Assembly (NCBI RefSeq): GCF_900635155.1
Contig: NZ_LR134002.1
Coordinates: forward strand, 2,046,001 to 2,110,000
Origin: Streptococcus sanguinis
Lineage (GTDB): Bacteria > Bacillota > Bacilli > Lactobacillales > Streptococcaceae
DNA: 64,000 nt
Direction: 5' to 3'
A program made the translations under genes and the position numbers. The notes under the pieces were generated by a model that worked only from the letters and a program-made list of their open reading frames with translations, had not been told where the DNA came from and ran no database searches. Shown one piece after another: positions 1 through 64,000 of the stretch; within the stretch, counting starts at the first letter, position 1; each line of letters opens with the position of its first letter.

Positions 1-1087
1 TTTCAGATAAAAGACCACTCAATACAGGGCCCATCATCATACCGACAGAATAAGCTGTATTATAAATCGCAAATGTGAAACCATAGCTAGCATTTTCTTT
101 TTCCTGAGCTAAATCAGCCATACGAGGCAGACTAGGTGCAAGAATCATTCCCATACCGATGCCAATCAGACTCAAAGCTGCTATTTCTAAATAGATATTG
201 CTAGGAAGAGTGACAAATGCCATAGCTAGCGCAGTGATAATGAAACCTAGAACAGTCATCCTTGCATGACCTAATTTTGTAGATAGTCTCCCAATCAGAG
301 GAGCAATGACTGCATAAGCAATTGTAGGCACAGCAAAAAGTAATCCTATAACAAGTGGTGTAGCATGAAATACTGCTTCAAATCTAGCGGGTAAAGTCGG
401 CTGCAGGGCACTTGGAACCGCAGCACCAATCATGACAGCACCAACTATCAATAAAAAGTGCTGATTTCTTAACAGTTCAAATGGCTGCTGTTCTGTTTGT
501 TTCTCTCTATGCGGCTCTTCTTTCAATAAAAGAAGACGCAGCAAACCATCTAAAACAGCCATACCTGCTGCTACAAAAAATGGAAACATATAACCACCGA
601 TTTGGTAGAGCCAGCCGCCCAGACTTGGACCAACAAGAATCCCCATAGCCTGACCTGATAAGGCAATTCCCATAGCTTGCCCTCTCTCTTCAGATGGATA
701 AAAATCTGCCAAGAGAGCCAAACCAGCTGTCCATGTGATTGCAGCAGCACAGCCTTGTAAAATACGAGCTAAAAGCAAAAACCAAAAAGTATTTGCAAAA
801 GCAAAAAGTAGAGTTGCAGCTGCCAAACCAAGAATTCCCCAAAGCATCGGCCCTCTACGGCCAAGCTTATCAGAAATCATTCCAAAAATAGGAGTTGTGA
901 TTAATAGGGCTAAAGCATAGCTTCCAAATAGAAAGCCCAAAGCTGTCTGGGAAATCCCTAAAGAACCTGCGTAAATTGGTAGGATTGGCACAATCATACC
1001 ATGAATAAACATGTCTGTAAAAACGGCTAAAGTGACAACAAATAAAGCTTTTTTTCGATTGGTATTTAAATTTTCTTGTTTTTTCAT
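1..1087 (-). CDS. MFS drug-efflux transporter (DHA1 type), 3' end beyond the window
   Basis: This is a 12-TM major facilitator superfamily antiporter, probably exporting drugs or small hydrophobic compounds across the cytoplasmic membrane. The reading frame is open for 362 codons and leaves the window at base 1, so the C-terminus is missing. The N-terminus starts MKKQENLNTN and goes straight into TM1. A motif-A loop (GMISDKLGRRGP) follows TM2 near residue 70, and a motif-C-like GPSLGG lies near residue 145, both typical of DHA1 proton-coupled efflux pumps. The ATG at 1087 follows AAAGGA at good spacing. It lies 50 bp downstream of a 29-codon ORF and downstream of padR on the same strand, so it may be the export arm of that small operon. 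Substrate is unknown. Confidence 0.85.
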   Translation of the reverse strand, partial: MKKQENLNTNRKKALFVVTLAVFTDMFIHGMIVPILPIYAGSLGISQTALGFLFGSYALALLITTPIFGMISDKLGRRGPMLWGILGLAAATLLFAFANTFWFLLLARILQGCAAAITWTAGLALLADFYPSEERGQAMGIALSGQAMGILVGPSLGGWLYQIGGYMFPFFVAAGMAVLDGLLRLLLLKEEPHREKQTEQQPFELLRNQHFLLIVGAVMIGAAVPSALQPTLPARFEAVFHATPLVIGLLFAVPTIAYAVIAPLIGRLSTKLGHARMTVLGFIITALAMAFVTLPSNIYLEIAALSLIGIGMGMILAPSLPRMADLAQEKENASYGFTFAIYNTAYSVGMMMGPVLSGLLSE

Positions 1088-1137
1088 AGTGATTCCTTTC
1101 AGTATATAAATCTCTAGATTGTATTGTCAAACCACTA

Positions 1138-1227
1138 CTACCAGCTTCCTCCACCACCGATAACAATCATTTCAGTTAACTGTCTAAAACTCTGAAACAA
1201 CAGTATCCTTTTTTGATAATCATTCAT
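1138..1227 (-). CDS. 29-residue peptide ORF between padR and the MFS exporter
   Basis: This is a short ORF with an ATG at 1227, a strong ribosome binding site (GAGGAG, 5-nt spacer) and a TAG stop at 1138-1140. The product begins MNDYQKRILL, is basic and hydrophobic in its first half, and ends EMIVIGGGGSW. The C-terminal acidic residue followed by a hydrophobic run and glycines resembles mature short hydrophobic peptides (SHPs) sensed by Rgg regulators, such as peptides ending IIIIVGG. That resemblance is by eye only, and no Rgg gene is visible. The C-terminal Trp is unusual for SHPs. It could instead be a RiPP precursor or a leader peptide controlling the exporter downstream. A PadR-type dyad sits directly upstream of its ribosome binding site. 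Confidence 0.5.
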   Translation of the reverse strand: MNDYQKRILLFQSFRQLTEMIVIGGGGSW

Positions 1228-1242
1228 TTTTACTCCTCGTCG

Positions 1243-1262
1243 TATATTCTATATTGAATATA
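1243..1262. promoter_or_regulatory. Candidate PadR operator in front of the peptide/MFS unit
   Basis: A perfect inverted repeat TATATTC-N6-GAATATA lies just upstream of the ribosome binding site of the 29-codon ORF. The core ATTGAATAT also occurs around 1864-1874 upstream of padR, where it contains the palindrome GAATATTC. The shared motif suggests that PadR represses both its own gene and the downstream unit. Assignment to PadR is inferred from position. Confidence 0.5.
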
Positions 1263-1299
1263 AGAGTAGTTTTTAAGAGTTAGAATGTTTTCTAACCCT

Positions 1300-1845
1300 C
1301 TACTTCTCTTCAGTTTGCAAATAGTCTTGAGCCTGCTTGATAAAATCTCGTTGGGCACGAATCATTGCTAGCATATGATCAAAAATTAGTTGTACCATAG
1401 GAGATATTTGATTGTTCAAAGCTTCTCGTTTTTGTTCCCATCCCTGTAAAATAAGCATTTCTTCCCGTTCTAACTTATTTTCCTGCTCCTGCAGGGCTAA
1501 GCTCACCTCATCATCTGATAATTGCTCATAAAAAGACAAACCAGCATATAAAGCCGAAGGATAAGTAAGAGCTGGGCTTTCCAAAGCTTCACGAACAAGT
1601 TCTTTTAAATAGACTCTCCCCTGATCTGTTATCTGATAAACCACTTTTTGGCGATGACCTGTCTGCTCAACACTAGAAATAGTAATATATCCTTTATGCT
1701 CTAATTTCTTTAGAGCATGATAGATAGAGCCTACTTGAACAGCTCCCCATCTTTGAGCATCTGTTGTCTGCATCATTTGCTGAATATCGTAACCCGACAT
1801 TGCTTTCATATCCAAGATAGCTAATACTAATAATTTTGTCATCAT
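1300..1845 (-). CDS. PadR-family transcriptional regulator
   Basis: This is a winged-helix repressor of about 181 residues. The N-terminal 80 residues hold the PadR wHTH (LVLAILDMKAMSGYDIQQMM, then a wing with VVYQITDQGR). The C-terminal half is helical and rich in Glu/Lys, as in PadR subfamily 2 proteins that dimerise through a coiled coil. The ATG at 1845 was chosen because AGGTG lies upstream at normal spacing and the conserved domain starts at once; the frame is open to 1926 but that extension looks like leader sequence. PadR repressors commonly control adjacent multidrug exporters, which fits the MFS gene downstream. A GAATATTC palindrome upstream of the gene at 1867-1874 may mediate autoregulation. 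Confidence 0.85.
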   Translation of the reverse strand: MMTKLLVLAILDMKAMSGYDIQQMMQTTDAQRWGAVQVGSIYHALKKLEHKGYITISSVEQTGHRQKVVYQITDQGRVYLKELVREALESPALTYPSALYAGLSFYEQLSDDEVSLALQEQENKLEREEMLILQGWEQKREALNNQISPMVQLIFDHMLAMIRAQRDFIKQAQDYLQTEEK

Positions 1846-1866
1846 CTCACACCTATAATCAACATT

Positions 1867-1874
1867 GAATATTC
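1867..1874. promoter_or_regulatory. Palindrome upstream of padR, half of a shared operator motif
   Basis: The palindrome GAATATTC lies 21 bp upstream of the padR start. With its flank (ATTGAATATTC) it matches one arm and the spacer edge of the dyad at 1243-1262. It is a plausible autoregulatory site. Confidence 0.35.
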
Positions 1875-1965
1875 TTAAAAAAGTATAACAGCTTTCATAA
1901 AAGATGTCAAGTACTCCAACAAACAAAAAAACAACCTCCTAGATCAAGTCCAGAAGGTTAATTCT

Positions 1966-2712
1966 CTATTTCCAGGAAACCATGGCAATAAAGCCCAGTT
2001 TTTCCTGATTTTTTTGGAACATCTTAAACATCTTCATAAATTGACTGTAGTTTTCTTTCTTAAGGGCATTGAAGCAGATTTTCAGTGTGCCGCCCAGTCC
2101 TTCGTCATATATCATCCCTCGAAGGCTCATCAAGGTCATTTCGCCGATAAAGGTGTCTACACGGTCAAAAGCATGAGAGCGCGCTAGCTGAATCCAAGAA
2201 CCTTCTGTCAGAGGCCCCACATTGACATTAATCGCACGAGATAGCTCTTCCCGGACATTCTCATCTCTTTGTTTGAGCATGACGTCGTGGGTGAGGAGCA
2301 CTCCGCCTGGCTTCAGCACCCGGTAGTACTCATCCATACATTTGGCTTTTCCCTTCTCCGTCTGCATGGTCAGCATGGCTTCATTGATAACAATATCAAA
2401 AGAATTGTCATCATAAGGCAGCTTCATAGCATTAGCCTGCTCAAATGTGACGAGTTCACTCACACCAGCCTTGTCTCCATTAAGCTTAGCCTGAGCCAGC
2501 GCAGCCTTATCCAAATCAACTGCAGTAATTTGGCAGCCATATTTTTTAGCTAGCTCGATTGTTGTGGTCCCCATATTGCAGGCAACCTCTAGAACTTTCT
2601 TATCGCTGGAAAAATGCCCCTGCTCAATCAGCCAGTCCGTTGCCAGCTTGCCACCGGGACGAAGGCGTTTCTTTCCTAATTTTGCTAAAAATTTATGACC
2701 TGCTTCTGCCAT
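1966..2712 (-). CDS. SAM-dependent class I methyltransferase
   Basis: This 248-residue cytosolic protein has a Rossmann-like methyltransferase fold. Motif I is VLEVACNMGTTT near residue 40, where the usual GxGxG is replaced by ACNMG. The acidic end of strand 2 is ITAVDLD, motif II/III contains FDIVINEAMLTM, and a VLKPGGVLLTHD segment matches the conserved post-motif region of the UbiE/Methyltransf_11 group. The substrate cannot be read from the sequence. The start has a strong GGAGG at 7 nt. It is a single gene with its own promoter region, separated from the azlCD operon by about 115 bp that holds no ORF. Confidence 0.8.
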   Translation of the reverse strand: MAEAGHKFLAKLGKKRLRPGGKLATDWLIEQGHFSSDKKVLEVACNMGTTTIELAKKYGCQITAVDLDKAALAQAKLNGDKAGVSELVTFEQANAMKLPYDDNSFDIVINEAMLTMQTEKGKAKCMDEYYRVLKPGGVLLTHDVMLKQRDENVREELSRAINVNVGPLTEGSWIQLARSHAFDRVDTFIGEMTLMSLRGMIYDEGLGGTLKICFNALKKENYSQFMKMFKMFQKNQEKLGFIAMVSWK

Positions 2713-2826
2713 TTCCGAACCTCCATGATTTTTATTGCTTCCATTATAGCATAAAATATTATATTTTCAGATAATTCTTAGAATTTAACAAAAAAACAGA
2801 CCGATTCAATCTGTCTTGTACTTTCT

Positions 2827-3165
2827 TTATAAGCCAAGAAATCCAGCTAGATAGCGCAGCAAGGCCACCAAGACTACACCAAACACAACAGTTGCAATTA
2901 AGTTTTTATACTTAAATGCCACATAAATAGTCGGAAAAACGACCATTAAATCCAGCCATTTAAAGCTCGGCAGCTGACCTGTTTTAGCATTGGTGACACT
3001 AGACAGGATAAGTGCAAAAATAATGGAAACTGGCAAATATTTAAGGAAACGCTCTGCCATGGGCGGAAGCCCCTTGTACTTGACTAGGATAAAGGGCAAA
3101 ACCCGCGGAATCCAAGTGACTAGGGCTGACAAAAGAATAGCCAGCAAAATATACTTACTTATCAT
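2827..3165 (-). CDS. azlD: AzlD-family branched-chain amino acid export subunit
   Basis: This is a 112-residue membrane protein with three to four hydrophobic segments, matching the small AzlD subunit that works with AzlC to export branched-chain amino acids and analogues. The characteristic WIPRVLPFILV stretch is near residue 18. Its start overlaps the last codons of azlC (ATG inside the GATGATAAG before the azlC stop), which implies translational coupling. It is the last gene of the run marR-tsaB-rimI-tsaD-azlC-azlD. Confidence 0.85.
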   Translation of the reverse strand: MISKYILLAILLSALVTWIPRVLPFILVKYKGLPPMAERFLKYLPVSIIFALILSSVTNAKTGQLPSFKWLDLMVVFPTIYVAFKYKNLIATVVFGVVLVALLRYLAGFLGL

Positions 3166-3850
3166 CCAAAATCACCCCCACTGTACAGCCTAGCAAGGTT
3201 GCAAACAGTACCGCCAGCGAATTTTGAAGCAGCATGGTCAGAAGCAGGTAGGCAAGACCCACCACGCCCAAGACTAAAAAGAGCTTCTTTATCTTGACAC
3301 GTCGCAGCATGATGGTAAACTGAGAAGAAAAAATGCCAATAAACATAGCGACTAGGGCAAAGTCCAGGCCAAAGCTCTCAGGATTGGGCAGAAGGGCACC
3401 GAGGGCTGTTCCCAAAACAGTACCCAAAATCCAGGAAGCGTAACTCATGAAATTATTGCCCATCATCCAAGCAGCAGCAATTTCTTCTGTATGTGCCCGC
3501 TCTCCCATCAAGACTCCATAAGATTCATCCGTCAAAAAAGAGCCAATGACAATATTCTGCATCAAGCTAGACTTACGAAAAAGAGTTGATGCATGCAGAC
3601 AGAGCAAAAGATGTCGGATATTAATAAGAAAAACAGTCAGTGCGATGGCCAAGACCGGCGCCTGCTGGGCAAATAAACCAATCATGGCAAACTGGGCACT
3701 GCCCGCATAAACCAGAATACTCATCAGCCCCATCTCCAAGGGATTCATATAGGGCGCCGCCATGATGCCACAGGCTAAGCCAATCCCAATATAGCCCAGA
3801 GCTGTTGGCACTGCCGCCTGTGCCCCCTGTTTAAATGTCTGTCCGCGCAT
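3155..3850 (-). CDS. azlC: AzlC-family branched-chain amino acid export subunit
   Basis: This is a 231-residue polytopic membrane protein of the AzlC/YgaZ family, the larger subunit of a two-component branched-chain amino acid exporter. It shows the conserved early segment PTALGYIGIGLACGIMAA, then SILVYAGSAQFAMIGL and the NIRHLLLCLHAS region, followed by TDESYGV. Its AAAGGAG ribosome binding site lies immediately after the tsaD stop codon (9-bp gap), so it is probably transcribed from the tsa operon. The pairing of t6A genes with an amino acid exporter looks like operon convenience rather than a shared pathway. Confidence 0.88.
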   Translation of the reverse strand: MRGQTFKQGAQAAVPTALGYIGIGLACGIMAAPYMNPLEMGLMSILVYAGSAQFAMIGLFAQQAPVLAIALTVFLINIRHLLLCLHASTLFRKSSLMQNIVIGSFLTDESYGVLMGERAHTEEIAAAWMMGNNFMSYASWILGTVLGTALGALLPNPESFGLDFALVAMFIGIFSSQFTIMLRRVKIKKLFLVLGVVGLAYLLLTMLLQNSLAVLFATLLGCTVGVILDDK

Positions 3851-3859
3851 TCTTCTCCT

Positions 3860-4870
3860 TTACTCCATAGTTTCAAAAGCCAGACTCGGCTTAGCATTGA
3901 GGTCCAAACTGGCAAAATTTTCCTTGTTCCACTCACTGACACTGGCATAGGCAATCATACCAGCGTTGTCACCGCAAAGGCGCAATGGCGGAATAATCAC
4001 CTTCACATCCTGAATCTCAGCTGCCAAGCGTTCTCTCAGGCCTTGATTAGCCGCAACACCGCCCGCCACGACCAGAGTCTTGACTGGATATTTTTCCAGG
4101 GCTTTTCTAGTCTTGGCCATGAGAATATCCATGACCGCTGCCTGAAAGCTTGCTGACAGGTCTTGATTAGACAAGACCTCTCCTTTTTGCTGGGCATTGT
4201 GGTGCAGGTTGATAAAGGCCGACTTGAGGCCGGAAAAAGAAAATTCCAGATTGTCTTCCTTAATCATAGCCCGCGGAAAATCATAAATATCCTGTCCCTC
4301 ATGAGCTAACTGATCAATCTCTCGACCTGCTGGATAGGTCAAGCCCATGACTCGACCGACTTTATCATAGGCTTCACCGACCGCATCATCGCGGGTCTCC
4401 CCCACAATCTTATAATCACCAGCCTGACTGACATAGACCAATTCAGTATGACCGCCACTGACCAAAAGAGCCAGCAAGGGAAATTCTAAGGGCTCCACAC
4501 TTTGGGCTGCCATCAGGTGTCCAGCCATATGATTGACTGGAATCAGGGGAATATCATGAGCCCAGGCAAAGGACTTGGCCGCTGCCAAGCCGACAAGAAG
4601 CGCCCCAACCAGACCAGGACCGTAGGTGACGGCCACCGCTGTGACCTGCTCCTCGCTAATCCCTGCTTCTGCCAAGGCCTCCTCAATGCAAACCGTAATG
4701 ACCTCCACATGGTGACGGCTGGCCACTTCTGGCACCACTCCGCCAAAACGCTTGTGACTCTCAATCTGGCTGGCAATGACATTGCTCAAAAGCTCTGTCT
4801 CATTCTTCAGAACCGCCACACTGGTCTCGTCACAAGACGTCTCAAAAGCTAAAATATATCTATCTTTCAT
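3860..4870 (-). CDS. tsaD: tRNA N6-adenosine threonylcarbamoyltransferase TsaD
   Basis: This 336-residue Kae1/Gcp ATPase-fold protein transfers threonylcarbamoyl from TC-AMP to A37 of ANN-decoding tRNAs, working with TsaB and TsaE in the cytoplasm. The start [17 protein letters not shown] is canonical. The metal-binding histidines are in [11 protein letters not shown] near residue 112, and [14 protein letters not shown] is the nucleotide-binding loop. GVAANQGLR and the [10 protein letters not shown] motif, which contributes the third metal ligand, lie towards the C-terminus. Length is normal for the family. The start overlaps the end of rimI by 11 bp, as in many Firmicutes where tsaB-rimI-tsaD are contiguous. 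Confidence 0.97.
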
Positions 4871-5312
4871 GCTTCTCTCTTTTCATGACAATCGCATCTT
4901 CCACCGGAGCATGGTAGTAGGCCTTCCGCCGCGCGATTTCTTCAAATTTTTCTTTTTTGTAAAATAGCAGAGCTGGCTTGTTCGACTCCCTCACTTCGAG
5001 GAAAATTTCTTTGTCTGCTGGCAAAAAGTCAAACAAGGCTGTCGCGATTTTCTGCCCCTGATAGCTAGGCAATACAGCAATCTGCAGAACTTCTGCTTCA
5101 AAGTCTGTCTCCTGCCAGACTAAAAAGCCGACCAGCTGACTCCCATCTTCTGCTAGCGCACAGCTGTTCACATTCGAGAGCAGGACCTCTTCCAATTGAC
5201 CCACAGTCCAAGGGCTGACCGCATAGACAGCAAGTAAGAGCTGTTCCAGCTCTTCTGCTAGAACTGCCACGTCCACATCCGAGCTGTCGCTCCATTTTCT
5301 CATCTCAATCAT
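4860..5312 (-). CDS. rimI: Ribosomal protein alanine N-acetyltransferase RimI
   Basis: This 150-residue GNAT-fold acetyltransferase acts on N-terminal alanine, classically of ribosomal protein S18. The acetyl-CoA pyrophosphate loop is [13 protein letters not shown] near residue 85, preceded by the VLQIAVLP strand. The C-terminal [30 protein letters not shown] segment is diagnostic of RimI. Its ATG overlaps the tsaB stop codon (ATGA), showing translational coupling, and its own end overlaps tsaD. Confidence 0.92.
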
Positions 5313-5995
5313 AGGCGCCGAATGTAAGAATCACTGGATTCCTGATGGGTCTTGAGCCAATTTTCCTCAGCTTCTACACGCTTGAGATAGTTAGGGACAA
5401 AGTCATGAATAGACTGGGCTGGCAGGTCTAAACCGAGACGACCAATAACTGCCGCATCTGGTAAAGTCGGCTGAACCGATACCCCAGGAAGAGCAGCTTC
5501 AATCTGCTCTGCAAACACTGCAGTCTCTCCGACAAAGGTGACTGGCTGATCAGCAACGCCAGCTATTTCCAAAACCTCTGCCAATGGCAGATGAGCCTCC
5601 GGCCGTACAGACTGACCAGACTGATAAAAGCCAGCATAGACATTATTGCGGCGGGCATCCATGACAGGAATGACCAAACCTTCCACCTGCTCTGGGACTA
5701 AAGCCAGCAAACTAGACACACCGACCAGCTCAATCTTGAGGGTATGAGCCAGAGTCTTGGCTGTCGCCACCGCCATTCGCAGACCTGTGTAGCTGCCCGG
5801 ACCCTGAGCAACTACGATACGATCCAAATCCGTCGGCTTCATGTCCAGACTATTCATCAGAAAATCAATAGCCGGCATCAGGGTAATGCTGTGGTTTTTC
5901 TTTATATTTAAAGTCATCTGCGCCAGCAAGGTCTCGTCCTCTAAAATCGCGAGCGTCAGCGCCTTACTTGACGTATCAATAGCTGCAATCTTCAT
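5309..5995 (-). CDS. tsaB: tRNA threonylcarbamoyladenosine biosynthesis protein TsaB
   Basis: This 228-residue protein of the ASKHA fold is the partner that scaffolds TsaD and TsaE during t6A37 synthesis. The N-terminus MKIAAIDTSSKALTLAIL is the degenerate phosphate-1 loop. IVVAQGPGSYTGLRMAVATAKTLA is the hallmark TsaB segment. The C-terminal domain VPNYLKRVEAEENW is also typical. It follows the MarR-type gene by 9 bp and overlaps rimI by 3-4 bp, so the three are probably one transcript. Confidence 0.95.
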   Translation of the reverse strand: MKIAAIDTSSKALTLAILEDETLLAQMTLNIKKNHSITLMPAIDFLMNSLDMKPTDLDRIVVAQGPGSYTGLRMAVATAKTLAHTLKIELVGVSSLLALVPEQVEGLVIPVMDARRNNVYAGFYQSGQSVRPEAHLPLAEVLEIAGVADQPVTFVGETAVFAEQIEAALPGVSVQPTLPDAAVIGRLGLDLPAQSIHDFVPNYLKRVEAEENWLKTHQESSDSYIRRL

Positions 5996-6004
5996 GCTTA
6001 TCCT

Positions 6005-6469
6005 CTATTTTTCCTCTTGCCGCCAAAGTGAGCGGCGTTTTAATTTGTCTTCGTAGAAACTATCTACCAAAAATTCCTCTAAAATCTGGCTAAAAGCCTC
6101 CAAATTAGGCACTTGCTGCGCCAAGTGTTTTCCAAAAATCGCTTCTTGCTCAGCAATCTTGGGCAGCAAATCCGCTCCAGCAGCAGTCAAGCTCAAGCGA
6201 GAACTGCGCTTGTCCTTGCTAGAAATTTCCTTCTTGACCAAGCCTTTTTTAATCAAAGCCTGCACCAAGCGACTAGGGCTTTTTTCCTCACAAATCAGGG
6301 ATTCCCCCAAGCCCTTGAGAGACAGCGGAGCATGTTCGCCCAAAACGAGCAAGACCTCGCTTTGATTGGGCGTAATTCCCAAAGGCTCTAGCAACTTCCC
6401 ATATTCTCTCGTCGCTAAGCTCTCTGCACTTCTAAACAAATAGCCAAATCGAATTCCTTCTGCTACCAC
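6005..6469 (-). CDS. MarR-family transcriptional regulator
   Basis: This is a 154-residue winged-helix regulator read from a GTG at 6469, which has AGGAG at 6-nt spacing. The wHTH covers about residues 45-110 (ITPNQSEVLLVLGEHAPLSLKGLGESL, then SRLVQALIKKGLVKKEISSKDKRSSRLSLT, the wing). It is the first gene of the minus-strand run into tsaB and diverges from an SDR epimerase gene at 6602. The 110-bp divergent region carries an 18-bp dyad over the epimerase -35 box and a 20-bp perfect palindrome, so control of the epimerase is likely. Ligand unknown. Confidence 0.85.
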   Translation of the reverse strand: MVAEGIRFGYLFRSAESLATREYGKLLEPLGITPNQSEVLLVLGEHAPLSLKGLGESLICEEKSPSRLVQALIKKGLVKKEISSKDKRSSRLSLTAAGADLLPKIAEQEAIFGKHLAQQVPNLEAFSQILEEFLVDSFYEDKLKRRSLWRQEEK

Positions 6470-6519
6470 GCTGCTCTCCTTTCAAAAATCACTTCTATAC
6501 TATTTTACACTAGATTAGG

Positions 6520-6537
6520 AAAATTGTTGACAATTTT
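6520..6537. promoter_or_regulatory. Dyad over the -35 box in the marR/epimerase divergent region
   Basis: The sequence AAAATTGT-TG-ACAATTTT is an 8-bp perfect dyad. It contains the plus-strand -35 hexamer TTGACA (6527-6532), so a bound MarR-type repressor would block polymerase. Confidence 0.55.
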
Positions 6538-6555
6538 AGTTAAAAAATATAGAAT
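6527..6555 (+). promoter_or_regulatory. SigA promoter of the SDR epimerase gene
   Basis: TTGACA (6527-6532), a 17-bp spacer and TAGAAT (6550-6555) form a near-consensus SigA promoter ending 46 bp before the ATG at 6602. Confidence 0.7.
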
Positions 6556-6560
6556 CTTAA

Positions 6561-6580
6561 ATAGATGATATATCATCTAT
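6561..6580. promoter_or_regulatory. 20-bp perfect palindrome between promoter and start codon
   Basis: ATAGATGATATATCATCTAT is a perfect 20-bp palindrome with no central gap, starting about where transcription would begin and ending just before the AAGGAGG ribosome binding site. It differs from the dyad at 6520, so it may bind a second regulator or form a 5' hairpin. Confidence 0.55.
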
Positions 6581-6601
6581 TTGCAAAAGGAGGAAAAACG
6601 G

Positions 6602-7654
6602 ATGACCCCAAACCCTACAAATCAAAAACCAGCTAGAACAATGACCCACGCTTTTGTGACTGGTGCGACCGGTCTTTTAGGAAATAATCTCGTGCGTGCT
6701 CTGCTAAAAGAAAACATTCAAGTGACCGCTCTCGTTCGCTCCGAGGAAAAAGCGCGCAAACAATTTGCCGACCTGCCTATCCAGATTGTCAAGGGGGATA
6801 TTTTAGAGCCCGAAAGCTATCGTGACTATCTAGCAGGCTGCGACAGCCTCTTTCATACCGCTGCTTTTTTCCGCGATAATTATAAAGGCGGCAAGCACTG
6901 GCAGGAGCTCTACGACACTAATATTATAGGCACAAATAACCTCCTAGAAGCTGCTTACGAGGCTGGTATCCGCCAATTTGTCCATACTTCCTCCTGTGTC
7001 GTACTGGAAGGTGAGGCCAATCAGCTAATCGATGAAAGCATGTCTCGCTCAAAAGATACTCCTTTTGATTACTATCGCAGCAAGATTTTGAGTGAAGAGG
7101 CCGTTCGTGATTTCTTGGACAAGCATTCAGATGTTTTCGGTTGCTTTATCTTGCCGAGTGTAATGTTGGGTCCTAGAGACCTTGGTCCGACCTCCAGTGG
7201 GCAGCTGATTATCAATTTTGTAGAGCAAAAACTTCCAGGTATCTTAAAGGCTAGCTATAATATGGTGGATGCTAGAGATGTAGCAGATATTCATCTCCGC
7301 GCCATGAAATACGGACGCTCAAAGGAGCGCTATCTGGCAGTTGGACGGCAAGTGACCATGACAGAATTGTACCAAATACTGGAAAAAATCACTGGCGTTC
7401 CCGCCCCCAAGCGCAAGATCTCCCCTCTTTTCGTCAAAATCTATGCCCAAGCAAGTGAGCTCTACCACCGGCTCACCAAAAAACCAATTTTGGTTACCAA
7501 TGAGCTCGCTCATCTCATGGCCGAAGAATATCTCAAAAGTAATTTTAGCTTTGCCAAAACCGAGAGCGAGCTAGGCGGACAGCATCGCCCTCTCGAAGAA
7601 AGCTTAGCTGACGTGGTAGATTGGTACCGCAAGCACGGCTATTTCACCAAATAA
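6602..7654 (+). CDS. NAD-dependent epimerase/dehydratase (extended SDR family)
   Basis: This 350-residue cytosolic oxidoreductase has the TGATGLLGNNLVRALL dinucleotide-binding motif near residue 20 and a YYRSK catalytic motif near residue 155. It resembles dihydroflavonol-reductase-like extended SDRs that reduce or epimerise NDP-sugars, aldehydes or ketones. The ATG at 6602 was chosen because AAGGAGG lies 8 nt upstream; an in-frame TTG at 6581 would place that site inside the gene. It stands alone, diverges from marR, and is followed by a hairpin at 7664-7698. Physiological substrate unknown; induction through the MarR protein is inferred. Confidence 0.8.
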   Translation: MTPNPTNQKPARTMTHAFVTGATGLLGNNLVRALLKENIQVTALVRSEEKARKQFADLPIQIVKGDILEPESYRDYLAGCDSLFHTAAFFRDNYKGGKHWQELYDTNIIGTNNLLEAAYEAGIRQFVHTSSCVVLEGEANQLIDESMSRSKDTPFDYYRSKILSEEAVRDFLDKHSDVFGCFILPSVMLGPRDLGPTSSGQLIINFVEQKLPGILKASYNMVDARDVADIHLRAMKYGRSKERYLAVGRQVTMTELYQILEKITGVPAPKRKISPLFVKIYAQASELYHRLTKKPILVTNELAHLMAEEYLKSNFSFAKTESELGGQHRPLEESLADVVDWYRKHGYFTK

Positions 7655-7663
7655 GCAGCCCTC

Positions 7664-7699
7664 AAAATCAAGTGACCAAATGTTCATCGCTTGATTTTT
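7664..7699 (+). terminator. Terminator after the epimerase gene
   Basis: AAAATCAAG pairs with CTTGATTTT across a 17-nt loop and runs into a T-rich tail. Confidence 0.6.
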
Positions 7700-7754
7700 C
7701 TTTTTGTCAAGCCGCTTTGGCTGAAAAACCGGCTCTGAAATTCACCGTCCCGAC

Positions 7755-7784
7755 TTGCTTCCTAAGCTCATTCTATGGTATAAT
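7755..7784 (+). promoter_or_regulatory. Promoter of rpoY-rnjA
   Basis: TTGCTT (7755-7760), an 18-bp spacer and a perfect TATAAT (7779-7784) with an extended -10 TG (TGGTATAAT). The first gene begins at 8002, so the leader would be about 210 nt. Confidence 0.65.
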
Positions 7785-7842
7785 TACAATAATAATTAAA
7801 CATCAGGTCAATTTCATTACTCTTACTTTTCCATAAGATACA

Positions 7843-7865
7843 AGGCTAAAACAGCATTTTAGCCT
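7843..7865 (+). other. Hairpin in the rpoY-rnjA 5' leader
   Basis: AGGCTAAAA pairs perfectly with TTTTAGCCT over a 5-nt loop. The tail CTTCATTTG is a poor terminator, so it could be an RNA stability or processing element in the leader of the RNase J transcript. Confidence 0.5.
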
Positions 7866-8001
7866 CTTCATTTGAGTAAGCCCTATCAGAAGTCACAGCA
7901 ATCGCTCACTTTCCATTTATCATTTTTAATTTATCATGTGAAGAAATGCGCTAACGCCTGCCTTCTTTTATTTTTTAGACCTTATCACAGAAAGGAATCT
8001 T

Positions 8002-8232
8002 ATGATTTACAAAGTTTTTTATCAGGAAACAAAAGAGCGCAGTCCGCGCCGTGAAAAGACACGTGCCCTTTATTTAGAGGTCGAAGCAGCTAATGAATTG
8101 GGAGGCCGCATTCAGGCTCGTAAGTTAGTCGAAGAAAATACCCCTTACAATATTGAATTTATCGAGCTCTTGTCTGACAAACACCTCGAGTACGAAAAAG
8201 AGTCAGGCACTTTTGAATTGACGGAGTTCTAA
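8002..8232 (+). CDS. rpoY: RNA polymerase epsilon subunit
   Basis: This 76-residue protein matches the small epsilon subunit (YkzG/RpoY) of Firmicute RNA polymerase, which binds near the beta' jaw and has been compared with phage Gp2-like inhibitors. The start [20 protein letters not shown] and the segment [33 protein letters not shown] are characteristic. It has AAAGGA upstream and ends 3 bp before rnjA; the rpoY-rnjA pair is conserved across Bacilli, which supports both calls. Confidence 0.93.
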
Positions 8233-8235
8233 CCC

Positions 8236-9918
8236 ATGGCATATACCTTAAAACCCAAAGAAGTTGGCGTTTTTGCGATTGGTGGGTTAGGCGAAATCGG
8301 TAAAAACACCTACGGGATTGAATACCAAAATGAAATCATCATCGTGGATGCTGGTATCAAGTTCCCAGAAGACGACCTGTTAGGAATCGACTATGTCATT
8401 CCCGACTACTCTTATATCGTGGAAAATATTGACCGCGTAAAAGCTGTCCTCATCACCCACGGGCACGAGGACCATATCGGCGGTATTCCTTTCCTGCTCA
8501 AGCAAGCCAATGTTCCTATCTATGCTGGCCCTTTGGCCCTGGCCCTCATTCGCGGCAAGCTAGAAGAGCATGGACTTTTGCGCGATGCCAAGCTCTATGA
8601 AATCAATCAAAACACAGAACTGCAGTTCAAGCATCTGAAAGCTACTTTCTTCCGGACAACCCACTCTATCCCAGAGCCTTTGGGAATTGTCATCCATACG
8701 CCACAGGGTAAGATTGTCTGTACAGGTGACTTCAAGTTTGACTTTACACCAGTCGGTGAGCCGGCAGACTTGCACCGCATGGCTGCTCTGGGCGAAGAAG
8801 GTGTGCTCTGTCTCCTATCTGACTCGACCAATGCTGAAGTTCCGACCTTTACCAATTCCGAAAAAGTTGTTGGGCAATCTATCATGAAGATTATTGAAGG
8901 CATTAATGGACGGATTATTTTCGCTTCCTTTGCCTCTAATATCTTCCGTCTTCAGCAAGCCGCAGATGCTGCTGTTAAGACTGGCCGTAAGATTGCGGTC
9001 TTTGGCCGTTCTATGGAAAAGGCTATTGTCAATGGGATTGAGCTGGGCTATATCAAGGTTCCCAAAGATACCTTCATCGAGCCAAATGAACTCAAGGACT
9101 ATCCAGCTGGCGAAGTGCTGATTATGTGTACTGGAAGTCAGGGTGAGCCGATGGCAGCCCTGTCTCGGATTGCTAATGGCACCCACCGTCAGGTTCAGCT
9201 GCAACCGGGAGATACGGTCATCTTCTCATCCAGTCCTATCCCTGGTAATACGACCAGCGTTAACAAGCTGATTAACATTATTTCCGAGGCCGGTGTAGAG
9301 GTTATCCACGGTAAGATTAACAACATCCACACCTCTGGACACGGTGGCCAACAAGAGCAGAAACTCATGCTCCGCTTGATCAAGCCTAAATATTTCATGC
9401 CAGTCCATGGTGAATACCGTATGCAGAAAGTCCATGCAGGTCTAGCCGTTGATACTGGAGTGCCAAAAGATAATATCTTCATCATGAGCAATGGTGATGT
9501 GCTGGCTCTGACAGCTGACTCAGCTCGTATTGCTGGCAGCTTCAACGCTCAAGATATCTATGTCGATGGGAACCGCATCGGCGAAATCGGAGCTGCAGTC
9601 CTGCGCGACCGTAAAGACCTGTCAGAGGACGGTGTTGTCCTGGCTGTCGCGACGGTTGACTTTGAGTCCAAGATGATTTTAGCCGGTCCAGATATTCTCA
9701 GCCGTGGCTTTATCTACATGCGCGAATCAGGCGACCTCATTCGCCAAAGCCAGCGCATCCTCTTCAATGCCATTCGCATTGCACTCAAGAATAAAGATGC
9801 CAGCGTCCAATCTGTCAGCGGCGCTATCGTCAACGCCTTGCGTCCTTTCCTCTACGAAAGTACCGAGCGCGAACCTATTATTATTCCGATGGTGCTTACA
9901 CCAGACGAAGATAACTAA
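8236..9918 (+). CDS. rnjA: Ribonuclease J1
   Basis: This 560-residue beta-CASP metallo-beta-lactamase RNase has 5'-to-3' exonuclease and endonuclease activity in mRNA decay and rRNA maturation. The catalytic zinc motif HGHEDHIGG lies near residue 75. CTGDFKFDF carries a further metal ligand. The beta-CASP domain follows (residues about 210-370) with [16 protein letters not shown], and [11 protein letters not shown] plus MPVHGEYRM complete the active site. Length matches RNase J1, and the position directly after rpoY is the usual one for rnjA rather than rnjB. A strong bidirectional terminator follows. Confidence 0.96.
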
Positions 9919-9953
9919 AAATAAGCTTTGCTAGGCTAGCAAAGCTTATTTTT
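9917..9953. terminator. Bidirectional terminator between rnjA and the AlkC-like gene
   Basis: The arms AAAATAAGCTTTGCTAG (9918-9934) and their exact complement (9936-9952) form a long A/T-flanked stem serving convergent genes. The minus-strand gene ends inside it at 9946. Confidence 0.85.
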
Positions 9954-10692
9954 CTGCTTTATTTTTTGTTCGCGAAGCATGCTTAATAATCCAAGCGCAA
10001 CTCGGACTCAATTCTTCCTCTTGCCAAGATTCAATTACCCTCTCGAATTTTTCAGGATCTTCTTTATATAAATCATTCAGATTATTAGCGACACTTTTTT
10101 GGATTGATTTATCCGTGTCATCCTTTAGATTTGTTAAAATAGTGGTAAACTCATCAAAATAATCTAAGACCACAGTCTGCTTCTTAGCCCAAGGCAATCG
10201 GATACGCATACACTCGCTAGCTAATCTGCGGACACGCATATTCTCATCTTTACTCCACTCTAGCAGTAAATCCATGGTAGCATTAGGATAATTAGCCAGC
10301 AAGGGCCGCATGGAAAATTCTCCAGTAAATCGCTTGGTTAATTCCTTACTGAAAGCTGCACTCAGCTCGAATTCCTGACCTCCGTAAAGTTCCACATACT
10401 TGCCAATCGGCCACAACCAATACCCTTCTGAAAACATGCCCAAGCCACCCTCTAACTCCGGACCAAGTATCTGCTCAAAAACCTTAAGAGAATCAGCATA
10501 GGAAAGCGGCAAGCATTCTTTGATACTCCTTGCCAGCAGCTCTTGACGCTGAGTAAATTCCAAAGCCTCTAAATCGCTTTCAACTAGAGACATAAAATGC
10601 TGAGTATCAAATTTATCTGTGACTTCTTGCAAGCGACGGCTCAAGTCCTCCGCATAAACCAAATCATAATAATTTTTAACCTTTTTCGCCAT
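9946..10692 (-). CDS. AlkC-like DNA alkylation repair protein (HEAT-like repeats)
   Basis: This 248-residue all-helical protein resembles the AlkC branch of HEAT-like-repeat DNA glycosylases that remove 3-methyladenine and related lesions. Family signatures are WPIGKYVELYGG near residue 95, LTKRFTGEFSMRPLLANYP near residue 120 and MRVRRLASECMRIRLPWAKK near residue 155, matching the VRRL-SEG-RPRLPW segment of AlkC. The Cys-Met-Arg-Ile in place of the usual Gly-Arg-Pro is a local difference. It is the last gene of a VOC-TetR-alkC run and overlaps the TetR gene by 17 bp, so it is probably induced with them. Chemistry is inferred from family. Confidence 0.8.
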   Translation of the reverse strand: MAKKVKNYYDLVYAEDLSRRLQEVTDKFDTQHFMSLVESDLEALEFTQRQELLARSIKECLPLSYADSLKVFEQILGPELEGGLGMFSEGYWLWPIGKYVELYGGQEFELSAAFSKELTKRFTGEFSMRPLLANYPNATMDLLLEWSKDENMRVRRLASECMRIRLPWAKKQTVVLDYFDEFTTILTNLKDDTDKSIQKSVANNLNDLYKEDPEKFERVIESWQEEELSPSCAWIIKHASRTKNKAEK

Positions 10693-11263
10693 GATTTTTA
10701 AATCCCCTTAACAGACTTCTCACTGCTTCTCTAACTTCTGCTTCTTCCTCTTTCTCAGCCAGAAAAAGAGACAACTCGTTCAAGGCGCCTGAAATCATAT
10801 GAGCTGCCATATCCAGATCAATAGAGATAAGTTTCCCTTCTTTAGATAAAATGTCTAATTGTTCTCTCAAATGAAAGAAAGAATTAGCCTCGTCCTGACG
10901 ACGCCACTCTTTCCACTCAACGATATTGGGACCATCAAGCAGGAGAATACGTTTATTTTCGGTCAAGGTCGCAAAACGAACAAAAGCAACACAGCCTTCC
11001 ACCAACTGCTCCCAAGAATCGTGTGCTTCCAGGGCATTTTTTTCTACATAAGACCCCAGTTCGGACTGAATTTGTGCCAGTACGGCGGTAAATAAAGTTT
11101 TCTTATTCCCGAAATGATGATAAAGTGCGCCTCTTGTCACTCCCAATTCATCTACAATTTCTTCCAAGGAAGTTTCTGCATAACCCTTTAAAGAAAAATG
11201 TTTCCGGGCGATAGCTAATATTTTCTTACTTGTCTCTAGAGAAGCCTGCTGCTTTTTATTCAT
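10676..11263 (-). CDS. TetR-family transcriptional regulator
   Basis: This is a 195-residue repressor with the TetR HTH at residues about 8-55 (ILAIARKHFSLKGYAETSLEEIVDELGVTRGALYHHFGNKKTLF) and a helical ligand-binding C-terminal domain. The ATG at 11263 is preferred over the upstream in-frame start because GGAG lies at normal spacing and the HTH begins where expected. It overlaps the VOC gene (ends 11256) and the AlkC-like gene. An inverted repeat in the operon promoter at 11706-11724 is the likely operator, giving autoregulation. Confidence 0.88.
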   Translation of the reverse strand: MNKKQQASLETSKKILAIARKHFSLKGYAETSLEEIVDELGVTRGALYHHFGNKKTLFTAVLAQIQSELGSYVEKNALEAHDSWEQLVEGCVAFVRFATLTENKRILLLDGPNIVEWKEWRRQDEANSFFHLREQLDILSKEGKLISIDLDMAAHMISGALNELSLFLAEKEEEAEVREAVRSLLRGFKNHGEKG

Positions 11264-11675
11264 CTTCACTCTCCAAATAATTTGCCGCAAACTCAGCGCT
11301 AGGTGGAATTACTTGAATTACATCAACCAAAACAGAACCCGGTGCTTCCACAATGAAATGGCACTGACCAAAATCTTCACTCTTAATAGGAAGAAGGAAC
11401 TCCATTTCTTCTTGCTGACGCAAGTCTTCATAAAAACAATCCACATTGTCAACTTCGATATTGATGATTAGGCCACTCGCCTTAGACTGGTAGGCTTGTG
11501 GCACTGTCCCATGCTTACTATCAATAAAAGCAAGCTCAAAACCACTCTCGATATTCTTTAAACTAATATACCAATCTGAACGGAAGATTTCCTGAAATTG
11601 GAAATGCTCAATGAAAAATTGTGCCGCTTGATGGACATCTTCGCTCATTAAAACGGGGTATAAACTGGTAATCAT
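11256..11675 (-). CDS. VOC-superfamily (glyoxalase/bleomycin-resistance-like) protein
   Basis: This 139-residue protein has the paired beta-alpha-beta-beta-beta layout of the vicinal oxygen chelate fold. The first module starts LYPVLMSEDVHQAAQFFIEHFQFQEIFRSDWYISL, and the second contains GLIINIEVDNVDCFYEDL and ends VEAPGSVLVDVIQ. Such proteins act as metal-dependent lyases or as antibiotic-binding proteins; the metal ligands are not clear here. It is the first gene of the operon with TetR and AlkC, so a role against toxic electrophiles or DNA-damaging compounds is a reasonable inference. AAAGGAG precedes the start. Confidence 0.8.
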   Translation of the reverse strand: MITSLYPVLMSEDVHQAAQFFIEHFQFQEIFRSDWYISLKNIESGFELAFIDSKHGTVPQAYQSKASGLIINIEVDNVDCFYEDLRQQEEMEFLLPIKSEDFGQCHFIVEAPGSVLVDVIQVIPPSAEFAANYLESEDE

Positions 11676-11705
11676 TTGTTCTCCTTTTCTTAAACTTTAT
11701 TTTAA

Positions 11706-11724
11706 CATACATACTGAATGTATG
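11706..11724. promoter_or_regulatory. Candidate TetR operator of the VOC-tetR-alkC operon
   Basis: CATACAT-ACTGA-ATGTATG, a perfect 7-bp inverted repeat with 5-bp spacer, lies 31 bp upstream of the first gene of the operon, the usual size for a TetR operator. Confidence 0.65.
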
Positions 11725-11778
11725 CAAATGAATATTAAAAAACAGAAGCCAAATTGACTTCTATCTATTGAGACTAGC

Positions 11779-12183
11779 TCAGCTTAATTTCTTAATAAAA
11801 TGATATTTGGTAATGCCCTTTTGCGGGACATCTGCTAAACTGGCGTAGATTTCATAGCCTTGCTTGATGTAAAAATCCTTGGCTTGATAAGATTTAGTGG
11901 ACAAGGTAATGCTAGTTACTCCAGCTTCTACAGCCTTTTCTTCTAATTCTGCCAGCAGACTAGCTCCCAAACCTTTTTTCTGATGTTCTTTATCCACCAC
12001 CAAAGCCTTGACATGAATATTTTCCAGCACCTGTTGGGCATGGAGCAAGGCAATTAACTGGCCATCTTCCTCCCGCCTTAAATAATAATCTTGAGGCTCA
12101 AGTTTTTCAAGCATATCTGGACCAAAATAGACTTCATATTGCTCATCAAAAACACGCTTAATAAAATCATGAAATTTTTCCAT
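11779..12183 (-). CDS. GNAT-family N-acetyltransferase
   Basis: This 134-residue GNAT-fold enzyme has the strand IHVKALVVDKEHQKKGLGASLLAELEEKA near residue 60, which holds the acetyl-CoA-binding Q/R-x-x-G-x-G/A loop (QKKGLGA). The following SITLSTKSYQAKDFYIKQGYE segment is typical of YhbS-type acetyltransferases. Substrate unknown. A strong GGAGGAG precedes the start. It is transcribed after glnA but a terminator lies between them, so it probably has its own promoter or depends on read-through. Confidence 0.8.
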   Translation of the reverse strand: MEKFHDFIKRVFDEQYEVYFGPDMLEKLEPQDYYLRREEDGQLIALLHAQQVLENIHVKALVVDKEHQKKGLGASLLAELEEKAVEAGVTSITLSTKSYQAKDFYIKQGYEIYASLADVPQKGITKYHFIKKLS

Positions 12184-12200
12184 CTTTCTCCTCCTCCACG

Positions 12201-12236
12201 AAAAAGCAGGGGATATGCCAATCCTCCTGCTCTAAG
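12201..12236 (-). terminator. Terminator of glnRA
   Basis: On the minus strand GAGCAGG pairs with CCTGCTTTTT after a long loop, directly following the glnA stop. Confidence 0.65.
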
Positions 12237-12237
12237 T

Positions 12238-13584
12238 TTAGTATAAATCCAGATAATTATCCACTTCCCATTGGGAGACAAAGGTTGCATAACTAGCCCA
12301 CTCGATACGCTTAGCTTCTAAGAAGCTCGTATAGATATGCTCGCCAAGAGCCGCTTTAACGACTTCGTCTTCTGTCAAGGCCTTCAAGGCATTGTGAAGC
12401 GTTGATGGTAGGTCTGTAATTCCAGCTTCCTTACGCTCCTCTGGAGTCATGATATAAATATTCTCTTCAATTGGTGCTGGAGCTTCGATTTTATTTTCGA
12501 CACCGTGCAGGCCAACTTCCAAGAGAACTGCCATAGCAATATATGGATTGGCCATCGGATCAACCGAACGCAGCTCCAAGCGAGTACCCATACCACGAGA
12601 GGCTGGCACGCGCACCAACGGTGAACGATTACGTCCTGCCCAAGCAATATAAACTGGTGCTTCATATCCAGGAACCAGACGTTTGTATGAGTTGACCGTT
12701 GGATTCATGATAGCTGTGTAGTTATAAGCATGGTTAATCAAACCACCCAAGAAATGGTAGGCTGTTTCTGACAGTTGCATACCTTTTGGATCTTCTGGAT
12801 CGAAGAAAGCATTATTGCCGTCTTGATCAAAGAGAGACATATTACAGTGCATACCAGATCCTGCAATCCCAAACTTAGGCTTAGCCATAAAGGTTGCATA
12901 CAAACCGTGCTTACGAGCAATAGTTTTCACAACCAACTTGAAAATCTGAATCTTGTCACAAGCCCGAAGTACTTCGTCATACTTAAAGTCAATCTCGTGC
13001 TGGCCGACTGCTACCTCATGGTGACTAGCTTCTACTTCAAAGCCCATCTTGGTCAGGACATTGACGATTTCCCGGCGAGTATTGTCTGCCAAATCTGTCG
13101 GCGCCAAGTCAAAATAACCGCCCTTGTCATTTACTTCCAGCGTCGGATCACCATTTTCATCCAGCTTAAAGAGGAAAAATTCTGGCTCTGGTCCGAGGTT
13201 AAAGGATTTGAAGCCCAGCTCTTCCATATGCTTGAGGGCACGCTTGAGGTTGCTGCGAGGATCCCCTAGAAACGGTACATGATCCGTCGTGTAAACATCA
13301 CAAATCAGGCCCGCTACACTGCCGTTTTCATCTCCCCAGGGAAAGACTGTCCAAGTATCTAGATCAGGATAAAGATACATATCTGATTCATTGATACGGA
13401 CAAAACCTTCAATGGAAGAACCATCAAACATGGCTTTATTGGATAAGACCTTGTCAAGCTGTTCATCCGTGGCAGGAATTTCCACATTCTTCATAGTTCC
13501 TAAGATATCAGAGAACATAAGACGAATAAAGGTAACATTTTTCTCTTTTACTTCGCGACGGATATCAGCTGCTGTAATAGACAT
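12238..13584 (-). CDS. glnA: Glutamine synthetase type I
   Basis: This 448-residue GSI-alpha enzyme forms glutamine from glutamate, ammonia and ATP. N-terminal [29 protein letters not shown] includes the beta-grasp domain. The catalytic domain contains [11 protein letters not shown], the metal-binding [24 protein letters not shown] and [44 protein letters not shown] is the glutamate/ADP site. Length and lack of the adenylylation insert match the Firmicute feedback-inhibited form. It is cotranscribed with glnR (31-bp gap). Confidence 0.98.
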
Positions 13585-13615
13585 TAAATTTCTCCTTGTA
13601 ATTCAAACAAAATAG

Positions 13616-13981
13616 CTATGGTCGACGCATCTGACCAAAGGTTGGTAGAGAAGAAGCAAAACGGCCTTGCTGCAAGATGTCATGATGCAGGGCACGGCGG
13701 ACATCTTTGTCACTAATGGTCTTGCGGGACTTGGCTTCACGCTCAGCATATTTCCTCTTAATCGCAGCGATATTATAGCCTTCTGAAATATAATCCTTAA
13801 TTTCTAAAAGGCGGTCCATATCATTCAAAGAATACATCCGACGATTGCCCTCATTCCGAGCAGGGGTAATCAGATTCTGGTCTTCATAATAACGGATCTG
13901 ACGGGCAGATAGGTCCGTCAGTTTCATAACACTGCCGATGGGAAAGACTGCCATGTTTCGGCGAAACTCTTTTTCCTTCAT
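13616..13981 (-). CDS. glnR: MerR-type nitrogen regulator GlnR
   Basis: This 121-residue MerR-family repressor controls nitrogen genes in response to feedback-inhibited GlnA. The HTH is VMKLTDLSARQIRYYEDQNLITPARNEGNRRMYSLNDMDRLLEIKDYI (residues about 18-65). The C-terminal tail, which senses GlnA, ends QGRFASSLPTFGQMRRP. It is followed by glnA. A perfect GlnR box and a consensus promoter lie upstream, so it autoregulates. Confidence 0.97.
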   Translation of the reverse strand: MKEKEFRRNMAVFPIGSVMKLTDLSARQIRYYEDQNLITPARNEGNRRMYSLNDMDRLLEIKDYISEGYNIAAIKRKYAEREAKSRKTISDKDVRRALHHDILQQGRFASSLPTFGQMRRP

Positions 13982-14002
13982 TCAAATTCCTCTCTACGCA
14001 CT

Positions 14003-14031
14003 ATTATAGGACGAAATAAATCTTATGTCAA
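14003..14031 (-). promoter_or_regulatory. SigA promoter of glnRA
   Basis: On the minus strand TTGACA (14031-14026), a 17-bp spacer and TATAAT (14008-14003) form a full consensus promoter 22 bp upstream of the glnR ATG. Confidence 0.85.
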
Positions 14032-14038
14032 GAAATAA

Positions 14039-14055
14039 TGTCAGATTTTCTTACA
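14039..14055. promoter_or_regulatory. GlnR box
   Basis: TGTCAGATTTTCTTACA matches the streptococcal GlnR consensus TGTNA-N7-TNACA exactly and lies just upstream of the glnR -35 hexamer. Confidence 0.85.
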
Positions 14056-14061
14056 CGGATT

Positions 14062-14586
14062 TTATTTTTTCTTTTCAAAGATGGCTCGCAGCCGATCTAT
14101 ATCAGAATTTACCAGAATCGCAACAAAGACTCCCATAAACGTTTCAAAGATTCTAGCAAAGACATACAGGATGGTATCTTCCGGCCGAATGGACAGGGTA
14201 ATAATCAGCATGGCAGATACTCCGCCAATGACTCCCGCCTTGTTGTTCATGGCGACATTGGTCATGATTGTCAGCATAGTACAAACCGGCACCAAAAGGA
14301 GGGTGACCCAATACTGCTCCTTAAAAACACTATTGGCAATGAAAAATAGCAGAGCGTAAAAACCACCAATGCTGTTTCCCAAGATTCGCGATGTCCCGAA
14401 GTGGACACTCTTATCAAAATCCTCACGAAGACTAAAGACTGCAGTCAAAGCACCGATTTGCAGGCCTTTCCAACCAAAAAGTCCAAAGAGCAGTAGGATG
14501 ATGAAGACAGCCAGACCGGTTTTAAAGGTACGCATGCCCAGACGAAATTTCGATTTATCAAACTTGTACTTATTGAAATAACTCAT
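14062..14586 (-). CDS. FUSC-like / aromatic acid exporter family membrane protein
   Basis: This 174-residue membrane protein has about four hydrophobic helices (GLAVFIILLLFGLFGW, the AALTAVFS and GGFYALLFFIANSV regions, YWVTLLLVPVCTMLTIMTNVAM, GVIGGVSAMLIITLSI). The RLGMRTFKTGLAVF start and IGALTAVFSLREDFDKSVHFGTSRILGNSIGG are typical of small FUSC/DUF939-type proteins. It lacks the large cytosolic domain of full aromatic-acid exporters. Function is unproven. AAGGAG precedes the start, and the glnRA promoter begins directly after its stop. Confidence 0.7.
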   Translation of the reverse strand: MSYFNKYKFDKSKFRLGMRTFKTGLAVFIILLLFGLFGWKGLQIGALTAVFSLREDFDKSVHFGTSRILGNSIGGFYALLFFIANSVFKEQYWVTLLLVPVCTMLTIMTNVAMNNKAGVIGGVSAMLIITLSIRPEDTILYVFARIFETFMGVFVAILVNSDIDRLRAIFEKKK

Positions 14587-14763
14587 TAGTCTCCTTCCAG
14601 GAAATCCTCCCTCTCTTCATTTTAACATATTTCGTCTCAAAAAAACTCTTTCTGCTCAGGACTTTTCCCGCACAAAGAAAAAGCCCTATCAGCTACCGCA
14701 TCAAGAGCTATCGACTATTTAAAAACTGAGACATTATCAGCCCCAGCCTCGTTGTTATTATCT

Positions 14764-15429
14764 TTAGTTTGGATAGATATAGGTAACGCCACCCATAAAT
14801 TCATTCGGGTTAAAGTAGCCACGATAGTTATTAATCTGCTTTTGGCGATTGTAGTTCGCTTCCAAGACTTGGATAGAGCTGTCGCTTTGCACATCTGTCA
14901 CATAAGCAACATGTCCGTATTCACCGCCATCCCAAACTGCAATAGCGCCTGCTACTGGGACATTTCCTGTTGCATAACCCTGAGCACCAGCATTGATCGC
15001 CCAAGTATTAGCATTGCCCCACCAGTTGCTTGCCCAAGGCGCCATTTCTTTCACACCCCAAGTACATTGACCGATTGGGTAAGAATTGCCATAATCAGTT
15101 GGCGTATTTAAGACAACATCTTCAGTATCAGATACCAAAGCAGCATCGCTTATCGCTTCATAAGCTGGAGCATTGTACGGATTGTAAGTCTGTGCCAAAG
15201 CAGTGCCATTTACTTGCAGCACATCCCCTGGATTAATCGTATCAAAAATTGATTTTCCATTATTGGCAGCAAGTTCGTAAGGATTCATCCCATTGGCGCT
15301 AGCAATGGCAAAAAAAGAGTCCCCATGCTGCACAACGTAAGAATCTGCATTGACAGCCTGAGCGCCGATTGTCGCCAAAAAAGCTGTAGAAGTTAAACCA
15401 AGAGTTGCTTTAGCAAATGCTTTTTTCAT
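14764..15429 (-). CDS. Secreted LysM-CHAP peptidoglycan hydrolase
   Basis: This is a 221-residue secreted protein. A signal peptide covers residues 1-28 (MKKAFAKATLGLTS to VNA). One LysM domain follows (YVVQHGDSFFAIASANGMNPYELAANNG and NPGDVLQV, residues about 31-75). A C-terminal CHAP amidase/endopeptidase domain starts near residue 112 with YPIGQCTWGVKEMAPW (catalytic Cys) and continues to GEYGHVAYVTDV (catalytic His). This is the architecture of streptococcal division or wall-remodelling hydrolases. GGAG lies upstream of the ATG. It may help cell separation; the exact bond cleaved cannot be read from sequence. Confidence 0.88.
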   Translation of the reverse strand: MKKAFAKATLGLTSTAFLATIGAQAVNADSYVVQHGDSFFAIASANGMNPYELAANNGKSIFDTINPGDVLQVNGTALAQTYNPYNAPAYEAISDAALVSDTEDVVLNTPTDYGNSYPIGQCTWGVKEMAPWASNWWGNANTWAINAGAQGYATGNVPVAGAIAVWDGGEYGHVAYVTDVQSDSSIQVLEANYNRQKQINNYRGYFNPNEFMGGVTYIYPN

Positions 15430-15601
15430 AACTGTATTTCTCCGTATAATTTGATGATAAAAAAATCATACCTCATTTACATGTCAGTTTTTTTAGAGTT
15501 ATGTTTTTGTCATGTTACAAATGATTTAGACTTTTGCTACATGAGATTTTGCAGTACTTTTAAAGATAAAAAGGCTAGGGAATCCCTAGCCTCATCTATT
15601 A

Positions 15602-18600
15602 TCAGTCTTCTTTACCTTTCAATTTTCCTAGACCTAAAGCACCAATAATGGCTGCTAAACCTAAATATGGCAGATAGACTGTATCTTTGGCTCCCGTTTC
15701 TGGCAGAAGAGAAACAGGAATCTTTTTAGCCACTGGAGTTGGGTTGGCTCTTCTCGGATCGTTTACATCCGAAACAATCAGATGCTGTGACTTAGGAGTG
15801 ACTGTTGTAACTGTATTTGAAGCATAGACCACACGATTGACGGTATTGATGTAGGTATTTTCAAAAGTACCCGCAGCAATCCGCTTCATCTGTAGATAGG
15901 TTTCAGCCTGAAAAGCTGAATCCAGAGAAATAGTCTCTAAGAATTCTTCCTTGAAACGAATAGAAATCAAGCCTTTCTCAAGATCAATATTCGCAGCTGT
16001 ATACTCAGTCAAATCTGTACCAGCCTTTATCACCTTACCATCTTTGAGCGTGATGTCTACTTTGGCAAAGGTTTTGTAAGCCCCCGTGTACTCATCGCCT
16101 CGTTGATCATAATCATCCACAAAGCTATAGTCTGTCAAATCTTCAGAGTGGTTAGCAGGGATTAAGCCGCCGATGAGACGGTAGTTAAGGTGCCGTCCCA
16201 AAGTCAGTTCCTTGCCATCCAAGTTCTCTGCACTTGTCGGATCCAAACTCAGGGTAACATCTTTTTCAGGACTGATTTTAGGAACATTGTTCACGACTAC
16301 GTCTGTCGCATAACCATTTCCAAAGTCAATTTGATAAGCCCGGTTCTCGAATTTACCGCCTGTGCGGCCCATTCCTTCTTTGACAGCCATAGGGTTTGTT
16401 ATCGTCAAAGACTTACCTGTTACGACATATTGGTCATAAAAGGCTTGGGCATCGTCTGCTGCAAAGAGTTGGAAAGAACCTTTAACAGTGATATTCGCCT
16501 TTTGAAGGAGCTCTCGAACTGCTGCAGGGGCTTTTTCAAGGCTCTCGTAGTGGGTCACTGTCACGCCTGCCACAGCTTTGCCATCCGCATCTACTAGCTT
16601 GACTAATTCCGGACGAAGTTCAAGTGCTTCTTCCGGATAGTCATCTACATAGTAGAAACCTTTTTGAATCGTGCTCTTAGATGACTTGTCACCCTTATAC
16701 TGATCCAAATCCCAAGTCAGCTCGTAGTAATTGGTCGAACCAGCCAAGACTTCCTTACCATCAATCACCAATCCTGCCTTATTTTTATTGACCTTGGTTG
16801 GCTTGATGTAATTATTGCTAGGATTATCTGAATCATCAGGCTTGCCTGGCGTAGTCACGCGTACTACGTTTGAGCGGACACCATAGGCATCATTGACTGT
16901 AAGGGTGAAATTATTGGTATAAGTCGCGCCATCGTTGAGCACTTGGCCGACTACTGTTGGAAAGAGCGTAGTAACTTCTTTGGTCGTATCAGCGTTATAA
17001 GTAGCTAGAGTTGCTGCAGTTGCCTTAAATGTTACTGTGTGACTAGCCTTATCATAGCTGACGTCAAAACCTGCACTAGCAGCTTTCGTTGCTTCTAAGT
17101 CAACTTCATAACCACTTGGCAACGGATCAGCAATGACAAAAGAAGTCGTCTCGCTGCGTCCAGCTGGAAGAGCTTCTGTCTTTAAGGCAAACTGAACGAC
17201 GGACTGCTTAGCTACAAGAGTCTTATCAATATTGGTGCCTTGGTCATTTTGAATTTCTTTATTAATCTGCGGTTGAGATTGCAAGAGATTATAATGATAA
17301 TGCACAGTCGGAGCTACGGGCGCTGCTGGCTCTTTTTGATAAACAGGCGCTGCTGGTAAGGTTGGCAGCGGGCTATAAGTTGGTTCTACCGGCTTATTAG
17401 GCTCTGGTGTATCTGGTGTAGGTGTTGGCGCTTCCGGCTCCTTCTCATAAGTCGGTGCTACCGGAGGTGTTGGCTCCTTTTCATAGGTCGGTTCTACCAC
17501 TGCTGGCCGAACAGTTTTTTCCACTTCATAGCTTGGCTCAGATGGCTTACTAGGCTCTGGTGTATCCGGTGTACGCGTCGGTGGCGTCGGATCTTTTTCA
17601 TAAGTCGGTGCTGCCGGAGGTGTTGGAAGAGCCTTCGGTGTTGGTGTAGTTGGAGCTGGATCCAAAGGCTTAAGCGCTTCTTCGCTTGGCACTGCAGGAG
17701 CTGTAGGAGCTACGGGCGCTTCCGGTTCTTCTACTGTGATGATTGGCAGATCATTCGCTCGAACATCACCATTAATCGCAAACCAAATATTTGGTTTCTT
17801 AGGAGCTAGTTTGTCAGCCCTACGTGGATCAGTAGCTTCTGGCTGGCCTAACACTTCAGAAGAGGAAATCGTTCCAATCGTCATGCTGTTGGTTGTACCA
17901 GAAATTTCCACCGCTCCTGCCCCATACCATGAGTTAGGAGCATCTGTAGTGTCCCAGCCTGAGTCTGGCTGAGCATTCTTATACATGGTAAAGCGAGATC
18001 CGCCAACTCCTTTTTTGAAGTTTTCAGACTCAGTCGCATAGATTTGGCCGTTCTTTTCACCAATAGATGAACCCGAAATCTTGTTGAAAGTTCCTGTATA
18101 ATCTTTGGCCATTTCGATAGAGTTAGCTTCACGGTTGAGGGAAGCCACGGACATCAAAGCCTGATCAAAATTAATAGGTTGGCCTTTATCATCATAAAAG
18201 ACAAATTCCGTCTTCACAAAGAGAGAGGTTGCATCTTCAAAATTTCCTGTATAAGCGGAAGCAAAAACTCCCATTGTCGGGTCTTTAAAAATACCTAACC
18301 AAGCCTTATCATTGCGGAATTGAGAGCTTGGATCAAGAGTATAAGTATAAACGATTTTAGAAACTTTTTTCCCTCGATAATAAGTTCCCTGAAGATTTGT
18401 ATAGGTTGCTGTTGCAGACTGACCGCGACTCAACAAAACAGAAGACCATTCAGTCGGCCCTTTACCGCTTGTTACGTTAGAACTATAGTCTGCATACTTG
18501 CCAACTGTACCAAAACTTTCCTGCTGGTTGGTCTGATAGTTGGCATTTTGAATGTCTGTTACTTTGAAGTTGTCCAACTGGAAGAGTTTCTTAGAAAACT

Positions 18601-20122
18601 CTGCAGTATTCTTCACAGCGGCTTCCATGCCAGCATAGCTGACGAACTCACCAGTTGTAGTCAGTGACAGATCAGCATTAGGTTCTGATTTGAAAACCAG
18701 ACTTTGCGCAATTGGACGGCTCAGATGCCCGTCTTCAGTCTTCTTTGCTTCTGCGATAGCCAGTCCAGCCTTAATCTTGGCCTGTTCAGCATCATATTTA
18801 GCCTTATCTTGCTGATACTTGGCTAATTTTGTGTTATAGACAGCCAAATCAGCATTATACTGGGCCAACTGAGCTTGATAGTTTGCTTGGGCTTGAACAT
18901 TACGCTTCTTGATTTCTTCATTTTCAGCTGCTATAGTGGCATTCTTAGCTTGGTTCTCTGCTAGCTTTTGCTCATATTCTTTTTGAGCTGCCGCATTTTC
19001 AGCTTCAACTTGAGCCTTTTTAGCTTCATAAGCTGCTAAATCTGCTTCATATTGAGCTTTTTTATCTTGATTTTCCTTTTGGATACGGGCCAATTCTGCC
19101 TGATAATTCGCCTGAGCAGTTTGATATGCCGCTTCATTATCAGCATTCGTCTTTCGGACAGTTGCTAAATCTGTTTGATATTGGGCAAGTGCTGCCTCGT
19201 AGGCCTCTTTTGCAGCCGCATTCCTCTGTTTAATAGCTTCATTATCAGCAGCAATCTTAGCATTGGCAGCTTGAGTATCCGCTAAAGCTTTTTCATACCG
19301 GGCCTTAGCCGCCGCATTCGCCTTCTGAACACGATCAAGCTCACTTGCATAAGCCGCCATAGCCGCATCATAATTAGCCTTTGTTTCGGCATTCAGTTTT
19401 TGGACACGGGCCAACTCTGCATCATAGGCCGCTTTTGCCGCTTGGTAAGCTGCCGCATTATCTGCGTTGGTCTTTTGAACCGCTGCTAAATCTGTTTTGT
19501 ACTTGCTCAGTGCTACTTCATAATCTGCTTTCAGCTGAGCATTTTCTGCTGTGATCCGAGCTACTTCTGCTTGATGAGCAGCCAAATCTTTAGCATATTG
19601 CTCCGCTGTCGCTTTGTTTTCTGCTGTAATCCGAGCTACTTCTGCCTCGTAGGCTGATACTTTTTCTTTGTACTCCTTGACCTTGGCATCAATCTCGGTT
19701 ACTTGCGCTTCATAATCCGCTGCAATCTCCGCTTTTTTGTCTGCTGTTTCTTGAGCAGTCTGGGCTACTCCATTGTCAACAGCTGGGTCTTTGACCACTG
19801 TCAGCCCAGCTTCTTGAGCCTTTTTGACGCTTTCATCTAAACCAGCTGTTGGAACAGTCACTGTCACACCGCCATCTGCCTGACCTGCTTGGGCCTGACT
19901 CTCTTGAGATGCCTGACTGGCTGGCCCTTGAGCTTGAGGCAGATTAGTCGCTGCATTTCCAGTACCTACCATTTCAGTATTGACAGGACTATTGGTATCA
20001 GATACCACTTCATCTGCTCTTACTTGCATCGTTGACGTTAAAAAAGCCGCACCTAGAACAGCACCGCATAAAGTTTTAACAGCCTTGTTTTTCCGAAAAC
20101 CAAAAACTTCTTTTTTCTTCAT
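15602..20122 (-). CDS. Antigen I/II family adhesin (Ssp/SpaP type), LPXTG-anchored
   Basis: This 1506-residue wall-anchored fibrillar adhesin belongs to the family that binds salivary gp340, collagen and other oral bacteria. It has a signal peptide at residues 1-36 and an alanine-rich heptad A region at about 130-460, with repeats such as [28 protein letters not shown]. The variable lectin-like V domain is at about 460-795. The proline-rich P region is at about 795-940 ([19 protein letters not shown]). C-terminal C1-C3 domains run at about 945-1465, then LPETG at 1473-1477, a hydrophobic segment and a charged tail. The A and P regions form the long stalk. It lies downstream of pgk, separated by a terminator, so it is an independent transcript. 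Confidence 0.95.
17300..17740 (-). repeat. Proline-rich P repeats of the antigen I/II gene
   Basis: The coding sequence contains imperfect repeats built on [13 protein letters not shown] and [15 protein letters not shown], forming the polyproline-II half of the adhesin stalk. At least three related units are visible. Confidence 0.8.
18740..19740 (-). repeat. Alanine-rich A repeats of the antigen I/II gene
   Basis: Repeats of about 80 residues rich in Ala, Lys, Glu and Tyr, with periodic YxAxLAxxQ and NAAAKxxY motifs, form the long alpha helix that winds around the P region. Confidence 0.8.
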
Positions 20123-20467
20123 TTTTCTCCTCCCCCTGCTAACTTTTACAGTCTGCAGTTATCCCAAGCCCTCCGAAAATCAAAAAATAATTGAAACCTC
20201 CTACTGGAAGCTCCATTCTCATTTTGACTCTCTGTAAGCATCAGAATATATACCTTTATCCTATCAAGTTTTCCCTCGTTTTGCAAGCATTTTTTCCTCA
20301 GTTTATTTACCTTTTTTGTTTTTTGGACATTGATTGCATAATGTCTATTTTTGGTTTTCTCTTCCCTCTCTGTTCCACAGATTTTACGTAAAAAAGAAAG
20401 GACCAGTCTTTACTAGTCCTTCTCTTATTATAGTTTTATAGAATATTAAATATTCTAGGTTTACTGC
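20123..20467. other. Intergenic region between pgk and antigen I/II
   Basis: This 345-bp stretch is AT-rich and has no supportable gene. It contains the pgk terminator near 20391-20422 and presumably the antigen I/II promoter; TTGCAA-17-TAGGAT on the minus strand is a possible match but weak. A GGGGGAGGAG ribosome binding site lies directly before 20122. Confidence 0.6.
20391..20422 (-). terminator. Terminator of pgk
   Basis: On the minus strand AAGGACTAGT pairs with ACTGGTCCTTT (one mismatch) and is followed by a T-rich run. Confidence 0.75.
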
Positions 20468-21664
20468 TTATTTCTCAGTCAGTGCTGCAAGTCCTGGTAA
20501 TACTTTACCTTCAAGGAGTTCCATTGATGCTCCACCACCAGTAGAAATCCATGAGAACTTGTCTGCACGGCCAAGGTTGATGGCTGCGGCAGCTGAGTCA
20601 CCACCACCGATGATTGATTTTACGCCAGGTTGTTTCACGATAGCGTCCATAACACCGATTGTACCAGCTTGGAAGTCTGGGTTTTCAAATACACCCATAG
20701 GGCCATTCCAGACAACAGTTTTCGCACCAGTCAACGCTTCATCAAATTTAGCAATAGATTTAGGACCGATATCCAAACCAAGGAAGCCTGGATCCACTGC
20801 TTCACCTTCAGTGTCTTTCACTTCAGTGTAGTCAGCAAATGCGTTTGCTTCTTTAGAGTCAACTGGCAAGATCAATTTGCCGTTTGCTTTTTCAAGAAGA
20901 GCTTTCGCAACATCCAATTTGTCTTCTTCTACAAGTGAGTTACCGATTTCGATACCTTGCGCTTTGTAGAATGTGTAAGTCATACCACCACCGATAAGGA
21001 CTTTATCAGCTTTTTCAAGCAAGTTTTCGATAACACCGATCTTGTCAGATACTTTTGAACCACCAAGAATGGCTACGAATGGACGTTCTGGAGTTTCAAC
21101 CGCTTCTTGGATATAAGCAATTTCGTTTTCAAGAAGGAAGCCAGCAACTGCTTTTTCAACGTTTGCTGAGATACCTACGTTAGATGCGTGTGCGCGGTGA
21201 GCTGTACCGAATGCATCATTTACAAAGATACCGTCTCCAAGAGATGCCCAGTATTTACCAAGTTCTGGATCGTTTTTAGATTCTTTCTTGCCGTCCACAT
21301 CTTCAAAACGAGTGTTTTCAACCAAAAGAACTTGTCCATCTTCAAGAGCATTGATAGCTGCTTCCAATTCAGCGCCACGAGTGACACCTGGGAAAACAAC
21401 GTCTTGACCAAGTTTAGCAGCCAAGTCTGCAGCTACTGGTGCAAGTGATTTACCTTCTTTGTCTGCTTCTTCTTTGACACGTCCAAGGTGAGAGAAGAGA
21501 ATTGCACGACCGCCTTGCTCAATGATGTATTTAATAGTTGGAAGAGCTGCAGTGATACGGTTGTCATTCGTAATCACTCCATCTTTCAATGGTACATTAA
21601 AGTCTACACGAACGAGGACTTTTTTACCTTTCAAATCAACGTCTTTAACAGTAAGTTTTGCCAT
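20468..21664 (-). CDS. pgk: Phosphoglycerate kinase
   Basis: This 398-residue glycolytic kinase transfers phosphate from 1,3-bisphosphoglycerate to [29 protein letters not shown] is the standard N-terminus, so the ATG at 21664 is used rather than the in-frame start at 21685. ISHLGR-type [12 protein letters not shown] binds 3-phosphoglycerate, and the nucleotide site includes [31 protein letters not shown] and [10 protein letters not shown]. The length is normal. Codon use is that of a highly expressed gene. Confidence 0.98.
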
Positions 21665-21752
21665 GTTACAAAAACTCCTTTTCATATTTTATACGCAACT
21701 ATTATATCATATTTCCCAAAAGTTTTCTTGATATAAGGAAAATTTTCACAAA

Positions 21753-21775
21753 AAAGAAGTGCCACGCACTTCTTT
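21753..21775. terminator. Hairpin upstream of pgk
   Basis: AAAGAAGTGC and GCACTTCTTT form a perfect 10-bp stem with a 3-nt loop between the VIT1-type gene and pgk. Confidence 0.6.
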
Positions 21776-21870
21776 CTCTCGAACTTTGGAATTAGAAAAT
21801 AGGAAAAAGGGCGCTAAACTCATTCAGACAATAGTTAAAGCTGGATTTTTCTCTAGATTTGACAACTCAA

Positions 21871-21893
21871 AAAGTCAGTAAAAGCACTGACTT
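21871..21893 (-). terminator. Terminator of the VIT1-type gene
   Basis: AAGTCAGT and ACTGACTT form an 8-bp stem; on the minus strand it is followed by TTTTT, 15 bp after the gene's stop. Confidence 0.75.
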
Positions 21894-21908
21894 CAATTTT
21901 TCTTATTC

Positions 21909-22598
21909 TTATATGGCAAAAGCCTGCCCTACAGCATAGGTAACAGCCATGGTTAAAAGACCGATAATGAGGTTGCGAATCATAGCATTTTTGAGTGGTG
22001 CTTTGCCCAATCTAGCGCTGGTATAGCCTGTTCCCAAAAGGGCCAAGGCCACGATTAGAACGGTTGCCCAGATACGGACGCTGGCTGGAAGCAGGATAAT
22101 GGTAATCATAGGGAAAAGCGCACCAACAGCAAAGGCTAAAAAGCTTGATACGGCAGCATGCCAGGGATTAGTGAACTCCTCAATCTCGATTCCATATTTT
22201 TCCTCTACCAAAGCCTCCAACGGATCTTGGAGAAAAGCCCGATTGGTCATGAGCTGGGCAGAAGTCTCACACTCGCCATTTTGAACATAGGCAGCATAGA
22301 GAGACTGCCTAGCAATATCCGGATTTTTCTCTAAAAGCTCTCGCTCTCTGGCAACAGCAGCTTCTTCTGTATCCTTTTGAGTAGAAACAGAAACATACTC
22401 TCCACCAGCCATAGAAAAGGCGCCCGCAAAGACTGCCGCCAAACCAGACAGAAAGATAATCCAGACATCGTCCGTCGCACTAGCCACCCCAATAACTACA
22501 CCTGCTATGGAAATAATGCCGTCATTAGCTCCTAAAACCCCAGCCCGCAAGATATTCAGCCGACCGCTAAAATTCGTATCAATTTTATGTTCTTCCAC
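21909..22598 (-). CDS. VIT1/CCC1-family membrane transporter
   Basis: This 229-residue membrane protein resembles VIT1/CCC1 iron/manganese transporters. The start HKIDTNFSGRLNILRAGVLGANDGIISIAGVVIGVA is the conserved first helix with the metal-site Asp-Gly, and GAFSMAGGEYVSVSTQKDTEEA is the second signature. A soluble helical insert (residues about 85-140) connects to the last three helices. Exporting excess Fe or Mn from the cytoplasm is the likely role, inferred from family. It is monocistronic, with terminators on both sides. Confidence 0.88.
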   Translation of the reverse strand: MEEHKIDTNFSGRLNILRAGVLGANDGIISIAGVVIGVASATDDVWIIFLSGLAAVFAGAFSMAGGEYVSVSTQKDTEEAAVARERELLEKNPDIARQSLYAAYVQNGECETSAQLMTNRAFLQDPLEALVEEKYGIEIEEFTNPWHAAVSSFLAFAVGALFPMITIILLPASVRIWATVLIVALALLGTGYTSARLGKAPLKNAMIRNLIIGLLTMAVTYAVGQAFAI

Positions 22599-22713
22599 TA
22601 TTTAAATTTTCTCTTTCTTTTTATTTATAATGATTATAAATAAAACCTAAAACTAATACAAGAGAAAATCGAAAAATGAGAAAAGTTCTACTATTTAAGA
22701 GAAGAAAGACATT

Positions 22714-22742
22714 GAAAAAAGAGCCGTTTTAAACGACTCCTC
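22714..22742 (-). terminator. Terminator of leuS
   Basis: On the minus strand GAGTCGTTT pairs with AAACGGCTC (one G-T pair) and is followed by TTTTTT. Confidence 0.75.
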
Positions 22743-22774
22743 TCTAAATTCACTATAATGCTGTAACAAACTAA

Positions 22775-25276
22775 TTATTTCACCACGATATTAACTAGTT
22801 TATTTGGCACACTAATCACTTTCACGACTTCTTTGCCAGCGATTTCAGATTTAATTTTCTCATCTGCAAGGGCAATTTTCTGCAGTTCCTCACGGCTCAG
22901 GTCCTTAGCTACGACTAACTTAGCACGGACTTTACCCTTGATTTGAACTACGATTTCGACCTCTGCCTCGACTAGTTTGCTTTCATCATAAGTTGGCCAA
23001 GCTACGTAGGAAATGCTCTTGCCAGTTTGAGCTACTGCCTGCCAGAGTTCTTCAGCCAAGTGCGGTGCGAAAGGCGCAAGCAATTGAATGAAACCTTTAG
23101 CGTATTCGACATAGAGTTTTTCTTCCTTGTTGGCTGCATTGACAAAGATCATGAGCTGGGCAATGGCTGTGTTAAACTTGAGCTCCTCAATCTGCTCTGT
23201 GACAGACTTGACTGTTTCATGGTAGGCCTTGTCGAGTGCTCCGCTATTTTCAGAAACCAGCTCCTTAGAGTTAAGGAGACGATAAACCCGATCCAAGAAC
23301 TTGCGGCTGCCTTCCAGACCTTCTTCACTCCAAGCGATGGAGGCATCCAGCGGCCCCATGAACATTTCATAGACACGAAGCGTATCGGCACCATACTGCT
23401 CTACTACATCGTCTGGGTTGACCACATTCTTCAGAGATTTAGACATCTTGGCTGGTGCTTGCTCCAGTTCTTCTCCCGTTTCGATGTTGAAGAAAGAGCC
23501 ATCTCGTTTTTCCACCTTGTCTGTCGCCACTAAAGCACCACGGCTGTCACGGTAGCTAGTCCCCAGAATCATTCCTTGGTTAAAGAGTTTTTGGAAAGGC
23601 TCTTTGGTCGGAACCACTCCGATATCATAGAGGAACTTGTGCCAGAAGCGGGCATAGAGGAGGTGGAGTACAGCGTGCTCTGCGCCACCGATATAAATGT
23701 CAACTGGAAGCCAAGCCTTGAGCAAGTCTTCGTCTGCTAATTTCTCATTGTTGTGGGGATCAATGTAACGCAGGTAATACCAGCTGGAACCAGCCCATTG
23801 AGGCATGGTGTTGGTTTCGCGGCGTCCTTTGACACCATCTTCCCGAGTCACTTCCAGCCAGTCAGTCAGATTGGCCAGAGGGCTTTCACCAGTACCAGAA
23901 GGACGGATATCCTTGGTTACAGGCAAGACAAGTGGAAGTTCATTTTCAGGAACAGCCGTTGAAGTCCCATCTTCCCAATGAATAATTGGAATCGGCTCCC
24001 CCCAGTAGCGTTGACGGCTAAAGAGCCAGTCGCGCAGGCGATAGGTGACTTTTTCATTTCCGACACCTTCTGCTTCCAGCCAAGCTACCATCTTGTCAAT
24101 CGCGCCAGCCTTGTCCAAGCCATCTAGGAAGCCAGAGTTAATATGCGGACCGTCTTCTGTGTAAGCAGCTTCAGCAACATTGCCACCCTCTAGAACCGGA
24201 ATAATCTCTAAATCAAACTGCTTAGCAAACTCCCAGTCGCGCTCGTCATGCGCAGGAACAGCCATGATGGCACCTGTTCCGTAGCTTGCAAGCACATAGT
24301 CGGCAATCCAGATTGGGATTTCCTTGCCATTGACAGGATTGATGGCATAAGCTCCTGTCCAGACACCAGTCTTCTCCTTAGCCAAATCAGTCCGAGCCAG
24401 GTCGGATTTAAGGCTAGCTGCATGTTTGTAGTCTGCAACTGCTTGGGCTTGTTCTGCACTTGTAATGGCATCAACGAGAGCATGCTCTGGAGCCAAAACA
24501 GCATAGGTCGCACCAAAAAGGGTGTCCGGACGAGTCGTAAAGACGGTGAAGTCCTTGTCTGTGTCCTTAATCTTGAAGGTTACATTGGCACCAGTTGACT
24601 TGCCGATCCAGTTGCGCTGCATATCCTTGATAGACTCTGGCCAGTCCAGCTCCTCCAAGTCATTGAGCAAACGTTCTGCATAGGCTGTGATTTTCAGCAT
24701 CCACTGACGCATAGGTTTACGAACGACTGGATAGCCACCGCGCTCAGATGTGCCGTCTGGCAGAACTTCCTCATTAGCGATAGCCGTTCCCAGCTCTTCA
24801 ACCCAGTTTACTGGCACTTCAGCTTCATAAGCCAGGCCTTTTTCGTAAAGCTTGGTAAAAATCCACTGGGTCCACTTGTAGTAGTTAGGGTCAGTTGTAT
24901 TGACCTCCCGGTCCCAGTCATAGGAAAAGCCCAAAGCATTGATTTGACGCTTAAAGTTGGCAATGTTTTCTGCTGTAAAGTCAGCTGGATCATTTCCTGT
25001 ATCCATGGCATATTGCTCAGCTGGCAAACCAAAGGCATCCCAGCCCATAGGATGAAGAACGTTATAGCCCTGAGCCCGCTTGTAGCGGCTGAGGATATCT
25101 GTCGCCGTGTAGCCCTCCGGATGCCCTACATGGAGCCCCGCTCCTGATGGGTAAGGAAACATATCCAGCGCATAAAAGTTAGGCTTCCCTTTGTCCGTAC
25201 CTGTCTTAAATGTATGGTGCTCCGCCCAATATTTCTGCCACTTGGGCTCGATTTCTTTGTGATTATAATAAGCCAT
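22775..25276 (-). CDS. leuS: Leucyl-tRNA synthetase
   Basis: This 833-residue class I aminoacyl-tRNA synthetase charges tRNA-Leu. [24 protein letters not shown] is the usual start; the frame extends upstream to 25393, but GGAG and the conserved N-terminus fix the ATG at 25276. The HIGH motif appears as HVGH in [21 protein letters not shown] in [19 protein letters not shown], and the CP1 editing domain contains [18 protein letters not shown] sequence ([21 protein letters not shown]). No T-box signature (AGGGTGG-type) was seen in the 160-bp upstream region. Confidence 0.98.
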
Positions 25277-25383
25277 TCTTTTCTCCATTTTTTGTACTGT
25301 TTCTATTATACCATTTTCAAGGGATTTTGAAAGACGGAATTTCATGACTGCCAGACACATCAGACAAGGGAGCTCTCCACCAA

Positions 25384-25430
25384 AAAAAGCCACATTGTCA
25401 TCCCTGCGGTCGAAAGGTGGCTTGTTTTAT
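25384..25430 (-). terminator. Terminator of gldA, related to the one at 35424
   Basis: AAGCCAC pairs with GTGGCTT over a long loop, with a T-run on the minus strand. The right half, GAAAGGTGGCTTGTTTT (25412-25428), is identical to 35452-35468 at the other end of the catabolic island. Confidence 0.7.
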
Positions 25431-25439
25431 ATTTTGCTT

Positions 25440-26534
25440 TTATTTATCCAAACCTCTGACATATTGGTCGACTGCTAGGATGGCACCTGCAATGTCAGAA
25501 GCTGAAATCTCAAATGGCATCTGATGGATGGTTTCGCCCTCAATCGTCGCTTGCTGACCAACTTTGAGCAAATCTTCATAACTAGCATTTTCCAAATGCA
25601 TTTCTTTCAGAGTGGTCGGCATACCAATCTTTTGATAGAAGCGAATATATTTTTCCAATTCTTCTTTAGGTCTGTTTTCTAAGAAGAGTTGGGTCAAGGT
25701 TCCATAGGCAACTTTTTCACCGTGGGTCAGGTGATGAATATCGCCTGTGAGAGCTGTAAAGCCATTGTGGATGGCATGGGCTGCTGCTAAACCTCCGCTC
25801 TCAAAGCCGACGCCGCTGAGAAGGGTATTGGCTTCAATGATATTTTCCAGAGCTGGGGTCACAACTTTTGCTTCACAGGCTGCGATAGCCTGCAGGCCAT
25901 CTGCAAACAGTGTTTCTTCACACTTCTTCGCAATTGCTACACCAGCTAAGCTCTGTCTTTGTCCCAGCATGGTAGTGCCATTTTTCTGCTGGACAGCACG
26001 CGCTTCTACCCAAGTCGCTAAACCATCTGCAATCCCAGAAGCCAAAAGCCGTTTTGGCGCTCCAGCAATCACTTTCGTATCCACCAAGACAAGTTCTGGG
26101 TTTTTACTATAGAAAATGTATTTTTCAAAGGCGCCATCTTCTGTATAGATAACAGAAAGTGCTGAAGTTGGGGCATCCGTAGAGGCAATGGTTGGCGCAA
26201 TGACTACGGGACGACCTAGTATGTCTGCAATCGCCTTCGCACTGTCAATCGTTTTCCCACCGCCTAGACCAATAACCAAGTCTGCTCCGTCTTTTTCAGC
26301 CAGAGCAACGACCCGATCAATTTCAGCATCTGAAGCTTCTCCGTTAAAAGCGACATGCAGCACATGAAAACCATAACGAGTAAGGTAGTCATTGAATTTT
26401 TCCCCAATAATCTGGTAAACTACATCATCACAAAGCAAGACTGGATGGCTTCCTAATTGAAGAATCTGTTTTGCATTTTCAAACAGGGCATTTTCTCCCT
26501 GAATATAACGAGACGGGCTTGCAAAAATTCTCAT
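25440..26534 (-). CDS. gldA: Glycerol dehydrogenase family protein (GldA)
   Basis: This is a 364-residue iron/zinc-type NAD-dependent alcohol dehydrogenase. The NAD loop is IGLGGGKTIDSAKAIAD near residue 95, and metal-site histidines lie in GLAAAHAIHNGF and LTHGEKVAYGT. Classically it interconverts glycerol and dihydroxyacetone, but GldA also reduces hydroxyacetone to 1,2-propanediol. It is the last gene after the glycyl radical enzyme and the FSA aldolase, so reduction of the aldolase product is its likely job here. A 42-bp gap separates it from the aldolase gene. Confidence 0.93.
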   Translation of the reverse strand: MRIFASPSRYIQGENALFENAKQILQLGSHPVLLCDDVVYQIIGEKFNDYLTRYGFHVLHVAFNGEASDAEIDRVVALAEKDGADLVIGLGGGKTIDSAKAIADILGRPVVIAPTIASTDAPTSALSVIYTEDGAFEKYIFYSKNPELVLVDTKVIAGAPKRLLASGIADGLATWVEARAVQQKNGTTMLGQRQSLAGVAIAKKCEETLFADGLQAIAACEAKVVTPALENIIEANTLLSGVGFESGGLAAAHAIHNGFTALTGDIHHLTHGEKVAYGTLTQLFLENRPKEELEKYIRFYQKIGMPTTLKEMHLENASYEDLLKVGQQATIEGETIHQMPFEISASDIAGAILAVDQYVRGLDK

Positions 26535-26576
26535 AGAACACCTCTTTCTTTTTTATAGATAGAGCATTATATATGT

Positions 26577-27245
26577 TTAAATGTATTCCTGATTGTGAAT
26601 TGCTGACCAGTCAGCAGCAAAGTCATCCACTGCCTTAGAGATAGACGGCATGGCAAAAGCTGCTGCAAAGATATCTGGTCCTGCTGTAATGGCTTGGGCC
26701 CCATCAGCAAAAGCACGATTGATTTGGTCAACATTCTTAAAGGAAGCTGCCAATATTTTGCTGGCGGAATGATCCCGCTCAATTGCCTGAGCTAGCCGGC
26801 TAATCACAGCATCTGAATCAATATTGAGATTTTCCATGCGGTTATAGTAAGGAGCAAGATAGTCAGCCCCCGCTTCAATAGCTAATAGACCTTGAAAGGT
26901 CGTATAAATGGCTGTCGCTGTAATCTTGTAGCCTTCTGCTTTGAGAGTTTTGATAGCTGCCAGCCCAGCCGGTGTGACCGGAACTTTAATATAGACAGCA
27001 TCACCGCATTTTTTTCGAATTTCAGCGGCATCCTTCAAGATGCCCTCATAATCTTTAGCAACAACCTGCACATGGATAGATGGACCTTCTCCTATGATTT
27101 CCCGAACAGCGCGAATCCGTTCGAAGAAATCTATTTTCCCTTCTTTTTTTGCGATGGTCGGATTAGAAGTCACTCCCGCCAAGGGGAGGACTTCCGACCA
27201 TTTTTTTATCTCCTCTAAATTTAAGGTATCAAGCATGAATTCCAT
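26577..27245 (-). CDS. Fructose-6-phosphate aldolase-like protein (FSA/TalC family)
   Basis: This 222-residue TIM-barrel Schiff-base aldolase belongs to the short transaldolase subfamily. [36 protein letters not shown] matches the FsaA/TalC N-terminus. The lysine nucleophile is in [15 protein letters not shown] near residue 87. At about 220 residues it has FSA length, not that of full transaldolase. FSA enzymes cleave fructose 6-phosphate or 1-deoxyfructose 6-phosphate to glyceraldehyde 3-phosphate and a C3 ketone. Placement between the glycyl radical enzyme and gldA fits that reaction sequence. Confidence 0.9.
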
Positions 27246-27259
27246 AAATTGGACCTCTT

Positions 27260-29701
27260 TTACAACGTGTGCTCCGTACGTCCGATAATATCATCTTGCG
27301 TCGCCTTGGAAAGCACATTGAAGAAAGCAGAGTAGCCTGCAACGCGAACAATCAAATCGCGGTGTTTTTCAGGATGCTTCTGAGCATCAATCAAGGTTTC
27401 CCGAGAAACGACATTGTATTGGATATGATAGCCATGCAGACGGTTAAAGAATGTACGAAGCAAGGCAATTAGTTTCACTTTATCTTCTTCCTTAGACAGG
27501 GTTTGAGGATTCACTTTTTGATTGAGCAGAACGCCTCCTACGATTTCATCTGTCGGCAATTTGGAAACAGATTTTAATACAGAGGTCGGGCCGTTCTTGT
27601 CCATATTGTGGGATGGAGAGCAGCCTTCAGCGAGCGGTGTTCCAGCATTGCGGCCATCTGGTGTCGCCAAGGTACCGCGACCTTGACCTACATTTGCTGA
27701 AATAGAAGATGTTCCAGAGTAGCGGATACCGCCAATTGGACCGCGGCCATAGCGGGTATTTGGATATTTAGCGATTTCATCCACATAAATATCGTAAGCA
27801 TCTGTCACTAGCTTATCTGCGTAATCATCATCATTACCATATTTTGGTGCATCATGAATCAGCATCTCTTGAATTTCTTTACCACGCTCACCTGCATAGT
27901 CCGTTTCAAGTGCATGCCAGAGTTCAGCCGGAGTCAACCTGCCTTCTTCAAAGACTAGCTTCTTGACGGCCGCCAATGAGTCTGATAGATTGGCAATACC
28001 GACTTGAAGACCAGAAATATAGTCATAGACAGCTCCGCCCTCTTTCAAATGCTTACCGCGTCCGATACAATCATCTGTCAAAGCTGAGCAGAGGATATCC
28101 GGTACTTCTCTTTCGAGAGACAGGTCGATAGAATTTTCCACGATGACACTCATGCGGGTCAAATGACGCAAGGTCTTGTCCCAAGCCGTTTGCAGCTCAG
28201 CAAAGCTCTTCATGTCTTTAAAGTGACCGAAGCTTGGCGCAAAGCGCTTGCCAGATGCTGGATCAATTCCATCGTTCATAGTGATGAGGAGCACCTTAGG
28301 GAAGTTCATGTAGCTCATACCTGTACAACGGTAGCCCCATTTACCAGGCACAGCAGTTTCCACACAGCCGATAGCACTGTAGTCGTAAGCATCTTCTTCT
28401 AAAACGCCTTTTGCGATAAAGGACGGAATGATGATTTCATCATTATTGAAGGCTGGCATACCGAAACCAAGCTTCATGACTTCGATACACTCATTCATAA
28501 AGCGAGCATCTAGGCCTGCATGATAGCGAACGGTCAGATTCGGCTGAGGAAGATGAGTTTGAGCTACAGATTTCAAGACAAGGTAGGAAAGTGGGTTGAC
28601 TGCATCTCTCTTATCTCTCGTTTGGCCACCGATTGTCACATTTTGATAAAGCGGGCTACCCGCTGATGAGAATGTATGGGCCTGGCTGCGGACTTTATTA
28701 ATGGTAATCGTCTTAATCCAGAGATTGGTTAAGCGTTCTACAATGCTAGCCTCTGTCTCACGACCAGCTTCCAAATCTGCCTTGACATAAGGATACATGT
28801 ACTGATCAAAGCGTCCATAAGAGAGTGAATGTCCGTTGGACTCGATCTGAAGAATACACTGGATAAACCAAACAGACTGAACAGCTTCAGCAAAGGTTGA
28901 TGCTGGCTCGTACGGCACTTTAGAACAAATTCTAGCGATTTCTAAGAGCTCTTGACGGCGCTTAGGCTCTGCTTTTTCTGCCAACTGATTGGCCAAGGCC
29001 ACAAAACGCTCTGCATAAGCTTTCACAGCATCTACTACGATGAAAATGGAATCATAGAAGTGGTATTTGTCAAGACTAGCCGGATCGGTCAAATCCAAGG
29101 CTTCCTTAGCTGCGCGAGCTTTTTCTTCAAAACCTTTCAGTCCATAAGCCAAGAGTTTTTGATAGTTAACCGCCAAGTGGGCGTCCCCAGAGTTCATCTT
29201 TCCTTCCATGCCAAAGAAGCCAGTTTCCATATAAACCTGAACTTCTTCTGGAAGGAGAGCCCCTGCTCGAGCACGTAGGTTATTGTTTTCCCAGAAAGGA
29301 GCGATGCTGCGGAGCTGCTCTTTGGTTTCCTCTGTGATGTAGAAGACGTCTCCGTCCCGCTTCTCAAAAAGATCTAGTTCATTGAGTACAAACTCTAAAG
29401 TATACTCTGGGAAAATAGGCGCATCTTTATTAGATGAAGCCTGATTACCGACAATCATCGTTTCATCTTCGATATAAAGCGTCATATTTTCCAAAATCTC
29501 TTTGAGCATGTAAGCACGTTTCAACACATTTGGTTTTTCCTTATGCTCATCATAGGCCTTGGTAGCTAGGACAGCACGCTCTGCGTCAATATAGGGCTTT
29601 TTATTTAAAACATCTTCCCGATATTTATTCATCCGCTCTGTTAAGCTGCCAAAATAGTCTGTTTTTATTGTTGTTCTTTCTACTTCTTTTACTTGGATCA
29701 T
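27260..29701 (-). CDS. Glycyl radical enzyme, YbiW/PflD-like (probable anhydrohexitol-phosphate lyase)
   Basis: This 813-residue glycyl radical enzyme has the C-terminal loop [14 protein letters not shown] with the radical glycine at about 789. The active-site cysteine is Cys446 in [12 protein letters not shown]. True pyruvate formate-lyase has two adjacent cysteines; the Cys-Val-Glu here is the motif of dehydratase and lyase members, including E. coli YbiW and PflD. Those enzymes open 1,5-anhydroglucitol- or 1,5-anhydromannitol-6-phosphate to 1-deoxyfructose 6-phosphate. The adjacent FSA aldolase, GldA and PTS fit that pathway. Its own promoter lies in the 168-bp upstream gap. Databases would often name it formate acetyltransferase. 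Exact substrate is inferred. Confidence 0.85.
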
Positions 29702-29734
29702 TTGGTCACGACCTTTCTTATGAAATTTAATTTA

Positions 29735-29746
29735 TTTCTTTCGTAA
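29735..29746. promoter_or_regulatory. DeoR-like 12-mer downstream of the glycyl radical enzyme promoter
   Basis: TTTCTTTCGTAA closely matches TTTCATTCGTAA (34556-34567) and TTTTGTTTGTAA (31910-31921). It sits just downstream of the -10 box, a repressor position. Confidence 0.45.
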
Positions 29747-29748
29747 CT

Positions 29749-29777
29749 ATTGTAACATGCAAAATCCTAGAATTCAA
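29749..29777 (-). promoter_or_regulatory. Promoter of the glycyl radical enzyme gene
   Basis: On the minus strand TTGAAT (29777-29772), a 17-bp spacer and TACAAT (about 29754-29749), with an extended -10 TG. Confidence 0.65.
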
Positions 29778-29812
29778 TCATTTATAGGCGATTACAGAAT
29801 TAAAGATTTTTT

Positions 29813-29824
29813 GCACATTTGTGC
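29813..29824. promoter_or_regulatory. Upstream activator-like dyad GCACATTTGTGC (copy 1)
   Basis: A GCACA-TT-TGTGC dyad lies about 36 bp upstream of the -35 box of the glycyl radical enzyme promoter. An identical 12-mer with similar flanks lies at 31992-32003 upstream of the PTS promoter. Confidence 0.6.
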
Positions 29825-29869
29825 CAACTGAGCCAAGAAACTTTTGTGTTTATATTCATCAAAGTCAGA

Positions 29870-31171
29870 TTATTCTTCATTTTCCAATTCGTTATTGTAG
29901 GCAATCTTATCCTGAAACTTCACGAATGGGAAATAGACAAAGGCGGACATGGCTAGGATGACAATTTGAATGACTGCCCCTTGCCAGCCAGCGACCATAA
30001 AGCCAGAAATGATAGCCGGTGTACTCCAAGGCAAAGTCACACCTGCGAATGGTTGCATAAAGCCAACCGCAATTGCCATGTAGACAATCAAAGCAGCCAG
30101 AACCGGTACCAAAACAAATGGCAGGAACATAACTGGATTCATCACAATCGGAAAACCAAAGACAACTGGCTCATTGACATTAAAGATTGCCGGGAAAGCA
30201 GCAACTTTCCCCAGAGCCTTATACTGCTTAGACTTGGCAGCAAAGAGCATGGCTACGACCACTCCGAAAGTAATACCTGAGCCCGATAAGATAAGAAAGC
30301 TATCCAAAAATTGCTGGGTCACAATATGAGCACCTTGACTGACAGACAGCTTATCTGCAGCAAGCAGGGCCTTATTAGCATCCAGATTTGACAGCAGCAA
30401 GGCTGTTACGACACCATTGACAACGGACTGGCCGTGAACGCCGAACCACCATAAGAAAGAAATAAAGAAAGCAATACCGATAGCTCCATACAGAGAGCCT
30501 GTCAGACCTTGCAGAGGCACCTGAATGACATCGTAAATCATCTCAATAAAGGTACCGCCACCAGTCGCTATCTTGGCAATAATATAAACAAGCATTGACA
30601 GCAAGAAAATAACGAAAGCTGGAATCATGGCTTCAAACTGCTTGGCAATCGCCTGAGGAACCTGCTCTGGCATTTTGATGACAATATGCTTTTGAATGAA
30701 AATCGTATAGATACTGCCAACTGCCAAACCAATGAGAATGGCCCCAATGATTCCTTGACCGCCAAACCAGACCTTGGCAATCGCATCTCCAATCGCTTCA
30801 CCCTTTTCTGGTATGTAGGAGGATTTCAAAAGGATAAAGAAGGAAGAAAGAGACAGCACTCCTGCCGGCAGAGGCTCCACACCGCTGTTCTTGGCATAAG
30901 AATAGCCAATTGAAAAACAGGAAATCAGCCCCATAATGGCAAAGGTTCCTGAATAAACCTGCATAAACGGTTCAGTCCAGTCTGCTCCAAATACACCAGC
31001 AATGGCTTGATTTAGACCTTCAAACGGCAATTGCCCTACAATCAAGAATAGACTTCCCACAACTGTAAGAGGCAAAATTGCCAACATACCGTCTTTTAAG
31101 GCGATAATCCCGCGCATATTGACAAATTTCATAATCGGCGCAATGATTTTTTGAGTATCCACTTTAGACAT
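29870..31171 (-). CDS. PTS EIIC component, lactose/cellobiose family
   Basis: This 433-residue membrane permease of the Lac/cellobiose PTS family has about ten hydrophobic helices. It starts SKVDTQKIIAPIMKFVNMRGIIALKDGMLAILPLTVVGSLFLIV. The family signature regions WWFGVHGQSVVNGVV and FNVNEPVVFGFPIVMNPVMFLPF are present; the glutamate of NEPV is the substrate-binding residue. It follows EIIA and EIIB in the same operon. Given the enzymes encoded downstream, an anhydrohexitol or similar polyol is a better guess than a beta-glucoside; that is inference. Confidence 0.92.
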   Translation of the reverse strand: MSKVDTQKIIAPIMKFVNMRGIIALKDGMLAILPLTVVGSLFLIVGQLPFEGLNQAIAGVFGADWTEPFMQVYSGTFAIMGLISCFSIGYSYAKNSGVEPLPAGVLSLSSFFILLKSSYIPEKGEAIGDAIAKVWFGGQGIIGAILIGLAVGSIYTIFIQKHIVIKMPEQVPQAIAKQFEAMIPAFVIFLLSMLVYIIAKIATGGGTFIEMIYDVIQVPLQGLTGSLYGAIGIAFFISFLWWFGVHGQSVVNGVVTALLLSNLDANKALLAADKLSVSQGAHIVTQQFLDSFLILSGSGITFGVVVAMLFAAKSKQYKALGKVAAFPAIFNVNEPVVFGFPIVMNPVMFLPFVLVPVLAALIVYMAIAVGFMQPFAGVTLPWSTPAIISGFMVAGWQGAVIQIVILAMSAFVYFPFVKFQDKIAYNNELENEE

Positions 31172-31188
31172 GACGAAGCTCCTTGATT

Positions 31189-31500
31189 TTAATGTTTATC
31201 CAACAAACTAAAAGCGAGGTTTAGCACTTTTTTACCATCTAGCATACCGTAATCAGCCATCGGAATAACTGCAATCGGAGTATGGCAGCTGTCGCAAATA
31301 GCTGTAGATTTGTCTAGTGTATAGGCTACCTGCGGGCCCAATAAAGCGACATCCAGATCCGCTGCATAATCAGCCAGCTTAGCCTGAGAGTAGGCTTCAA
31401 TCTCAGCTTCCAGCCCTTTTTCAGCTGCAGCTATCTTCATATTGTTGACCAACATTCCTGTTGAAAAACCTGCCGCGCAGAACAAACCAATCTTAACCAT
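31189..31500 (-). CDS. PTS EIIB component, lactose/cellobiose family
   Basis: This 103-residue cytosolic phosphocarrier has its phosphorylated cysteine (Cys8) in MVKIGLFCAAGFSTGMLV. The ATG at 31500 was chosen because AGGAGG lies 8 nt upstream; an in-frame extension to 31524 would swallow that site. It lies between EIIA and EIIC, 17 bp before EIIC. Confidence 0.92.
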   Translation of the reverse strand: MVKIGLFCAAGFSTGMLVNNMKIAAAEKGLEAEIEAYSQAKLADYAADLDVALLGPQVAYTLDKSTAICDSCHTPIAVIPMADYGMLDGKKVLNLAFSLLDKH

Positions 31501-31520
31501 CTTTTCATCCTCCTGATGAT

Positions 31521-31844
31521 TCATTTTTTCCCTTGTAATTCTCTTCTCAAGTCGATGATTTCTTTGATGAGGTTAATCTCTGTAATGCTAGTCATCAAAT
31601 GATCTTGAGAATGAACAAACAGCGCTGTAATCTCTGTTTTCGTTCCTCCAGCTTCCTGAGCTAGGAACTTGGTCTGCAAGTTATGAGCCTCTAACAGCGC
31701 CTTATCTGCAAGCTTAATCTGCTCATCGCATTCTGAAAACTTACCATCTTTAGCTAGTGATAAAGCCTGATAAATATGCTGCTTGGCATCACCAGCGTCT
31801 AAGATAAGGCCCATGATAATTTGATCTGCTACAATCATTTCCAT
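31521..31844 (-). CDS. PTS EIIA component, lactose/cellobiose family
   Basis: This 107-residue helical, trimeric-type EIIA has its phosphorylated histidine (His78) in LFVHSQDHLMTSI. It is the first gene of the PTS unit in the catabolic island. Its promoter is at 31926-31954, with two 21-bp-spaced TTTTGTTTG repeats after the -10 box and a GCACATTTGTGC dyad upstream. Confidence 0.92.
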   Translation of the reverse strand: MEMIVADQIIMGLILDAGDAKQHIYQALSLAKDGKFSECDEQIKLADKALLEAHNLQTKFLAQEAGGTKTEITALFVHSQDHLMTSITEINLIKEIIDLRRELQGKK

Positions 31845-31888
31845 ATGTTACAACCGCTCCTATCTTTATAATTAACAAAAACCTGTTC

Positions 31889-31921
31889 TTTTGTTTGAAA
31901 GTGATTTATTTTTGTTTGTAA
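31889..31921. promoter_or_regulatory. Tandem DeoR-like sites in the PTS promoter
   Basis: TTTTGTTTG occurs at 31889-31897 and 31910-31918, exactly 21 bp (two helical turns) apart, directly downstream of the -10 box. The second is part of TTTTGTTTGTAA, related to the sites at 29735 and 34556. The DeoR protein at 33754 is the candidate binder. Confidence 0.5.
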
Positions 31922-31925
31922 CTAG

Positions 31926-31954
31926 AATGTATCACCTTTAGCTCAGTCCGTCAA
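31926..31954 (-). promoter_or_regulatory. Promoter of the PTS EIIA-EIIB-EIIC operon
   Basis: On the minus strand TTGACG (31954-31949), 17-bp spacer, TACATT (31931-31926). Confidence 0.65.
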
Positions 31955-31991
31955 TACATTATAGAACAAAATAGCTAATTTAAATTTTTTA

Positions 31992-32003
31992 GCACATTTG
32001 TGC
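31992..32003. promoter_or_regulatory. Upstream activator-like dyad GCACATTTGTGC (copy 2)
   Basis: This is identical to 29813-29824 and lies about 38 bp upstream of the -35 box of the PTS promoter, almost the same spacing as copy 1. Confidence 0.6.
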
Positions 32004-32100
32004 AAAAAGGAGCCTCCACAAAAAACAACTCCTATACAGCTGTATTCATCTGCGAATCAAAGGCACTCTATTAGATACGAGCGATAAGCAGATTCGACAC

Positions 32101-32129
32101 AAAAAAAGAAGCAGCAGCTACTTGCTTCT
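32101..32129 (-). terminator. Terminator after the membrane protein gene
   Basis: AGAAGCA and TGCTTCT form a stem followed by a seven-T run on the minus strand. Confidence 0.75.
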
Positions 32130-32172
32130 ACTTCCTCATATATGCTATTTTAAGAAACCGAAACTTATCTTT

Positions 32173-32664
32173 TTAAACAGCTTTCTCAATTTCCTTTGCT
32201 ATTTTACTTTTCCGCAATTTCCTATGGAAGATGTATTTCAATAAAACAGCAGGATTCAGACTGTAGGATAATTGCAATTTAAAATAATTAATCCACTCGA
32301 TGACAGCAAAAAAACAAATTGCTAAAGAGATTATGCCTGTGCAAAGTTCACTGTAATTTAAAATAATTATCAGGGCTCCCACACCCAGTAAAATAAGGTC
32401 TAAAATCTTTAGTATCTTGTAAATTTTGCCTGTATATATTTCAGCAAATCCTGGATTGGAAATCCTTTTTATCAAAATCCACCAGAAAACAGAGCCCTGT
32501 ATCAGAATAAAACTCAGTACAAACAAGGAGAAAGAAATAGAAATCAAAGCTCCAGTAGTAAAAATCCATTTTTTTAGCAGGAAAAAATTTATCCAAAATA
32601 CTAGCACAGCGACTAGCTCCCCTGTGGCTAAACTAGTCAATTTTTGTTTCATAGGCTTTTTCAA
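32173..32664 (-). CDS. Small membrane protein of unknown function
   Basis: This 163-residue protein has four strongly hydrophobic segments: LVAVLVFWINFFLL, GALISISFSLFVLSFILIQGSVFWWIL, ILDLILLGVGALIIIL and CTGIISLAICFFAVIEWINYF. The C-terminus is basic and cytosolic in prediction (IFHRKLRKSKIAKEIEKAV). I do not recognise the family. It sits inside the catabolic island between the SorC regulator and the PTS operon, on the same strand, with its own terminator. Nothing in the sequence links it to the pathway, and it may be an insertion relative to related loci. Confidence 0.7.
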   Translation of the reverse strand: MKKPMKQKLTSLATGELVAVLVFWINFFLLKKWIFTTGALISISFSLFVLSFILIQGSVFWWILIKRISNPGFAEIYTGKIYKILKILDLILLGVGALIIILNYSELCTGIISLAICFFAVIEWINYFKLQLSYSLNPAVLLKYIFHRKLRKSKIAKEIEKAV

Positions 32665-32765
32665 ATCAACAATCCACCTCCATACATAGCCGCTAATCCA
32701 CTATTAAAAAATAGAATCCCTAAATTCCGTCTTGAAAATCTCTTGCACCTGAGATTCCACTGACA

Positions 32766-33737
32766 TCAAGAAGTGAAGGAACTCCTATCTCCATCCAAGT
32801 CTAGCATTTTCAAAATAGTCGCTTCATCCGTAACTAAATGATTGACATAGCCAGCTCGCAACACCGCTAAGATAGCAGCAGATTTTTGACTGCCATAGGC
32901 AAAGGCTAGACTAAGCTGCACCTTTTTCAAATTTTCCAAAGAGATAGCAATCGTTCGATTTTGCAAATGCTGGTAGACCATCTCCCCTTTTTTATTAAAG
33001 AAGCGACAGCAGATTTCTCCGACAGCATCCTGACTCTCTAGAGCAAGAAAATCCTCTGAGGTCAGCATGTCCAGCCATTGGCGATTTCCCGTGTCAACCT
33101 GCCCTCCAATACCAACCACAGCCACATCCAGCTCCTGCCAGCTGCTTTTTAGATCTTCAAAATATTTAGAAGCTAAAATTCCATTTGTCAGCTGCTCATC
33201 TTCCTGAATAATCGTGGAATTTATAAAACGGCAGTCCCCATGGTATTTTCCAGCCATACTATAGATGAGCGTATTCACATGGTAACGTGCATGGATATGA
33301 CTGGGACCACCTGCCAAAGGAAAGAAATGGACATTTGTCAAATGCTTGCTGCTGGAGTGCTCTACTAAAAGGCTCAAGCTCTTGCCCCAAGAAAATCCCA
33401 CTTTATCATTGTCTTTAATAAGGCTGCGTAGCATACCTGCAGCAGCTTGAGCCAACCTCTCTTCCAGGTCTGCTGGAGATTCATCCACTAAATTACTGAC
33501 AATTTCGATTCCCTTGAGCCCATATTTTTCTTTTACATAGTTTTCCAAATGGAACAAGCGGGTATCAAAGTCTTCAATCTCAATCTTTACAATGCCCTCT
33601 TTTTTAGCTTCTGCCAGCATTCGGCTAATGGTGGTGCGATAAATCCCTGTCTCAGCCGCAATGTCAGACTGGCTTCTTTCTTCGATATAGTAGAGATAAG
33701 CAATTTTTGCCAATAGTTTTTTTCTTTCATTTTTCAT
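32766..33737 (-). CDS. SorC/DeoR-type sugar-binding transcriptional regulator
   Basis: This 323-residue regulator has an N-terminal HTH (YYIEERSQSDIAAETGIYRTTISRMLAEAKKEGIVKIEI, residues about 15-55). A C-terminal SorC sugar-binding domain contains DNDKVGFSWGKSLSLLVEH and FFPLAGGPSHIHARYHVNTLIYSMA. Such proteins bind phosphosugars and often activate catabolic operons. It is cotranscribed with the DeoR gene (16-bp gap). It is a candidate for binding the GCACATTTGTGC dyads; this is inference. Confidence 0.9.
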   Translation of the reverse strand: MKNERKKLLAKIAYLYYIEERSQSDIAAETGIYRTTISRMLAEAKKEGIVKIEIEDFDTRLFHLENYVKEKYGLKGIEIVSNLVDESPADLEERLAQAAAGMLRSLIKDNDKVGFSWGKSLSLLVEHSSSKHLTNVHFFPLAGGPSHIHARYHVNTLIYSMAGKYHGDCRFINSTIIQEDEQLTNGILASKYFEDLKSSWQELDVAVVGIGGQVDTGNRQWLDMLTSEDFLALESQDAVGEICCRFFNKKGEMVYQHLQNRTIAISLENLKKVQLSLAFAYGSQKSAAILAVLRAGYVNHLVTDEATILKMLDLDGDRSSFTS

Positions 33738-33753
33738 CTTATCTCCTTCTCTG

Positions 33754-34497
33754 CTAGATCAGAGTCAGCTTGATATCGGCAGCTTTCAAGCGCTCAACAG
33801 CCTCTTTAGGAATCGCCTTGTCAGTCACCACTTGGGCAATCTGCTTGAAGCCGAATCTCTTAACTATTCCTTTTCTGGTAAACTTGCTTGAGTCCGTCAA
33901 GACAATCATCTGGTCAGATGCCTCTGACATATACTGCACAACCTCACTCCGCATCAGATCCTTGCCTGTAAAGCCTAGATTTTCATCATAGCCATCTGTT
34001 CCGACAAAAGCATGTTCTACGTGAAAAAAGCGGATCATTTCCTTGAGAAGAGGCCCTACTGTCACTTGAGAATCTTTCTGAAATTCTCCGCCCAGTAAGA
34101 TAATTTTACAAGAATCAGTTTGTTTTATATAATCCGCAATAAAATAAGAATTGGTAATAATCTTGACATTCTTCTTCGTTCGGCAGATTTCCTCAGCTAG
34201 TAAGGCACAGGTCGAGCCTGATTCGATCATAATGGTTTCATTATCCTGAACGATTTTTGCTGCTTCCTGAGCAATCCGGCGCTTGGTATCATAATGAAAG
34301 GAAAGCCTGACATTCAGATCATCGCCGCTATTTAAAACAGCATAGCCATGCTCTCTGCGCAACAGACCTTTGGTTTCCAGCTTATCCAAGTCTTTGCGAA
34401 TCGTTACTTTGGACACTTTTAAGCGGTCAGACAAAGTATTGACATCGATTCGTTCAAATTCAGATACTAATTTAACAATTTCATCTAAACGTTCCAT
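33754..34497 (-). CDS. DeoR-family transcriptional regulator
   Basis: This 247-residue regulator has the DeoR wHTH at the N-terminus (LVSEFERIDVNTLSDRLKVSKVTIRKDLDKLETKGLLRREHGYAVL). The DeoR sugar-phosphate-sensing domain follows, with MIESGSTCALLAEEICR and FVGTDGYDENLGFTGKDLMRSEV. It diverges from the activase gene. The shared 124-bp region holds a TTTCATTCGTAA site related to sites in both operon promoters of the island, so it is a plausible local repressor responding to a sugar phosphate. Confidence 0.92.
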   Translation of the reverse strand: MERLDEIVKLVSEFERIDVNTLSDRLKVSKVTIRKDLDKLETKGLLRREHGYAVLNSGDDLNVRLSFHYDTKRRIAQEAAKIVQDNETIMIESGSTCALLAEEICRTKKNVKIITNSYFIADYIKQTDSCKIILLGGEFQKDSQVTVGPLLKEMIRFFHVEHAFVGTDGYDENLGFTGKDLMRSEVVQYMSEASDQMIVLTDSSKFTRKGIVKRFGFKQIAQVVTDKAIPKEAVERLKAADIKLTLI

Positions 34498-34555
34498 TCT
34501 ATCACCTCTGCTATTATTGTAACAAAAGACGTCTTAAAAATAAAATAAAAATAAC

Positions 34556-34567
34556 TTTCATTCGTAA
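34556..34567. promoter_or_regulatory. DeoR-like 12-mer in the deoR/activase divergent region
   Basis: TTTCATTCGTAA differs from 29735-29746 at one position. It abuts the -35 box of the activase promoter. Confidence 0.45.
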
Positions 34568-34596
34568 TTGTTTTTCTTTCTAAAATAAGTTATAAT
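34568..34596 (+). promoter_or_regulatory. Promoter of the glycyl radical activase gene
   Basis: TTGTTT (34568-34573), 17-bp spacer, perfect TATAAT (34591-34596), then AAAGGAGG and the ATG at 34622. Confidence 0.7.
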
Positions 34597-34621
34597 GATT
34601 GTATCCAAAGGAGGCCTGAGT

Positions 34622-35398
34622 ATGGAAACAACAAAAGGAATTATTTTCAACATCCAACATTTCAGTATTCATGATGGACCAGGGATTCGTACAACGGTTT
34701 TCCTCAAGGGCTGTCCTCTGCGCTGCCCTTGGTGCTCTAACCCAGAATCACAGCAATTCAGACCCGAGCCTATGCTGGATGCCACTACCAAAAAAAGCAT
34801 CACTATGGGGGAGGAAAGAAGTGTCGAGGAGATTATCAACGAAGTCCTAAAGGACAGAGATTTTTATGAAGAATCTGGCGGTGGCCTGACCTTATCTGGC
34901 GGAGAGATTTTCGCCCAGTTTGAATTTGCCAAGGCCATTCTCAAAGCCGCTAAGGAAAAAGGGATTCATACTGCTATCGAAACAACTGCCTTTGTAGAAC
35001 ATGAAAAATTCGTGGATCTCATCCAGTACGTTGATTTCATCTATACCGATCTGAAACACTATAACTCTGTCCACCACCGCAAGGTGACTGGAGTAAAAAA
35101 CGAATTAATTGTTCAGAATATCCACTACGCCTTCACTCATCAAAAGACGATTGTTCTGCGCATTCCTGTCATTCCAGATTTTAACGACTCTTTAGAAGAT
35201 GCGGAGCAGTTTGCGACCCTGTTTAATGAACTATCCATCGATCAAGTCCAGCTGCTTCCTTTCCATCAATTTGGCGAAAATAAATACAAATTACTCGGCC
35301 GAAAGTATGCCATGGAAGATGTCAAGGCCTTGCACCCCGAAGACTTATTTGAATACCAAGATGTCTTTTTGAAGCATGACATTAATTGTTATTTTTAG
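34622..35398 (+). CDS. Glycyl radical enzyme activating protein (radical SAM)
   Basis: This 258-residue radical SAM activase generates the glycyl radical on the partner enzyme. The CxxxCxxC cluster motif is CPLRCPWC at residues 31-38, after GPGIRTTVFLKG. LTLSGGEIFAQFEFA is the SAM-binding GGE segment. The ATG at 34622 is supported by AAAGGAGG. It has no room for the two-cluster ferredoxin-like insert between the radical SAM motif and GGE that many YbiY/PflC-type activases carry, so it looks like the compact PflA form. It is divergent from deoR and separated from its substrate enzyme by about 5 kb. Confidence 0.93.
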   Translation: METTKGIIFNIQHFSIHDGPGIRTTVFLKGCPLRCPWCSNPESQQFRPEPMLDATTKKSITMGEERSVEEIINEVLKDRDFYEESGGGLTLSGGEIFAQFEFAKAILKAAKEKGIHTAIETTAFVEHEKFVDLIQYVDFIYTDLKHYNSVHHRKVTGVKNELIVQNIHYAFTHQKTIVLRIPVIPDFNDSLEDAEQFATLFNELSIDQVQLLPFHQFGENKYKLLGRKYAMEDVKALHPEDLFEYQDVFLKHDINCYF

Positions 35399-35423
35399 TC
35401 TTTAATTTTTAAAACACTAAAAA

Positions 35424-35469
35424 AACAAGCTACGCTTTCAGCCCTATGGTTGAAAGGTGGCTTGTTTTG
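35424..35469. terminator. Bidirectional terminator between activase and GT2 gene
   Basis: AACAAGC-AC-CTTTCA pairs with TGAAAG-GT-GCTTGTT. The whole element is clearly related to the gldA terminator at 25384-25430, including the shared 17-mer at 35452-35468. Confidence 0.75.
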
Positions 35470-35470
35470 T

Positions 35471-36340
35471 TTATTCTCCAAACAGTCTGAGTTTGCTTTC
35501 AATTTCCTGATACACCCGACTGGACTGCATACCGACGGCTGCAGCGCTGTCGCGACAATACTGGAGCAGGAAAGTGTAGTACTTGTAGTAGAAGCTGAGG
35601 TCATAGCCCAGCTTACCTAGAATGGCTAGCTGCTCCTCAAAACCTACAATCAAGTCTCGAAACCACTGCTCATTCCAAGTCATGGAGATGCTATTTGGAC
35701 GTAAGCGATAGTAATAGAGCGGTTCATTGAGATAGATAATCTTGTCTGACTGAAGATAAAGCTTATAAGTCGTAAAAGCATCTTCTGCCACTCGGCCGAC
35801 TGGATAGCGCACTGTATCAAAGAGCTTACGCTTATAGAGCTTGGCCCAGGCACAAAGAAAGACACCGTCTACCATGCGCCGTCTAGGGTACTCCTCAATC
35901 ATCTCTTCTCGCGTATAGAGGGTTTCAAAATGCTCTGTCGAATAGTAGAGGAAGGCTGAATCCTCTGCACGAAAACTACAGTGGTGACCAATGGCAATAT
36001 CCGCATCGTACTCTTTCAGCTTTTCATAAAGACGGGCAACATGCTGCTCAGGCAGCCAGTCATCTGAATCAACAAAAATCAAATAGTCTGCACTGGAGTG
36101 CTCAATCCCTGTATTGCGGGCACCGGACAAGCCTTGATTGTCCTGATGAATGAGACGAATCCTCGCATCCTGGTCAGCCAGCTCTTGGCAAATCTGGCCC
36201 GAAGCATCTGTTGAACCATCATTGACTAGAATAATCTCCAGATTTTGATAGGTCTGACGACAGACGCTGTTCACACATTCTGCTAAATACTGCTCAACAT
36301 TGTAAACAGGGATGATAACACTGATTAATTCCTGAGACAT
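35471..36340 (-). CDS. Family 2 glycosyltransferase
   Basis: This 289-residue GT-A glycosyltransferase has the N-terminal nucleotide-sugar domain LISVIIPVYNVEQYLAECVNSVCRQTYQNLEIILVNDGSTD, then GLSGARNTGIEHS and the metal-binding VDSDDW near residue 94. The C-terminal part resembles polysaccharide or glycoprotein glycosyltransferases (YYRLRPNSIS). It is a single gene not linked to a polysaccharide cluster, so acceptor and sugar are unknown. Confidence 0.88.
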   Translation of the reverse strand: MSQELISVIIPVYNVEQYLAECVNSVCRQTYQNLEIILVNDGSTDASGQICQELADQDARIRLIHQDNQGLSGARNTGIEHSSADYLIFVDSDDWLPEQHVARLYEKLKEYDADIAIGHHCSFRAEDSAFLYYSTEHFETLYTREEMIEEYPRRRMVDGVFLCAWAKLYKRKLFDTVRYPVGRVAEDAFTTYKLYLQSDKIIYLNEPLYYYRLRPNSISMTWNEQWFRDLIVGFEEQLAILGKLGYDLSFYYKYYTFLLQYCRDSAAAVGMQSSRVYQEIESKLRLFGE

Positions 36341-36550
36341 GATAACTCCTATTCTTTTCCTGTCTTTTTATTATACATGATTTTTTAGGTTTGTGAGGTG
36401 TTTTTGGAAAATAAGTTTTTAAAGGATAGCTTTCTATTTTTAGACACATTTTGTTCTATTGTTCAATTGCTGTGTTTTTACACTTATAAAAATCTTTCGT
36501 TCTTTATTTTGTGCTATACTCGAATTAGGGATTTTAAGGGAGATTAGGAA

Positions 36551-37522
36551 ATGATTGGATTCTTTTTCGTCGCATTTGTGGCTGTCTTTGGCATCGTCTT
36601 TTTTATCAGTTATAAGCTACTTGAAGACCGAGAAGATACAGACTCGGATTGGTCGTCCAGCCAAAGCCAAGAGCCTGACTATTTCCAGCAAACTCAGACT
36701 GCCCCTTGGGAACTCAAATACAACAAGGGAAAACAGGGAGAGTACCAGCTTGGTCAGGTCTTGAACCAGCTCTATGGCTATAAAAAGATTTTGTACAATC
36801 TCTATATTTTCAAAGAAGATGGCTCTACTACTGAGATTGATGCCCTGCTGATTCATCCATCTGGAATTTACATTTTTGAGTCCAAAAACTACAAGGGCTG
36901 GATCTTTGGCTCAGAAAACCAGCAATACTGGACTCAGGTTCTTTCCGGTGGACGCGGAAAATCTTACAAGCATTCTTTTTTCAATCCCATTATTCAAAAT
37001 AAAGTTCATCTCAAATGGCTGAGCTACTATCTCAACAAATACACGCCCAACCTGTACTCCTATATCGTCTTTGGCAATGACTGTCAGCTTAAAGAAATCC
37101 ATCTAAACAGTGACAGGCATAAGGTTATTCAGACCTGGCAAGTGATCGGGACAATTGACCGGCAGGCCTGCCAAAGTCAAGTCTACCTGTCGCCTGAGCA
37201 GATTGACGATCTCTATCGTATGCTCCTGCCCTTGACCAAGCGAAAGCAGGCCATCAAAGAGCGTCATATTAACAGCATTGCTCAGCAGAAACAGAGAATA
37301 CAAGCAGAAAAAATCTGCCCTCGCTGCCAGCATGGATTGGTGCTCCGTACAGCAGCCAAAGGTTTTAAGACCGGTCAGAAATTTTGGGGCTGCTCCAATT
37401 TCCCAAGATGCCGCTTTACTCAAAAATACCAGGAGTCAGTCTGCAGTCCTCCCGCTACGCAAGCACCTAATTTTGGACAACCTGTCGTGCAAAACCTAAA
37501 TCAAACACAAAGCAACAGCTAG
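36551..37522 (+). CDS. NERD-domain protein with membrane anchor and C4 zinc finger
   Basis: This 323-residue protein has an N-terminal transmembrane helix (IGFFFVAFVAVFGIVFFISYKLL). A NERD nuclease-related domain covers about residues 58-175 (KGKQGEYQLGQVLNQLYGYK, TTEIDALLIHPSGIYIFESKNYKGWIFG, with the ExK-like FESKNY core). The C-terminal C4 zinc ribbon is CPRCQHGLVL and CSNFPRCRF, as in topoisomerase I tails. The ESKN core is the nuclease-fold signature, so nucleic acid binding or cleavage at the membrane is possible; function is unproven. It stands alone with its own terminator. Confidence 0.85.
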   Translation: MIGFFFVAFVAVFGIVFFISYKLLEDREDTDSDWSSSQSQEPDYFQQTQTAPWELKYNKGKQGEYQLGQVLNQLYGYKKILYNLYIFKEDGSTTEIDALLIHPSGIYIFESKNYKGWIFGSENQQYWTQVLSGGRGKSYKHSFFNPIIQNKVHLKWLSYYLNKYTPNLYSYIVFGNDCQLKEIHLNSDRHKVIQTWQVIGTIDRQACQSQVYLSPEQIDDLYRMLLPLTKRKQAIKERHINSIAQQKQRIQAEKICPRCQHGLVLRTAAKGFKTGQKFWGCSNFPRCRFTQKYQESVCSPPATQAPNFGQPVVQNLNQTQSNS

Positions 37523-37541
37523 AATCTGCTGTTGCTTTTTT
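37511..37541 (+). terminator. Terminator of the NERD gene
   Basis: AGCAACAGC and GCTGTTGCT form a 9-bp stem overlapping the stop codon and followed by a T-run. Confidence 0.85.
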
Positions 37542-37572
37542 GTAGATTATTTTTCCCTCTAGCTTGCAAAAC

Positions 37573-38988
37573 CTAATATTTTTTCTTCAAGCCAAGGAAA
37601 CCAGCTACCAGTCCTAAGAGCCCGAGCCCAAGCAGATTGGCCAATAGGCTGCTTTGACTGCCGGTCTTAGGCAGTTGTTTGGAAGAAGCTTGCTCAAGAG
37701 TTGGCTGTTGAGACGCTGCTTGAGGGTCCGTCTGGCCGCTTGCTTTGTAGGTCAGATTTTCCACCTGGCTCCCCTTTGGATCAGGTCTTGCAGGAGTTGG
37801 CTGCTGGGCTTGATTTTGGGGAGCCTGCTCCATATCGGCCAGCGGCACGATACTCTTCATAAACTCATCTTGTGAAATGGCCCTTTCTTCGACTGCATCT
37901 TGAATACCAGTGAGGCTGACAAAATAGTAACGAGCCCAATCCTTGGTCAGTCGCTGAATACCAGCCAGACCAGCTCCTGGATACCAGAGCGGCTTGCTCA
38001 CTTCTTCAGCAAATTTCCAGTCACCGCCAACTTGAATACCAAGCTTGGCATCTGGGTCAGATTTTTCAGAAATACGAGCTTCTACGGAAACTAAAACAGC
38101 TCGAATGGTTTGAGGATTTGGAATATCACGGGCCTGATCAGAACCCCAGTGGGCAACCCGATCCTGCTTAGGTAAGACCTCAATAGCTGTTCCTCCGCCA
38201 GCCAAGGCTTCCTGCCGTGCATCTCCTACGTTGCTCGACATATTCCCCTTGAATTGAGAAACCCATTGAACCCCTTGAGGGTGATCTACAATTTTCTCCC
38301 AGACATTGGAGTCCTTCCGAAGGACGAAAGCCTGCATGTTCCGAATATCCGCCCAAGCATTGCCAGCCTTATTGTCCGTCATTTCCATCACAACGCCCCA
38401 AGGATCAAATTCATTCATCCATTTGCCGCGTTCCTTGTCAAAGACAGCCTGCGCTTCTTCGTCGGTCATCCCTTCGCCTTTATAAGCTAGGTAGTACCAA
38501 TCAGCTGCGGGGTCATAAGTCGGACGACCGCCTAACACGACGGCTCCGCCATTAAATTGGCCGGGGCCGCCATTAGGGCCACGCTTTTGCCGCTCCCCAT
38601 TTTCTTCAACGACATTTTCCTCCGACCAAACCCAGACATCCCCTTGATTGGCTCCCATCTGAGCAATGGCGCGCTGCTTCTGCTCATCGGACATGACCTG
38701 ACTGGCTGGCAACTCGGTAGCAGCTGTAGCTGATTCGGCCTGACTTGCAGGAGCTGCTTGGGGTTCAGCCACAGCTGGATTTTCAGCCTCAGGACTTGCT
38801 TGGGCTGCTGGAGAAGCCGGCGTTTCAGCTACTGCGGCAGGAGCAGGCGCAACATCTTCCGCTTCAACTCTTGAGACGCACGTCAAAGCTGCTAAGGACA
38901 AGAGGGAAGCACATAGCAGCAAGCCGCTTCCATACTTGGCAGCAGAAGCAGATTTTGCTAGGCTTTGCCAAGAAAACTTATTATTCAT
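37573..38988 (-). CDS. LPXTG-anchored surface protein of unknown function
   Basis: This 471-residue wall-anchored protein has a signal peptide over about residues 1-43 (LLLCASLLSLAALTCVSRVEAED). An Ala/Pro/Glu-rich stalk follows to about 110. A unique central domain of about 280 residues starts DQVMSDEQ-like and contains WYYLAYKGEGMTDEEAQAVF, WGVVMEMTDNKAGNAWADIRN and GVQWVSQFKGNMSSNVGDAR. It is rich in Trp and Tyr. A Pro/Gln linker then leads to the sorting signal LPKTGSQSSLL and a hydrophobic tail. I do not recognise the central domain; the aromatic content would suit ligand or carbohydrate binding but that is a guess. It is monocistronic. Confidence 0.85.
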   Translation of the reverse strand: MNNKFSWQSLAKSASAAKYGSGLLLCASLLSLAALTCVSRVEAEDVAPAPAAVAETPASPAAQASPEAENPAVAEPQAAPASQAESATAATELPASQVMSDEQKQRAIAQMGANQGDVWVWSEENVVEENGERQKRGPNGGPGQFNGGAVVLGGRPTYDPAADWYYLAYKGEGMTDEEAQAVFDKERGKWMNEFDPWGVVMEMTDNKAGNAWADIRNMQAFVLRKDSNVWEKIVDHPQGVQWVSQFKGNMSSNVGDARQEALAGGGTAIEVLPKQDRVAHWGSDQARDIPNPQTIRAVLVSVEARISEKSDPDAKLGIQVGGDWKFAEEVSKPLWYPGAGLAGIQRLTKDWARYYFVSLTGIQDAVEERAISQDEFMKSIVPLADMEQAPQNQAQQPTPARPDPKGSQVENLTYKASGQTDPQAASQQPTLEQASSKQLPKTGSQSSLLANLLGLGLLGLVAGFLGLKKKY

Positions 38989-39106
38989 ATCATTCTCCTT
39001 TCATAGGGCACAGAGTCAAGCTTAATCAATGAAATATGCAGGCCAATTCGCTGCTCTTGGTCTTCATTGATTCTGAATAACAAATAATCTCCCTGCAAAA
39101 ACAAGC

Positions 39107-40036
39107 TTAGGGCAGAGGATTCCCTGCGCTCTTGTATATCTTATACCAGTCAGCCCGAGAGAGCTCAATATCAAAAGCAGCCACCATTGAGCGAATTCGC
39201 TGCGGATTCATGGAGCCAACAATCGGCTGCATTTGTGCCGGATGACGCAAAATCCAGGCCAGAACCAAGGCTTCAAAGGAAACTTGATAGTCTGACGCAA
39301 AGGCATGCAGAGTTTCTGTAAGCTGAGCATATTTAGGATGCTCCATAAAAAGTCCCTGGTTCAAGTCAACCTGAAATGGTGACCAAGGCTGAATCGTGAT
39401 ATGATGCAATCGACAATAGTCCAGCACACTACCATCCCGGACGATTGCTAACGGATTGAGCATATTGGCATTGAGCCCAGCATCCAGCATCGGAGTATGG
39501 GCAGGACCAAACTGCAGTTGGTTGGCAATCAAGGGCTGCTCCACACTTTTCTGTAGTAGCTCGATCTGATAAGGATTTTGATTGCTGACTCCGAAATGGC
39601 GGACCTTCCCAGCTTGGTGTAGCTGTGAGAAAGCCTCAGCCACCTCTTCCGGCTCCACAAGAGCATCTGGCCGGTGTAGGAGGAGCACATCCAGATAGTC
39701 TGTCTGCAAACGCGCCAAGCTGGCTTCAACCGAACGAATAATATAATCCTTAGAAAAGTCAAAATGGTAGTTGGTGTGAACATCCCGCAGTCCGCACTTA
39801 GACTGGATGAGAACTCGGTCCCGGGGAATCTTAGCCAAGCGAAGAGCCTGCGCAAACTTGGCTTCTGACTGCCCACCAGCATAAACATCTGAGTGGTCAA
39901 AGAAATTAATTCCCACTTCTACGGCTGTTTCAAGAACGGAAACAACCTCTTCGGGATCGTGCTCTGCCAGTCGCATACAGCCCAAAACCAGCTGACTGGC
40001 TTCTTTCAGTTCATTCCCGACTGTCATATATTTCAT
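39107..40036 (-). CDS. Aldo/keto reductase
   Basis: This 309-residue NADPH-dependent oxidoreductase of the AKR superfamily resembles YdhF/oxidoreductases of the Tas type. The TIM-barrel signatures are INFFDHSDVYAGGQSEAKF (catalytic Asp/Tyr), VLIQSKCGL (catalytic Lys), LDVLLLHRPDAL and RHFGVSNQN. NADPH-binding residues lie in PIVGSMNPQRIR. It is the last gene of the bgaC/PTS operon, 9 bp after bgaC, with GAGGTG upstream. It may reduce a sugar-derived carbonyl in that pathway; substrate unknown. Confidence 0.87.
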   Translation of the reverse strand: MKYMTVGNELKEASQLVLGCMRLAEHDPEEVVSVLETAVEVGINFFDHSDVYAGGQSEAKFAQALRLAKIPRDRVLIQSKCGLRDVHTNYHFDFSKDYIIRSVEASLARLQTDYLDVLLLHRPDALVEPEEVAEAFSQLHQAGKVRHFGVSNQNPYQIELLQKSVEQPLIANQLQFGPAHTPMLDAGLNANMLNPLAIVRDGSVLDYCRLHHITIQPWSPFQVDLNQGLFMEHPKYAQLTETLHAFASDYQVSFEALVLAWILRHPAQMQPIVGSMNPQRIRSMVAAFDIELSRADWYKIYKSAGNPLP

Positions 40037-40045
40037 CGCAACACC

Positions 40046-41824
40046 TCATTTCTTATAGACTGGATGGTCAAGCAAGGTCAACTCTTCAATCTTGACATTT
40101 TCAGTTTCAAAGACGATAAATTCATTCTTTTCCTTGAGTAAGCCAGACGGCACATAGAGATAGTGAATAGGCCCTTCATTCCAGTAGCGGCCAAGGTTGA
40201 AGCCATTGACCGAAATACAGCCCTTCCCATACTTAGAGCAGTCGATGAAGGTATCAGCAATGTCATCCAACTCTGCTTCAAAGCGATAGAAGGTCGGTGC
40301 TTTGACTCTTTCCGGTGGAGCTGAGTAGCAGTCTAGCTTGGCCAGCATTTCCTGATCAAATTTGAGAGCATAATGCTTCCAGCCCTTGCGAAACTGGTGG
40401 TTAATCATGATACCACCCTTGACTCCCTTGGATTGACTGGGTGCGCCCAGCTTGTAACCATAGTTGACCCGCCCCATATTTTCCACCAGCACATCAATCT
40501 GAATCCGCTCGGTATCAGCTGAGAAGAGCATCTCATCACCGATTTCTTCCCGATACTGGGTAGCTAGGTGCTCCTGATTGATATAGAAATGACAGCGGTC
40601 ATGAGTCTCCAAGGCCTTGAGCCTTTCCTCATGGTATTGATTTTTGATATCGGAACGGTAGAGGATATAGCCATGATTCTGCCCAATCTGCTCCATAGGC
40701 TGCGGATAATCCAGCTGAATTTCCTCTGTGATGTCCGCTGCAACATCCAGCAGATTTGCAGTCCCAAGCAGCGGAAAACTGCCATAGGCCTTGGCCTGTC
40801 GGCTAATAGGCTCCATCTGCTCAAACTCGGGAAAGACCTCGTGGGTCACCCGCTGAACAGCGTAGTATTTCTCGGTCGGCTGCCCCCACTCAGTAATAGG
40901 AGCGTCAAAATCATAGGAGGTAATCTGCGGCAAATCCTTGGTCTTTCGAGCTGAACAGCCACTGATAAAGCCAAAGTTTGTCCCACCTCTCAGTAAGAAG
41001 AGGTTCATGCTGCCCAACTGCAGCATTTCTTTGACATCCTGGGCCAAATCTTCGGCTTCTCGCCGAACGATTTCCTCGCTCCAGCGGCTGAACCAGCCGT
41101 CCCAAAACTCAGTACACATAAGCGGCCATTTCTTGCCATAGCGCTCCATGAAAGCTCGTAGATTGTCTGTGTTTTCCTTGGGTTGGGAGCCAAAATTCCC
41201 CGTCACAAAAATATCATCCTCAATCAAGGTCCCAGACTCCAAAGCCTCTATCCATGTCCCATCAGAAGTAAAGAGGGGAACCGTAACGCCACGAACCTTC
41301 ATCATCTGTGCAATGCTGCGCATGTAGGCCTTGTCCTCGGCGTAAGAACCGTATTCATTTTCCACCTGCATCATGAGGATAGGGCCGCCTTGATCACTCT
41401 GATAGGGCAGAAGCTTGGGAAAGAGCCAGTCATAAAAATGACTGACCTTTTCCAGAAACAGCGGATGATTGACCCGCAGGCGCATCGAAGGATATCTCAA
41501 GAGCCAAGCTGGCAGGCCGCCAAAGTCAAACTCTGCACAGATGTAAGGCGTCGGACGGACAATGAGATAAAGCCCCATCTCCTCAACCAACTTGAAGTAT
41601 GCTTCAAAATCCAGCATGCCCTCTGCCTGAAACTGACCTTCTTGAGGCTCATGCAACGCCCAAGGAATATAGGTTTCTACCGTATTAAAGCCTAAAGCTT
41701 TAAGATTGTAAAGGGTATCTCGCCACTGGTCTGGATGAAGCCGAAAATACTGAATAGCTCCCGATAAAATCTTAAAAGGCTTGCCATCCAGGTAAAATTC
41801 TTCTTTAATTTCAAATTTTGCCAT
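40046..41824 (-). CDS. bgaC: GH35 beta-galactosidase (BgaC-like)
   Basis: This 592-residue glycoside hydrolase of family 35 lacks a signal peptide. It starts FEIKEEFYLDGKPFKILSGAIQYFRLHPDQWRDTLYNLKALGFNTVETYIPWALHEP, the classic GH35 N-terminus. The acid/base glutamate is in MMQVENEYGSYAEDK near residue 155, and the nucleophile is in CTEFWDGWFSRW near residue 235. Pneumococcal BgaC is specific for beta-1,3-linked galactose; whether this copy is identical cannot be seen. It starts immediately after the EIIC gene. Confidence 0.93.
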   Translation of the reverse strand: MAKFEIKEEFYLDGKPFKILSGAIQYFRLHPDQWRDTLYNLKALGFNTVETYIPWALHEPQEGQFQAEGMLDFEAYFKLVEEMGLYLIVRPTPYICAEFDFGGLPAWLLRYPSMRLRVNHPLFLEKVSHFYDWLFPKLLPYQSDQGGPILMMQVENEYGSYAEDKAYMRSIAQMMKVRGVTVPLFTSDGTWIEALESGTLIEDDIFVTGNFGSQPKENTDNLRAFMERYGKKWPLMCTEFWDGWFSRWSEEIVRREAEDLAQDVKEMLQLGSMNLFLLRGGTNFGFISGCSARKTKDLPQITSYDFDAPITEWGQPTEKYYAVQRVTHEVFPEFEQMEPISRQAKAYGSFPLLGTANLLDVAADITEEIQLDYPQPMEQIGQNHGYILYRSDIKNQYHEERLKALETHDRCHFYINQEHLATQYREEIGDEMLFSADTERIQIDVLVENMGRVNYGYKLGAPSQSKGVKGGIMINHQFRKGWKHYALKFDQEMLAKLDCYSAPPERVKAPTFYRFEAELDDIADTFIDCSKYGKGCISVNGFNLGRYWNEGPIHYLYVPSGLLKEKNEFIVFETENVKIEELTLLDHPVYKK

Positions 41825-43180
41825 CTATCCAAGCTCCTCCTGTTTATCTGCCATTTTGACAAAGGGCAGATATATAGCGGTTGAAATAGCGATATTAACC
41901 AGCGAAAGAATAATTGCCCGCCAGTCGAAGGCCGTCGCAAAGAAACCGTAGAGAATCGGCGGCATGACCCAAGTAACGTTTTGAGTAACCGGCGCAACCA
42001 AGCCCATAGAGGTTGCAAAGTAGGCTACTGTTACCATGACCATTGGCGTCAGGACGTATGGAATAAACATAATTGGATTCAAAACGATTGGCAGACCGTA
42101 CATAACCGGCTCACCGATGTTGAAGATCATTGGGAAAATTCCTAACTTAGCCACTTCGCGATAGTGCTTGTTCCGAGATTGCCAGAGAATGGCAATGGCA
42201 ACCCCAATCGCATCAAACCAGACAAAAGCACCGAAAGAATTATCCGTCCACATGTAAGGAATCGCTTGCCCAGCCTGATAAGCTTCTAGATTGGCCAGCA
42301 TGGTCACACCAAAGAGACTGGCCATAACTGGCGCCAGCACATTACCACCGTGCAGTCCGAAGAACCAGAAAATCTTATTGAGAAAGACAATGAGCAGCAC
42401 AGCCCAGAAACTTTGAGACAAGCTGAGAAGCGGTGCCTGAAGAATCTTGTAAATCCAGTCAATCAACAGCTCGCCTGTCACCAGATTAAAGAGGTAGGTC
42501 GCAATTCCCACGACATACATGGCAATCGCAGCCGGAATGATAGACAGGAACGGCTTCATGATAGCTGGCGGAACAGAATCTGGCAGTTTAATCGTCCAGT
42601 TACGATTCATGACCTTACAGAAGATGATGACAGATACAAAACCAATCAGAATGGCAGTAAAGTAACCACGCGCACTGATTTGGTCACCTGGAATGACACT
42701 GTTAATCGTCACAGACAAGTTACTGCCGTCAAGTTTTAGCTCTGGAAGTTTTGAAATCGCCTTGCTCAGCCCGGGTGTTTTGCCAGCTAACTCAAAGGTT
42801 TTAGTAACTGATCCACCAATGGTAATGATGTAGGAAGCAACAGCTACCAGACCGGCAGACACCTTATCAGTATTGTAAATTTTAGCGATATTGACCCCGA
42901 AGGTAAAGAGGAACAAGAGGGTAACGATAGGAATACTGCCCTTGAATACCAGCCAGTTAATATCAATCAGCCACTGGAAGGTAGAGGAAATCCAGGTCCA
43001 GCCGAACTGCCCTGGCAAGTCAGATAGAAAGGCGTTGACCATGAGGGCGAAAGAGCCCGTCATAATCACAGGCATGGTCCCAATAAAGGAATCCCGCAGG
43101 GCAACCAGAAATTTTTGGTTGCCGATTTTATTGGCAATAGGCATGAGACGCGCTTGCCATTTATCAACCAAACTACTCAT
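41825..43180 (-). CDS. PTS EIIC component, lactose/cellobiose family
   Basis: This is a membrane permease of about 451 residues and about ten helices. Family signatures are FWFFGLHGGNVLAPVMASLFG and FNIGEPVMYGLPIVLNPIMFIPYVLTP, with the substrate-site glutamate in GEPV. The ATG at 43180 (MSSLVDKW) is preferred because AGGAG lies 8 nt upstream; the ATG at 43186 would be too close to it. It follows EIIA and EIIB and directly precedes bgaC, so the cargo is probably a beta-galactoside-containing disaccharide. Confidence 0.92.
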   Translation of the reverse strand: MSSLVDKWQARLMPIANKIGNQKFLVALRDSFIGTMPVIMTGSFALMVNAFLSDLPGQFGWTWISSTFQWLIDINWLVFKGSIPIVTLLFLFTFGVNIAKIYNTDKVSAGLVAVASYIITIGGSVTKTFELAGKTPGLSKAISKLPELKLDGSNLSVTINSVIPGDQISARGYFTAILIGFVSVIIFCKVMNRNWTIKLPDSVPPAIMKPFLSIIPAAIAMYVVGIATYLFNLVTGELLIDWIYKILQAPLLSLSQSFWAVLLIVFLNKIFWFFGLHGGNVLAPVMASLFGVTMLANLEAYQAGQAIPYMWTDNSFGAFVWFDAIGVAIAILWQSRNKHYREVAKLGIFPMIFNIGEPVMYGLPIVLNPIMFIPYVLTPMVMVTVAYFATSMGLVAPVTQNVTWVMPPILYGFFATAFDWRAIILSLVNIAISTAIYLPFVKMADKQEELG

Positions 43181-43191
43181 CTGCATTTCTC

Positions 43192-43509
43192 CTATTCATC
43201 AAATTTTTTATGTAAATCAACAATCTCCTTTGCCAAATCAACAAAGGCGATACTGGTCATGAGATGATCCTGCCCATGCACCATAAATAAACTAAGTTCT
43301 GTCTTCTCTCCTTGTGCCTCCTTGCTCAGCATTTCAGCTTGAGCGTGATGGGCTTGCAGCAGGGTCTTCTGAGCCTGACTCAACCTCTCCTGAGCTCGGT
43401 CAAAATCCTGCTTTTTAGCTGCTGCGATGGCTTCGATAGCACAAGACTTGGCCTCTCCGCCATACATAATGAGGGTCATAGCGACCTCTAAGGAATCTTT
43501 ATTTTCCAT
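43192..43509 (-). CDS. PTS EIIA component, lactose/cellobiose family
   Basis: This 105-residue helical EIIA has its phosphorylated histidine (His78) in LFMVHGQDHLMTSIAFV. It is similar in layout to the EIIA at 31521 but clearly divergent, so the two PTS units are paralogues, not a recent duplication. It lies between EIIB and EIIC of the bgaC operon. Confidence 0.92.
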   Translation of the reverse strand: MENKDSLEVAMTLIMYGGEAKSCAIEAIAAAKKQDFDRAQERLSQAQKTLLQAHHAQAEMLSKEAQGEKTELSLFMVHGQDHLMTSIAFVDLAKEIVDLHKKFDE

Positions 43510-43517
43510 AGGAATAC

Positions 43518-43835
43518 CTACTTCATGAGCGACTCTGCCAGATCTAGGACCTTATCCCCCTTCATCATTCCGTAGTCCGTCATAGGAATGACATCGACCG
43601 GAATGCCTTTTGAAGCTAATTTTTCCTGTAAATCCTCCAACAGATAACGGACCTGAGGCCCCAGCAAAAGGACATCAACCTTTTTCTCGCTCAGATAGTC
43701 TTCTGCTTCTGACACTGGCACCGCAAATATCGTCGCAGCTAAACCTCGCTCCTCTGCAGCTTTCTGCATTTTATTGACCATGAGACTGGTGCTCATCCCA
43801 GCTGCACAGACTAACATAATCTGTTTTGTTTCCAT
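43518..43835 (-). CDS. PTS EIIB component, lactose/cellobiose family
   Basis: This 105-residue cytosolic EIIB has the phosphocysteine (Cys10) in METKQIMLVCAAGMSTSLMV. The ATG at 43835 follows AAAGGAGG at 6-nt spacing; another ATG at 43841 overlaps that site. It is the first gene of the five-gene operon EIIB-EIIA-EIIC-bgaC-AKR, and its promoter carries a perfect cre. Confidence 0.92.
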   Translation of the reverse strand: METKQIMLVCAAGMSTSLMVNKMQKAAEERGLAATIFAVPVSEAEDYLSEKKVDVLLLGPQVRYLLEDLQEKLASKGIPVDVIPMTDYGMMKGDKVLDLAESLMK

Positions 43836-43911
43836 CGGCATCCTCCTTTATGAATCTGACCTAGCCTGCAACGACGCTTGTCATTTATTTTTAATATATA
43901 AACAAAAATCC

Positions 43912-43928
43912 AAAAATAGAATATTTTT
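43912..43928. promoter_or_regulatory. Dyad downstream of the bgaC-operon -10 box
   Basis: AAAAATA-GAA-TATTTTT, 7-bp arms, lies between the -10 box and the EIIB start. It is a possible operator for the divergent ROK regulator, though A/T-rich dyads arise easily by chance. Confidence 0.35.
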
Positions 43929-43954
43929 CACTATGTTATTAACATTCTATAAAC

Positions 43955-43983
43955 ATTATAACTATTTTTCTGTACTATGTCAA
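43955..43983 (-). promoter_or_regulatory. SigA promoter of the bgaC/PTS operon
   Basis: On the minus strand TTGACA (43983-43978), 17-bp spacer, TATAAT (43960-43955): full consensus. Confidence 0.85.
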
Positions 43984-43992
43984 CGCTTACAT
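43978..43992. promoter_or_regulatory. Catabolite-responsive element (cre) over the -35 box
   Basis: Minus-strand ATGTAAGCGTTGACA matches the cre consensus WTGNAANCGNWNNCW at every fixed position and includes the -35 hexamer, so CcpA should repress the operon when glucose is present. Confidence 0.8.
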
Positions 43993-44039
43993 TTGAGATT
44001 TCTAGCTTTTTTTGATAGTATAGCAGCAGAGGAAACAAG

Positions 44040-45236
44040 ATGACACGAACTAGAAAACAAAACGAGCTAAGGGCAACTGTTCTGGATCAGCTCTATGCCA
44101 AACGACCAATTTCCCGGATTGATATTTCAAAAGAAACTCAAATTACACCAGCCACGACCGGCAGCATCATCAATGAACTGATCAAGGAAGGCTTGGTACT
44201 GGAGCTAGGCGAGCTCAATGATGAGAGCGTAGGCCGCAAGAAAACCCTGCTGGATATTGCGCCTCGTAGCCGCTACTATCTAGGCTTTGAGATTTCTGAA
44301 AAACAGCTAGCCATCGTCATCGCTGACAATACCGGTGAGATTGCAGAAAGCAGCATTCGGACTTATCAGATTGAGGTGACAGGCGGCCCGTCTGACCAGG
44401 AAATCATCCGGCTGATTCAAGATTTTCTAAAAAAGAACAGCCAATACTCTATCTCAGCGATTGCCCTCGGGCTGCCGGGGCATGTGAATCTCTCTGAGAG
44501 TGATTTTATCATTTCTAAAAATCCCCACTGGGGACAGATTAACCTGCGGACTATTCAAGAAGCCTTTGACCTCCCTGTCTACTTTGCCAATAAGTCCCAC
44601 TGCCTGACACTGGCTGAACGCCTCTTTAGCTATCATCCAACAGACAGCAATTTTATCGTCTATCATGTCGCCCGAGGTATTCATTGCTCTTACATGTACA
44701 AGGGCAGCATTTACAGCCAGGATAATTATCTTATCGGGGAGGTGGGGCATACCGTCATCAATCCTGAAGGCGAGCGCTGTCCTTGCGGTAAGCAGGGCTG
44801 CCTGCAGGTTTATGCCAGCGAGAGCGCTCTGATTGATAAAGCAGCTATCCTGTATCGGGCTTCCCAGACCTCGCTCTTAAAGACCCTTGTAGAGGATGCT
44901 AATGATATTGATTTGACAAGTCTGATGACTGCCTATCGCTTAGGAGACCTGGGCAGCATTGAGTTGATTCATACTGCCTGCCGCTATCTGGCCATTTCCA
45001 TTTCCAACCTCTGCCAGCTTATTGATAGCGAAAGGATTTATCTGGACGGCCAGCTCTTCTCCTATCCGGTGATTGCCGAACAGGTCCTGGCTCAGTTAGA
45101 GCAGGAAGTACCTCTCTTTCCAAAACAAAAACAAGCAGAGATTGTCATTATCCCCTACTCTAAATACAGCATTGCCCGCTCTGCAGTCAGCCTCTGTGTC
45201 TATCATGAATTTTTAGATAAAAAAGGAAACCTATAA
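44040..45236 (+). CDS. ROK-family transcriptional regulator
   Basis: This 398-residue regulator has an N-terminal MarR-like HTH (ISRIDISKETQITPATTGSIINELIKEGLVLELG). The ROK sugar-kinase-like domain follows, with ISAIALGLPGHVN, GEVGHTVINPEGERCPCGKQGCLQVYAS (the zinc motif CxCGxxGC, with Gln where Glu is usual) and a C-terminal RSAV segment. It belongs with XylR/NagC-type repressors rather than kinases. It diverges from the bgaC/PTS operon and is the likely specific regulator. GAGGAAA precedes the start. Confidence 0.9.
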   Translation: MTRTRKQNELRATVLDQLYAKRPISRIDISKETQITPATTGSIINELIKEGLVLELGELNDESVGRKKTLLDIAPRSRYYLGFEISEKQLAIVIADNTGEIAESSIRTYQIEVTGGPSDQEIIRLIQDFLKKNSQYSISAIALGLPGHVNLSESDFIISKNPHWGQINLRTIQEAFDLPVYFANKSHCLTLAERLFSYHPTDSNFIVYHVARGIHCSYMYKGSIYSQDNYLIGEVGHTVINPEGERCPCGKQGCLQVYASESALIDKAAILYRASQTSLLKTLVEDANDIDLTSLMTAYRLGDLGSIELIHTACRYLAISISNLCQLIDSERIYLDGQLFSYPVIAEQVLAQLEQEVPLFPKQKQAEIVIIPYSKYSIARSAVSLCVYHEFLDKKGNL

Positions 45237-45265
45237 AAGACGAGACAAGAATCTCGGTCTTTTTT
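45236..45265 (+). terminator. Terminator of the ROK gene
   Basis: AAGAC-GAGA pairs with TCTC-GGTCTT (one bulge), followed by TTTTTT. Confidence 0.7.
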
Positions 45266-45276
45266 ATAAAAAATAG

Positions 45277-45314
45277 AGACAGGCTTTCTAGGAGCTTACC
45301 CCTAAAAGTCTGTC
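45277..45314 (-). terminator. Terminator of the TIM-barrel gene
   Basis: GAGACAG-CTTT and AAAG-CTGTCTC form an imperfect stem followed, on the minus strand, by ATTTTTT. Confidence 0.7.
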
Positions 45315-45322
45315 TCATTTTA

Positions 45323-46219
45323 CTATCTATTGATTGAGCGTGAAATCATGGAAATGGTGTGGCGCTGTCCTCTGAGAGCCTTGCTCATGGCAAAGATATT
45401 TTCAACCGGAGCCAGACAGCCGTAGCCTGAATCTCCGATATGCTGGATATCTACACCGCAGATTTTGTTACGGATGGCCATTTGCTTGACAATATCTTCA
45501 TCAGCACTCTCTTGGCTGGTACCGATCGCACTCATAACCAGAGCCCCCTTTTGATGGGCCAGTCGAACAATCTGCTTCAAGTCCTGCTCATCAAAGCCTG
45601 GCACACTGCCGACTGCCGGTGCTAGGACAATATCAACACCAGCTTCGATAAATTGAGCGATTGCTTCTAGGTCTGCTACCGGCTCATCCACACCTGAAGC
45701 ATGCATTTTACCTGCAATCAGGAGGCCTGAAAAATTCTCCTTCACTACTCGAATGGTGTCAATAATGGCTTGATTGGTGACACCAGTCCCCGGATTACCC
45801 GTCAGGCAGATAAAGTCAACACCCAGCTCTTCTGCTCGCTGAATGGTCGCTAGGCTAGCCTGACGACCCTCATCGATGATTAGGCGTTCTCCTGCCATCT
45901 GGGCCTGACTGTCCACCGGCTCTAGATTGATACCGATAGGACGGCCAACCAAGCGGTGAAGCTCCTGCACGAAATCTTCTTTGGCATCCAGACCAGCTAC
46001 AAAAGGCTGGAAGATATCAATCCCATTCAGCAAAATCAAGTCAGCACCAAAAGACCGAGCAATCTCTGCATTGGTCACATCGCCGATATAAGATTCTTTA
46101 AAAGCTACGTTTTCAGATAGGATAACGCGGCCCTCACTGGCCTTGATGCTCTGTTTCAGCTCCGGCGCAGTCATACTTAAAATTTCTGAAGCATTTGAAC
46201 TAATGAATCGTTTTACCAT
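45323..46219 (-). CDS. TIM-barrel protein of the PEP-phosphonomutase/BtpA-like type, function unknown
   Basis: This 298-residue predicted (beta/alpha)8 protein has strands ending in acidic or Gly-rich loops: ADLILLNGIDIFQPF, GRPIGINLEPVD, VDFICLTGNPGTGVTN, LLIAGKMHASGVDEPV, VDIVLAPAVGSVPGF and KGALVMSAIGTSQESADE. The C-terminal CGVDIQHIGDSGYGCLAPVENIFAMS is distinctive. I cannot name the reaction. It has a cre-overlapped promoter and lies next to the ROK gene, so a role in sugar metabolism is likely but unproven. Confidence 0.7.
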   Translation of the reverse strand: MVKRFISSNASEILSMTAPELKQSIKASEGRVILSENVAFKESYIGDVTNAEIARSFGADLILLNGIDIFQPFVAGLDAKEDFVQELHRLVGRPIGINLEPVDSQAQMAGERLIIDEGRQASLATIQRAEELGVDFICLTGNPGTGVTNQAIIDTIRVVKENFSGLLIAGKMHASGVDEPVADLEAIAQFIEAGVDIVLAPAVGSVPGFDEQDLKQIVRLAHQKGALVMSAIGTSQESADEDIVKQMAIRNKICGVDIQHIGDSGYGCLAPVENIFAMSKALRGQRHTISMISRSINR

Positions 46220-46330
46220 AAGAACATCTCTTTTCTTTATTATTCATTAATAAACACTTTGAAATCTATTCTATTTGGATATTTTGTTTATTTTTTGTTA
46301 TCAACTACAGTATAGCACAAGACTATAAAA

Positions 46331-46345
46331 ATGTAAACGCTTTAT
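46331..46345. promoter_or_regulatory. Near-consensus cre in the TIM-barrel promoter
   Basis: ATGTAAACGCTTTAT matches WTGNAANCGNWNNCW except at the penultimate C. It covers the TTTACA -35 box, which is followed by a 17-bp spacer and TATACT on the minus strand. Confidence 0.6.
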
Positions 46346-46358
46346 ATTTTCTTTGACA

Positions 46359-46395
46359 AAATAGTCTGCTTCTAGGAATGAGAAGCAGACTATTT
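46359..46395 (-). terminator. Terminator of pepO
   Basis: AAATAGTCTGCTTCT and its exact complement form a 15-bp stem with a 7-nt loop, followed by TTTTG on the minus strand. Confidence 0.85.
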
Positions 46396-46446
46396 ATAAC
46401 TCGATTAGTTCCTATCGAATTATCCTATAAGAATCTTATCTCGGCA

Positions 46447-48339
46447 TCACCAGATGACCACCCGCTCTTCTGGACTCCGCCACATGCCGTCTCCCTCTTG
46501 GACATCAAAGGTCGTAAAGAAGTCGTCAAAGTTAGGCAGCTGCACATTGGTCCGAAGCTTGGCTGGAGCATGGACATCGACACTCGCCAAGAGCTTCATA
46601 TATTCCTCTCGCCCCCTCATTCGCCAAATGCGGGCAAAGTTAGTGAAGAATTCCTCAGCAGAAAAATCTGCTTCTTTCTTGGCTGCTTCTAAGGCTGCTG
46701 CAATACCGCCCAGATCTGCCACATTTTCTGAAACGGTCAGCTTGCCATTAACCTTAGCTCCATAGGAATCCTGTCCTTCGAACTGGTCAATGACCTTTTG
46801 AGTCCGCTCGGTAAAGGCTTGATAGTCGTGCTCCGTCCACCAATTATTAAGACTGCCATTTTCATCAAAGGAAGCGCCATTGGTATCAAAAGCATGAGAA
46901 ATCTCATGGGCAATGACCGCTCCGATACCACCATAATTAGCTGAAGAGGACTGGTGCAGGTCATAGAAAGGCGCCTGTAGGATAGCTGCTGGAAAGACAA
47001 TCAGGTTTTTCTGCGGATTATAGTAGGCATTGACCATATGGGCTGGCATTCCCCATTCCTTGTAGTCCACTGGTTGATTCCACTTGCTCCAGCTATAAGC
47101 AATATCAATCTGGCTCAGCTTCTGAGCATTTTCAAAGAGAGTCAGCTTTTCGTCTACAATCTTTCGAGAGTAACGTTCAGGCAGCTCGTCAGGATAGCCA
47201 ATATAAGGCTTGATGACATTGAGTTTGACAATAGCCTTGTCCCGAGTTTCTGGTGTCAGCCAGTCATTCTGAGCCAGACGATTTTTATAAACTTCAATCA
47301 TCGTCGCTACTTTCTGCTCCACATCAGCCTTGGCTTCTGGAGAGAACTTCTGACCGGCATACCAGAGACCGACAGCTTGATTAAAGGGACCTTGAGCCAG
47401 GTAAAAGGCTGCTTTTTTCTTGTCCTGAGCCTGAGGAGTCCCTGATAGAGCACGATGATAAGCACCTGCCAAGACACGGATGTCATCTGTTAGATAAGGT
47501 GTCGTATTGCGAACTGCAGAGAGAATCAACAGAGCATGGAGTTTATCCCAGTTAGCGGCTGTATAAATATACTTAGCTGCCTGCCAAAAACGCTCTTCTG
47601 GCACAATGACTTGGTCGGGTTCTTGACCGATCAACTTGGTGAAAATATTCGCCAAAGGCAATTCCGGCACCAAGGATTTGAAATCTTCCCACTTATACGG
47701 ATGGTAGAGCTTAGCATACTCAGAGCTTTCTTCACTAGACAGAACATACTGAGCAAAAACAGCATCCAGCTCCAAGACTTTATCCAAAAGGTCCTTGATT
47801 TCCTCTTCATCAAAGTCAAATTTGGCCAGCAAATCTTCCTGAGCCTTGCGCCATTTTGCAAGCAGGTCTTCCTTCTGCGGATGGTCTTCTGCATAGTAGG
47901 TCGTGTCTGGCAAAATCGTTCCCGGTCCGTCTGCCCAGAGGACATTGATACGGGCGTCCATAAAGTCAGGCGCCACACCAAAAGGAAAATAAGTCGGCTT
48001 ACCAGTCAGCTCAAAATCAGCAATCTTAGAAGCATAGTCTTCAAAAGATGTTAGCTTGCGAATTTCATCAATGTAAGCACGCGCAGGCTCAATCCCTGCC
48101 GCTTCCCGCTTGTCATAATCCGCTGCCAAGCGATGGTAAGCAACGAAGTTCTGCAAAATAGCATCTTCTGGCACTCCATCGCCAGCCAGCCATTTGTCTG
48201 TCGTGGCAAGCATAAGATCTTCAATCTCATCTGCCAAATCCATGAAGCCGCCCGTCACTGGCTTATCATCGGGAATAACCGCCGTCTTGGCCCACTCACC
48301 ATTAACTGCATCATAGAAATCATCTTGTAGTCGTGTCAT
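46447..48339 (-). CDS. pepO: Endopeptidase O (M13 family metallopeptidase)
   Basis: This 630-residue neprilysin-type zinc endopeptidase degrades oligopeptides. The zinc motif HExxH is in IGAVIAHEISHAFDTNGASFDENG near residue 475. The third ligand and NENVADLGG-type motif appear as SENVADLGGIAAALEA. The C-terminus ends with MWRSPEERVVIW, typical of M13. The ATG at 48339 (MTRLQDDFYDAVNGEW) is used; upstream codons to 48378 are not conserved-looking. There is no signal peptide, yet family members are found at the surface and bind host proteins in pneumococcus. It diverges from ssaACB. Confidence 0.95.
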   Translation of the reverse strand: MTRLQDDFYDAVNGEWAKTAVIPDDKPVTGGFMDLADEIEDLMLATTDKWLAGDGVPEDAILQNFVAYHRLAADYDKREAAGIEPARAYIDEIRKLTSFEDYASKIADFELTGKPTYFPFGVAPDFMDARINVLWADGPGTILPDTTYYAEDHPQKEDLLAKWRKAQEDLLAKFDFDEEEIKDLLDKVLELDAVFAQYVLSSEESSEYAKLYHPYKWEDFKSLVPELPLANIFTKLIGQEPDQVIVPEERFWQAAKYIYTAANWDKLHALLILSAVRNTTPYLTDDIRVLAGAYHRALSGTPQAQDKKKAAFYLAQGPFNQAVGLWYAGQKFSPEAKADVEQKVATMIEVYKNRLAQNDWLTPETRDKAIVKLNVIKPYIGYPDELPERYSRKIVDEKLTLFENAQKLSQIDIAYSWSKWNQPVDYKEWGMPAHMVNAYYNPQKNLIVFPAAILQAPFYDLHQSSSANYGGIGAVIAHEISHAFDTNGASFDENGSLNNWWTEHDYQAFTERTQKVIDQFEGQDSYGAKVNGKLTVSENVADLGGIAAALEAAKKEADFSAEEFFTNFARIWRMRGREEYMKLLASVDVHAPAKLRTNVQLPNFDDFFTTFDVQEGDGMWRSPEERVVIW

Positions 48340-48428
48340 CTTCTTCTCACTTTCACGCTTTTGATATAACCTTATCAAAATCTACTTGTTTTTTCAAACA
48401 TTTCTTATATTAATTTTAAAAATTTACT

Positions 48429-48452
48429 AAAAATTAACTTGACTTAATTTTT
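48429..48452. promoter_or_regulatory. ScaR/SloR-type operator 1 of ssaACB
   Basis: AAAAATTAA-CTTGAC-TTAATTTTT is a perfect 9-bp dyad. It contains the -35 hexamer TTGACT. This is the classic streptococcal manganese-repressor box. Confidence 0.8.
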
Positions 48453-48467
48453 GTTTTAATGTATATT
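48439..48467 (+). promoter_or_regulatory. SigA promoter of ssaACB
   Basis: TTGACT (48439-48444), 17-bp spacer, TATATT (48462-48467). Both hexamers lie inside dyads. Confidence 0.8.
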
Positions 48468-48472
48468 AAAAC
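48453..48472. promoter_or_regulatory. Second dyad of the ssaACB operator region
   Basis: GTTTTAAT-GTAT-ATTAAAAC, a perfect 8-bp dyad, starts immediately after operator 1 and covers the -10 box. Confidence 0.7.
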
Positions 48473-48488
48473 CATAGAGGTGTATGAG

Positions 48489-49208
48489 ATGATTACGATT
48501 AAAGATTTGACTGTCAGCTATCAGGATACGCTGGCTCTTGAGCCCCTTTCATTAACCATTAAGGAGCCAACTATTACTGGGATTATCGGTCCTAACGGAG
48601 CCGGAAAATCTACCCTGCTCAAGGGCATGCTAGGGATTATCGACCACCAAGGTCAGACTCTGCTGGATCAAAAGCCCTTGCAAAATTCTCTCCAGCGGGT
48701 TGCCTATGTAGAGCAAAAGATAAATATTGATTATCATTTTCCTATCAAAGTCAAAGAGTGTGTCTCTTTGGGACTTTACCCTCAGCTCAAGCTCTTTCAG
48801 GGGCTAAAGAGTTCCCATTGGAACAAGGTGGCTGAGGCATTGAAAATTGTCGGTTTAGAAGACTTGGCTGAGCGCCAGATTAGCCAGCTATCCGGCGGCC
48901 AATTCCAGCGGGTCTTGATTGCTCGTTGCTTGGTTCAAGAGGCGGATTGTATCTTTTTGGACGAGCCCTTCGTCGGGATTGACTCTGTCAGCGAAGAGAT
49001 TATCATGTCTACCCTGCGCAGTCTCAAAGCCGCAGGCAAGATTATCCTGATTGTCCATCATGACTTGAGCAAGGTTGTCGATTATTTCGACCAAGTTATC
49101 CTGCTCAATCGTAAGCTGATTGCCTTCGGACCTACCGAGACTAGCTTTACCAAGGACAATATGAAAAAGACTTACGGCTCCCAGCTCTTTATGAATGGAG
49201 GTGTCTAG
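48489..49208 (+). CDS. ssaA: Manganese/iron ABC transporter ATPase
   Basis: This 239-residue ATPase energises Mn2+ uptake. Walker A is [16 protein letters not shown] near residue 35, the ABC signature is [16 protein letters not shown], Walker B is [13 protein letters not shown], and the switch His is in [10 protein letters not shown]. The ATG at 48489 is used because AGAGGTG precedes it; the upstream frame to 48459 lies within the promoter. It is first in the operon with permease and lipoprotein, and its homologue is ScaC in S. gordonii. Manganese uptake here is a known virulence determinant in endocarditis. Confidence 0.95.
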
Positions 49209-49209
49209 A

Positions 49210-50058
49210 ATGATTTTAGAATTTTTCCAAGGGCTGCGGGACTTTCACTTTCTGCAAAATGCCCTCATCACAGCCATCGTCATTGGGATTGTTGCTGGAG
49301 CTGTTGGCTGCTTTATCATTCTGCGCGGCATGTCACTCATGGGGGACGCTATCTCTCATGCGGTTCTGCCCGGTGTGGCCCTGTCCTACATTTTAGGGAT
49401 TAATTTCTTTATCGGAGCCATCACCTTCGGACTTTTGGCCTCGATTATTATCACCTACATCAAGGGCAATTCCATTATCAAAAGCGATACAGCCATTGGA
49501 ATTACCTTTTCTTCCTTCCTAGCTCTGGGTGTGATCCTGATCGGCGTTGCCAATAGCTCCACTGATCTCTTTCATATTCTCTTCGGGAATATCTTGGCTG
49601 TTCAGGATATTGATATGTGGATTAGTATTGGAGTCGGAATAGCTGTGCTCTTAATCATCACCCTCTTTTTCAAACAGCTATTGATTACTTCCTTTGATCC
49701 CCTGCTGGCTCAAGCAATGGGCATGCCGGTTAGCTTCTACCACTATCTGCTGATGATTCTCTTGACCTTGGTCTCCGTGACAGCCATGCAGAGCGTGGGA
49801 ACCATTCTGATTGTCGCTCTCTTGATAACGCCGGCAGCAACGGCCTACCTCTATGCCAACAGTCTGAAAACTATGATCCTGCTGTCCTCAGGACTGGGAG
49901 CTCTGGCTTCTGTGCTGGGACTCTTTATCGGCTATAGCTTTAATGTCGCTGCAGGATCCAGCATTGTCCTGACCTCAGCCCTCACCTTTCTCATCTCTTT
50001 CTTTATTGCCCCTAAGCAACGCTATTTAAAACTTAAAAACCGACCTAAACTAAAATAA
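49210..50058 (+). CDS. ssaC: Manganese/iron ABC transporter permease
   Basis: This 282-residue ABC-3 family permease has eight to nine helices and begins MILEFFQGLRDFHFLQNALITAIVIGIVAGAVGCFIILRGMSLMGDAISHAVLPGVALSYI, the canonical start for PsaC/ScaB/SitC proteins. GGAGGTG precedes the ATG at 49210, which lies 1 bp after the ATPase stop. An upstream in-frame start at 49195 would overlap the ATPase gene and its ribosome site. Confidence 0.95.
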   Translation: MILEFFQGLRDFHFLQNALITAIVIGIVAGAVGCFIILRGMSLMGDAISHAVLPGVALSYILGINFFIGAITFGLLASIIITYIKGNSIIKSDTAIGITFSSFLALGVILIGVANSSTDLFHILFGNILAVQDIDMWISIGVGIAVLLIITLFFKQLLITSFDPLLAQAMGMPVSFYHYLLMILLTLVSVTAMQSVGTILIVALLITPAATAYLYANSLKTMILLSSGLGALASVLGLFIGYSFNVAAGSSIVLTSALTFLISFFIAPKQRYLKLKNRPKLK

Positions 50059-50077
50059 AATTTAATGGAGGAATCCC

Positions 50078-51007
50078 ATGAAAAAATTAGGTTTTTTATC
50101 CCTGCTTTTGCTAGCAGTCTGCACTCTCTTTGCCTGTTCCAGTCAGAAGAAGGCGTCCAGTGACTCGTCCAAGCTCAAGGTTGTTGCGACCAACTCAATT
50201 ATCGCTGATATTACCAAAAATATAGCTGGCGATAAGATTGACCTGCACAGCATTGTACCAGTCGGCAAAGACCCCCACGAATACGAACCCCTGCCCGAAG
50301 ATGTCAAAAAGACTTCTCAAGCAGACCTCATCTTCTACAATGGTATCAACCTGGAAACGGGCGGCAATGCTTGGTTTACCAAGTTGGTCAAAAATGCCAA
50401 TAAGGAAGAAAACAAGGACTACTATGCTGTCAGCGATGGCGTTGACGTCATTTACCTTGAAGGGCAAAGTGAAAAGGGCAAGGAAGATCCTCATGCTTGG
50501 CTCAATTTGGAAAACGGCATTATCTATGCGCAAAACATTGCCAAGCGTTTGATTGAAAAAGACCCTGACAATAAGGCCACTTACGAGAAAAATCTCAAAG
50601 CCTATGTAGAAAAACTGACTGCCTTGGACAAGGAGGCCAAAGAGAAATTCAACAATATTCCAGAAGAAAAGAAAATGATTGTGACCAGTGAAGGATGCTT
50701 CAAGTACTTCTCTAAGGCCTACAATGTGCCATCAGCCTACATCTGGGAAATCAACACCGAAGAAGAAGGAACTCCAGACCAAATCAAAAGCTTGGTTGAA
50801 AAACTACGCAAGACAAAAGTGCCGTCTCTCTTTGTCGAATCAAGTGTGGACGACCGTCCGATGAAGACTGTTTCTAAAGACACCAAGATCCCAATCTACG
50901 CTAAAATCTTTACTGACTCAATCGCTGATGAAGGAGAAGAAGGCGACAGCTACTACAGCATGATGAAATACAATCTGGATAAAATTTCTGAAGGATTGGC
51001 CAAATAA
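50078..51007 (+). CDS. ssaB: Manganese-binding lipoprotein (LraI adhesin family)
   Basis: This 309-residue cluster A-I substrate-binding lipoprotein has a lipobox at [10 protein letters not shown] (acylated Cys near residue 20). The expected metal ligands are a His in [14 protein letters not shown], a His in [13 protein letters not shown], a Glu in [11 protein letters not shown] and an Asp in [12 protein letters not shown]. It delivers Mn2+ and Fe2+ to SsaC. It is the S. sanguinis SsaB / S. gordonii ScaA / pneumococcal PsaA homologue and a major requirement for endocarditis in S. sanguinis. A strong terminator follows. Confidence 0.96.
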
Positions 51008-51013
51008 TGATAA

Positions 51014-51050
51014 AAGGTTAGGAAGACAAAATCCTAACTTCTTTATTTTT
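51014..51050 (+). terminator. Terminator of ssaACB
   Basis: AAGGTTAGGA and TCCTAACTT form a stem with an 8-nt loop, followed by CTTTATTTTT. Confidence 0.8.
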
Positions 51051-51158
51051 GTAGAACGAGTTCCACATGGGGTCGTTCTCAAATTTCCGGTCAAATTATT
51101 CGAAAAAAATCACTATTCGCTGTACAATGAAGCTATCAAACATGAATGGAGACTTCCT

Positions 51159-51650
51159 ATGACAACTTTTCTCGGAAATCCTGTAACCTTTACTGGAAAG
51201 CAACTGCAAGTCGGCGACACCGCCCACGATTTTAGCTTGACAGCCACTGACCTTTCAAAGAAAACTCTGGCTGATTTTGCTGGCAAAAAGAAAGTCCTGA
51301 GCATCATCCCATCTATCGATACTGGTGTCTGCTCGACTCAGACTCGCCGTTTCAACCAAGAACTCTCTGACTTGGATAATACCGTTGTTATCACGGTTTC
51401 AGTTGACTTGCCTTTTGCTCAAGGCAAGTGGTGTGCTGCTGAAGGCATTGAGAATGCTGTCATGCTCTCTGACTACTTCGACCATTCTTTCGGCCGCGAC
51501 TATGCTGTCCTCATCAATGAATGGCACCTTTTGGCCCGCGCTGTCCTAGTTCTGGACGAAAACAATACTGTAACTTACGCTGAGTATGTAGACAATATCA
51601 ACACCGAGCCTAACTTCGAAGCTGCTATAGCCGCAGTTAAAAGCTTGTAA
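51159..51650 (+). CDS. tpx: Thiol peroxidase (Tpx-type peroxiredoxin)
   Basis: This 163-residue atypical two-cysteine peroxiredoxin reduces hydroperoxides. The peroxidatic Cys is in [15 protein letters not shown] near residue 58, and the resolving Cys is in [11 protein letters not shown] near residue 92. [25 protein letters not shown] is the standard start. Its location directly after the manganese operon is conserved in streptococci and links it to oxidative stress defence; GGAG precedes the ATG. A terminator separates it from ssaB, so it probably has its own promoter (TACAAT at 51123). Confidence 0.95.
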
Positions 51651-51655
51651 AAGAT

Positions 51656-51687
51656 AAAAATACGGACCTGCTAGTCCGTATTTTTTT
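51656..51687. terminator. Bidirectional terminator between tpx and the DUF3114-like gene
   Basis: AAAAATACGGAC and GTCCGTATTTTT form a perfect stem with a 6-nt loop; the convergent minus-strand gene ends inside it at 51671. Confidence 0.85.
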
Positions 51688-52768
51688 GTGCGAAAAACTT
51701 CTGCCAAAACTGACGGAAACAAGCCCAGGAACGCAAGAGAACGGATGGTTGATTCAGCAATTTCTTGAACCGAGCAATCTCTGCCTTTACCTGTTTATAA
51801 GCACTCCGCCCCTTTCGAGCATAAGGGCTTTTAGCCGAACGATAGCCCAGCGGACAACGATTATTCTGAGGTGACTTGAACTTGCAGCCGCTATTTTCAA
51901 TGGCAAGCCTGCGAAAGCGAGGATCCCAGACTGCTGGCGTTTTGATATCGTAGCGAGTATGAGAAGCCTGATTGACCGGACGATTGCGCTCACCGTAGTT
52001 AAAGCTGGCGCTATTCACAATACCATTTTGACTAGCACCCTCTGGATCGATAATATTGAGAAAGCGACCTCTCTGATCCAGAATAAACTCTGTATGAAAA
52101 TCAATCAGGATTTTTATATTGGCCTGACTAGCTTGACCATCCGGATAGATAGCTTGCTCTGACATCTTATCAATATAGGCTTTATTGTGCAACCGAGAGG
52201 ATTCCTTGAAACTGTAGGAAAGTCCGGGGTAGGCCTTGAAATAAGCCGCCAAGGCCTCCGCATCCGTCATCCCCACCTCTCTGAAATGGTCCCGAACCCA
52301 CTGGGCCTGCTGGCAGGAAATGACATAGCGAAACTGATGCAGCTGCCTTTTGAGCTTTTGATTGCCATCCTTTTGGCTAAAATCATCTGCCGGAAAAGCC
52401 TGGCGCAAGGTCTTTGAGAAAATTTTCCAAAAGCAATCATGCGGTGTTAGGTCTGGAGCAATTCGAGCCAGTAGAAGATTCGTCTCTCTCTTATCTCCGC
52501 TCAACTCCTCAGGCATATTAACAAGACTCATAGCCAGAACCAGCAGCTCCTGAGCTCCTAATCTGCTGTTCTGAACCTCCTCAGCCAGCCAAAGCTTTTG
52601 AAAGAAGGGGCTGCCAAAAAGCTGAGCCTCCTGCAGGTAATTTCCTTCTTCTGACACTGTTTTTCCTTGCTCACCAATCTCTTCAAAAACTTGTTCCAGC
52701 GCTGTTTGATACCAACCGATTGATTGCAATCGCTGAAAGAACTGCTCTTTTTCTTCTTTCGGATACAT
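51671..52768 (-). CDS. DUF3114-like protein of unknown function
   Basis: This 365-residue soluble, basic-rich protein has no signal peptide or membrane segment. The central and C-terminal part (ILIDFHTEFILDQRGRFLNIIDPEGASQNGIVNSASFNYGERN, then HTRYDIKTPAVWDPRFRRLAI and CPLGYRSAKSPYARKGRSAYKQVKAEI) resembles, from memory, the streptococcal DUF3114 family. The second half looks like a globular domain with conserved Asp, His and Arg; an enzyme is possible. It converges on tpx and has no operon partner. The family call is tentative. Confidence 0.65.
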   Translation of the reverse strand: MYPKEEKEQFFQRLQSIGWYQTALEQVFEEIGEQGKTVSEEGNYLQEAQLFGSPFFQKLWLAEEVQNSRLGAQELLVLAMSLVNMPEELSGDKRETNLLLARIAPDLTPHDCFWKIFSKTLRQAFPADDFSQKDGNQKLKRQLHQFRYVISCQQAQWVRDHFREVGMTDAEALAAYFKAYPGLSYSFKESSRLHNKAYIDKMSEQAIYPDGQASQANIKILIDFHTEFILDQRGRFLNIIDPEGASQNGIVNSASFNYGERNRPVNQASHTRYDIKTPAVWDPRFRRLAIENSGCKFKSPQNNRCPLGYRSAKSPYARKGRSAYKQVKAEIARFKKLLNQPSVLLRSWACFRQFWQKFFAQKNTD

Positions 52769-53054
52769 GGTCCCCTCCTTTCTTTTAGCTCTAGTAGTTA
52801 AAAACTGTAGAGGTTATAATAAAAAATCTAATCCACATAGAACAATTAGATTTTATCACAAACTCACATGATAGCAAAGAACAAAATATGAATCCTTGTA
52901 GTACTAACAATAAAAATATTCTTAACAAATCACTCAATAAATAAAGAGAAGACCAAACCGGCCCTCTCTCAGTATGAGTTTTGTTTAAATGAGCTGTTCC
53001 AACTTTTCACGATTGGACAATTCATCTAGAATTCGATTTTGTCAACGACTTCGC

Positions 53055-55295
53055 TTAAGCTTTACGGCGTTTTGCAAAAGCCAGTCCCAGCATAGAGAGC
53101 AATCCCAGACCTACAAGTGCTAGAGAAGATTCAGTAGAACCTGTTTTTGGAAGAGCTGCCGGAGCCTGATAGGTCTGAACTGGTTTCTTTCCCTTCTTCA
53201 CTCCCGTTGTAGTGACTTTCAGAACCTTTCGCTCATTCTTAGAAACGAGGTTAGTTGGGTCGTCTGTCTCAAGGGCTGCAAGAGCTGCTTTCAAAGCTTC
53301 AAGTTTGGCATTTTCAACTCTATATGTTTCTTCCTTACTTGCCAAGTTTGCTTTAGCATCATTGAGAGCCGCTTCTGCTTCCTTAAGAAGAGCAGGGGCA
53401 TTTTGCAAGCGAGAAACGTAGTCTTTAGCAGCTTGAACAGCGCGTTGAGCCTCTTCCAGAGCTGTAGCCGCAGCAGTTGCCTTTTCTTGAGCGGTCGCTG
53501 TAGCTGCTTTCAATTCGGCAAGTTTGGCATTAGCTTCCTCAGCTGTTTTTTGCGCAGTTGCTTGGGCTGCTTCTTTTTCTTTCAAGCTTGCTTGAGCTTT
53601 AGCTAAAACTGCAAGCTTAGCCTTGGTTTCTTCAGAAGCCGAATTCTTGCTATTTTCGAGTTCAGCTTGGTAAGTACGTTCCGCCTTGGCCAACTTGTCC
53701 TTAGCAGTTTTCACAACCTCACGCAGTAATGGGGCTGTCTCCTGCTTGTTCTGAGCATTTGTCAACGTACGTTGAGCAGCGTCCAACTTAGCTTGTGAAG
53801 CCGCCAAATCTTTACGAGCAGCGTCTGCCTCTTGATTATTGGCATTTGGATTGATCAAGGCTGGTGTTATTTTGGAAGGATCTTTAATATCACCGTCATT
53901 ATTTGGGAAAAGAAGGAAGTTAATTCGGTTAATAATGCCGTTGTTGCTAAAGTTAACAGCAACATATGCACCTTTCTTCTGATTATCAAGATGCCCCACT
54001 ACCTTTTGGGCATAGATAGTCCCTCTCTCCCTATACGCACTGCTATCTCCTAAATCAAACAGTTGGAATTTGATATCATCGTAAATTGCCTTTTTTAAAT
54101 AGTCAACAGAGACATTCTCTTGGCTAGCAAGAATAGGATAAGGGCCGAGTTCGTTAGTTCCTGATACTCTATGACCAAACTGATCCAGTCCAACTTTAGC
54201 AACCACACTTCTTGGAACATCTACTTGTGAAGTTATAGGTTCTTTTGATTGGTATTTATATTTTTGTTCACGGGCTGCTTGGCTTAGAGCTGCTGCATAG
54301 TCAATACTATTTTGTGTTAATGTTACTTGTGCTGTTCCTGCTTGCTTACGGATTTGATTAATCAAATCTTGTGCATAATAGTTCAATTCCATCAGAACAT
54401 CATTTGGAATAGCATTGATGTTAACTATTCGTTGCGCATCTTTTTGACTACCAATATAATTGTTGCTGGATTTTAGGGTAGCTGCTTCTTTAGCAAGTGT
54501 TTCTTGTGCCTCAGATGTCAATTTAGCTGTACCGTTGATATTGTTACTTTTAATTGCATTTATATAAGCTTGCGATAGGGTAAAAGTATTGTGAACCTGA
54601 TCTTGAGACGAAAGCTTCGCTTCTTTTTCTTTGATTTCTGCTTGAGCTGCTTTGATATCTGCCTGGGCTTGATCAATCACTGCTTGGCGTTTAGCATCTT
54701 CCGCTTCAGCTGTCTTCAATTGATCTTCGTAAGAAGCTAAGTTGTTTTTAGCCTTGTCAAGCTCAGCCTTTGCCTTCGTTACCTTTTCACTCACCAGTTT
54801 GCTGTCCACAGCTTTTTGGGCTGCATTCACAGCATCCTGAGCAGTTTGAGTCTCGGTTTGTGCCTTAGCTGCTTGAGCTTGAGCATCCTGAGCTACAGCT
54901 GCCTGTGTGTCTTCTGCTTTTTTAGCTGTATCAAGAGCTGCTTGGGCTTGCTTGGCTGCGTTTTCCGCTGGGGCAACTTTTTTCTCAGCTTCTGCCACAG
55001 CTGCCTGAGCCTCCGCAATTTTTTCTGCACTTGTATCAGCATTATCTTTCTTGGCTGTTTCAACCTTAGTCTCAGCAGTCGCAACCTGTTCTTTGGCTTG
55101 GTCAACAGCCGCTTTCGCTTGATTAACCTGCTCAGTTTGCTGTTTAAGAGCTTCTGGACTTGCAGATAGAGCCTTATCTTGGTTTGCAGGTGCATTTGCA
55201 TCCACTGGAGTTGTATCTGCAGCTACAGTGTGAGCAAATCCAGTACTAGCAAGAACTGCTGCACCTAAAATGACATGTTTTTGGATTTTTTTCAT
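53055..55295 (-). CDS. LPXTG coiled-coil surface protein with SEC10/PgrA-like CAP-type domain
   Basis: This is a 746-residue wall-anchored protein with a signal peptide at residues 1-26. A long alanine-rich coiled coil follows at about 40-235 (EQVNQAKAAVDQAKEQVATAETKVETAK). The globular domain at about 240-480 contains VLMELNYYAQDLINQIRKQAGTAQVTLTQNSIDYAAALSQAAREQ, resembling the CAP/SCP-like surface exclusion domain of SEC10/PgrA proteins. A second coiled coil runs at about 490-690, then LPKTG at 715-719, a hydrophobic stretch and RRKA. Exclusion or adhesion roles are known for relatives, but its role here is unknown. The first coiled coil is preceded by a 286-bp gap with no gene. Confidence 0.83.
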   Translation of the reverse strand: MKKIQKHVILGAAVLASTGFAHTVAADTTPVDANAPANQDKALSASPEALKQQTEQVNQAKAAVDQAKEQVATAETKVETAKKDNADTSAEKIAEAQAAVAEAEKKVAPAENAAKQAQAALDTAKKAEDTQAAVAQDAQAQAAKAQTETQTAQDAVNAAQKAVDSKLVSEKVTKAKAELDKAKNNLASYEDQLKTAEAEDAKRQAVIDQAQADIKAAQAEIKEKEAKLSSQDQVHNTFTLSQAYINAIKSNNINGTAKLTSEAQETLAKEAATLKSSNNYIGSQKDAQRIVNINAIPNDVLMELNYYAQDLINQIRKQAGTAQVTLTQNSIDYAAALSQAAREQKYKYQSKEPITSQVDVPRSVVAKVGLDQFGHRVSGTNELGPYPILASQENVSVDYLKKAIYDDIKFQLFDLGDSSAYRERGTIYAQKVVGHLDNQKKGAYVAVNFSNNGIINRINFLLFPNNDGDIKDPSKITPALINPNANNQEADAARKDLAASQAKLDAAQRTLTNAQNKQETAPLLREVVKTAKDKLAKAERTYQAELENSKNSASEETKAKLAVLAKAQASLKEKEAAQATAQKTAEEANAKLAELKAATATAQEKATAAATALEEAQRAVQAAKDYVSRLQNAPALLKEAEAALNDAKANLASKEETYRVENAKLEALKAALAALETDDPTNLVSKNERKVLKVTTTGVKKGKKPVQTYQAPAALPKTGSTESSLALVGLGLLSMLGLAFAKRRKA

Positions 55296-55525
55296 GCTTT
55301 TCCTCCTGATATGTTAATAGTATAATGAGAAAAGCTTTGTTTGTCAAACTATTTACATGTTTTTTTGAGAACATTTATCACAAATATGTCCAAAAATAGA
55401 ATCTCGTCTCAATCGCTTCCAAAAAACCTGTGTGTCTGGCCAGAATCATATAATGAATTTTACGCTTACTGACTTTGTCAATGATAAACTCTTGAACGAG
55501 TGCAAGTATACTAGTCATAGAATGC

Positions 55526-55558
55526 AGAAGACCGCCCGTCAAACAACGAGCGGTCTTC
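55526..55558. terminator. Hairpin after the C39 peptidase gene
   Basis: AGAAGACCGC-CGT and ACG-GCGGTCTTCT form a strong stem 16 bp beyond the stop; the T-tract is weak. Confidence 0.55.
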
Positions 55559-55573
55559 TTATTCACGAATTTC

Positions 55574-58456
55574 TTATCCTTTGATGGCAATAAAGGGTGA
55601 TCCTTCTGTATTATCCGTCGGATCTACACTCTTGACTCCAAAGAGATAGTCTACGGGGTACCAGCCATTATTAGCTGCATTATAAGGGTCACGGACATAG
55701 GTTTTTCCATTGTCATAGCCTTTAAGAACCAGCTCATGAGTGACTGGATAATGGGCAAAGATGCTAGTACCAACGGCACCTAGGACATGATGCCCCTGCG
55801 AAAGCACTTCTTTGACTGCAGAAGCTGTAAACAGGGTCTCAGTCGTCAAATCCCAGTGCTGGGCAGCTCGGACAATACCACGGCTGCTAGTACCAAATCC
55901 ATCTTTATTAAATTCATTAGTATGGTTATATAGATAATCCGCAACGGTTGTCGGAAGCACTTCTGTCCCAGTAATTCCAGAAATAACCATGGCTAGCGTT
56001 GTCGGCACGCATCCTGTCGCATCCATGCTGTAAGGACCATACTTCCTGCCACCCCAGCGACCATCGCGCTGGGAGTAGTACGGAGTATTGTAAACTGCTT
56101 TGGAGACCTGGGTCGTAGTAGCATCAACAGCGATGAGCTGACCATTGTCCTGCTTATAGTAAAGATGAATCTTGTACTCGCCGGTAGAAAGTTTATGGTC
56201 ACTAGCTCGGACTGTGATCTTATAGGTACCATTCGCCTGCTTTTGAGCTAAATACCACTTGACATCATCCTGATCCTTATCTGTGGACCAAGTTGGCAGA
56301 TAGACTGCTTGAATTCCGCCTGGATTGGAGATATTTGTCACAACTACATCAAAAGTTCCTGTTCGAGCATTATTGTTTTGGATATTGATTTTTCCAGTTG
56401 CACGGATGTTCTCAGGTGCTACAGAAATCATCAGCTTCTCGCCACCTGCACCTTGCATCTGGCCATCCTCGTTCAGATAGTAAAGATGAACCTTGTACTC
56501 ACCCACTGAAAACTTATGATCCTGAGCTCGGACATGTTTTTTATAGGTCCCATCGGCTCGTCTTTCAGCGGTGTACCACTGCACATCGTCTTGGTCATCC
56601 TTGCTGGACCAGGTTGGCAGGTAGACCGCCTTCAGACCATCTGGGGCAACGATATCTGACACAACAATATCAAATTCACCTGTCTGTGGATTGTTGTTCT
56701 GAATGGTGATCTTGCCCTGTGGCTGGGCGCGAGTAACTACCGTCTTAGCTGAACCCGCTCCCTGCAGCTGGCCTGCATCATTCACAAAATAGAGGTGGAC
56801 ATTGTACTCGCCCAGAGAGTTCTTGTGGTTGCGGTAGCTGACATGTTTGAAATAGGTCCCATCGGCGCGTCTTTCGGCCGTGTACCACTGCACATCATCT
56901 TGGTCATTGGCAGCTGACCAAGTCGGTAGATAAACGGACTTCAGACCATCCGGTGCGACAATATCAGAAACGACAATATCAAATTCACCTGTCTGTGGAT
57001 TATTGTTCTGAATGGTGATTTTACCCTGTGGCTGGGCGCGAGTAACCACCGTCTTAGCTGAGCCTGCACCCTGCAATTGACCGGCTTCATTCACAAAATA
57101 GAGGTGAACATTATACTCGCCCAAGGAGTTCTTATGGTTGCGGTAGCTGACATGTTTAAAATAGGTCCCATCAGCTCGTCTTTCAGCGGTGTACCACTGC
57201 ACATCGTCTTGGTCGTTAGCGGTGGACCAGGTTGGAAGACTAACAGACTTCAGACCATCTGGGGCAACAATGTCCGACACGACAATATCAAATTCACCTG
57301 TCTGCGGGTTGTTATTCTGAATGGTGATCTTGCCCTGAGGCTGCGCGCGGTTAACTACCGTCTTAGCCGAACCTGCACCCTGCAGCTGGCCTGCATCATT
57401 CACGAAATAGAGATGAACATTATACTCGCCCAGAGAGTTCTTGTGGTTGCGGTAGCTGACGTGTTTGAAATAGGTTCCATCAGCGCGCCTTTCGGCTGTG
57501 TACCACTGCACGTCGTCTTGGTCATTAGCAGCTGACCAAGTCGGTAGATAAACAGACTTCAGACCATCTGGGGCAACAACGTCTGACACGACAATATCAA
57601 ATTCACCTGTCTGTGGATTGTTATTCTGAATGGTAATCTTACCCTGTGGCTGGGCGCGAGTAACCATTGTCTTAGCCGAACCTGCCCCCTGCAGCTGGCC
57701 TGCATCATTTACAAAATAGAGGTGAACATTATACTCGCCCAAGGAGTTCTTATGATTGCGGTAGCTGACATGCTTAAAATAGGTCCCATCGGCACGCTTT
57801 TCAGCGGTATACCACTGCACGTCGTCTTGGTCGTTAACAGCTGACCAAGTCGGTAGATAAACAGACTTCAGTCCATCCGGTGCGACAATATCAGACACGA
57901 CTATATCAAATTCACCTGTCTGTGGATTGTTATTCTGAATGGTAATCTTGCCTTGAGGCTTTTTGACTTCTGCTGCCGCCAAGGGGCGCTCTGTATCAGA
58001 AGCTGGTTGTGCTAGCTGATTAGAAGCATCATTTTTTTCTGAGTTCTCAACCACAGCAGGTTGATTTTCTGTCGAAGCTACAGTATCACTTTTCGGCCGA
58101 GCATTTTCTACAGGATCAGAAGAAGTAGACTGAGCACTGGTATCGGAAGACGCAGGTACCTGACTAGCGTCAGGACTAACAGCCTCCGGTGCTGGTGCAG
58201 CCTTATCCATGCTTGACAGACTGGTTTCTGTGACAGTCGGAGTTGCAGCTGTGCTAGCTTGGTTCTCCACAGCCTGGCTGACAGCGACACTGTCAGCTGT
58301 CTGACTAGGTGTCAGCTGTTCTGCCTGCACTGCTCCACTTCCAAGAAAGGCCAGACCAGTCGCAATCGCTACTGAGACTGCTCCCAGACTGCATTTGCGA
58401 ATGCCAAAACGAGTAAACTTCTCTGCTAGAGACGCCATCATTCGTCTTCTTTTCAT
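55574..58456 (-). CDS. Secreted C39-family cysteine peptidase with six GBS-Bsp-like repeats
   Basis: This protein of about 960 residues has an N-terminal YSIRK-like signal (KFTRFGIRKCSLGAVSVAIATGLAFLG, cleaved after AVQA) and a Ser/Thr/Ala-rich linker. Five near-identical 103-residue GBS-Bsp-like repeats follow (GKITIQNNNPQTGEFDIVV to GQLQGAGSAK), then a sixth diverged repeat. The C-terminal papain-fold Peptidase_C39_2 domain has YSQRDGRWGGRKYGPYSMDATGCVPTTLAM (catalytic Cys) and YPVTHELVLKGYD (His). There is no LPXTG, so it is secreted or held by its repeats. The ATG at 58456 follows AAAAGGAG. Repeat-mediated binding of the cell surface with a peptidase head is the likely design. Confidence 0.88.
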   Translation of the reverse strand: MKRRRMMASLAEKFTRFGIRKCSLGAVSVAIATGLAFLGSGAVQAEQLTPSQTADSVAVSQAVENQASTAATPTVTETSLSSMDKAAPAPEAVSPDASQVPASSDTSAQSTSSDPVENARPKSDTVASTENQPAVVENSEKNDASNQLAQPASDTERPLAAAEVKKPQGKITIQNNNPQTGEFDIVVSDIVAPDGLKSVYLPTWSAVNDQDDVQWYTAEKRADGTYFKHVSYRNHKNSLGEYNVHLYFVNDAGQLQGAGSAKTMVTRAQPQGKITIQNNNPQTGEFDIVVSDVVAPDGLKSVYLPTWSAANDQDDVQWYTAERRADGTYFKHVSYRNHKNSLGEYNVHLYFVNDAGQLQGAGSAKTVVNRAQPQGKITIQNNNPQTGEFDIVVSDIVAPDGLKSVSLPTWSTANDQDDVQWYTAERRADGTYFKHVSYRNHKNSLGEYNVHLYFVNEAGQLQGAGSAKTVVTRAQPQGKITIQNNNPQTGEFDIVVSDIVAPDGLKSVYLPTWSAANDQDDVQWYTAERRADGTYFKHVSYRNHKNSLGEYNVHLYFVNDAGQLQGAGSAKTVVTRAQPQGKITIQNNNPQTGEFDIVVSDIVAPDGLKAVYLPTWSSKDDQDDVQWYTAERRADGTYKKHVRAQDHKFSVGEYKVHLYYLNEDGQMQGAGGEKLMISVAPENIRATGKINIQNNNARTGTFDVVVTNISNPGGIQAVYLPTWSTDKDQDDVKWYLAQKQANGTYKITVRASDHKLSTGEYKIHLYYKQDNGQLIAVDATTTQVSKAVYNTPYYSQRDGRWGGRKYGPYSMDATGCVPTTLAMVISGITGTEVLPTTVADYLYNHTNEFNKDGFGTSSRGIVRAAQHWDLTTETLFTASAVKEVLSQGHHVLGAVGTSIFAHYPVTHELVLKGYDNGKTYVRDPYNAANNGWYPVDYLFGVKSVDPTDNTEGSPFIAIKG
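56416..57960 (-). repeat. Five tandem 309-bp coding repeats
   Basis: The marker GAATGGTRAT recurs at 56701, 57010, 57319, 57628 and 57937, exactly 309 bp apart, so each unit is 103 codons. The four units at higher coordinates differ by only scattered bases; the fifth, at the low-coordinate end, is more diverged. Confidence 0.92.
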
Positions 58457-58538
58457 AATAGGATTCTCCTTTTGCAAAAAGTAAAAATCAGGCCAGATTT
58501 TACAAACCAGCTAAAGAATTTTTACTTTTTTATTTTTT

Positions 58539-58552
58539 AAATCGTACGATTT
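58539..58552. promoter_or_regulatory. Operator-like palindrome 1 of the C39 gene promoter
   Basis: AAATCGTACGATTT, a perfect 14-bp palindrome, lies just downstream of the -10 box on the minus strand. Confidence 0.55.
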
Positions 58553-58553
58553 G

Positions 58554-58582
58554 ATTATATAATAATCGTAAAACGATTACAA
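58554..58582 (-). promoter_or_regulatory. Promoter of the C39 peptidase gene
   Basis: On the minus strand TTGTAA (58582-58577), 17-bp spacer, TATAAT (58559-58554). Confidence 0.65.
58563..58579. promoter_or_regulatory. Operator-like dyad 2 of the C39 gene promoter
   Basis: TAATCG-TAAAA-CGATTA lies within the promoter spacer and shares the AATCGTA core with palindrome 1. Confidence 0.55.
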
Positions 58583-58644
58583 GTAAATCAAGAAAATCCA
58601 AAGGCCAATGAAGGGCTTCTACACTGTATTCTTGCAGCGATTTT

Positions 58645-58653
58645 TGTTATACT
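58645..58653 (+). promoter_or_regulatory. Extended -10 promoter element of scaR
   Basis: TGTTATACT (TG-N-TATACT) lies 30 bp upstream of the scaR ATG; no good -35 hexamer is seen, as is common for extended -10 promoters. Confidence 0.5.
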
Positions 58654-58682
58654 AATGATAGAAAGTTCAGCGAGGATGCAAG

Positions 58683-59330
58683 ATGACCCCAAATAAAGAA
58701 GACTATCTCAAGTGTATCTATGAGATTGGCAGCCGCCACAAAAAAATCACCAATAAAGAAATCGCCCAGCTCATGCAGGTTTCACCTCCGGCTGTGACGG
58801 AAATGATGAAAAAAATGCTGGCGGAAGAACTTCTGGTCAAGGATAAAAAAGCCGGCTACCTGCTGACTGATTTGGGGCTAAGGCTAGTTTCTGACCTCTA
58901 CCGTAAGCACCGACTGATCGAGGTCTTTCTGGTCAACCATCTCGGCTACTCGACTGATGAAATCCATGAGGAAGCCGAAGTCCTAGAGCATACTGTTTCT
59001 GAGCGCTTCGTTGAGCGTCTGGATGCCATGCTCCAGTACCCCAAGATCTGTCCTCACGGAGGCACCATCCCAGCCAAGGGAGAGCTTCTGGACGAAGAAA
59101 ACCAACTGACTCTGGAAGAGGCTTCTGCCCCTGGCGACTATATCATCAAACGCGTACACGACGACTTTGACTTGCTCAAATACTTGGAAAAATATAACCT
59201 GCAAATCGGCCAAACCATCACCTTCATCCAATACGATTCTTTCGCTCAGGCTTATCTTCTCAAGACAGAAACCCAAGAAATCCAAATCAATCCTATGATT
59301 GCCCAGCAGATTTATGTGGAAAAACTATAA
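58683..59330 (+). CDS. scaR: DtxR-family manganese-dependent repressor (ScaR/SloR/SsaR type)
   Basis: This 215-residue metalloregulator has an N-terminal wHTH (ITNKEIAQLMQVSPPAVTEMMKKMLAEELLVKDKKAGYLLTDLG). The metal-binding and dimerisation domain follows (HRLIEVFLVNHLGYSTDEIHEEAEVLEHTVSERFVERLDAML, CPHGGTIP). A C-terminal SH3/FeoA-like domain is at about 145-215. It represses the manganese uptake operon when Mn2+ is plentiful. Its presumed targets are the stacked dyads at 48429-48472, 10 kb away in this window. GAGGATGC precedes the ATG. Confidence 0.93.
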   Translation: MTPNKEDYLKCIYEIGSRHKKITNKEIAQLMQVSPPAVTEMMKKMLAEELLVKDKKAGYLLTDLGLRLVSDLYRKHRLIEVFLVNHLGYSTDEIHEEAEVLEHTVSERFVERLDAMLQYPKICPHGGTIPAKGELLDEENQLTLEEASAPGDYIIKRVHDDFDLLKYLEKYNLQIGQTITFIQYDSFAQAYLLKTETQEIQINPMIAQQIYVEKL

Positions 59331-59372
59331 ACAGAACCCAGTTCGGACTTTTTAGTCTAAACTGGGTTTTTA

Positions 59373-59401
59373 TTGACAAAAATAAGATTTCGAATTATAA
59401 T
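59373..59401 (+). promoter_or_regulatory. Consensus promoter of the marR-EVE pair
   Basis: TTGACA (59373-59378), 17-bp spacer, TATAAT (59396-59401). Confidence 0.8.
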
Positions 59402-59412
59402 AAGTATACTTA
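59401..59412. promoter_or_regulatory. Operator-like palindrome at the marR start site
   Basis: TAAGTATACTTA, a perfect 12-bp palindrome, directly abuts the -10 box, as expected for MarR autorepression. Confidence 0.55.
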
Positions 59413-59435
59413 CAAAATATCTAGAGGGAAAGCTA

Positions 59436-59897
59436 ATGGAAAAATCGCAGTTTAACTCCATCTACAAGGATGAATACCGAGAGTCAACCGGTCTGCTCTT
59501 TATCCGTGCCTACCACAAGTGGCATGGGCTGATAAAAAACAAACTGAGAACGATTGATTTGACCCATCCCCAGTTTGTCGTTCTGACCACTCTTGCTGCA
59601 CTCCTGCGTCAGCAAGAATGGGTTAGTCAGACCGATATTGCCCGATTTTCTGACATGGATGTTATGACCGTATCCCAAATCATCCGCCTCTTGGTCAAGA
59701 AAGGTTTGATAATGCGGGAAGTCCATCCCAAGGACAGCCGCGCCAATATCATACTTCTAACGGATACGGGGCTGCAAAAGGTCAACCAAGCCCTTCCTCT
59801 GGTAGAAGGTATTGATCAGGCGTTCTTTGGAAAATTAGGAAATAAAACAGAAATATTAAACCAACTCTTAATCAAACTGGAGGCAGAAAATGACTAG
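59436..59897 (+). CDS. MarR-family transcriptional regulator
   Basis: This 153-residue winged-helix regulator has its HTH over about residues 35-110 (LTHPQFVVLTTLAALLRQQEWVSQTDIARFSDMDVMTVSQIIRLLVKKGLIMREVHPKDSRANIILLTDTG). The ATG at 59436 (MEKSQFNSIYKDEYREST) follows GAGGG; the upstream frame to 59373 spans the promoter. It overlaps the EVE gene by 8 bp, implying translational coupling. A 12-bp palindrome adjoins its -10 box, so autoregulation is likely. Confidence 0.87.
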   Translation: MEKSQFNSIYKDEYRESTGLLFIRAYHKWHGLIKNKLRTIDLTHPQFVVLTTLAALLRQQEWVSQTDIARFSDMDVMTVSQIIRLLVKKGLIMREVHPKDSRANIILLTDTGLQKVNQALPLVEGIDQAFFGKLGNKTEILNQLLIKLEAEND

Positions 59898-60315
59898 ATT
59901 TTGGATTGGTGTCGTATCAAAAGAACACGTCCTAAGAGGTGTAGAAGGTGGATTTTGCCAAGTCTGCCATGGAAAGAAAGCACCATTGAACCGAATGAAA
60001 AAGGGGGACTATCTTCTGTACTACAGCCCCAAGTATCAACTGAATGGTCAGGAAAAGCTGCAGGCCTTTACAGCAGTTGGCAAGATTCTAGATGACACTG
60101 CCTACCAAGTAGAGATGTTCGAAGGCTTTGTCCCATTTCGGCGAGATGTCAGCTACTACCAACCTGTCAAAGACTGCCCCATTGACCAAGTCCGACAACA
60201 TCCTCAGTGGCGCCAATATGCTTCTCAGATAAGATACGGACATTTCGAAGTTTCGAAAGACTTCTTCCTTTATGTTTTTGAGCAAATGAAACTGTACAGC
60301 CCTGCAAATCAGTAG
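59890..60315 (+). CDS. EVE-domain protein (UPF0310 type)
   Basis: This 141-residue PUA-like EVE-domain protein starts MTRFWIGVVSKEHVLRGVEGGFCQVCHGKKAPLNRMKKGDYLLYYSPK, the typical EVE layout, and continues FTAVGKILDDTAYQVEMFEGFVPFRRDVSYY. EVE domains elsewhere recognise modified cytosines or adenines in DNA or RNA, often in defence or RNA contexts. Here it is a stand-alone domain coupled to a MarR gene, so the ligand may be a small molecule or a modified base; this is unresolved. Confidence 0.85.
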   Translation: MTRFWIGVVSKEHVLRGVEGGFCQVCHGKKAPLNRMKKGDYLLYYSPKYQLNGQEKLQAFTAVGKILDDTAYQVEMFEGFVPFRRDVSYYQPVKDCPIDQVRQHPQWRQYASQIRYGHFEVSKDFFLYVFEQMKLYSPANQ

Positions 60316-60428
60316 AAACGGCTTTATTTGACTTACACCGAACTCTTTGCCCACCTGTCATCAAATCTAAAGTTCCGATTTTCAAGGGAAATCGGAACTT
60401 TTTGATTTGAAGTGAAATTATCGATTTA

Positions 60429-61043
60429 TCAAATCAGCATAAATGCCGATAAACTACCCACAACTACATTTGCTAGGGCATGCATGATCCAGCTGGCTAA
60501 AATGGAGCCATCAGATTTCTTTTCATTGACAAAGCCCAGATAAGCCGCGATGCCACCCGTACACAAAATGATGAGCAGGGTTTGATGCCAAGAGAGTATT
60601 GTTATAAACATCAGGCCATGGATCAGACCAAAAAGAGCAGCTTGTATGCTATTGGCCACTACAAAGGGTAAGCGGCTAGCTAATCTCTTTAAAAGAAAAC
60701 CTCTGAATAGCAGTTCTTCTGGCAGAGCAGTTTGAAACAGACCATAAATCAGAATAGCTGGCAAGGCTTGAAAGCCGAGGCCTGAAAAGTTTGAAGTCGC
60801 TGTCTTAAGACCTTTTACAGTAGTATATAGTAGCAAAAACGAAAGAAGCAAGAAAAATAGCGAACCCAACAAAATCCACAGCCAGATCTTCCGGCTGCCA
60901 GTATTTTTTAGCGGTTTTAAGCCAAGCCATTCTAAAAATGGACTTTTTCTTCTGGCTGCTATCAACCACCAAACAAAAGGAAGAAACGCAAACAAAGCAA
61001 TTTGAATCAGAGCATTCAGCATCTGTTGAACTAGATTTCCCAT
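60429..61043 (-). CDS. CPBP-family intramembrane metalloprotease
   Basis: This 204-residue membrane protein of the CAAX/Abi (CPBP) family has about six helices. The motifs are EELLFRGFLLKRL (EExxxR) near residue 120 and AALFGLIHGLMF (FxxxH) near residue 155. Relatives act in bacteriocin self-immunity or peptide processing. No bacteriocin gene is visible next to it. The ATG at 61043 (MGNLVQQML) follows AAAGGAG; the upstream frame to 61088 is not used. Confidence 0.83.
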   Translation of the reverse strand: MGNLVQQMLNALIQIALFAFLPFVWWLIAARRKSPFLEWLGLKPLKNTGSRKIWLWILLGSLFFLLLSFLLLYTTVKGLKTATSNFSGLGFQALPAILIYGLFQTALPEELLFRGFLLKRLASRLPFVVANSIQAALFGLIHGLMFITILSWHQTLLIILCTGGIAAYLGFVNEKKSDGSILASWIMHALANVVVGSLSAFMLI

Positions 61044-61545
61044 GGTAAGAAACTCCTTTCTTTTCTTTAATATGATTATACAAGACAAACTTCAAGAATT
61101 TATAAAGTAATTCTAAAATATTTCTAAAGAATGAAAGAAATCATAAACACAAACAAATCAAGGATTATCGCCACTTCTGCTTGCCTACTATGCTTATCAT
61201 TTTTGGACTAAATAATATCAAAAAAATCTTTAAAAACTTATCTCAAAAATCCAAGAAAAGTTGCAGATAAAAATAAGGCGTTGAGTTTAAAAAAATAGAA
61301 AACTGACAATGATTTTAAAGAAAGAAAAAAGTCCTAAAATTTTATCACACAAAGTCAAATATTCAGCCTATCTATCCCAGATAATTTTCTTTTTAGTCAA
61401 ATACTTCCAGTTCCTGCTCATCCACTTCCTACTCCTCAGGGTTTCAATTTTACAGGCTTGCTACCATGCCAAAAGCTGTTTTTTTCTTCTTGCCAACCCG
61501 CTTACATTTTGCTACAATGATGTCAAAAATCAGCGAGGAAAAATT
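61044..61545. other. Intergenic region with no gene seen
   Basis: This 502-bp stretch is AT-rich. Apart from the ribosome binding site of the CPBP gene at one end and the nucleotidyltransferase promoter at the other, no convincing ORF, hairpin or repeat was seen. A long open frame upstream of 61546 looks random. Confidence 0.6.
61490..61518 (+). promoter_or_regulatory. Promoter of the nucleotidyltransferase gene
   Basis: TTGCCA (61490-61495), 17-bp spacer, TACAAT (61513-61518), 27 bp before the ATG. Confidence 0.6.
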
Positions 61546-62343
61546 ATGCCACAACAACTCTTTAAAGAATTTGCCCAGCTAGATCAAGTGGAAGCTATTG
61601 TTCTCGGTGGCTCTCGTGCTGGACAGCATTTTGACAAAGACTCAGACTATGATGTTTATATCTACTTGACAGATTCCATTGCTCCCACGACTCGACGCGA
61701 TATCCTCAGCAAGTACTGCTCCTACATGGAAATCGGCAATCAGTTTTGGGAACTAGAGGATGACTGTGTGCTGAAGAGCAAGATCGAAATTGAGCTCATT
61801 TACCGTACACTGGATAGCTTTGATAAAGACCTGCAGACTGTAGTCCTAGACCATCAGGCTCAGAATGCCTACACCACCTGTATGTGGCACAATCTGCTCC
61901 ACAGCAAAATCATCTATGACCGAAATGGTCGCTATGGAGCGCTTCAAAACAAGTACAGACGACCTTATCCAGCTGAACTGAAAAAGAATATTATCAAGAA
62001 GCAGCTCCTCTTACTCGATCAAGCCATGCCAGCTTTCTCCAAACAAATAGAAAAAGCGCTCAAGCGTCAGGACCTGCTCAGTATCAATCACCGTAGCAGT
62101 GAATTTTTTGCTTCCTATTTTGACTTGCTCTTCGCCCTAAACGAACAGACTCACCCTGGAGAAAAGAGAATGCTAGAGTTTGCAAAAACCAACTGCATGC
62201 TATTACCTCAGCATTTCGAAGAAAATATACAGACCTATTTTCAAAAGCTCTACACAGAGCCCGCTGAAGCGATAAAGCTTATCAATCAGCTAGTGACGAC
62301 CATCAAACCAGTCATTCCTCAAGAAATTATTGGTAGTTTTTAG
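61546..62343 (+). CDS. Nucleotidyltransferase-fold protein, DUF4037-like
   Basis: This 265-residue protein has the minimal nucleotidyltransferase motif VEAIVLGGSRAGQHFDKDSDYDVYIYL (GS then DxD), as in aminoglycoside nucleotidyltransferases and DUF4037 proteins, with a third acidic residue in KIEIELIYR. The helical C-terminal half (residues about 130-265, with AFSKQIEKALKRQDLLSINHRSSEFFASYFDLLFALNEQTHPGEKR) matches the DUF4037 type. The ATG at 61546 has GAGGAAA upstream, and the long in-frame extension to 61309 is rejected. Substrate unknown; antibiotic modification is possible but not shown. Confidence 0.8.
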   Translation: MPQQLFKEFAQLDQVEAIVLGGSRAGQHFDKDSDYDVYIYLTDSIAPTTRRDILSKYCSYMEIGNQFWELEDDCVLKSKIEIELIYRTLDSFDKDLQTVVLDHQAQNAYTTCMWHNLLHSKIIYDRNGRYGALQNKYRRPYPAELKKNIIKKQLLLLDQAMPAFSKQIEKALKRQDLLSINHRSSEFFASYFDLLFALNEQTHPGEKRMLEFAKTNCMLLPQHFEENIQTYFQKLYTEPAEAIKLINQLVTTIKPVIPQEIIGSF

Positions 62344-62397
62344 GAATGCAACCTGAAGCCACAGCCCCATTGCTGCAGAAGCTAAAAAAATTAGAGA

Positions 62398-62572
62398 GTG
62401 GGACAGAAATCGGTAATTCGTTAGAATTCGATTTCGTCGTCCCACCTCCGCACAGTTGAGTAGGGCTGTAAAAGCTGATGAAATCAGCGTAGTAGAGCCC
62501 ACTCAACCACTGCGTCTTGCTCGACAATCCAAAGACAATTGAGAGGCTAGGACTTTTGTCCCAGCCTCTTTT
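62398..62572. repeat. Composite intergenic repeat with three hairpins
   Basis: Three nested or successive hairpins fill the gap before dtd: GTGGGAC/GTCCCAC (62398-62445) with inner GAAATCG/CGATTTC and AATTC/GAATT; GTTGAGT/ACTCAAC (62455-62507) with inner GCTGAT/ATCAGC; and GAGGCT-GGAC/GTCC-AGCCTC (62543-62568) followed by TTTT. I recall this string as a dispersed repeat in oral streptococci, but have not checked. The last hairpin could terminate the nucleotidyltransferase transcript. Confidence 0.75.
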
Positions 62573-62588
62573 CATTCTTCTTCTCTTC

Positions 62589-63032
62589 TCAGCGATTCTT
62601 TGTATCCAAGATAATGGTCACTGGACCATCATTGACTAGCTCTACCTGCATGTCTGCCCCAAAAATCCCCGTCCGAGTTGGCACCTCTTGCTTCAAGGCA
62701 AGATTGAAGGCATCATAAAAATTGCTAGCCATCTCTGGCGGAGCAGCCTTAACAAAGGCTGGCCGATTACCCTTTTTGGTATCTGCATGCAGAGTGAACT
62801 GGGAAATTGACAAAATCTCTCCAGCAATGTCCTTGATAGACAGGTTCATCTTGCGCTCAGCATCGGAAAAAATCCGCATATTGACAATCTTCCTGACTGC
62901 ATAATCCATATCTTCCTGACTATCGTCAGGCCCTACGCCTACTAGGAGCAGGAGACCTTGTCCAATACTGCTGTGCAGCTGCTGGTCAATGCTGACCTGA
63001 GCACGTTTTACGCGCTGAATCACTATTTTCAT
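62589..63032 (-). CDS. dtd: D-aminoacyl-tRNA deacylase
   Basis: This 147-residue enzyme hydrolyses D-aminoacyl-tRNAs and removes glycine mischarged on tRNA-Ala. [33 protein letters not shown] is the canonical start. The active-site motifs SQFTLHAD and [11 protein letters not shown] (cross-subunit Gly-Pro and Thr) are present. It follows rel by 56 bp on the same strand, the common rel-dtd order in Firmicutes. Confidence 0.96.
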
Positions 63033-63088
63033 ATCTTTTCCTTTGATTTAACGGTAACATATAGCTAGATAATGATTTCCAAAATAGA

Positions 63089-64000
63089 TCAACCATTAGT
63101 CCGCTTGACCGAGTAGACCTCCGGCACGCTCTTAATCTTATCCACCACCGTCGTCAGCATGGACAGATTAGCAATGCCAAAAGAAACGTGGATATTAGCA
63201 AATTTCATATCCTTGGTCGGCTGAGCATTTACTGTTGAAATATTTTTAGTGGTATTAGACAGAACCTGCAACACATCGTTGAGGAGACCAGAGCGGTTGA
63301 GACCGTAAATATCAATGTGAGCCGTGTACTCTTTGGTCGTGTTGTTGTCTTCCCATTCCACATCAATCAGCCGCTGCTCGTAATTTTCCTGAGCCTTGAG
63401 ATTCATGCAGTCCTGCCGGTGGATGGCCACACCGCGGCCTTTGGTAATATAGCCGACAATATCATCACCTGGTACAGGATTACAGCACTTAGCAATCCGG
63501 ATGAGGAGACCAGACGCCCCCTGAATAACCACACCGCCTTCGTGCTTAACCTTGAGGGTGTCTTTTTTGTTTTCGACCTTGACTTCGCCGCCCTTGACCA
63601 ATTCCTCGGCTTCTGCTCTGGCCTTGGCCCGTTCTTCCTCACGGCGCTCTTTTTCTGTCAGGCGGTTGAAAATGCTAATGGCACCAATCTCACCGAAGCC
63701 AATCGCCGCAAAAAGCGCCTCTTCAGTCTTATAGCTGGTCTTCTGCAGCACTTCTTCCATGTGCTTCTTGTCCATGTACTTATTGGCTACATAGCCATGC
63801 TCCTGGAATTGAGCCTGCAAGAGCTCCCGCCCTTTGGAGATAGACAGCTCCTTGTCTTGATTTTTAAAGAACTGACGGATTTTATTTCTAGCCTTGCTAG
63901 TCTTGACAATATTAAGCCAGTCGCGGCTCGGTCCGAAAGAGTTAGCGTTGGTGATGATTTCCACCTGATCACCTGTCCTGAGCTTGGTTGTCAGAGGCAC
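63089..64000 (-). CDS. rel: (p)ppGpp synthetase/hydrolase Rel, C-terminal part only
   Basis: These are the last 303 residues of a bifunctional RelA/SpoT homologue; the HD hydrolase and synthetase domains lie beyond the right edge of the window. What is present starts near the end of the TGS domain (KLRTGDQVEIITN), followed by the helical region (ARNKIRQFFKNQDKE). A zinc-finger/conserved-cysteine region (GLLIRIAKCCNPVPGDDIVGYITKGRGVAIHRQDCMN) is next, then a C-terminal ACT/RRM domain (IDIYGLNRSGLLNDVLQVLSNTTKNI). The apparent GTG at 64000 is only the window edge. Confidence 0.96.
   Translation of the reverse strand: MPLTTKLRTGDQVEIITNANSFGPSRDWLNIVKTSKARNKIRQFFKNQDKELSISKGRELLQAQFQEHGYVANKYMDKKHMEEVLQKTSYKTEEALFAAIGFGEIGAISIFNRLTEKERREEERAKARAEAEELVKGGEVKVENKKDTLKVKHEGGVVIQGASGLLIRIAKCCNPVPGDDIVGYITKGRGVAIHRQDCMNLKAQENYEQRLIDVEWEDNNTTKEYTAHIDIYGLNRSGLLNDVLQVLSNTTKNISTVNAQPTKDMKFANIHVSFGIANLSMLTTVVDKIKSVPEVYSVKRTNG

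Follow-up and report, generated by a model that had tools for sequence, protein, structure and literature searches.

Enzymes of the FSA type act on 1-deoxy- or 1-hydroxy-2-ketoses; one such aldolase step splits 1-deoxyfructose-6-phosphate into glyceraldehyde-3-phosphate and hydroxyacetone, which GldA converts to 1,2-propanediol. 1,5-Anhydroglucitol (AG), which resembles a sugar, occurs in human blood and saliva and is a clinical marker of glucose control in diabetes. A radical pathway for AG is already known from recent work (Ma et al., via PMC12441222): in the passage of that source used here, the glycyl radical enzymes YbiW and PflD cleave 1,5-anhydroglucitol-6-phosphate (AG6P) and 1,5-anhydromannitol-6-phosphate (AM6P) to 1-deoxyfructose-6-phosphate following PTS phosphorylation. 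Together with the titles of two PDB entries, YbiW with AG6P (8id7) and Streptococcus dysgalactiae PflD with AM6P (8id0), this passage bears out the cleavage chemistry given in the initial annotation of the present locus.

Similar gene clusters have been described in streptococci. For S. pneumoniae SP0245-SP0253, passages of PMC3302838 describe two regulators, a Lac-PTS, the enzyme, an aldolase and GldA, report that no PTS substrate was found, propose mixed-acid fermentation, and place PflR sites upstream of SP0245, SP0246 and SP0251. In S. pyogenes, the operon gldA-mipB-pflD-PTS includes a cellobiose-type PTS; in M1UK, gldA has a stop codon, and the operon’s sugar is stated as not known (PMC10210942). 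According to an excerpt of PMC12282319, human plasma medium raised expression of the S. anginosus PTS and enzyme genes, and of fsa and gldA, 30-146-fold.

The DNA analysed here, a 64,000-nucleotide stretch from Streptococcus sanguinis (the window), holds a cluster (Table 1) that is usually labelled pyruvate metabolism and most probably serves the import and fermentation of AG, which would most probably make the operon a streptococcal member of the known pathway. We are fairly confident that it is a self-contained AG catabolic operon, and its earlier interpretation as an anhydrohexitol radical pathway is well supported. Computation established which genes the cluster holds, their homology, the clade and pocket residues of the enzyme, the co-occurrence of the genes and the architecture of the operators; the substrate, the specificity of the PTS, and the sign and ligands of the regulators are inferences.

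Table 1. Genes, catalytic codons and putative control sites of the cluster, in window coordinates
Feature	Position	Strand	Details
gldA	25440..26534	-	hydroxyacetone/glycerol dehydrogenase, 364 aa; NCBIfam NF006941 above cut-off
FSA-type aldolase	26577..27245	-	222 aa; NCBIfam NF009299 (fructose-6-phosphate aldolase) above cut-off
YbiW-type glycyl radical enzyme	27260..29701	-	813 aa; TIGR01774 above cut-off; PF01228, PF02901
Codon of radical Gly789 (RVAGYS)	27335..27337	-	residue number from sequence
Codon of catalytic Cys446 (G-C-V-E)	28364..28366	-	residue number from sequence
TTACGAAAGAA, putative DeoR-type operator	29736..29746	-	directly downstream of -10; presumed assignment
Promoter-like site, enzyme operon, TTGAAT-17-TACAAT with TG	29749..29777	-	argued from position
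Palindrome GCACA-TT-TGTGC, putative SorC-type activator site	29813..29824		starts 47 nt upstream of enzyme -35
EIIC, Lac/cellobiose-family PTS permease	29870..31171	-	TIGR00410 above cut-off; PF02378
EIIB	31189..31524	-	PF02302; Cys16 in LFCAAGFSTG
EIIA	31521..31844	-	PF02255; His78/His82 in VHSQDHLM
Promoter-like site, PTS operon, TTGACG-17-TACATT with TG	31926..31954	-	by position
Second palindrome GCACA-TT-TGTGC, putative SorC-type activator site	31992..32003		before PTS promoter
SorC-type regulator, sugar-binding domain	32766..33737	-	PF04198
DeoR-family regulator	33754..34497	-	PF00455, PF08220
CTTTCATTCGTAATTG, putative DeoR-type operator	34555..34570		divergent promoter region; presumed
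Glycyl-radical activating enzyme	34622..35398 (ORF from 34595)	+	TIGR02494 above cut-off; CPLRCPWC

All genes of the cluster lie where the initial annotation had placed them, and NCBIfam and Pfam profiles concur. Its reading of the order, with a Lac-type PTS before the glycyl radical enzyme and an FSA-type aldolase and GldA after it, agrees with coordinates and profile models, as does the presence of a dedicated radical-SAM activase, divergent from the rest of the cluster, and of two regulators. It had also spoken of an island: the gene cluster is real, but the term is loose, and we see no sign of mobility, since leuS adjoins the cluster in three related loci (L032, L043, L075) as in the window. 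The order is that of SP0245-SP0253, compared by description, and of the S. pyogenes operon, compared by gene order alone. In the two loci compared, the window and S. intermedius (L006), the genes that plasma induces in S. anginosus (strain KH1) lie behind the two palindromes. Like E. coli YbiW/YbiY/FsaA with GldA, the cluster has an enzyme of the YbiW clade with the CXE motif and the pocket signature, along with FSA, GldA and an activase. The two systems differ in arrangement: a PTS, gldA and a regulator are absent from the E. coli ybiW locus but clustered in the window, where the PTS is of Lac type, the regulators are SorC and DeoR, and the activase lacks the Cys-rich insert.

The glycyl radical enzyme had been noted for Gly-Cys446-Val-Glu in place of the Cys-Cys of pyruvate formate-lyase, and this is exact: the thiyl Cys lies in a CXE loop, and Gly789 is the glycine of RVAGYS. 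The usual annotation, stated in the literature including PMC3302838, is a second pyruvate formate-lyase for mixed-acid fermentation. We give this reading practically no chance, as the sequence contradicts it: Cys446 has no second Cys beside it, and the pyruvate formate-lyase model TIGR01255, whose cut-off is 994 bits, gives 181. The genome has a genuine Cys-Cys pyruvate formate-lyase (SCISCCVSP) in another gene, at ~2,023-2,025 kb and outside the window, and the usual annotation would leave the FSA and the PTS unexplained.

Identity to the window enzyme is 51% for E. coli YbiW, 36% for PflD and 35% for the S. dysgalactiae PflD of 8id0, and the best three PDB sequences are YbiW or YbiW-like; the AF2 model has a mean pLDDT of 85.8. 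In a tree of 82 rows, YbiW and the window enzyme are among 76 rows on a single branch (SH-aLRT 100), apart from glycerol dehydratase (GD) and PflD, in a quick LG+G4 reconstruction with long-branch warnings that include YbiW and GD. The alignment excluded 4 of 82 enzyme ORFs, those under 700 aa, and four of the remaining 78 are second, other-type enzymes outside the clade count. If a column counts as invariant when at least 97% of the 74 clade members agree, YbiW retains 225 of all 241, PflD 165 and GD 164; of the 50 such columns that differ in PflD and GD, YbiW retains 47. The position of the window enzyme in the tree, within the YbiW (anhydroglucitol) clade rather than the PflD (anhydromannitol) one, allows the substrate proposal to be narrowed to AG6P.

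GD residues N156, F333 and D447, of which we take N156 and D447 to line the pocket, are replaced by G167, S346 and G461, the same as in E. coli YbiW; GD H164, H281, S282 and E435 are common to the window enzyme. The alignment proposed in the initial annotation, which looked for residues of glycerol or propanediol dehydratase, thus came out in favour of its reading, with N156, F333 and D447 absent. GD F333 is a pocket residue, and in HypD a Ser in the same space binds the substrate carboxylate (passage in PMC7077986); Ser346 at this position therefore fits an anionic substrate. These replacements weigh against a glycerol/propanediol dehydratase, or a glycerol-utilisation operon (GldA, DHA, FSA), with an unrelated PTS. 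Such a reading draws on the fold and CXE loop shared with B12-independent glycerol/propanediol dehydratases (1r8w, 5i2g, 9rcp), whose fold-match Z ties with that of YbiW types, on published GldA activity on glycerol in S. pyogenes extracts, on two papers that label the operon glycerol metabolism, and on the co-induction of dhaKLM and glpF in plasma (excerpt of PMC12282319). Those dehydratases, however, are 38-40% identical and differ in substrate-pocket residues, glycerol did not support growth of S. pyogenes in published work, EIIC occurs solely with the enzyme (40/48 versus 0/99 genomes), and NCBIfam and Pfam profiles of the operon turned up no second, diol-product dehydrogenase. We consider the glycerol reading very improbable.

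Could the same pathway, as with PflD, act mainly on AM6P, or on both epimers? AM6P is bound by the streptococcal PflD-type enzyme of 8id0, and the two substrates yield the same product (passage in PMC12441222), so that FSA and GldA do not discriminate between the epimers. The E. coli PflD/PflC/FrwCBD/FsaB/GldA system also clusters PTS, enzyme, FSA and gldA. Yet its enzyme belongs to the other clade, and the pockets are not alike: the window enzyme has His291, Ser346 and Gly461 where PflD has Ser, Phe and Asp. The neighbours of E. coli pflD are FrwCBD, presumably a fructose-type PTS, rather than a Lac-type PTS, and we regard AM6P as a quite unlikely main substrate. A little more room, though still small, is left for a YbiW-like lyase of a different phosphorylated sugar or polyol whose product is also split by FSA. 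At 51% identity substrate drift is possible, and the Lac-type PTS and the ROK kinases of related loci suggest only the phosphorylation of a hexose-like compound. Against such drift stand the retained discriminating residues of YbiW, and alternative substrates are few because FSA needs a 1-deoxy- or 1-hydroxy-2-ketose.

The two enzymes encoded downstream fit the proposed pathway. The aldolase is 37% identical to FsaA and has the motifs HVQVV, APYYNR and LAASFKN, which we read by the presumed meaning of FSA Gln59 and Tyr131. GldA is 50% identical to its E. coli counterpart, with motifs ADGLATW, HAIHNG and HHLTHGEK that presumably provide zinc ligands; the equivalog model NF047954 gives 410 of 700 bits, below its cut-off. 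The Lac-type EIIABC is complete, with Cys16 of EIIB as the presumed phospho-acceptor and His78/82 of EIIA taken to serve phosphorylation. In the proposed route, EIIABC would import AG as AG6P, the activase would install the glycyl radical, and radical C-O cleavage by the YbiW-type enzyme would open the ring to 1-deoxyfructose-6-phosphate, which the aldolase and GldA would carry through hydroxyacetone to 1,2-propanediol. By our own stoichiometry, the route to pyruvate would be redox-neutral, since NADH from glyceraldehyde-3-phosphate dehydrogenase exactly covers GldA, and would bring a net gain of roughly one ATP for each AG.

For the activase, the second ATG (34622), behind AAAGGAGG, is the probable start and gives a 258-aa product; its homologues have the same length. 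It is 36% identical to YbiY, and its insert has 46 aa and no Cys, versus 90 aa and six Cys in YbiY (3/66 activases were not parsed in this comparison).

Promoter-like matches over the whole region are not clearly above shuffles, and the case for the two promoters rests on position. GCACA-TT-TGTGC has just two exact matches in the 64 kb, at the enzyme and PTS promoters. In loci with a SorC regulator, GCACA-NN-TGTGC precedes the PTS and enzyme promoters at near-constant helical phase, the palindrome starting 39 or 46-50 nt upstream of the -35 in the relatives. These palindromes may be where a SorC-type activator turns on transcription of the PTS and enzyme genes, and TTACG elements may serve a DeoR-type repressor; TTACG/CGTAA-like elements recur in the activase-deoR spacer of relatives, which also have CAATTACGAACGAAAG-like elements similar to CTTTCATTCGTAATTG. 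Both regulators presumably sense a phosphorylated intermediate, and the DeoR-family protein is possibly the PflR of PMC3302838.

To place the cluster in its genus, we surveyed 147 Streptococcus genomes, one per species, of which 48 were enzyme-positive and 99 negative; among the positives, the enzyme is in pieces or partial in G105 and G108 and has one internal stop in G124. The aldolase is present in 47/48 positive versus 3/99 negative genomes (Fisher p 1e-33) and the Lac-type EIIC in 40/48 versus 0/99 (p 2e-28), both p values being uncorrected for relatedness of genomes. With such genus-wide co-occurrence, the gene grouping is not due to chance. EIIC is phylogenetically tied to the enzyme, and absent in 8/48 positive genomes. 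Three Streptococcus genomes (G043, G021, G106) carry an enzyme of 36-37% identity with an aldolase ~1 kb off.

The plasma induction in S. anginosus, the orphan pneumococcal PTS and the loss of gldA in M1UK, not connected by their authors, fit this reading. In a wider proposal, to which we give an even chance, the operon would be a dedicated scavenging system for host AG in oral and invasive streptococci: AG would be inducer and substrate of the S. anginosus operon, among the most strongly plasma-induced in that species, and ligand of the pneumococcal PTS SP0248-50, the M1UK gldA stop would truncate the pathway, and ROK-kinase loci of Bacteroidota, Spirochaetota and Clostridia would be its PTS-free version. 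This offers a directly testable substrate for an operon until now filed under pyruvate or glycerol metabolism, whose enzyme about one third of the sampled Streptococcus carry (48/147). It could resolve the orphan PTS (PMC3302838), explain an induction that the excerpt of PMC12282319 reports without comment, and re-read both the M1UK change (PMC10210942) and the S. suis ST1 island (PMC13262394). If true, oral bacteria may consume a diabetes marker measured in saliva and blood.

At the level of loci, we examined the best 80 of 587, 78 after setting aside two without an intact enzyme ORF (L052, L059). Within 3.5 kb of the enzyme we found 48 aldolases, with none beyond, and 14 ROK kinases, with two beyond. 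The 14 loci of these 78 with a ROK sugar kinase near the enzyme have no linked Lac-PTS. Profile models verified 6 of the 14 ROK proteins (L028, L047, L065, L077, L079, L081), and the others were assigned via BLAST clustering. The ROK protein of L025 is just 174 aa long.

The cluster (see the table) lies in a 2.36-Mb Streptococcus genome, and the initial annotation had taken it for a probable anhydrohexitol radical-glycolysis pathway and not for pyruvate formate-lyase. Its gene content and GCVE motif were borne out: the genes are present, and the glycyl radical enzyme (hereafter, the enzyme; closest named relative in S. sanguinis BCC31, 99%) carries Cys446 within G-C-V-E, as well as Gly789, both exact. 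Elsewhere in this genome, at ~2,023-2,025 kb and so outside the window, a separate gene encodes a pyruvate formate-lyase whose motif is S-C-I-S-C-C-V. Judged from sequence, the cluster is most probably a complete, locally regulated streptococcal member of the known radical 1,5-anhydroglucitol (AG) pathway, and its mechanism is not new. With high probability, the predicted substrate is AG 6-phosphate. This reading reduces several open annotations to one simple experiment.

Features of the probable anhydroglucitol cluster and its palindromes (gene content from gene calls, NCBIfam and Pfam)
Feature	Position	Strand	Description
Cluster	25440-35398	minus	gldA, FSA-type aldolase, glycyl radical enzyme, EIIC, EIIB, EIIA (Lac-type PTS), 163-aa ORF, SorC-type regulator, DeoR-type regulator
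Radical-SAM activase	34622-35398		divergent from rest of cluster
163-aa ORF	32173-32664	minus	hydrophobic-looking; between SorC and EIIA
GCACA-NN-TGTGC	29813-29824		exact match
GCACA-NN-TGTGC	31992-32003		exact match

In bacteria, AG or 1,5-anhydromannitol is phosphorylated by a PTS and the 6-phosphates are cleaved by YbiW and PflD to 1-deoxyfructose-6-phosphate, a route requiring strict anaerobiosis (PMC12441222, citing Ma et al.); this agrees with the cleavage step given in the initial annotation. The aldolase of the window keeps the FSA-type motifs and scores above the NCBIfam cut-off, and its GldA is 50% identical to that of E. coli. In the work of Ma et al., the later steps reportedly run via FsaA/FsaB and then GldA. 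By our own balance, converting AG to pyruvate and 1,2-propanediol would be redox-neutral, because glyceraldehyde-3-phosphate dehydrogenase would supply the one NADH that a GldA turnover costs, and would yield about one net ATP.

The enzyme was detected at ≥84% identity in 48 of 147 Streptococcus genomes (fragmented or incomplete in two of them, interrupted by a stop codon in one), and two more have only 35-36% paralogues. The aldolase occurs in 47/48 enzyme-positive versus 3/99 enzyme-negative genomes (one of the three, G106, has a 36% enzyme ~1 kb off), and EIIC in 40/48 versus 0/99. In the 78 related loci with an enzyme ORF (L-handles; from the best 80 of 587 in a scan of genome contigs), every one of the 48 aldolases is located no farther than 3.5 kb from the enzyme. 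From this co-occurrence and clustering, the aldolase and PTS therefore belong with the enzyme. The absence of EIIC from 8/48 enzyme-positive genomes counts against a fixed gene set; in S. bovimastitidis, S. catagoni and S. sp. ZJ373 the best EIIC genome-wide is only 32-36% identical, so another permease must act there. Within 3.5 kb, no aldolase was found in 30/78 loci. GldA ORFs occur in only 10 loci of the same best 80, and other bacteria must thus remove hydroxyacetone by other means.

A hexose-like substrate phosphorylated at position 6 predicts a sugar kinase by the enzyme where the PTS is not linked. Of the 78 loci, 14 have a ROK kinase no more than 3.5 kb from the enzyme, mostly adjoining it or its aldolase, and the two found farther off are both in L056 (Fisher p 4e-4). 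The 14 loci belong to Bacteroidota (L079, L081, L083, L085), Spirochaetota (L062, L064, L065), and Lachnospiraceae, Selenomonadaceae and unplaced Clostridia or bacteria (L025, L028, L040, L041, L042, L047, L077); no linked Lac-PTS was found in them, some contigs being short. The ROK proteins profiled resemble glucokinase or beta-glucoside kinase families, under curated cut-offs, and promiscuous AG phosphorylation by hexokinases is known (PMC12965863). On the tree, the ROK label changes 8 times against a shuffled mean of 13.3, and thus does not reflect one single inheritance. These loci apparently represent a PTS-free form of the same pathway. The window's own genome has a ROK glucokinase match at G000:C1:1242363-1243307 (L091) with one TAA inside, which may be the gene's end.

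The palindrome GCACA-NN-TGTGC has exactly two exact matches in the 64-kb window. Eleven loci among the best 80 of 587 have an intact SorC ORF; allowing at most one mismatch, the palindrome precedes the enzyme in ten of these (L006-L010, L015, L032, L035, L043, L071), starting 46-50 nt upstream of the best-scoring enzyme -35 (39 nt in L015), and precedes EIIA at 39 or 49-50 nt in the seven of the ten tested for spacing. In the eleventh, L056, the site precedes a second, PflD-like enzyme, which adjoins SorC. In L014, where gene calling split the SorC ORF, both genes are preceded by a symmetric variant, GCACG-NN-CGTGC. Among the remaining loci tested that lack an intact SorC ORF, L012, L013, L058, L060 and L068 show no palindrome near the enzyme; it is present in L011 and L057 (at 59 nt in the latter), where SorC is not linked. 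We regard the palindrome as a putative operator that tracks the SorC-type regulator, and infer from the distances of 39, 49 and 59 nt, steps of one helical turn, that this fits an activator. The layout of L056 suggests a shared inducer, e.g. 1-deoxyfructose-6-phosphate. TTACG/CGTAA-like elements in the activase-deoR spacer and the start region of the enzyme are probably DeoR sites; they agree with the reported PflR sites, which lie in front of SP0245, SP0246 and SP0251 (PMC3302838).

Several published data sets fit the pathway, although in the available text of PMC12282319, PMC3302838, PMC10210942, PMC13262394 and PMC12849494 the authors draw no such link. In S. anginosus KH1, heat-treated human plasma with 0.5% glucose, compared with artificial saliva medium with 0.25% glucose, raised EIIA 33-fold, EIIB 49-fold, EIIC 30-fold, the enzyme 146-fold, fsaA 104-fold and gldA 122-fold (PMC12282319). 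AG is present in blood, and the larger amount of glucose added to the plasma speaks against simple catabolite relief. The two media differ widely in other respects, and further genes rose as well, among them dhaKLM, glpF, glg and competence genes (PMC12282319). Neither the regulators nor the activase of this cluster appear among the genes listed as changed 10-fold (PMC12282319). The operator maps of the window and of L006 predict this outcome, though a TPM filter could also have dropped them. Two pneumococcal PTSs have no assigned substrate, and SP0248-50, which shares the gene order of the window, is one of them (PMC3302838). The S. pyogenes gldA-mipB-pflD-PTS operon, whose sugar the authors state is not known, rises upon a gldA stop or deletion (PMC10210942); for this operon, assigned by gene order and PTS class alone, a backed-up intermediate that acts as inducer would explain the rise. 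The S. suis ST1 island was interpreted as glycerol and pyruvate metabolism (PMC13262394). The proposed oral niche gains support from a comparison across plasma, glandular and whole saliva that included AG (PMC12849494).

E. coli YbiY has a Cys-rich insert of 90 residues and 6 Cys, which we take to be a ferredoxin-like domain; the corresponding stretch of the window's activase is 46 residues long and contains no Cys. Short inserts (43-53 aa, 0-2 Cys) characterize 27/63 parsed activases of related loci (from the best 80 of 587), including every one from Streptococcus, Enterococcus and Carnobacteriaceae, whereas the other 36 have 87-102 aa and 3-9 Cys. The Cys-rich insert was thus lost or never gained across a whole set of partner activases.

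The 163-aa ORF had no match in a Pfam search, and its sole match at E 1e-4 among loci from the best 80 of 587 is in S. sanguinis L043. In L056 (Lactobacillus selangorensis), YbiW-type and PflD-like enzymes lie close together (8896-11442 and 14360-16714), and a short-form activase, L056_16729, adjoins the latter. In L070 and L076, the neighbours of the YbiW-type enzyme include a further glycyl radical enzyme, which is of a different type, and a Gfo/Idh/MocA oxidoreductase, and L070 also has an ABC transporter with an NMT1-like binding protein.
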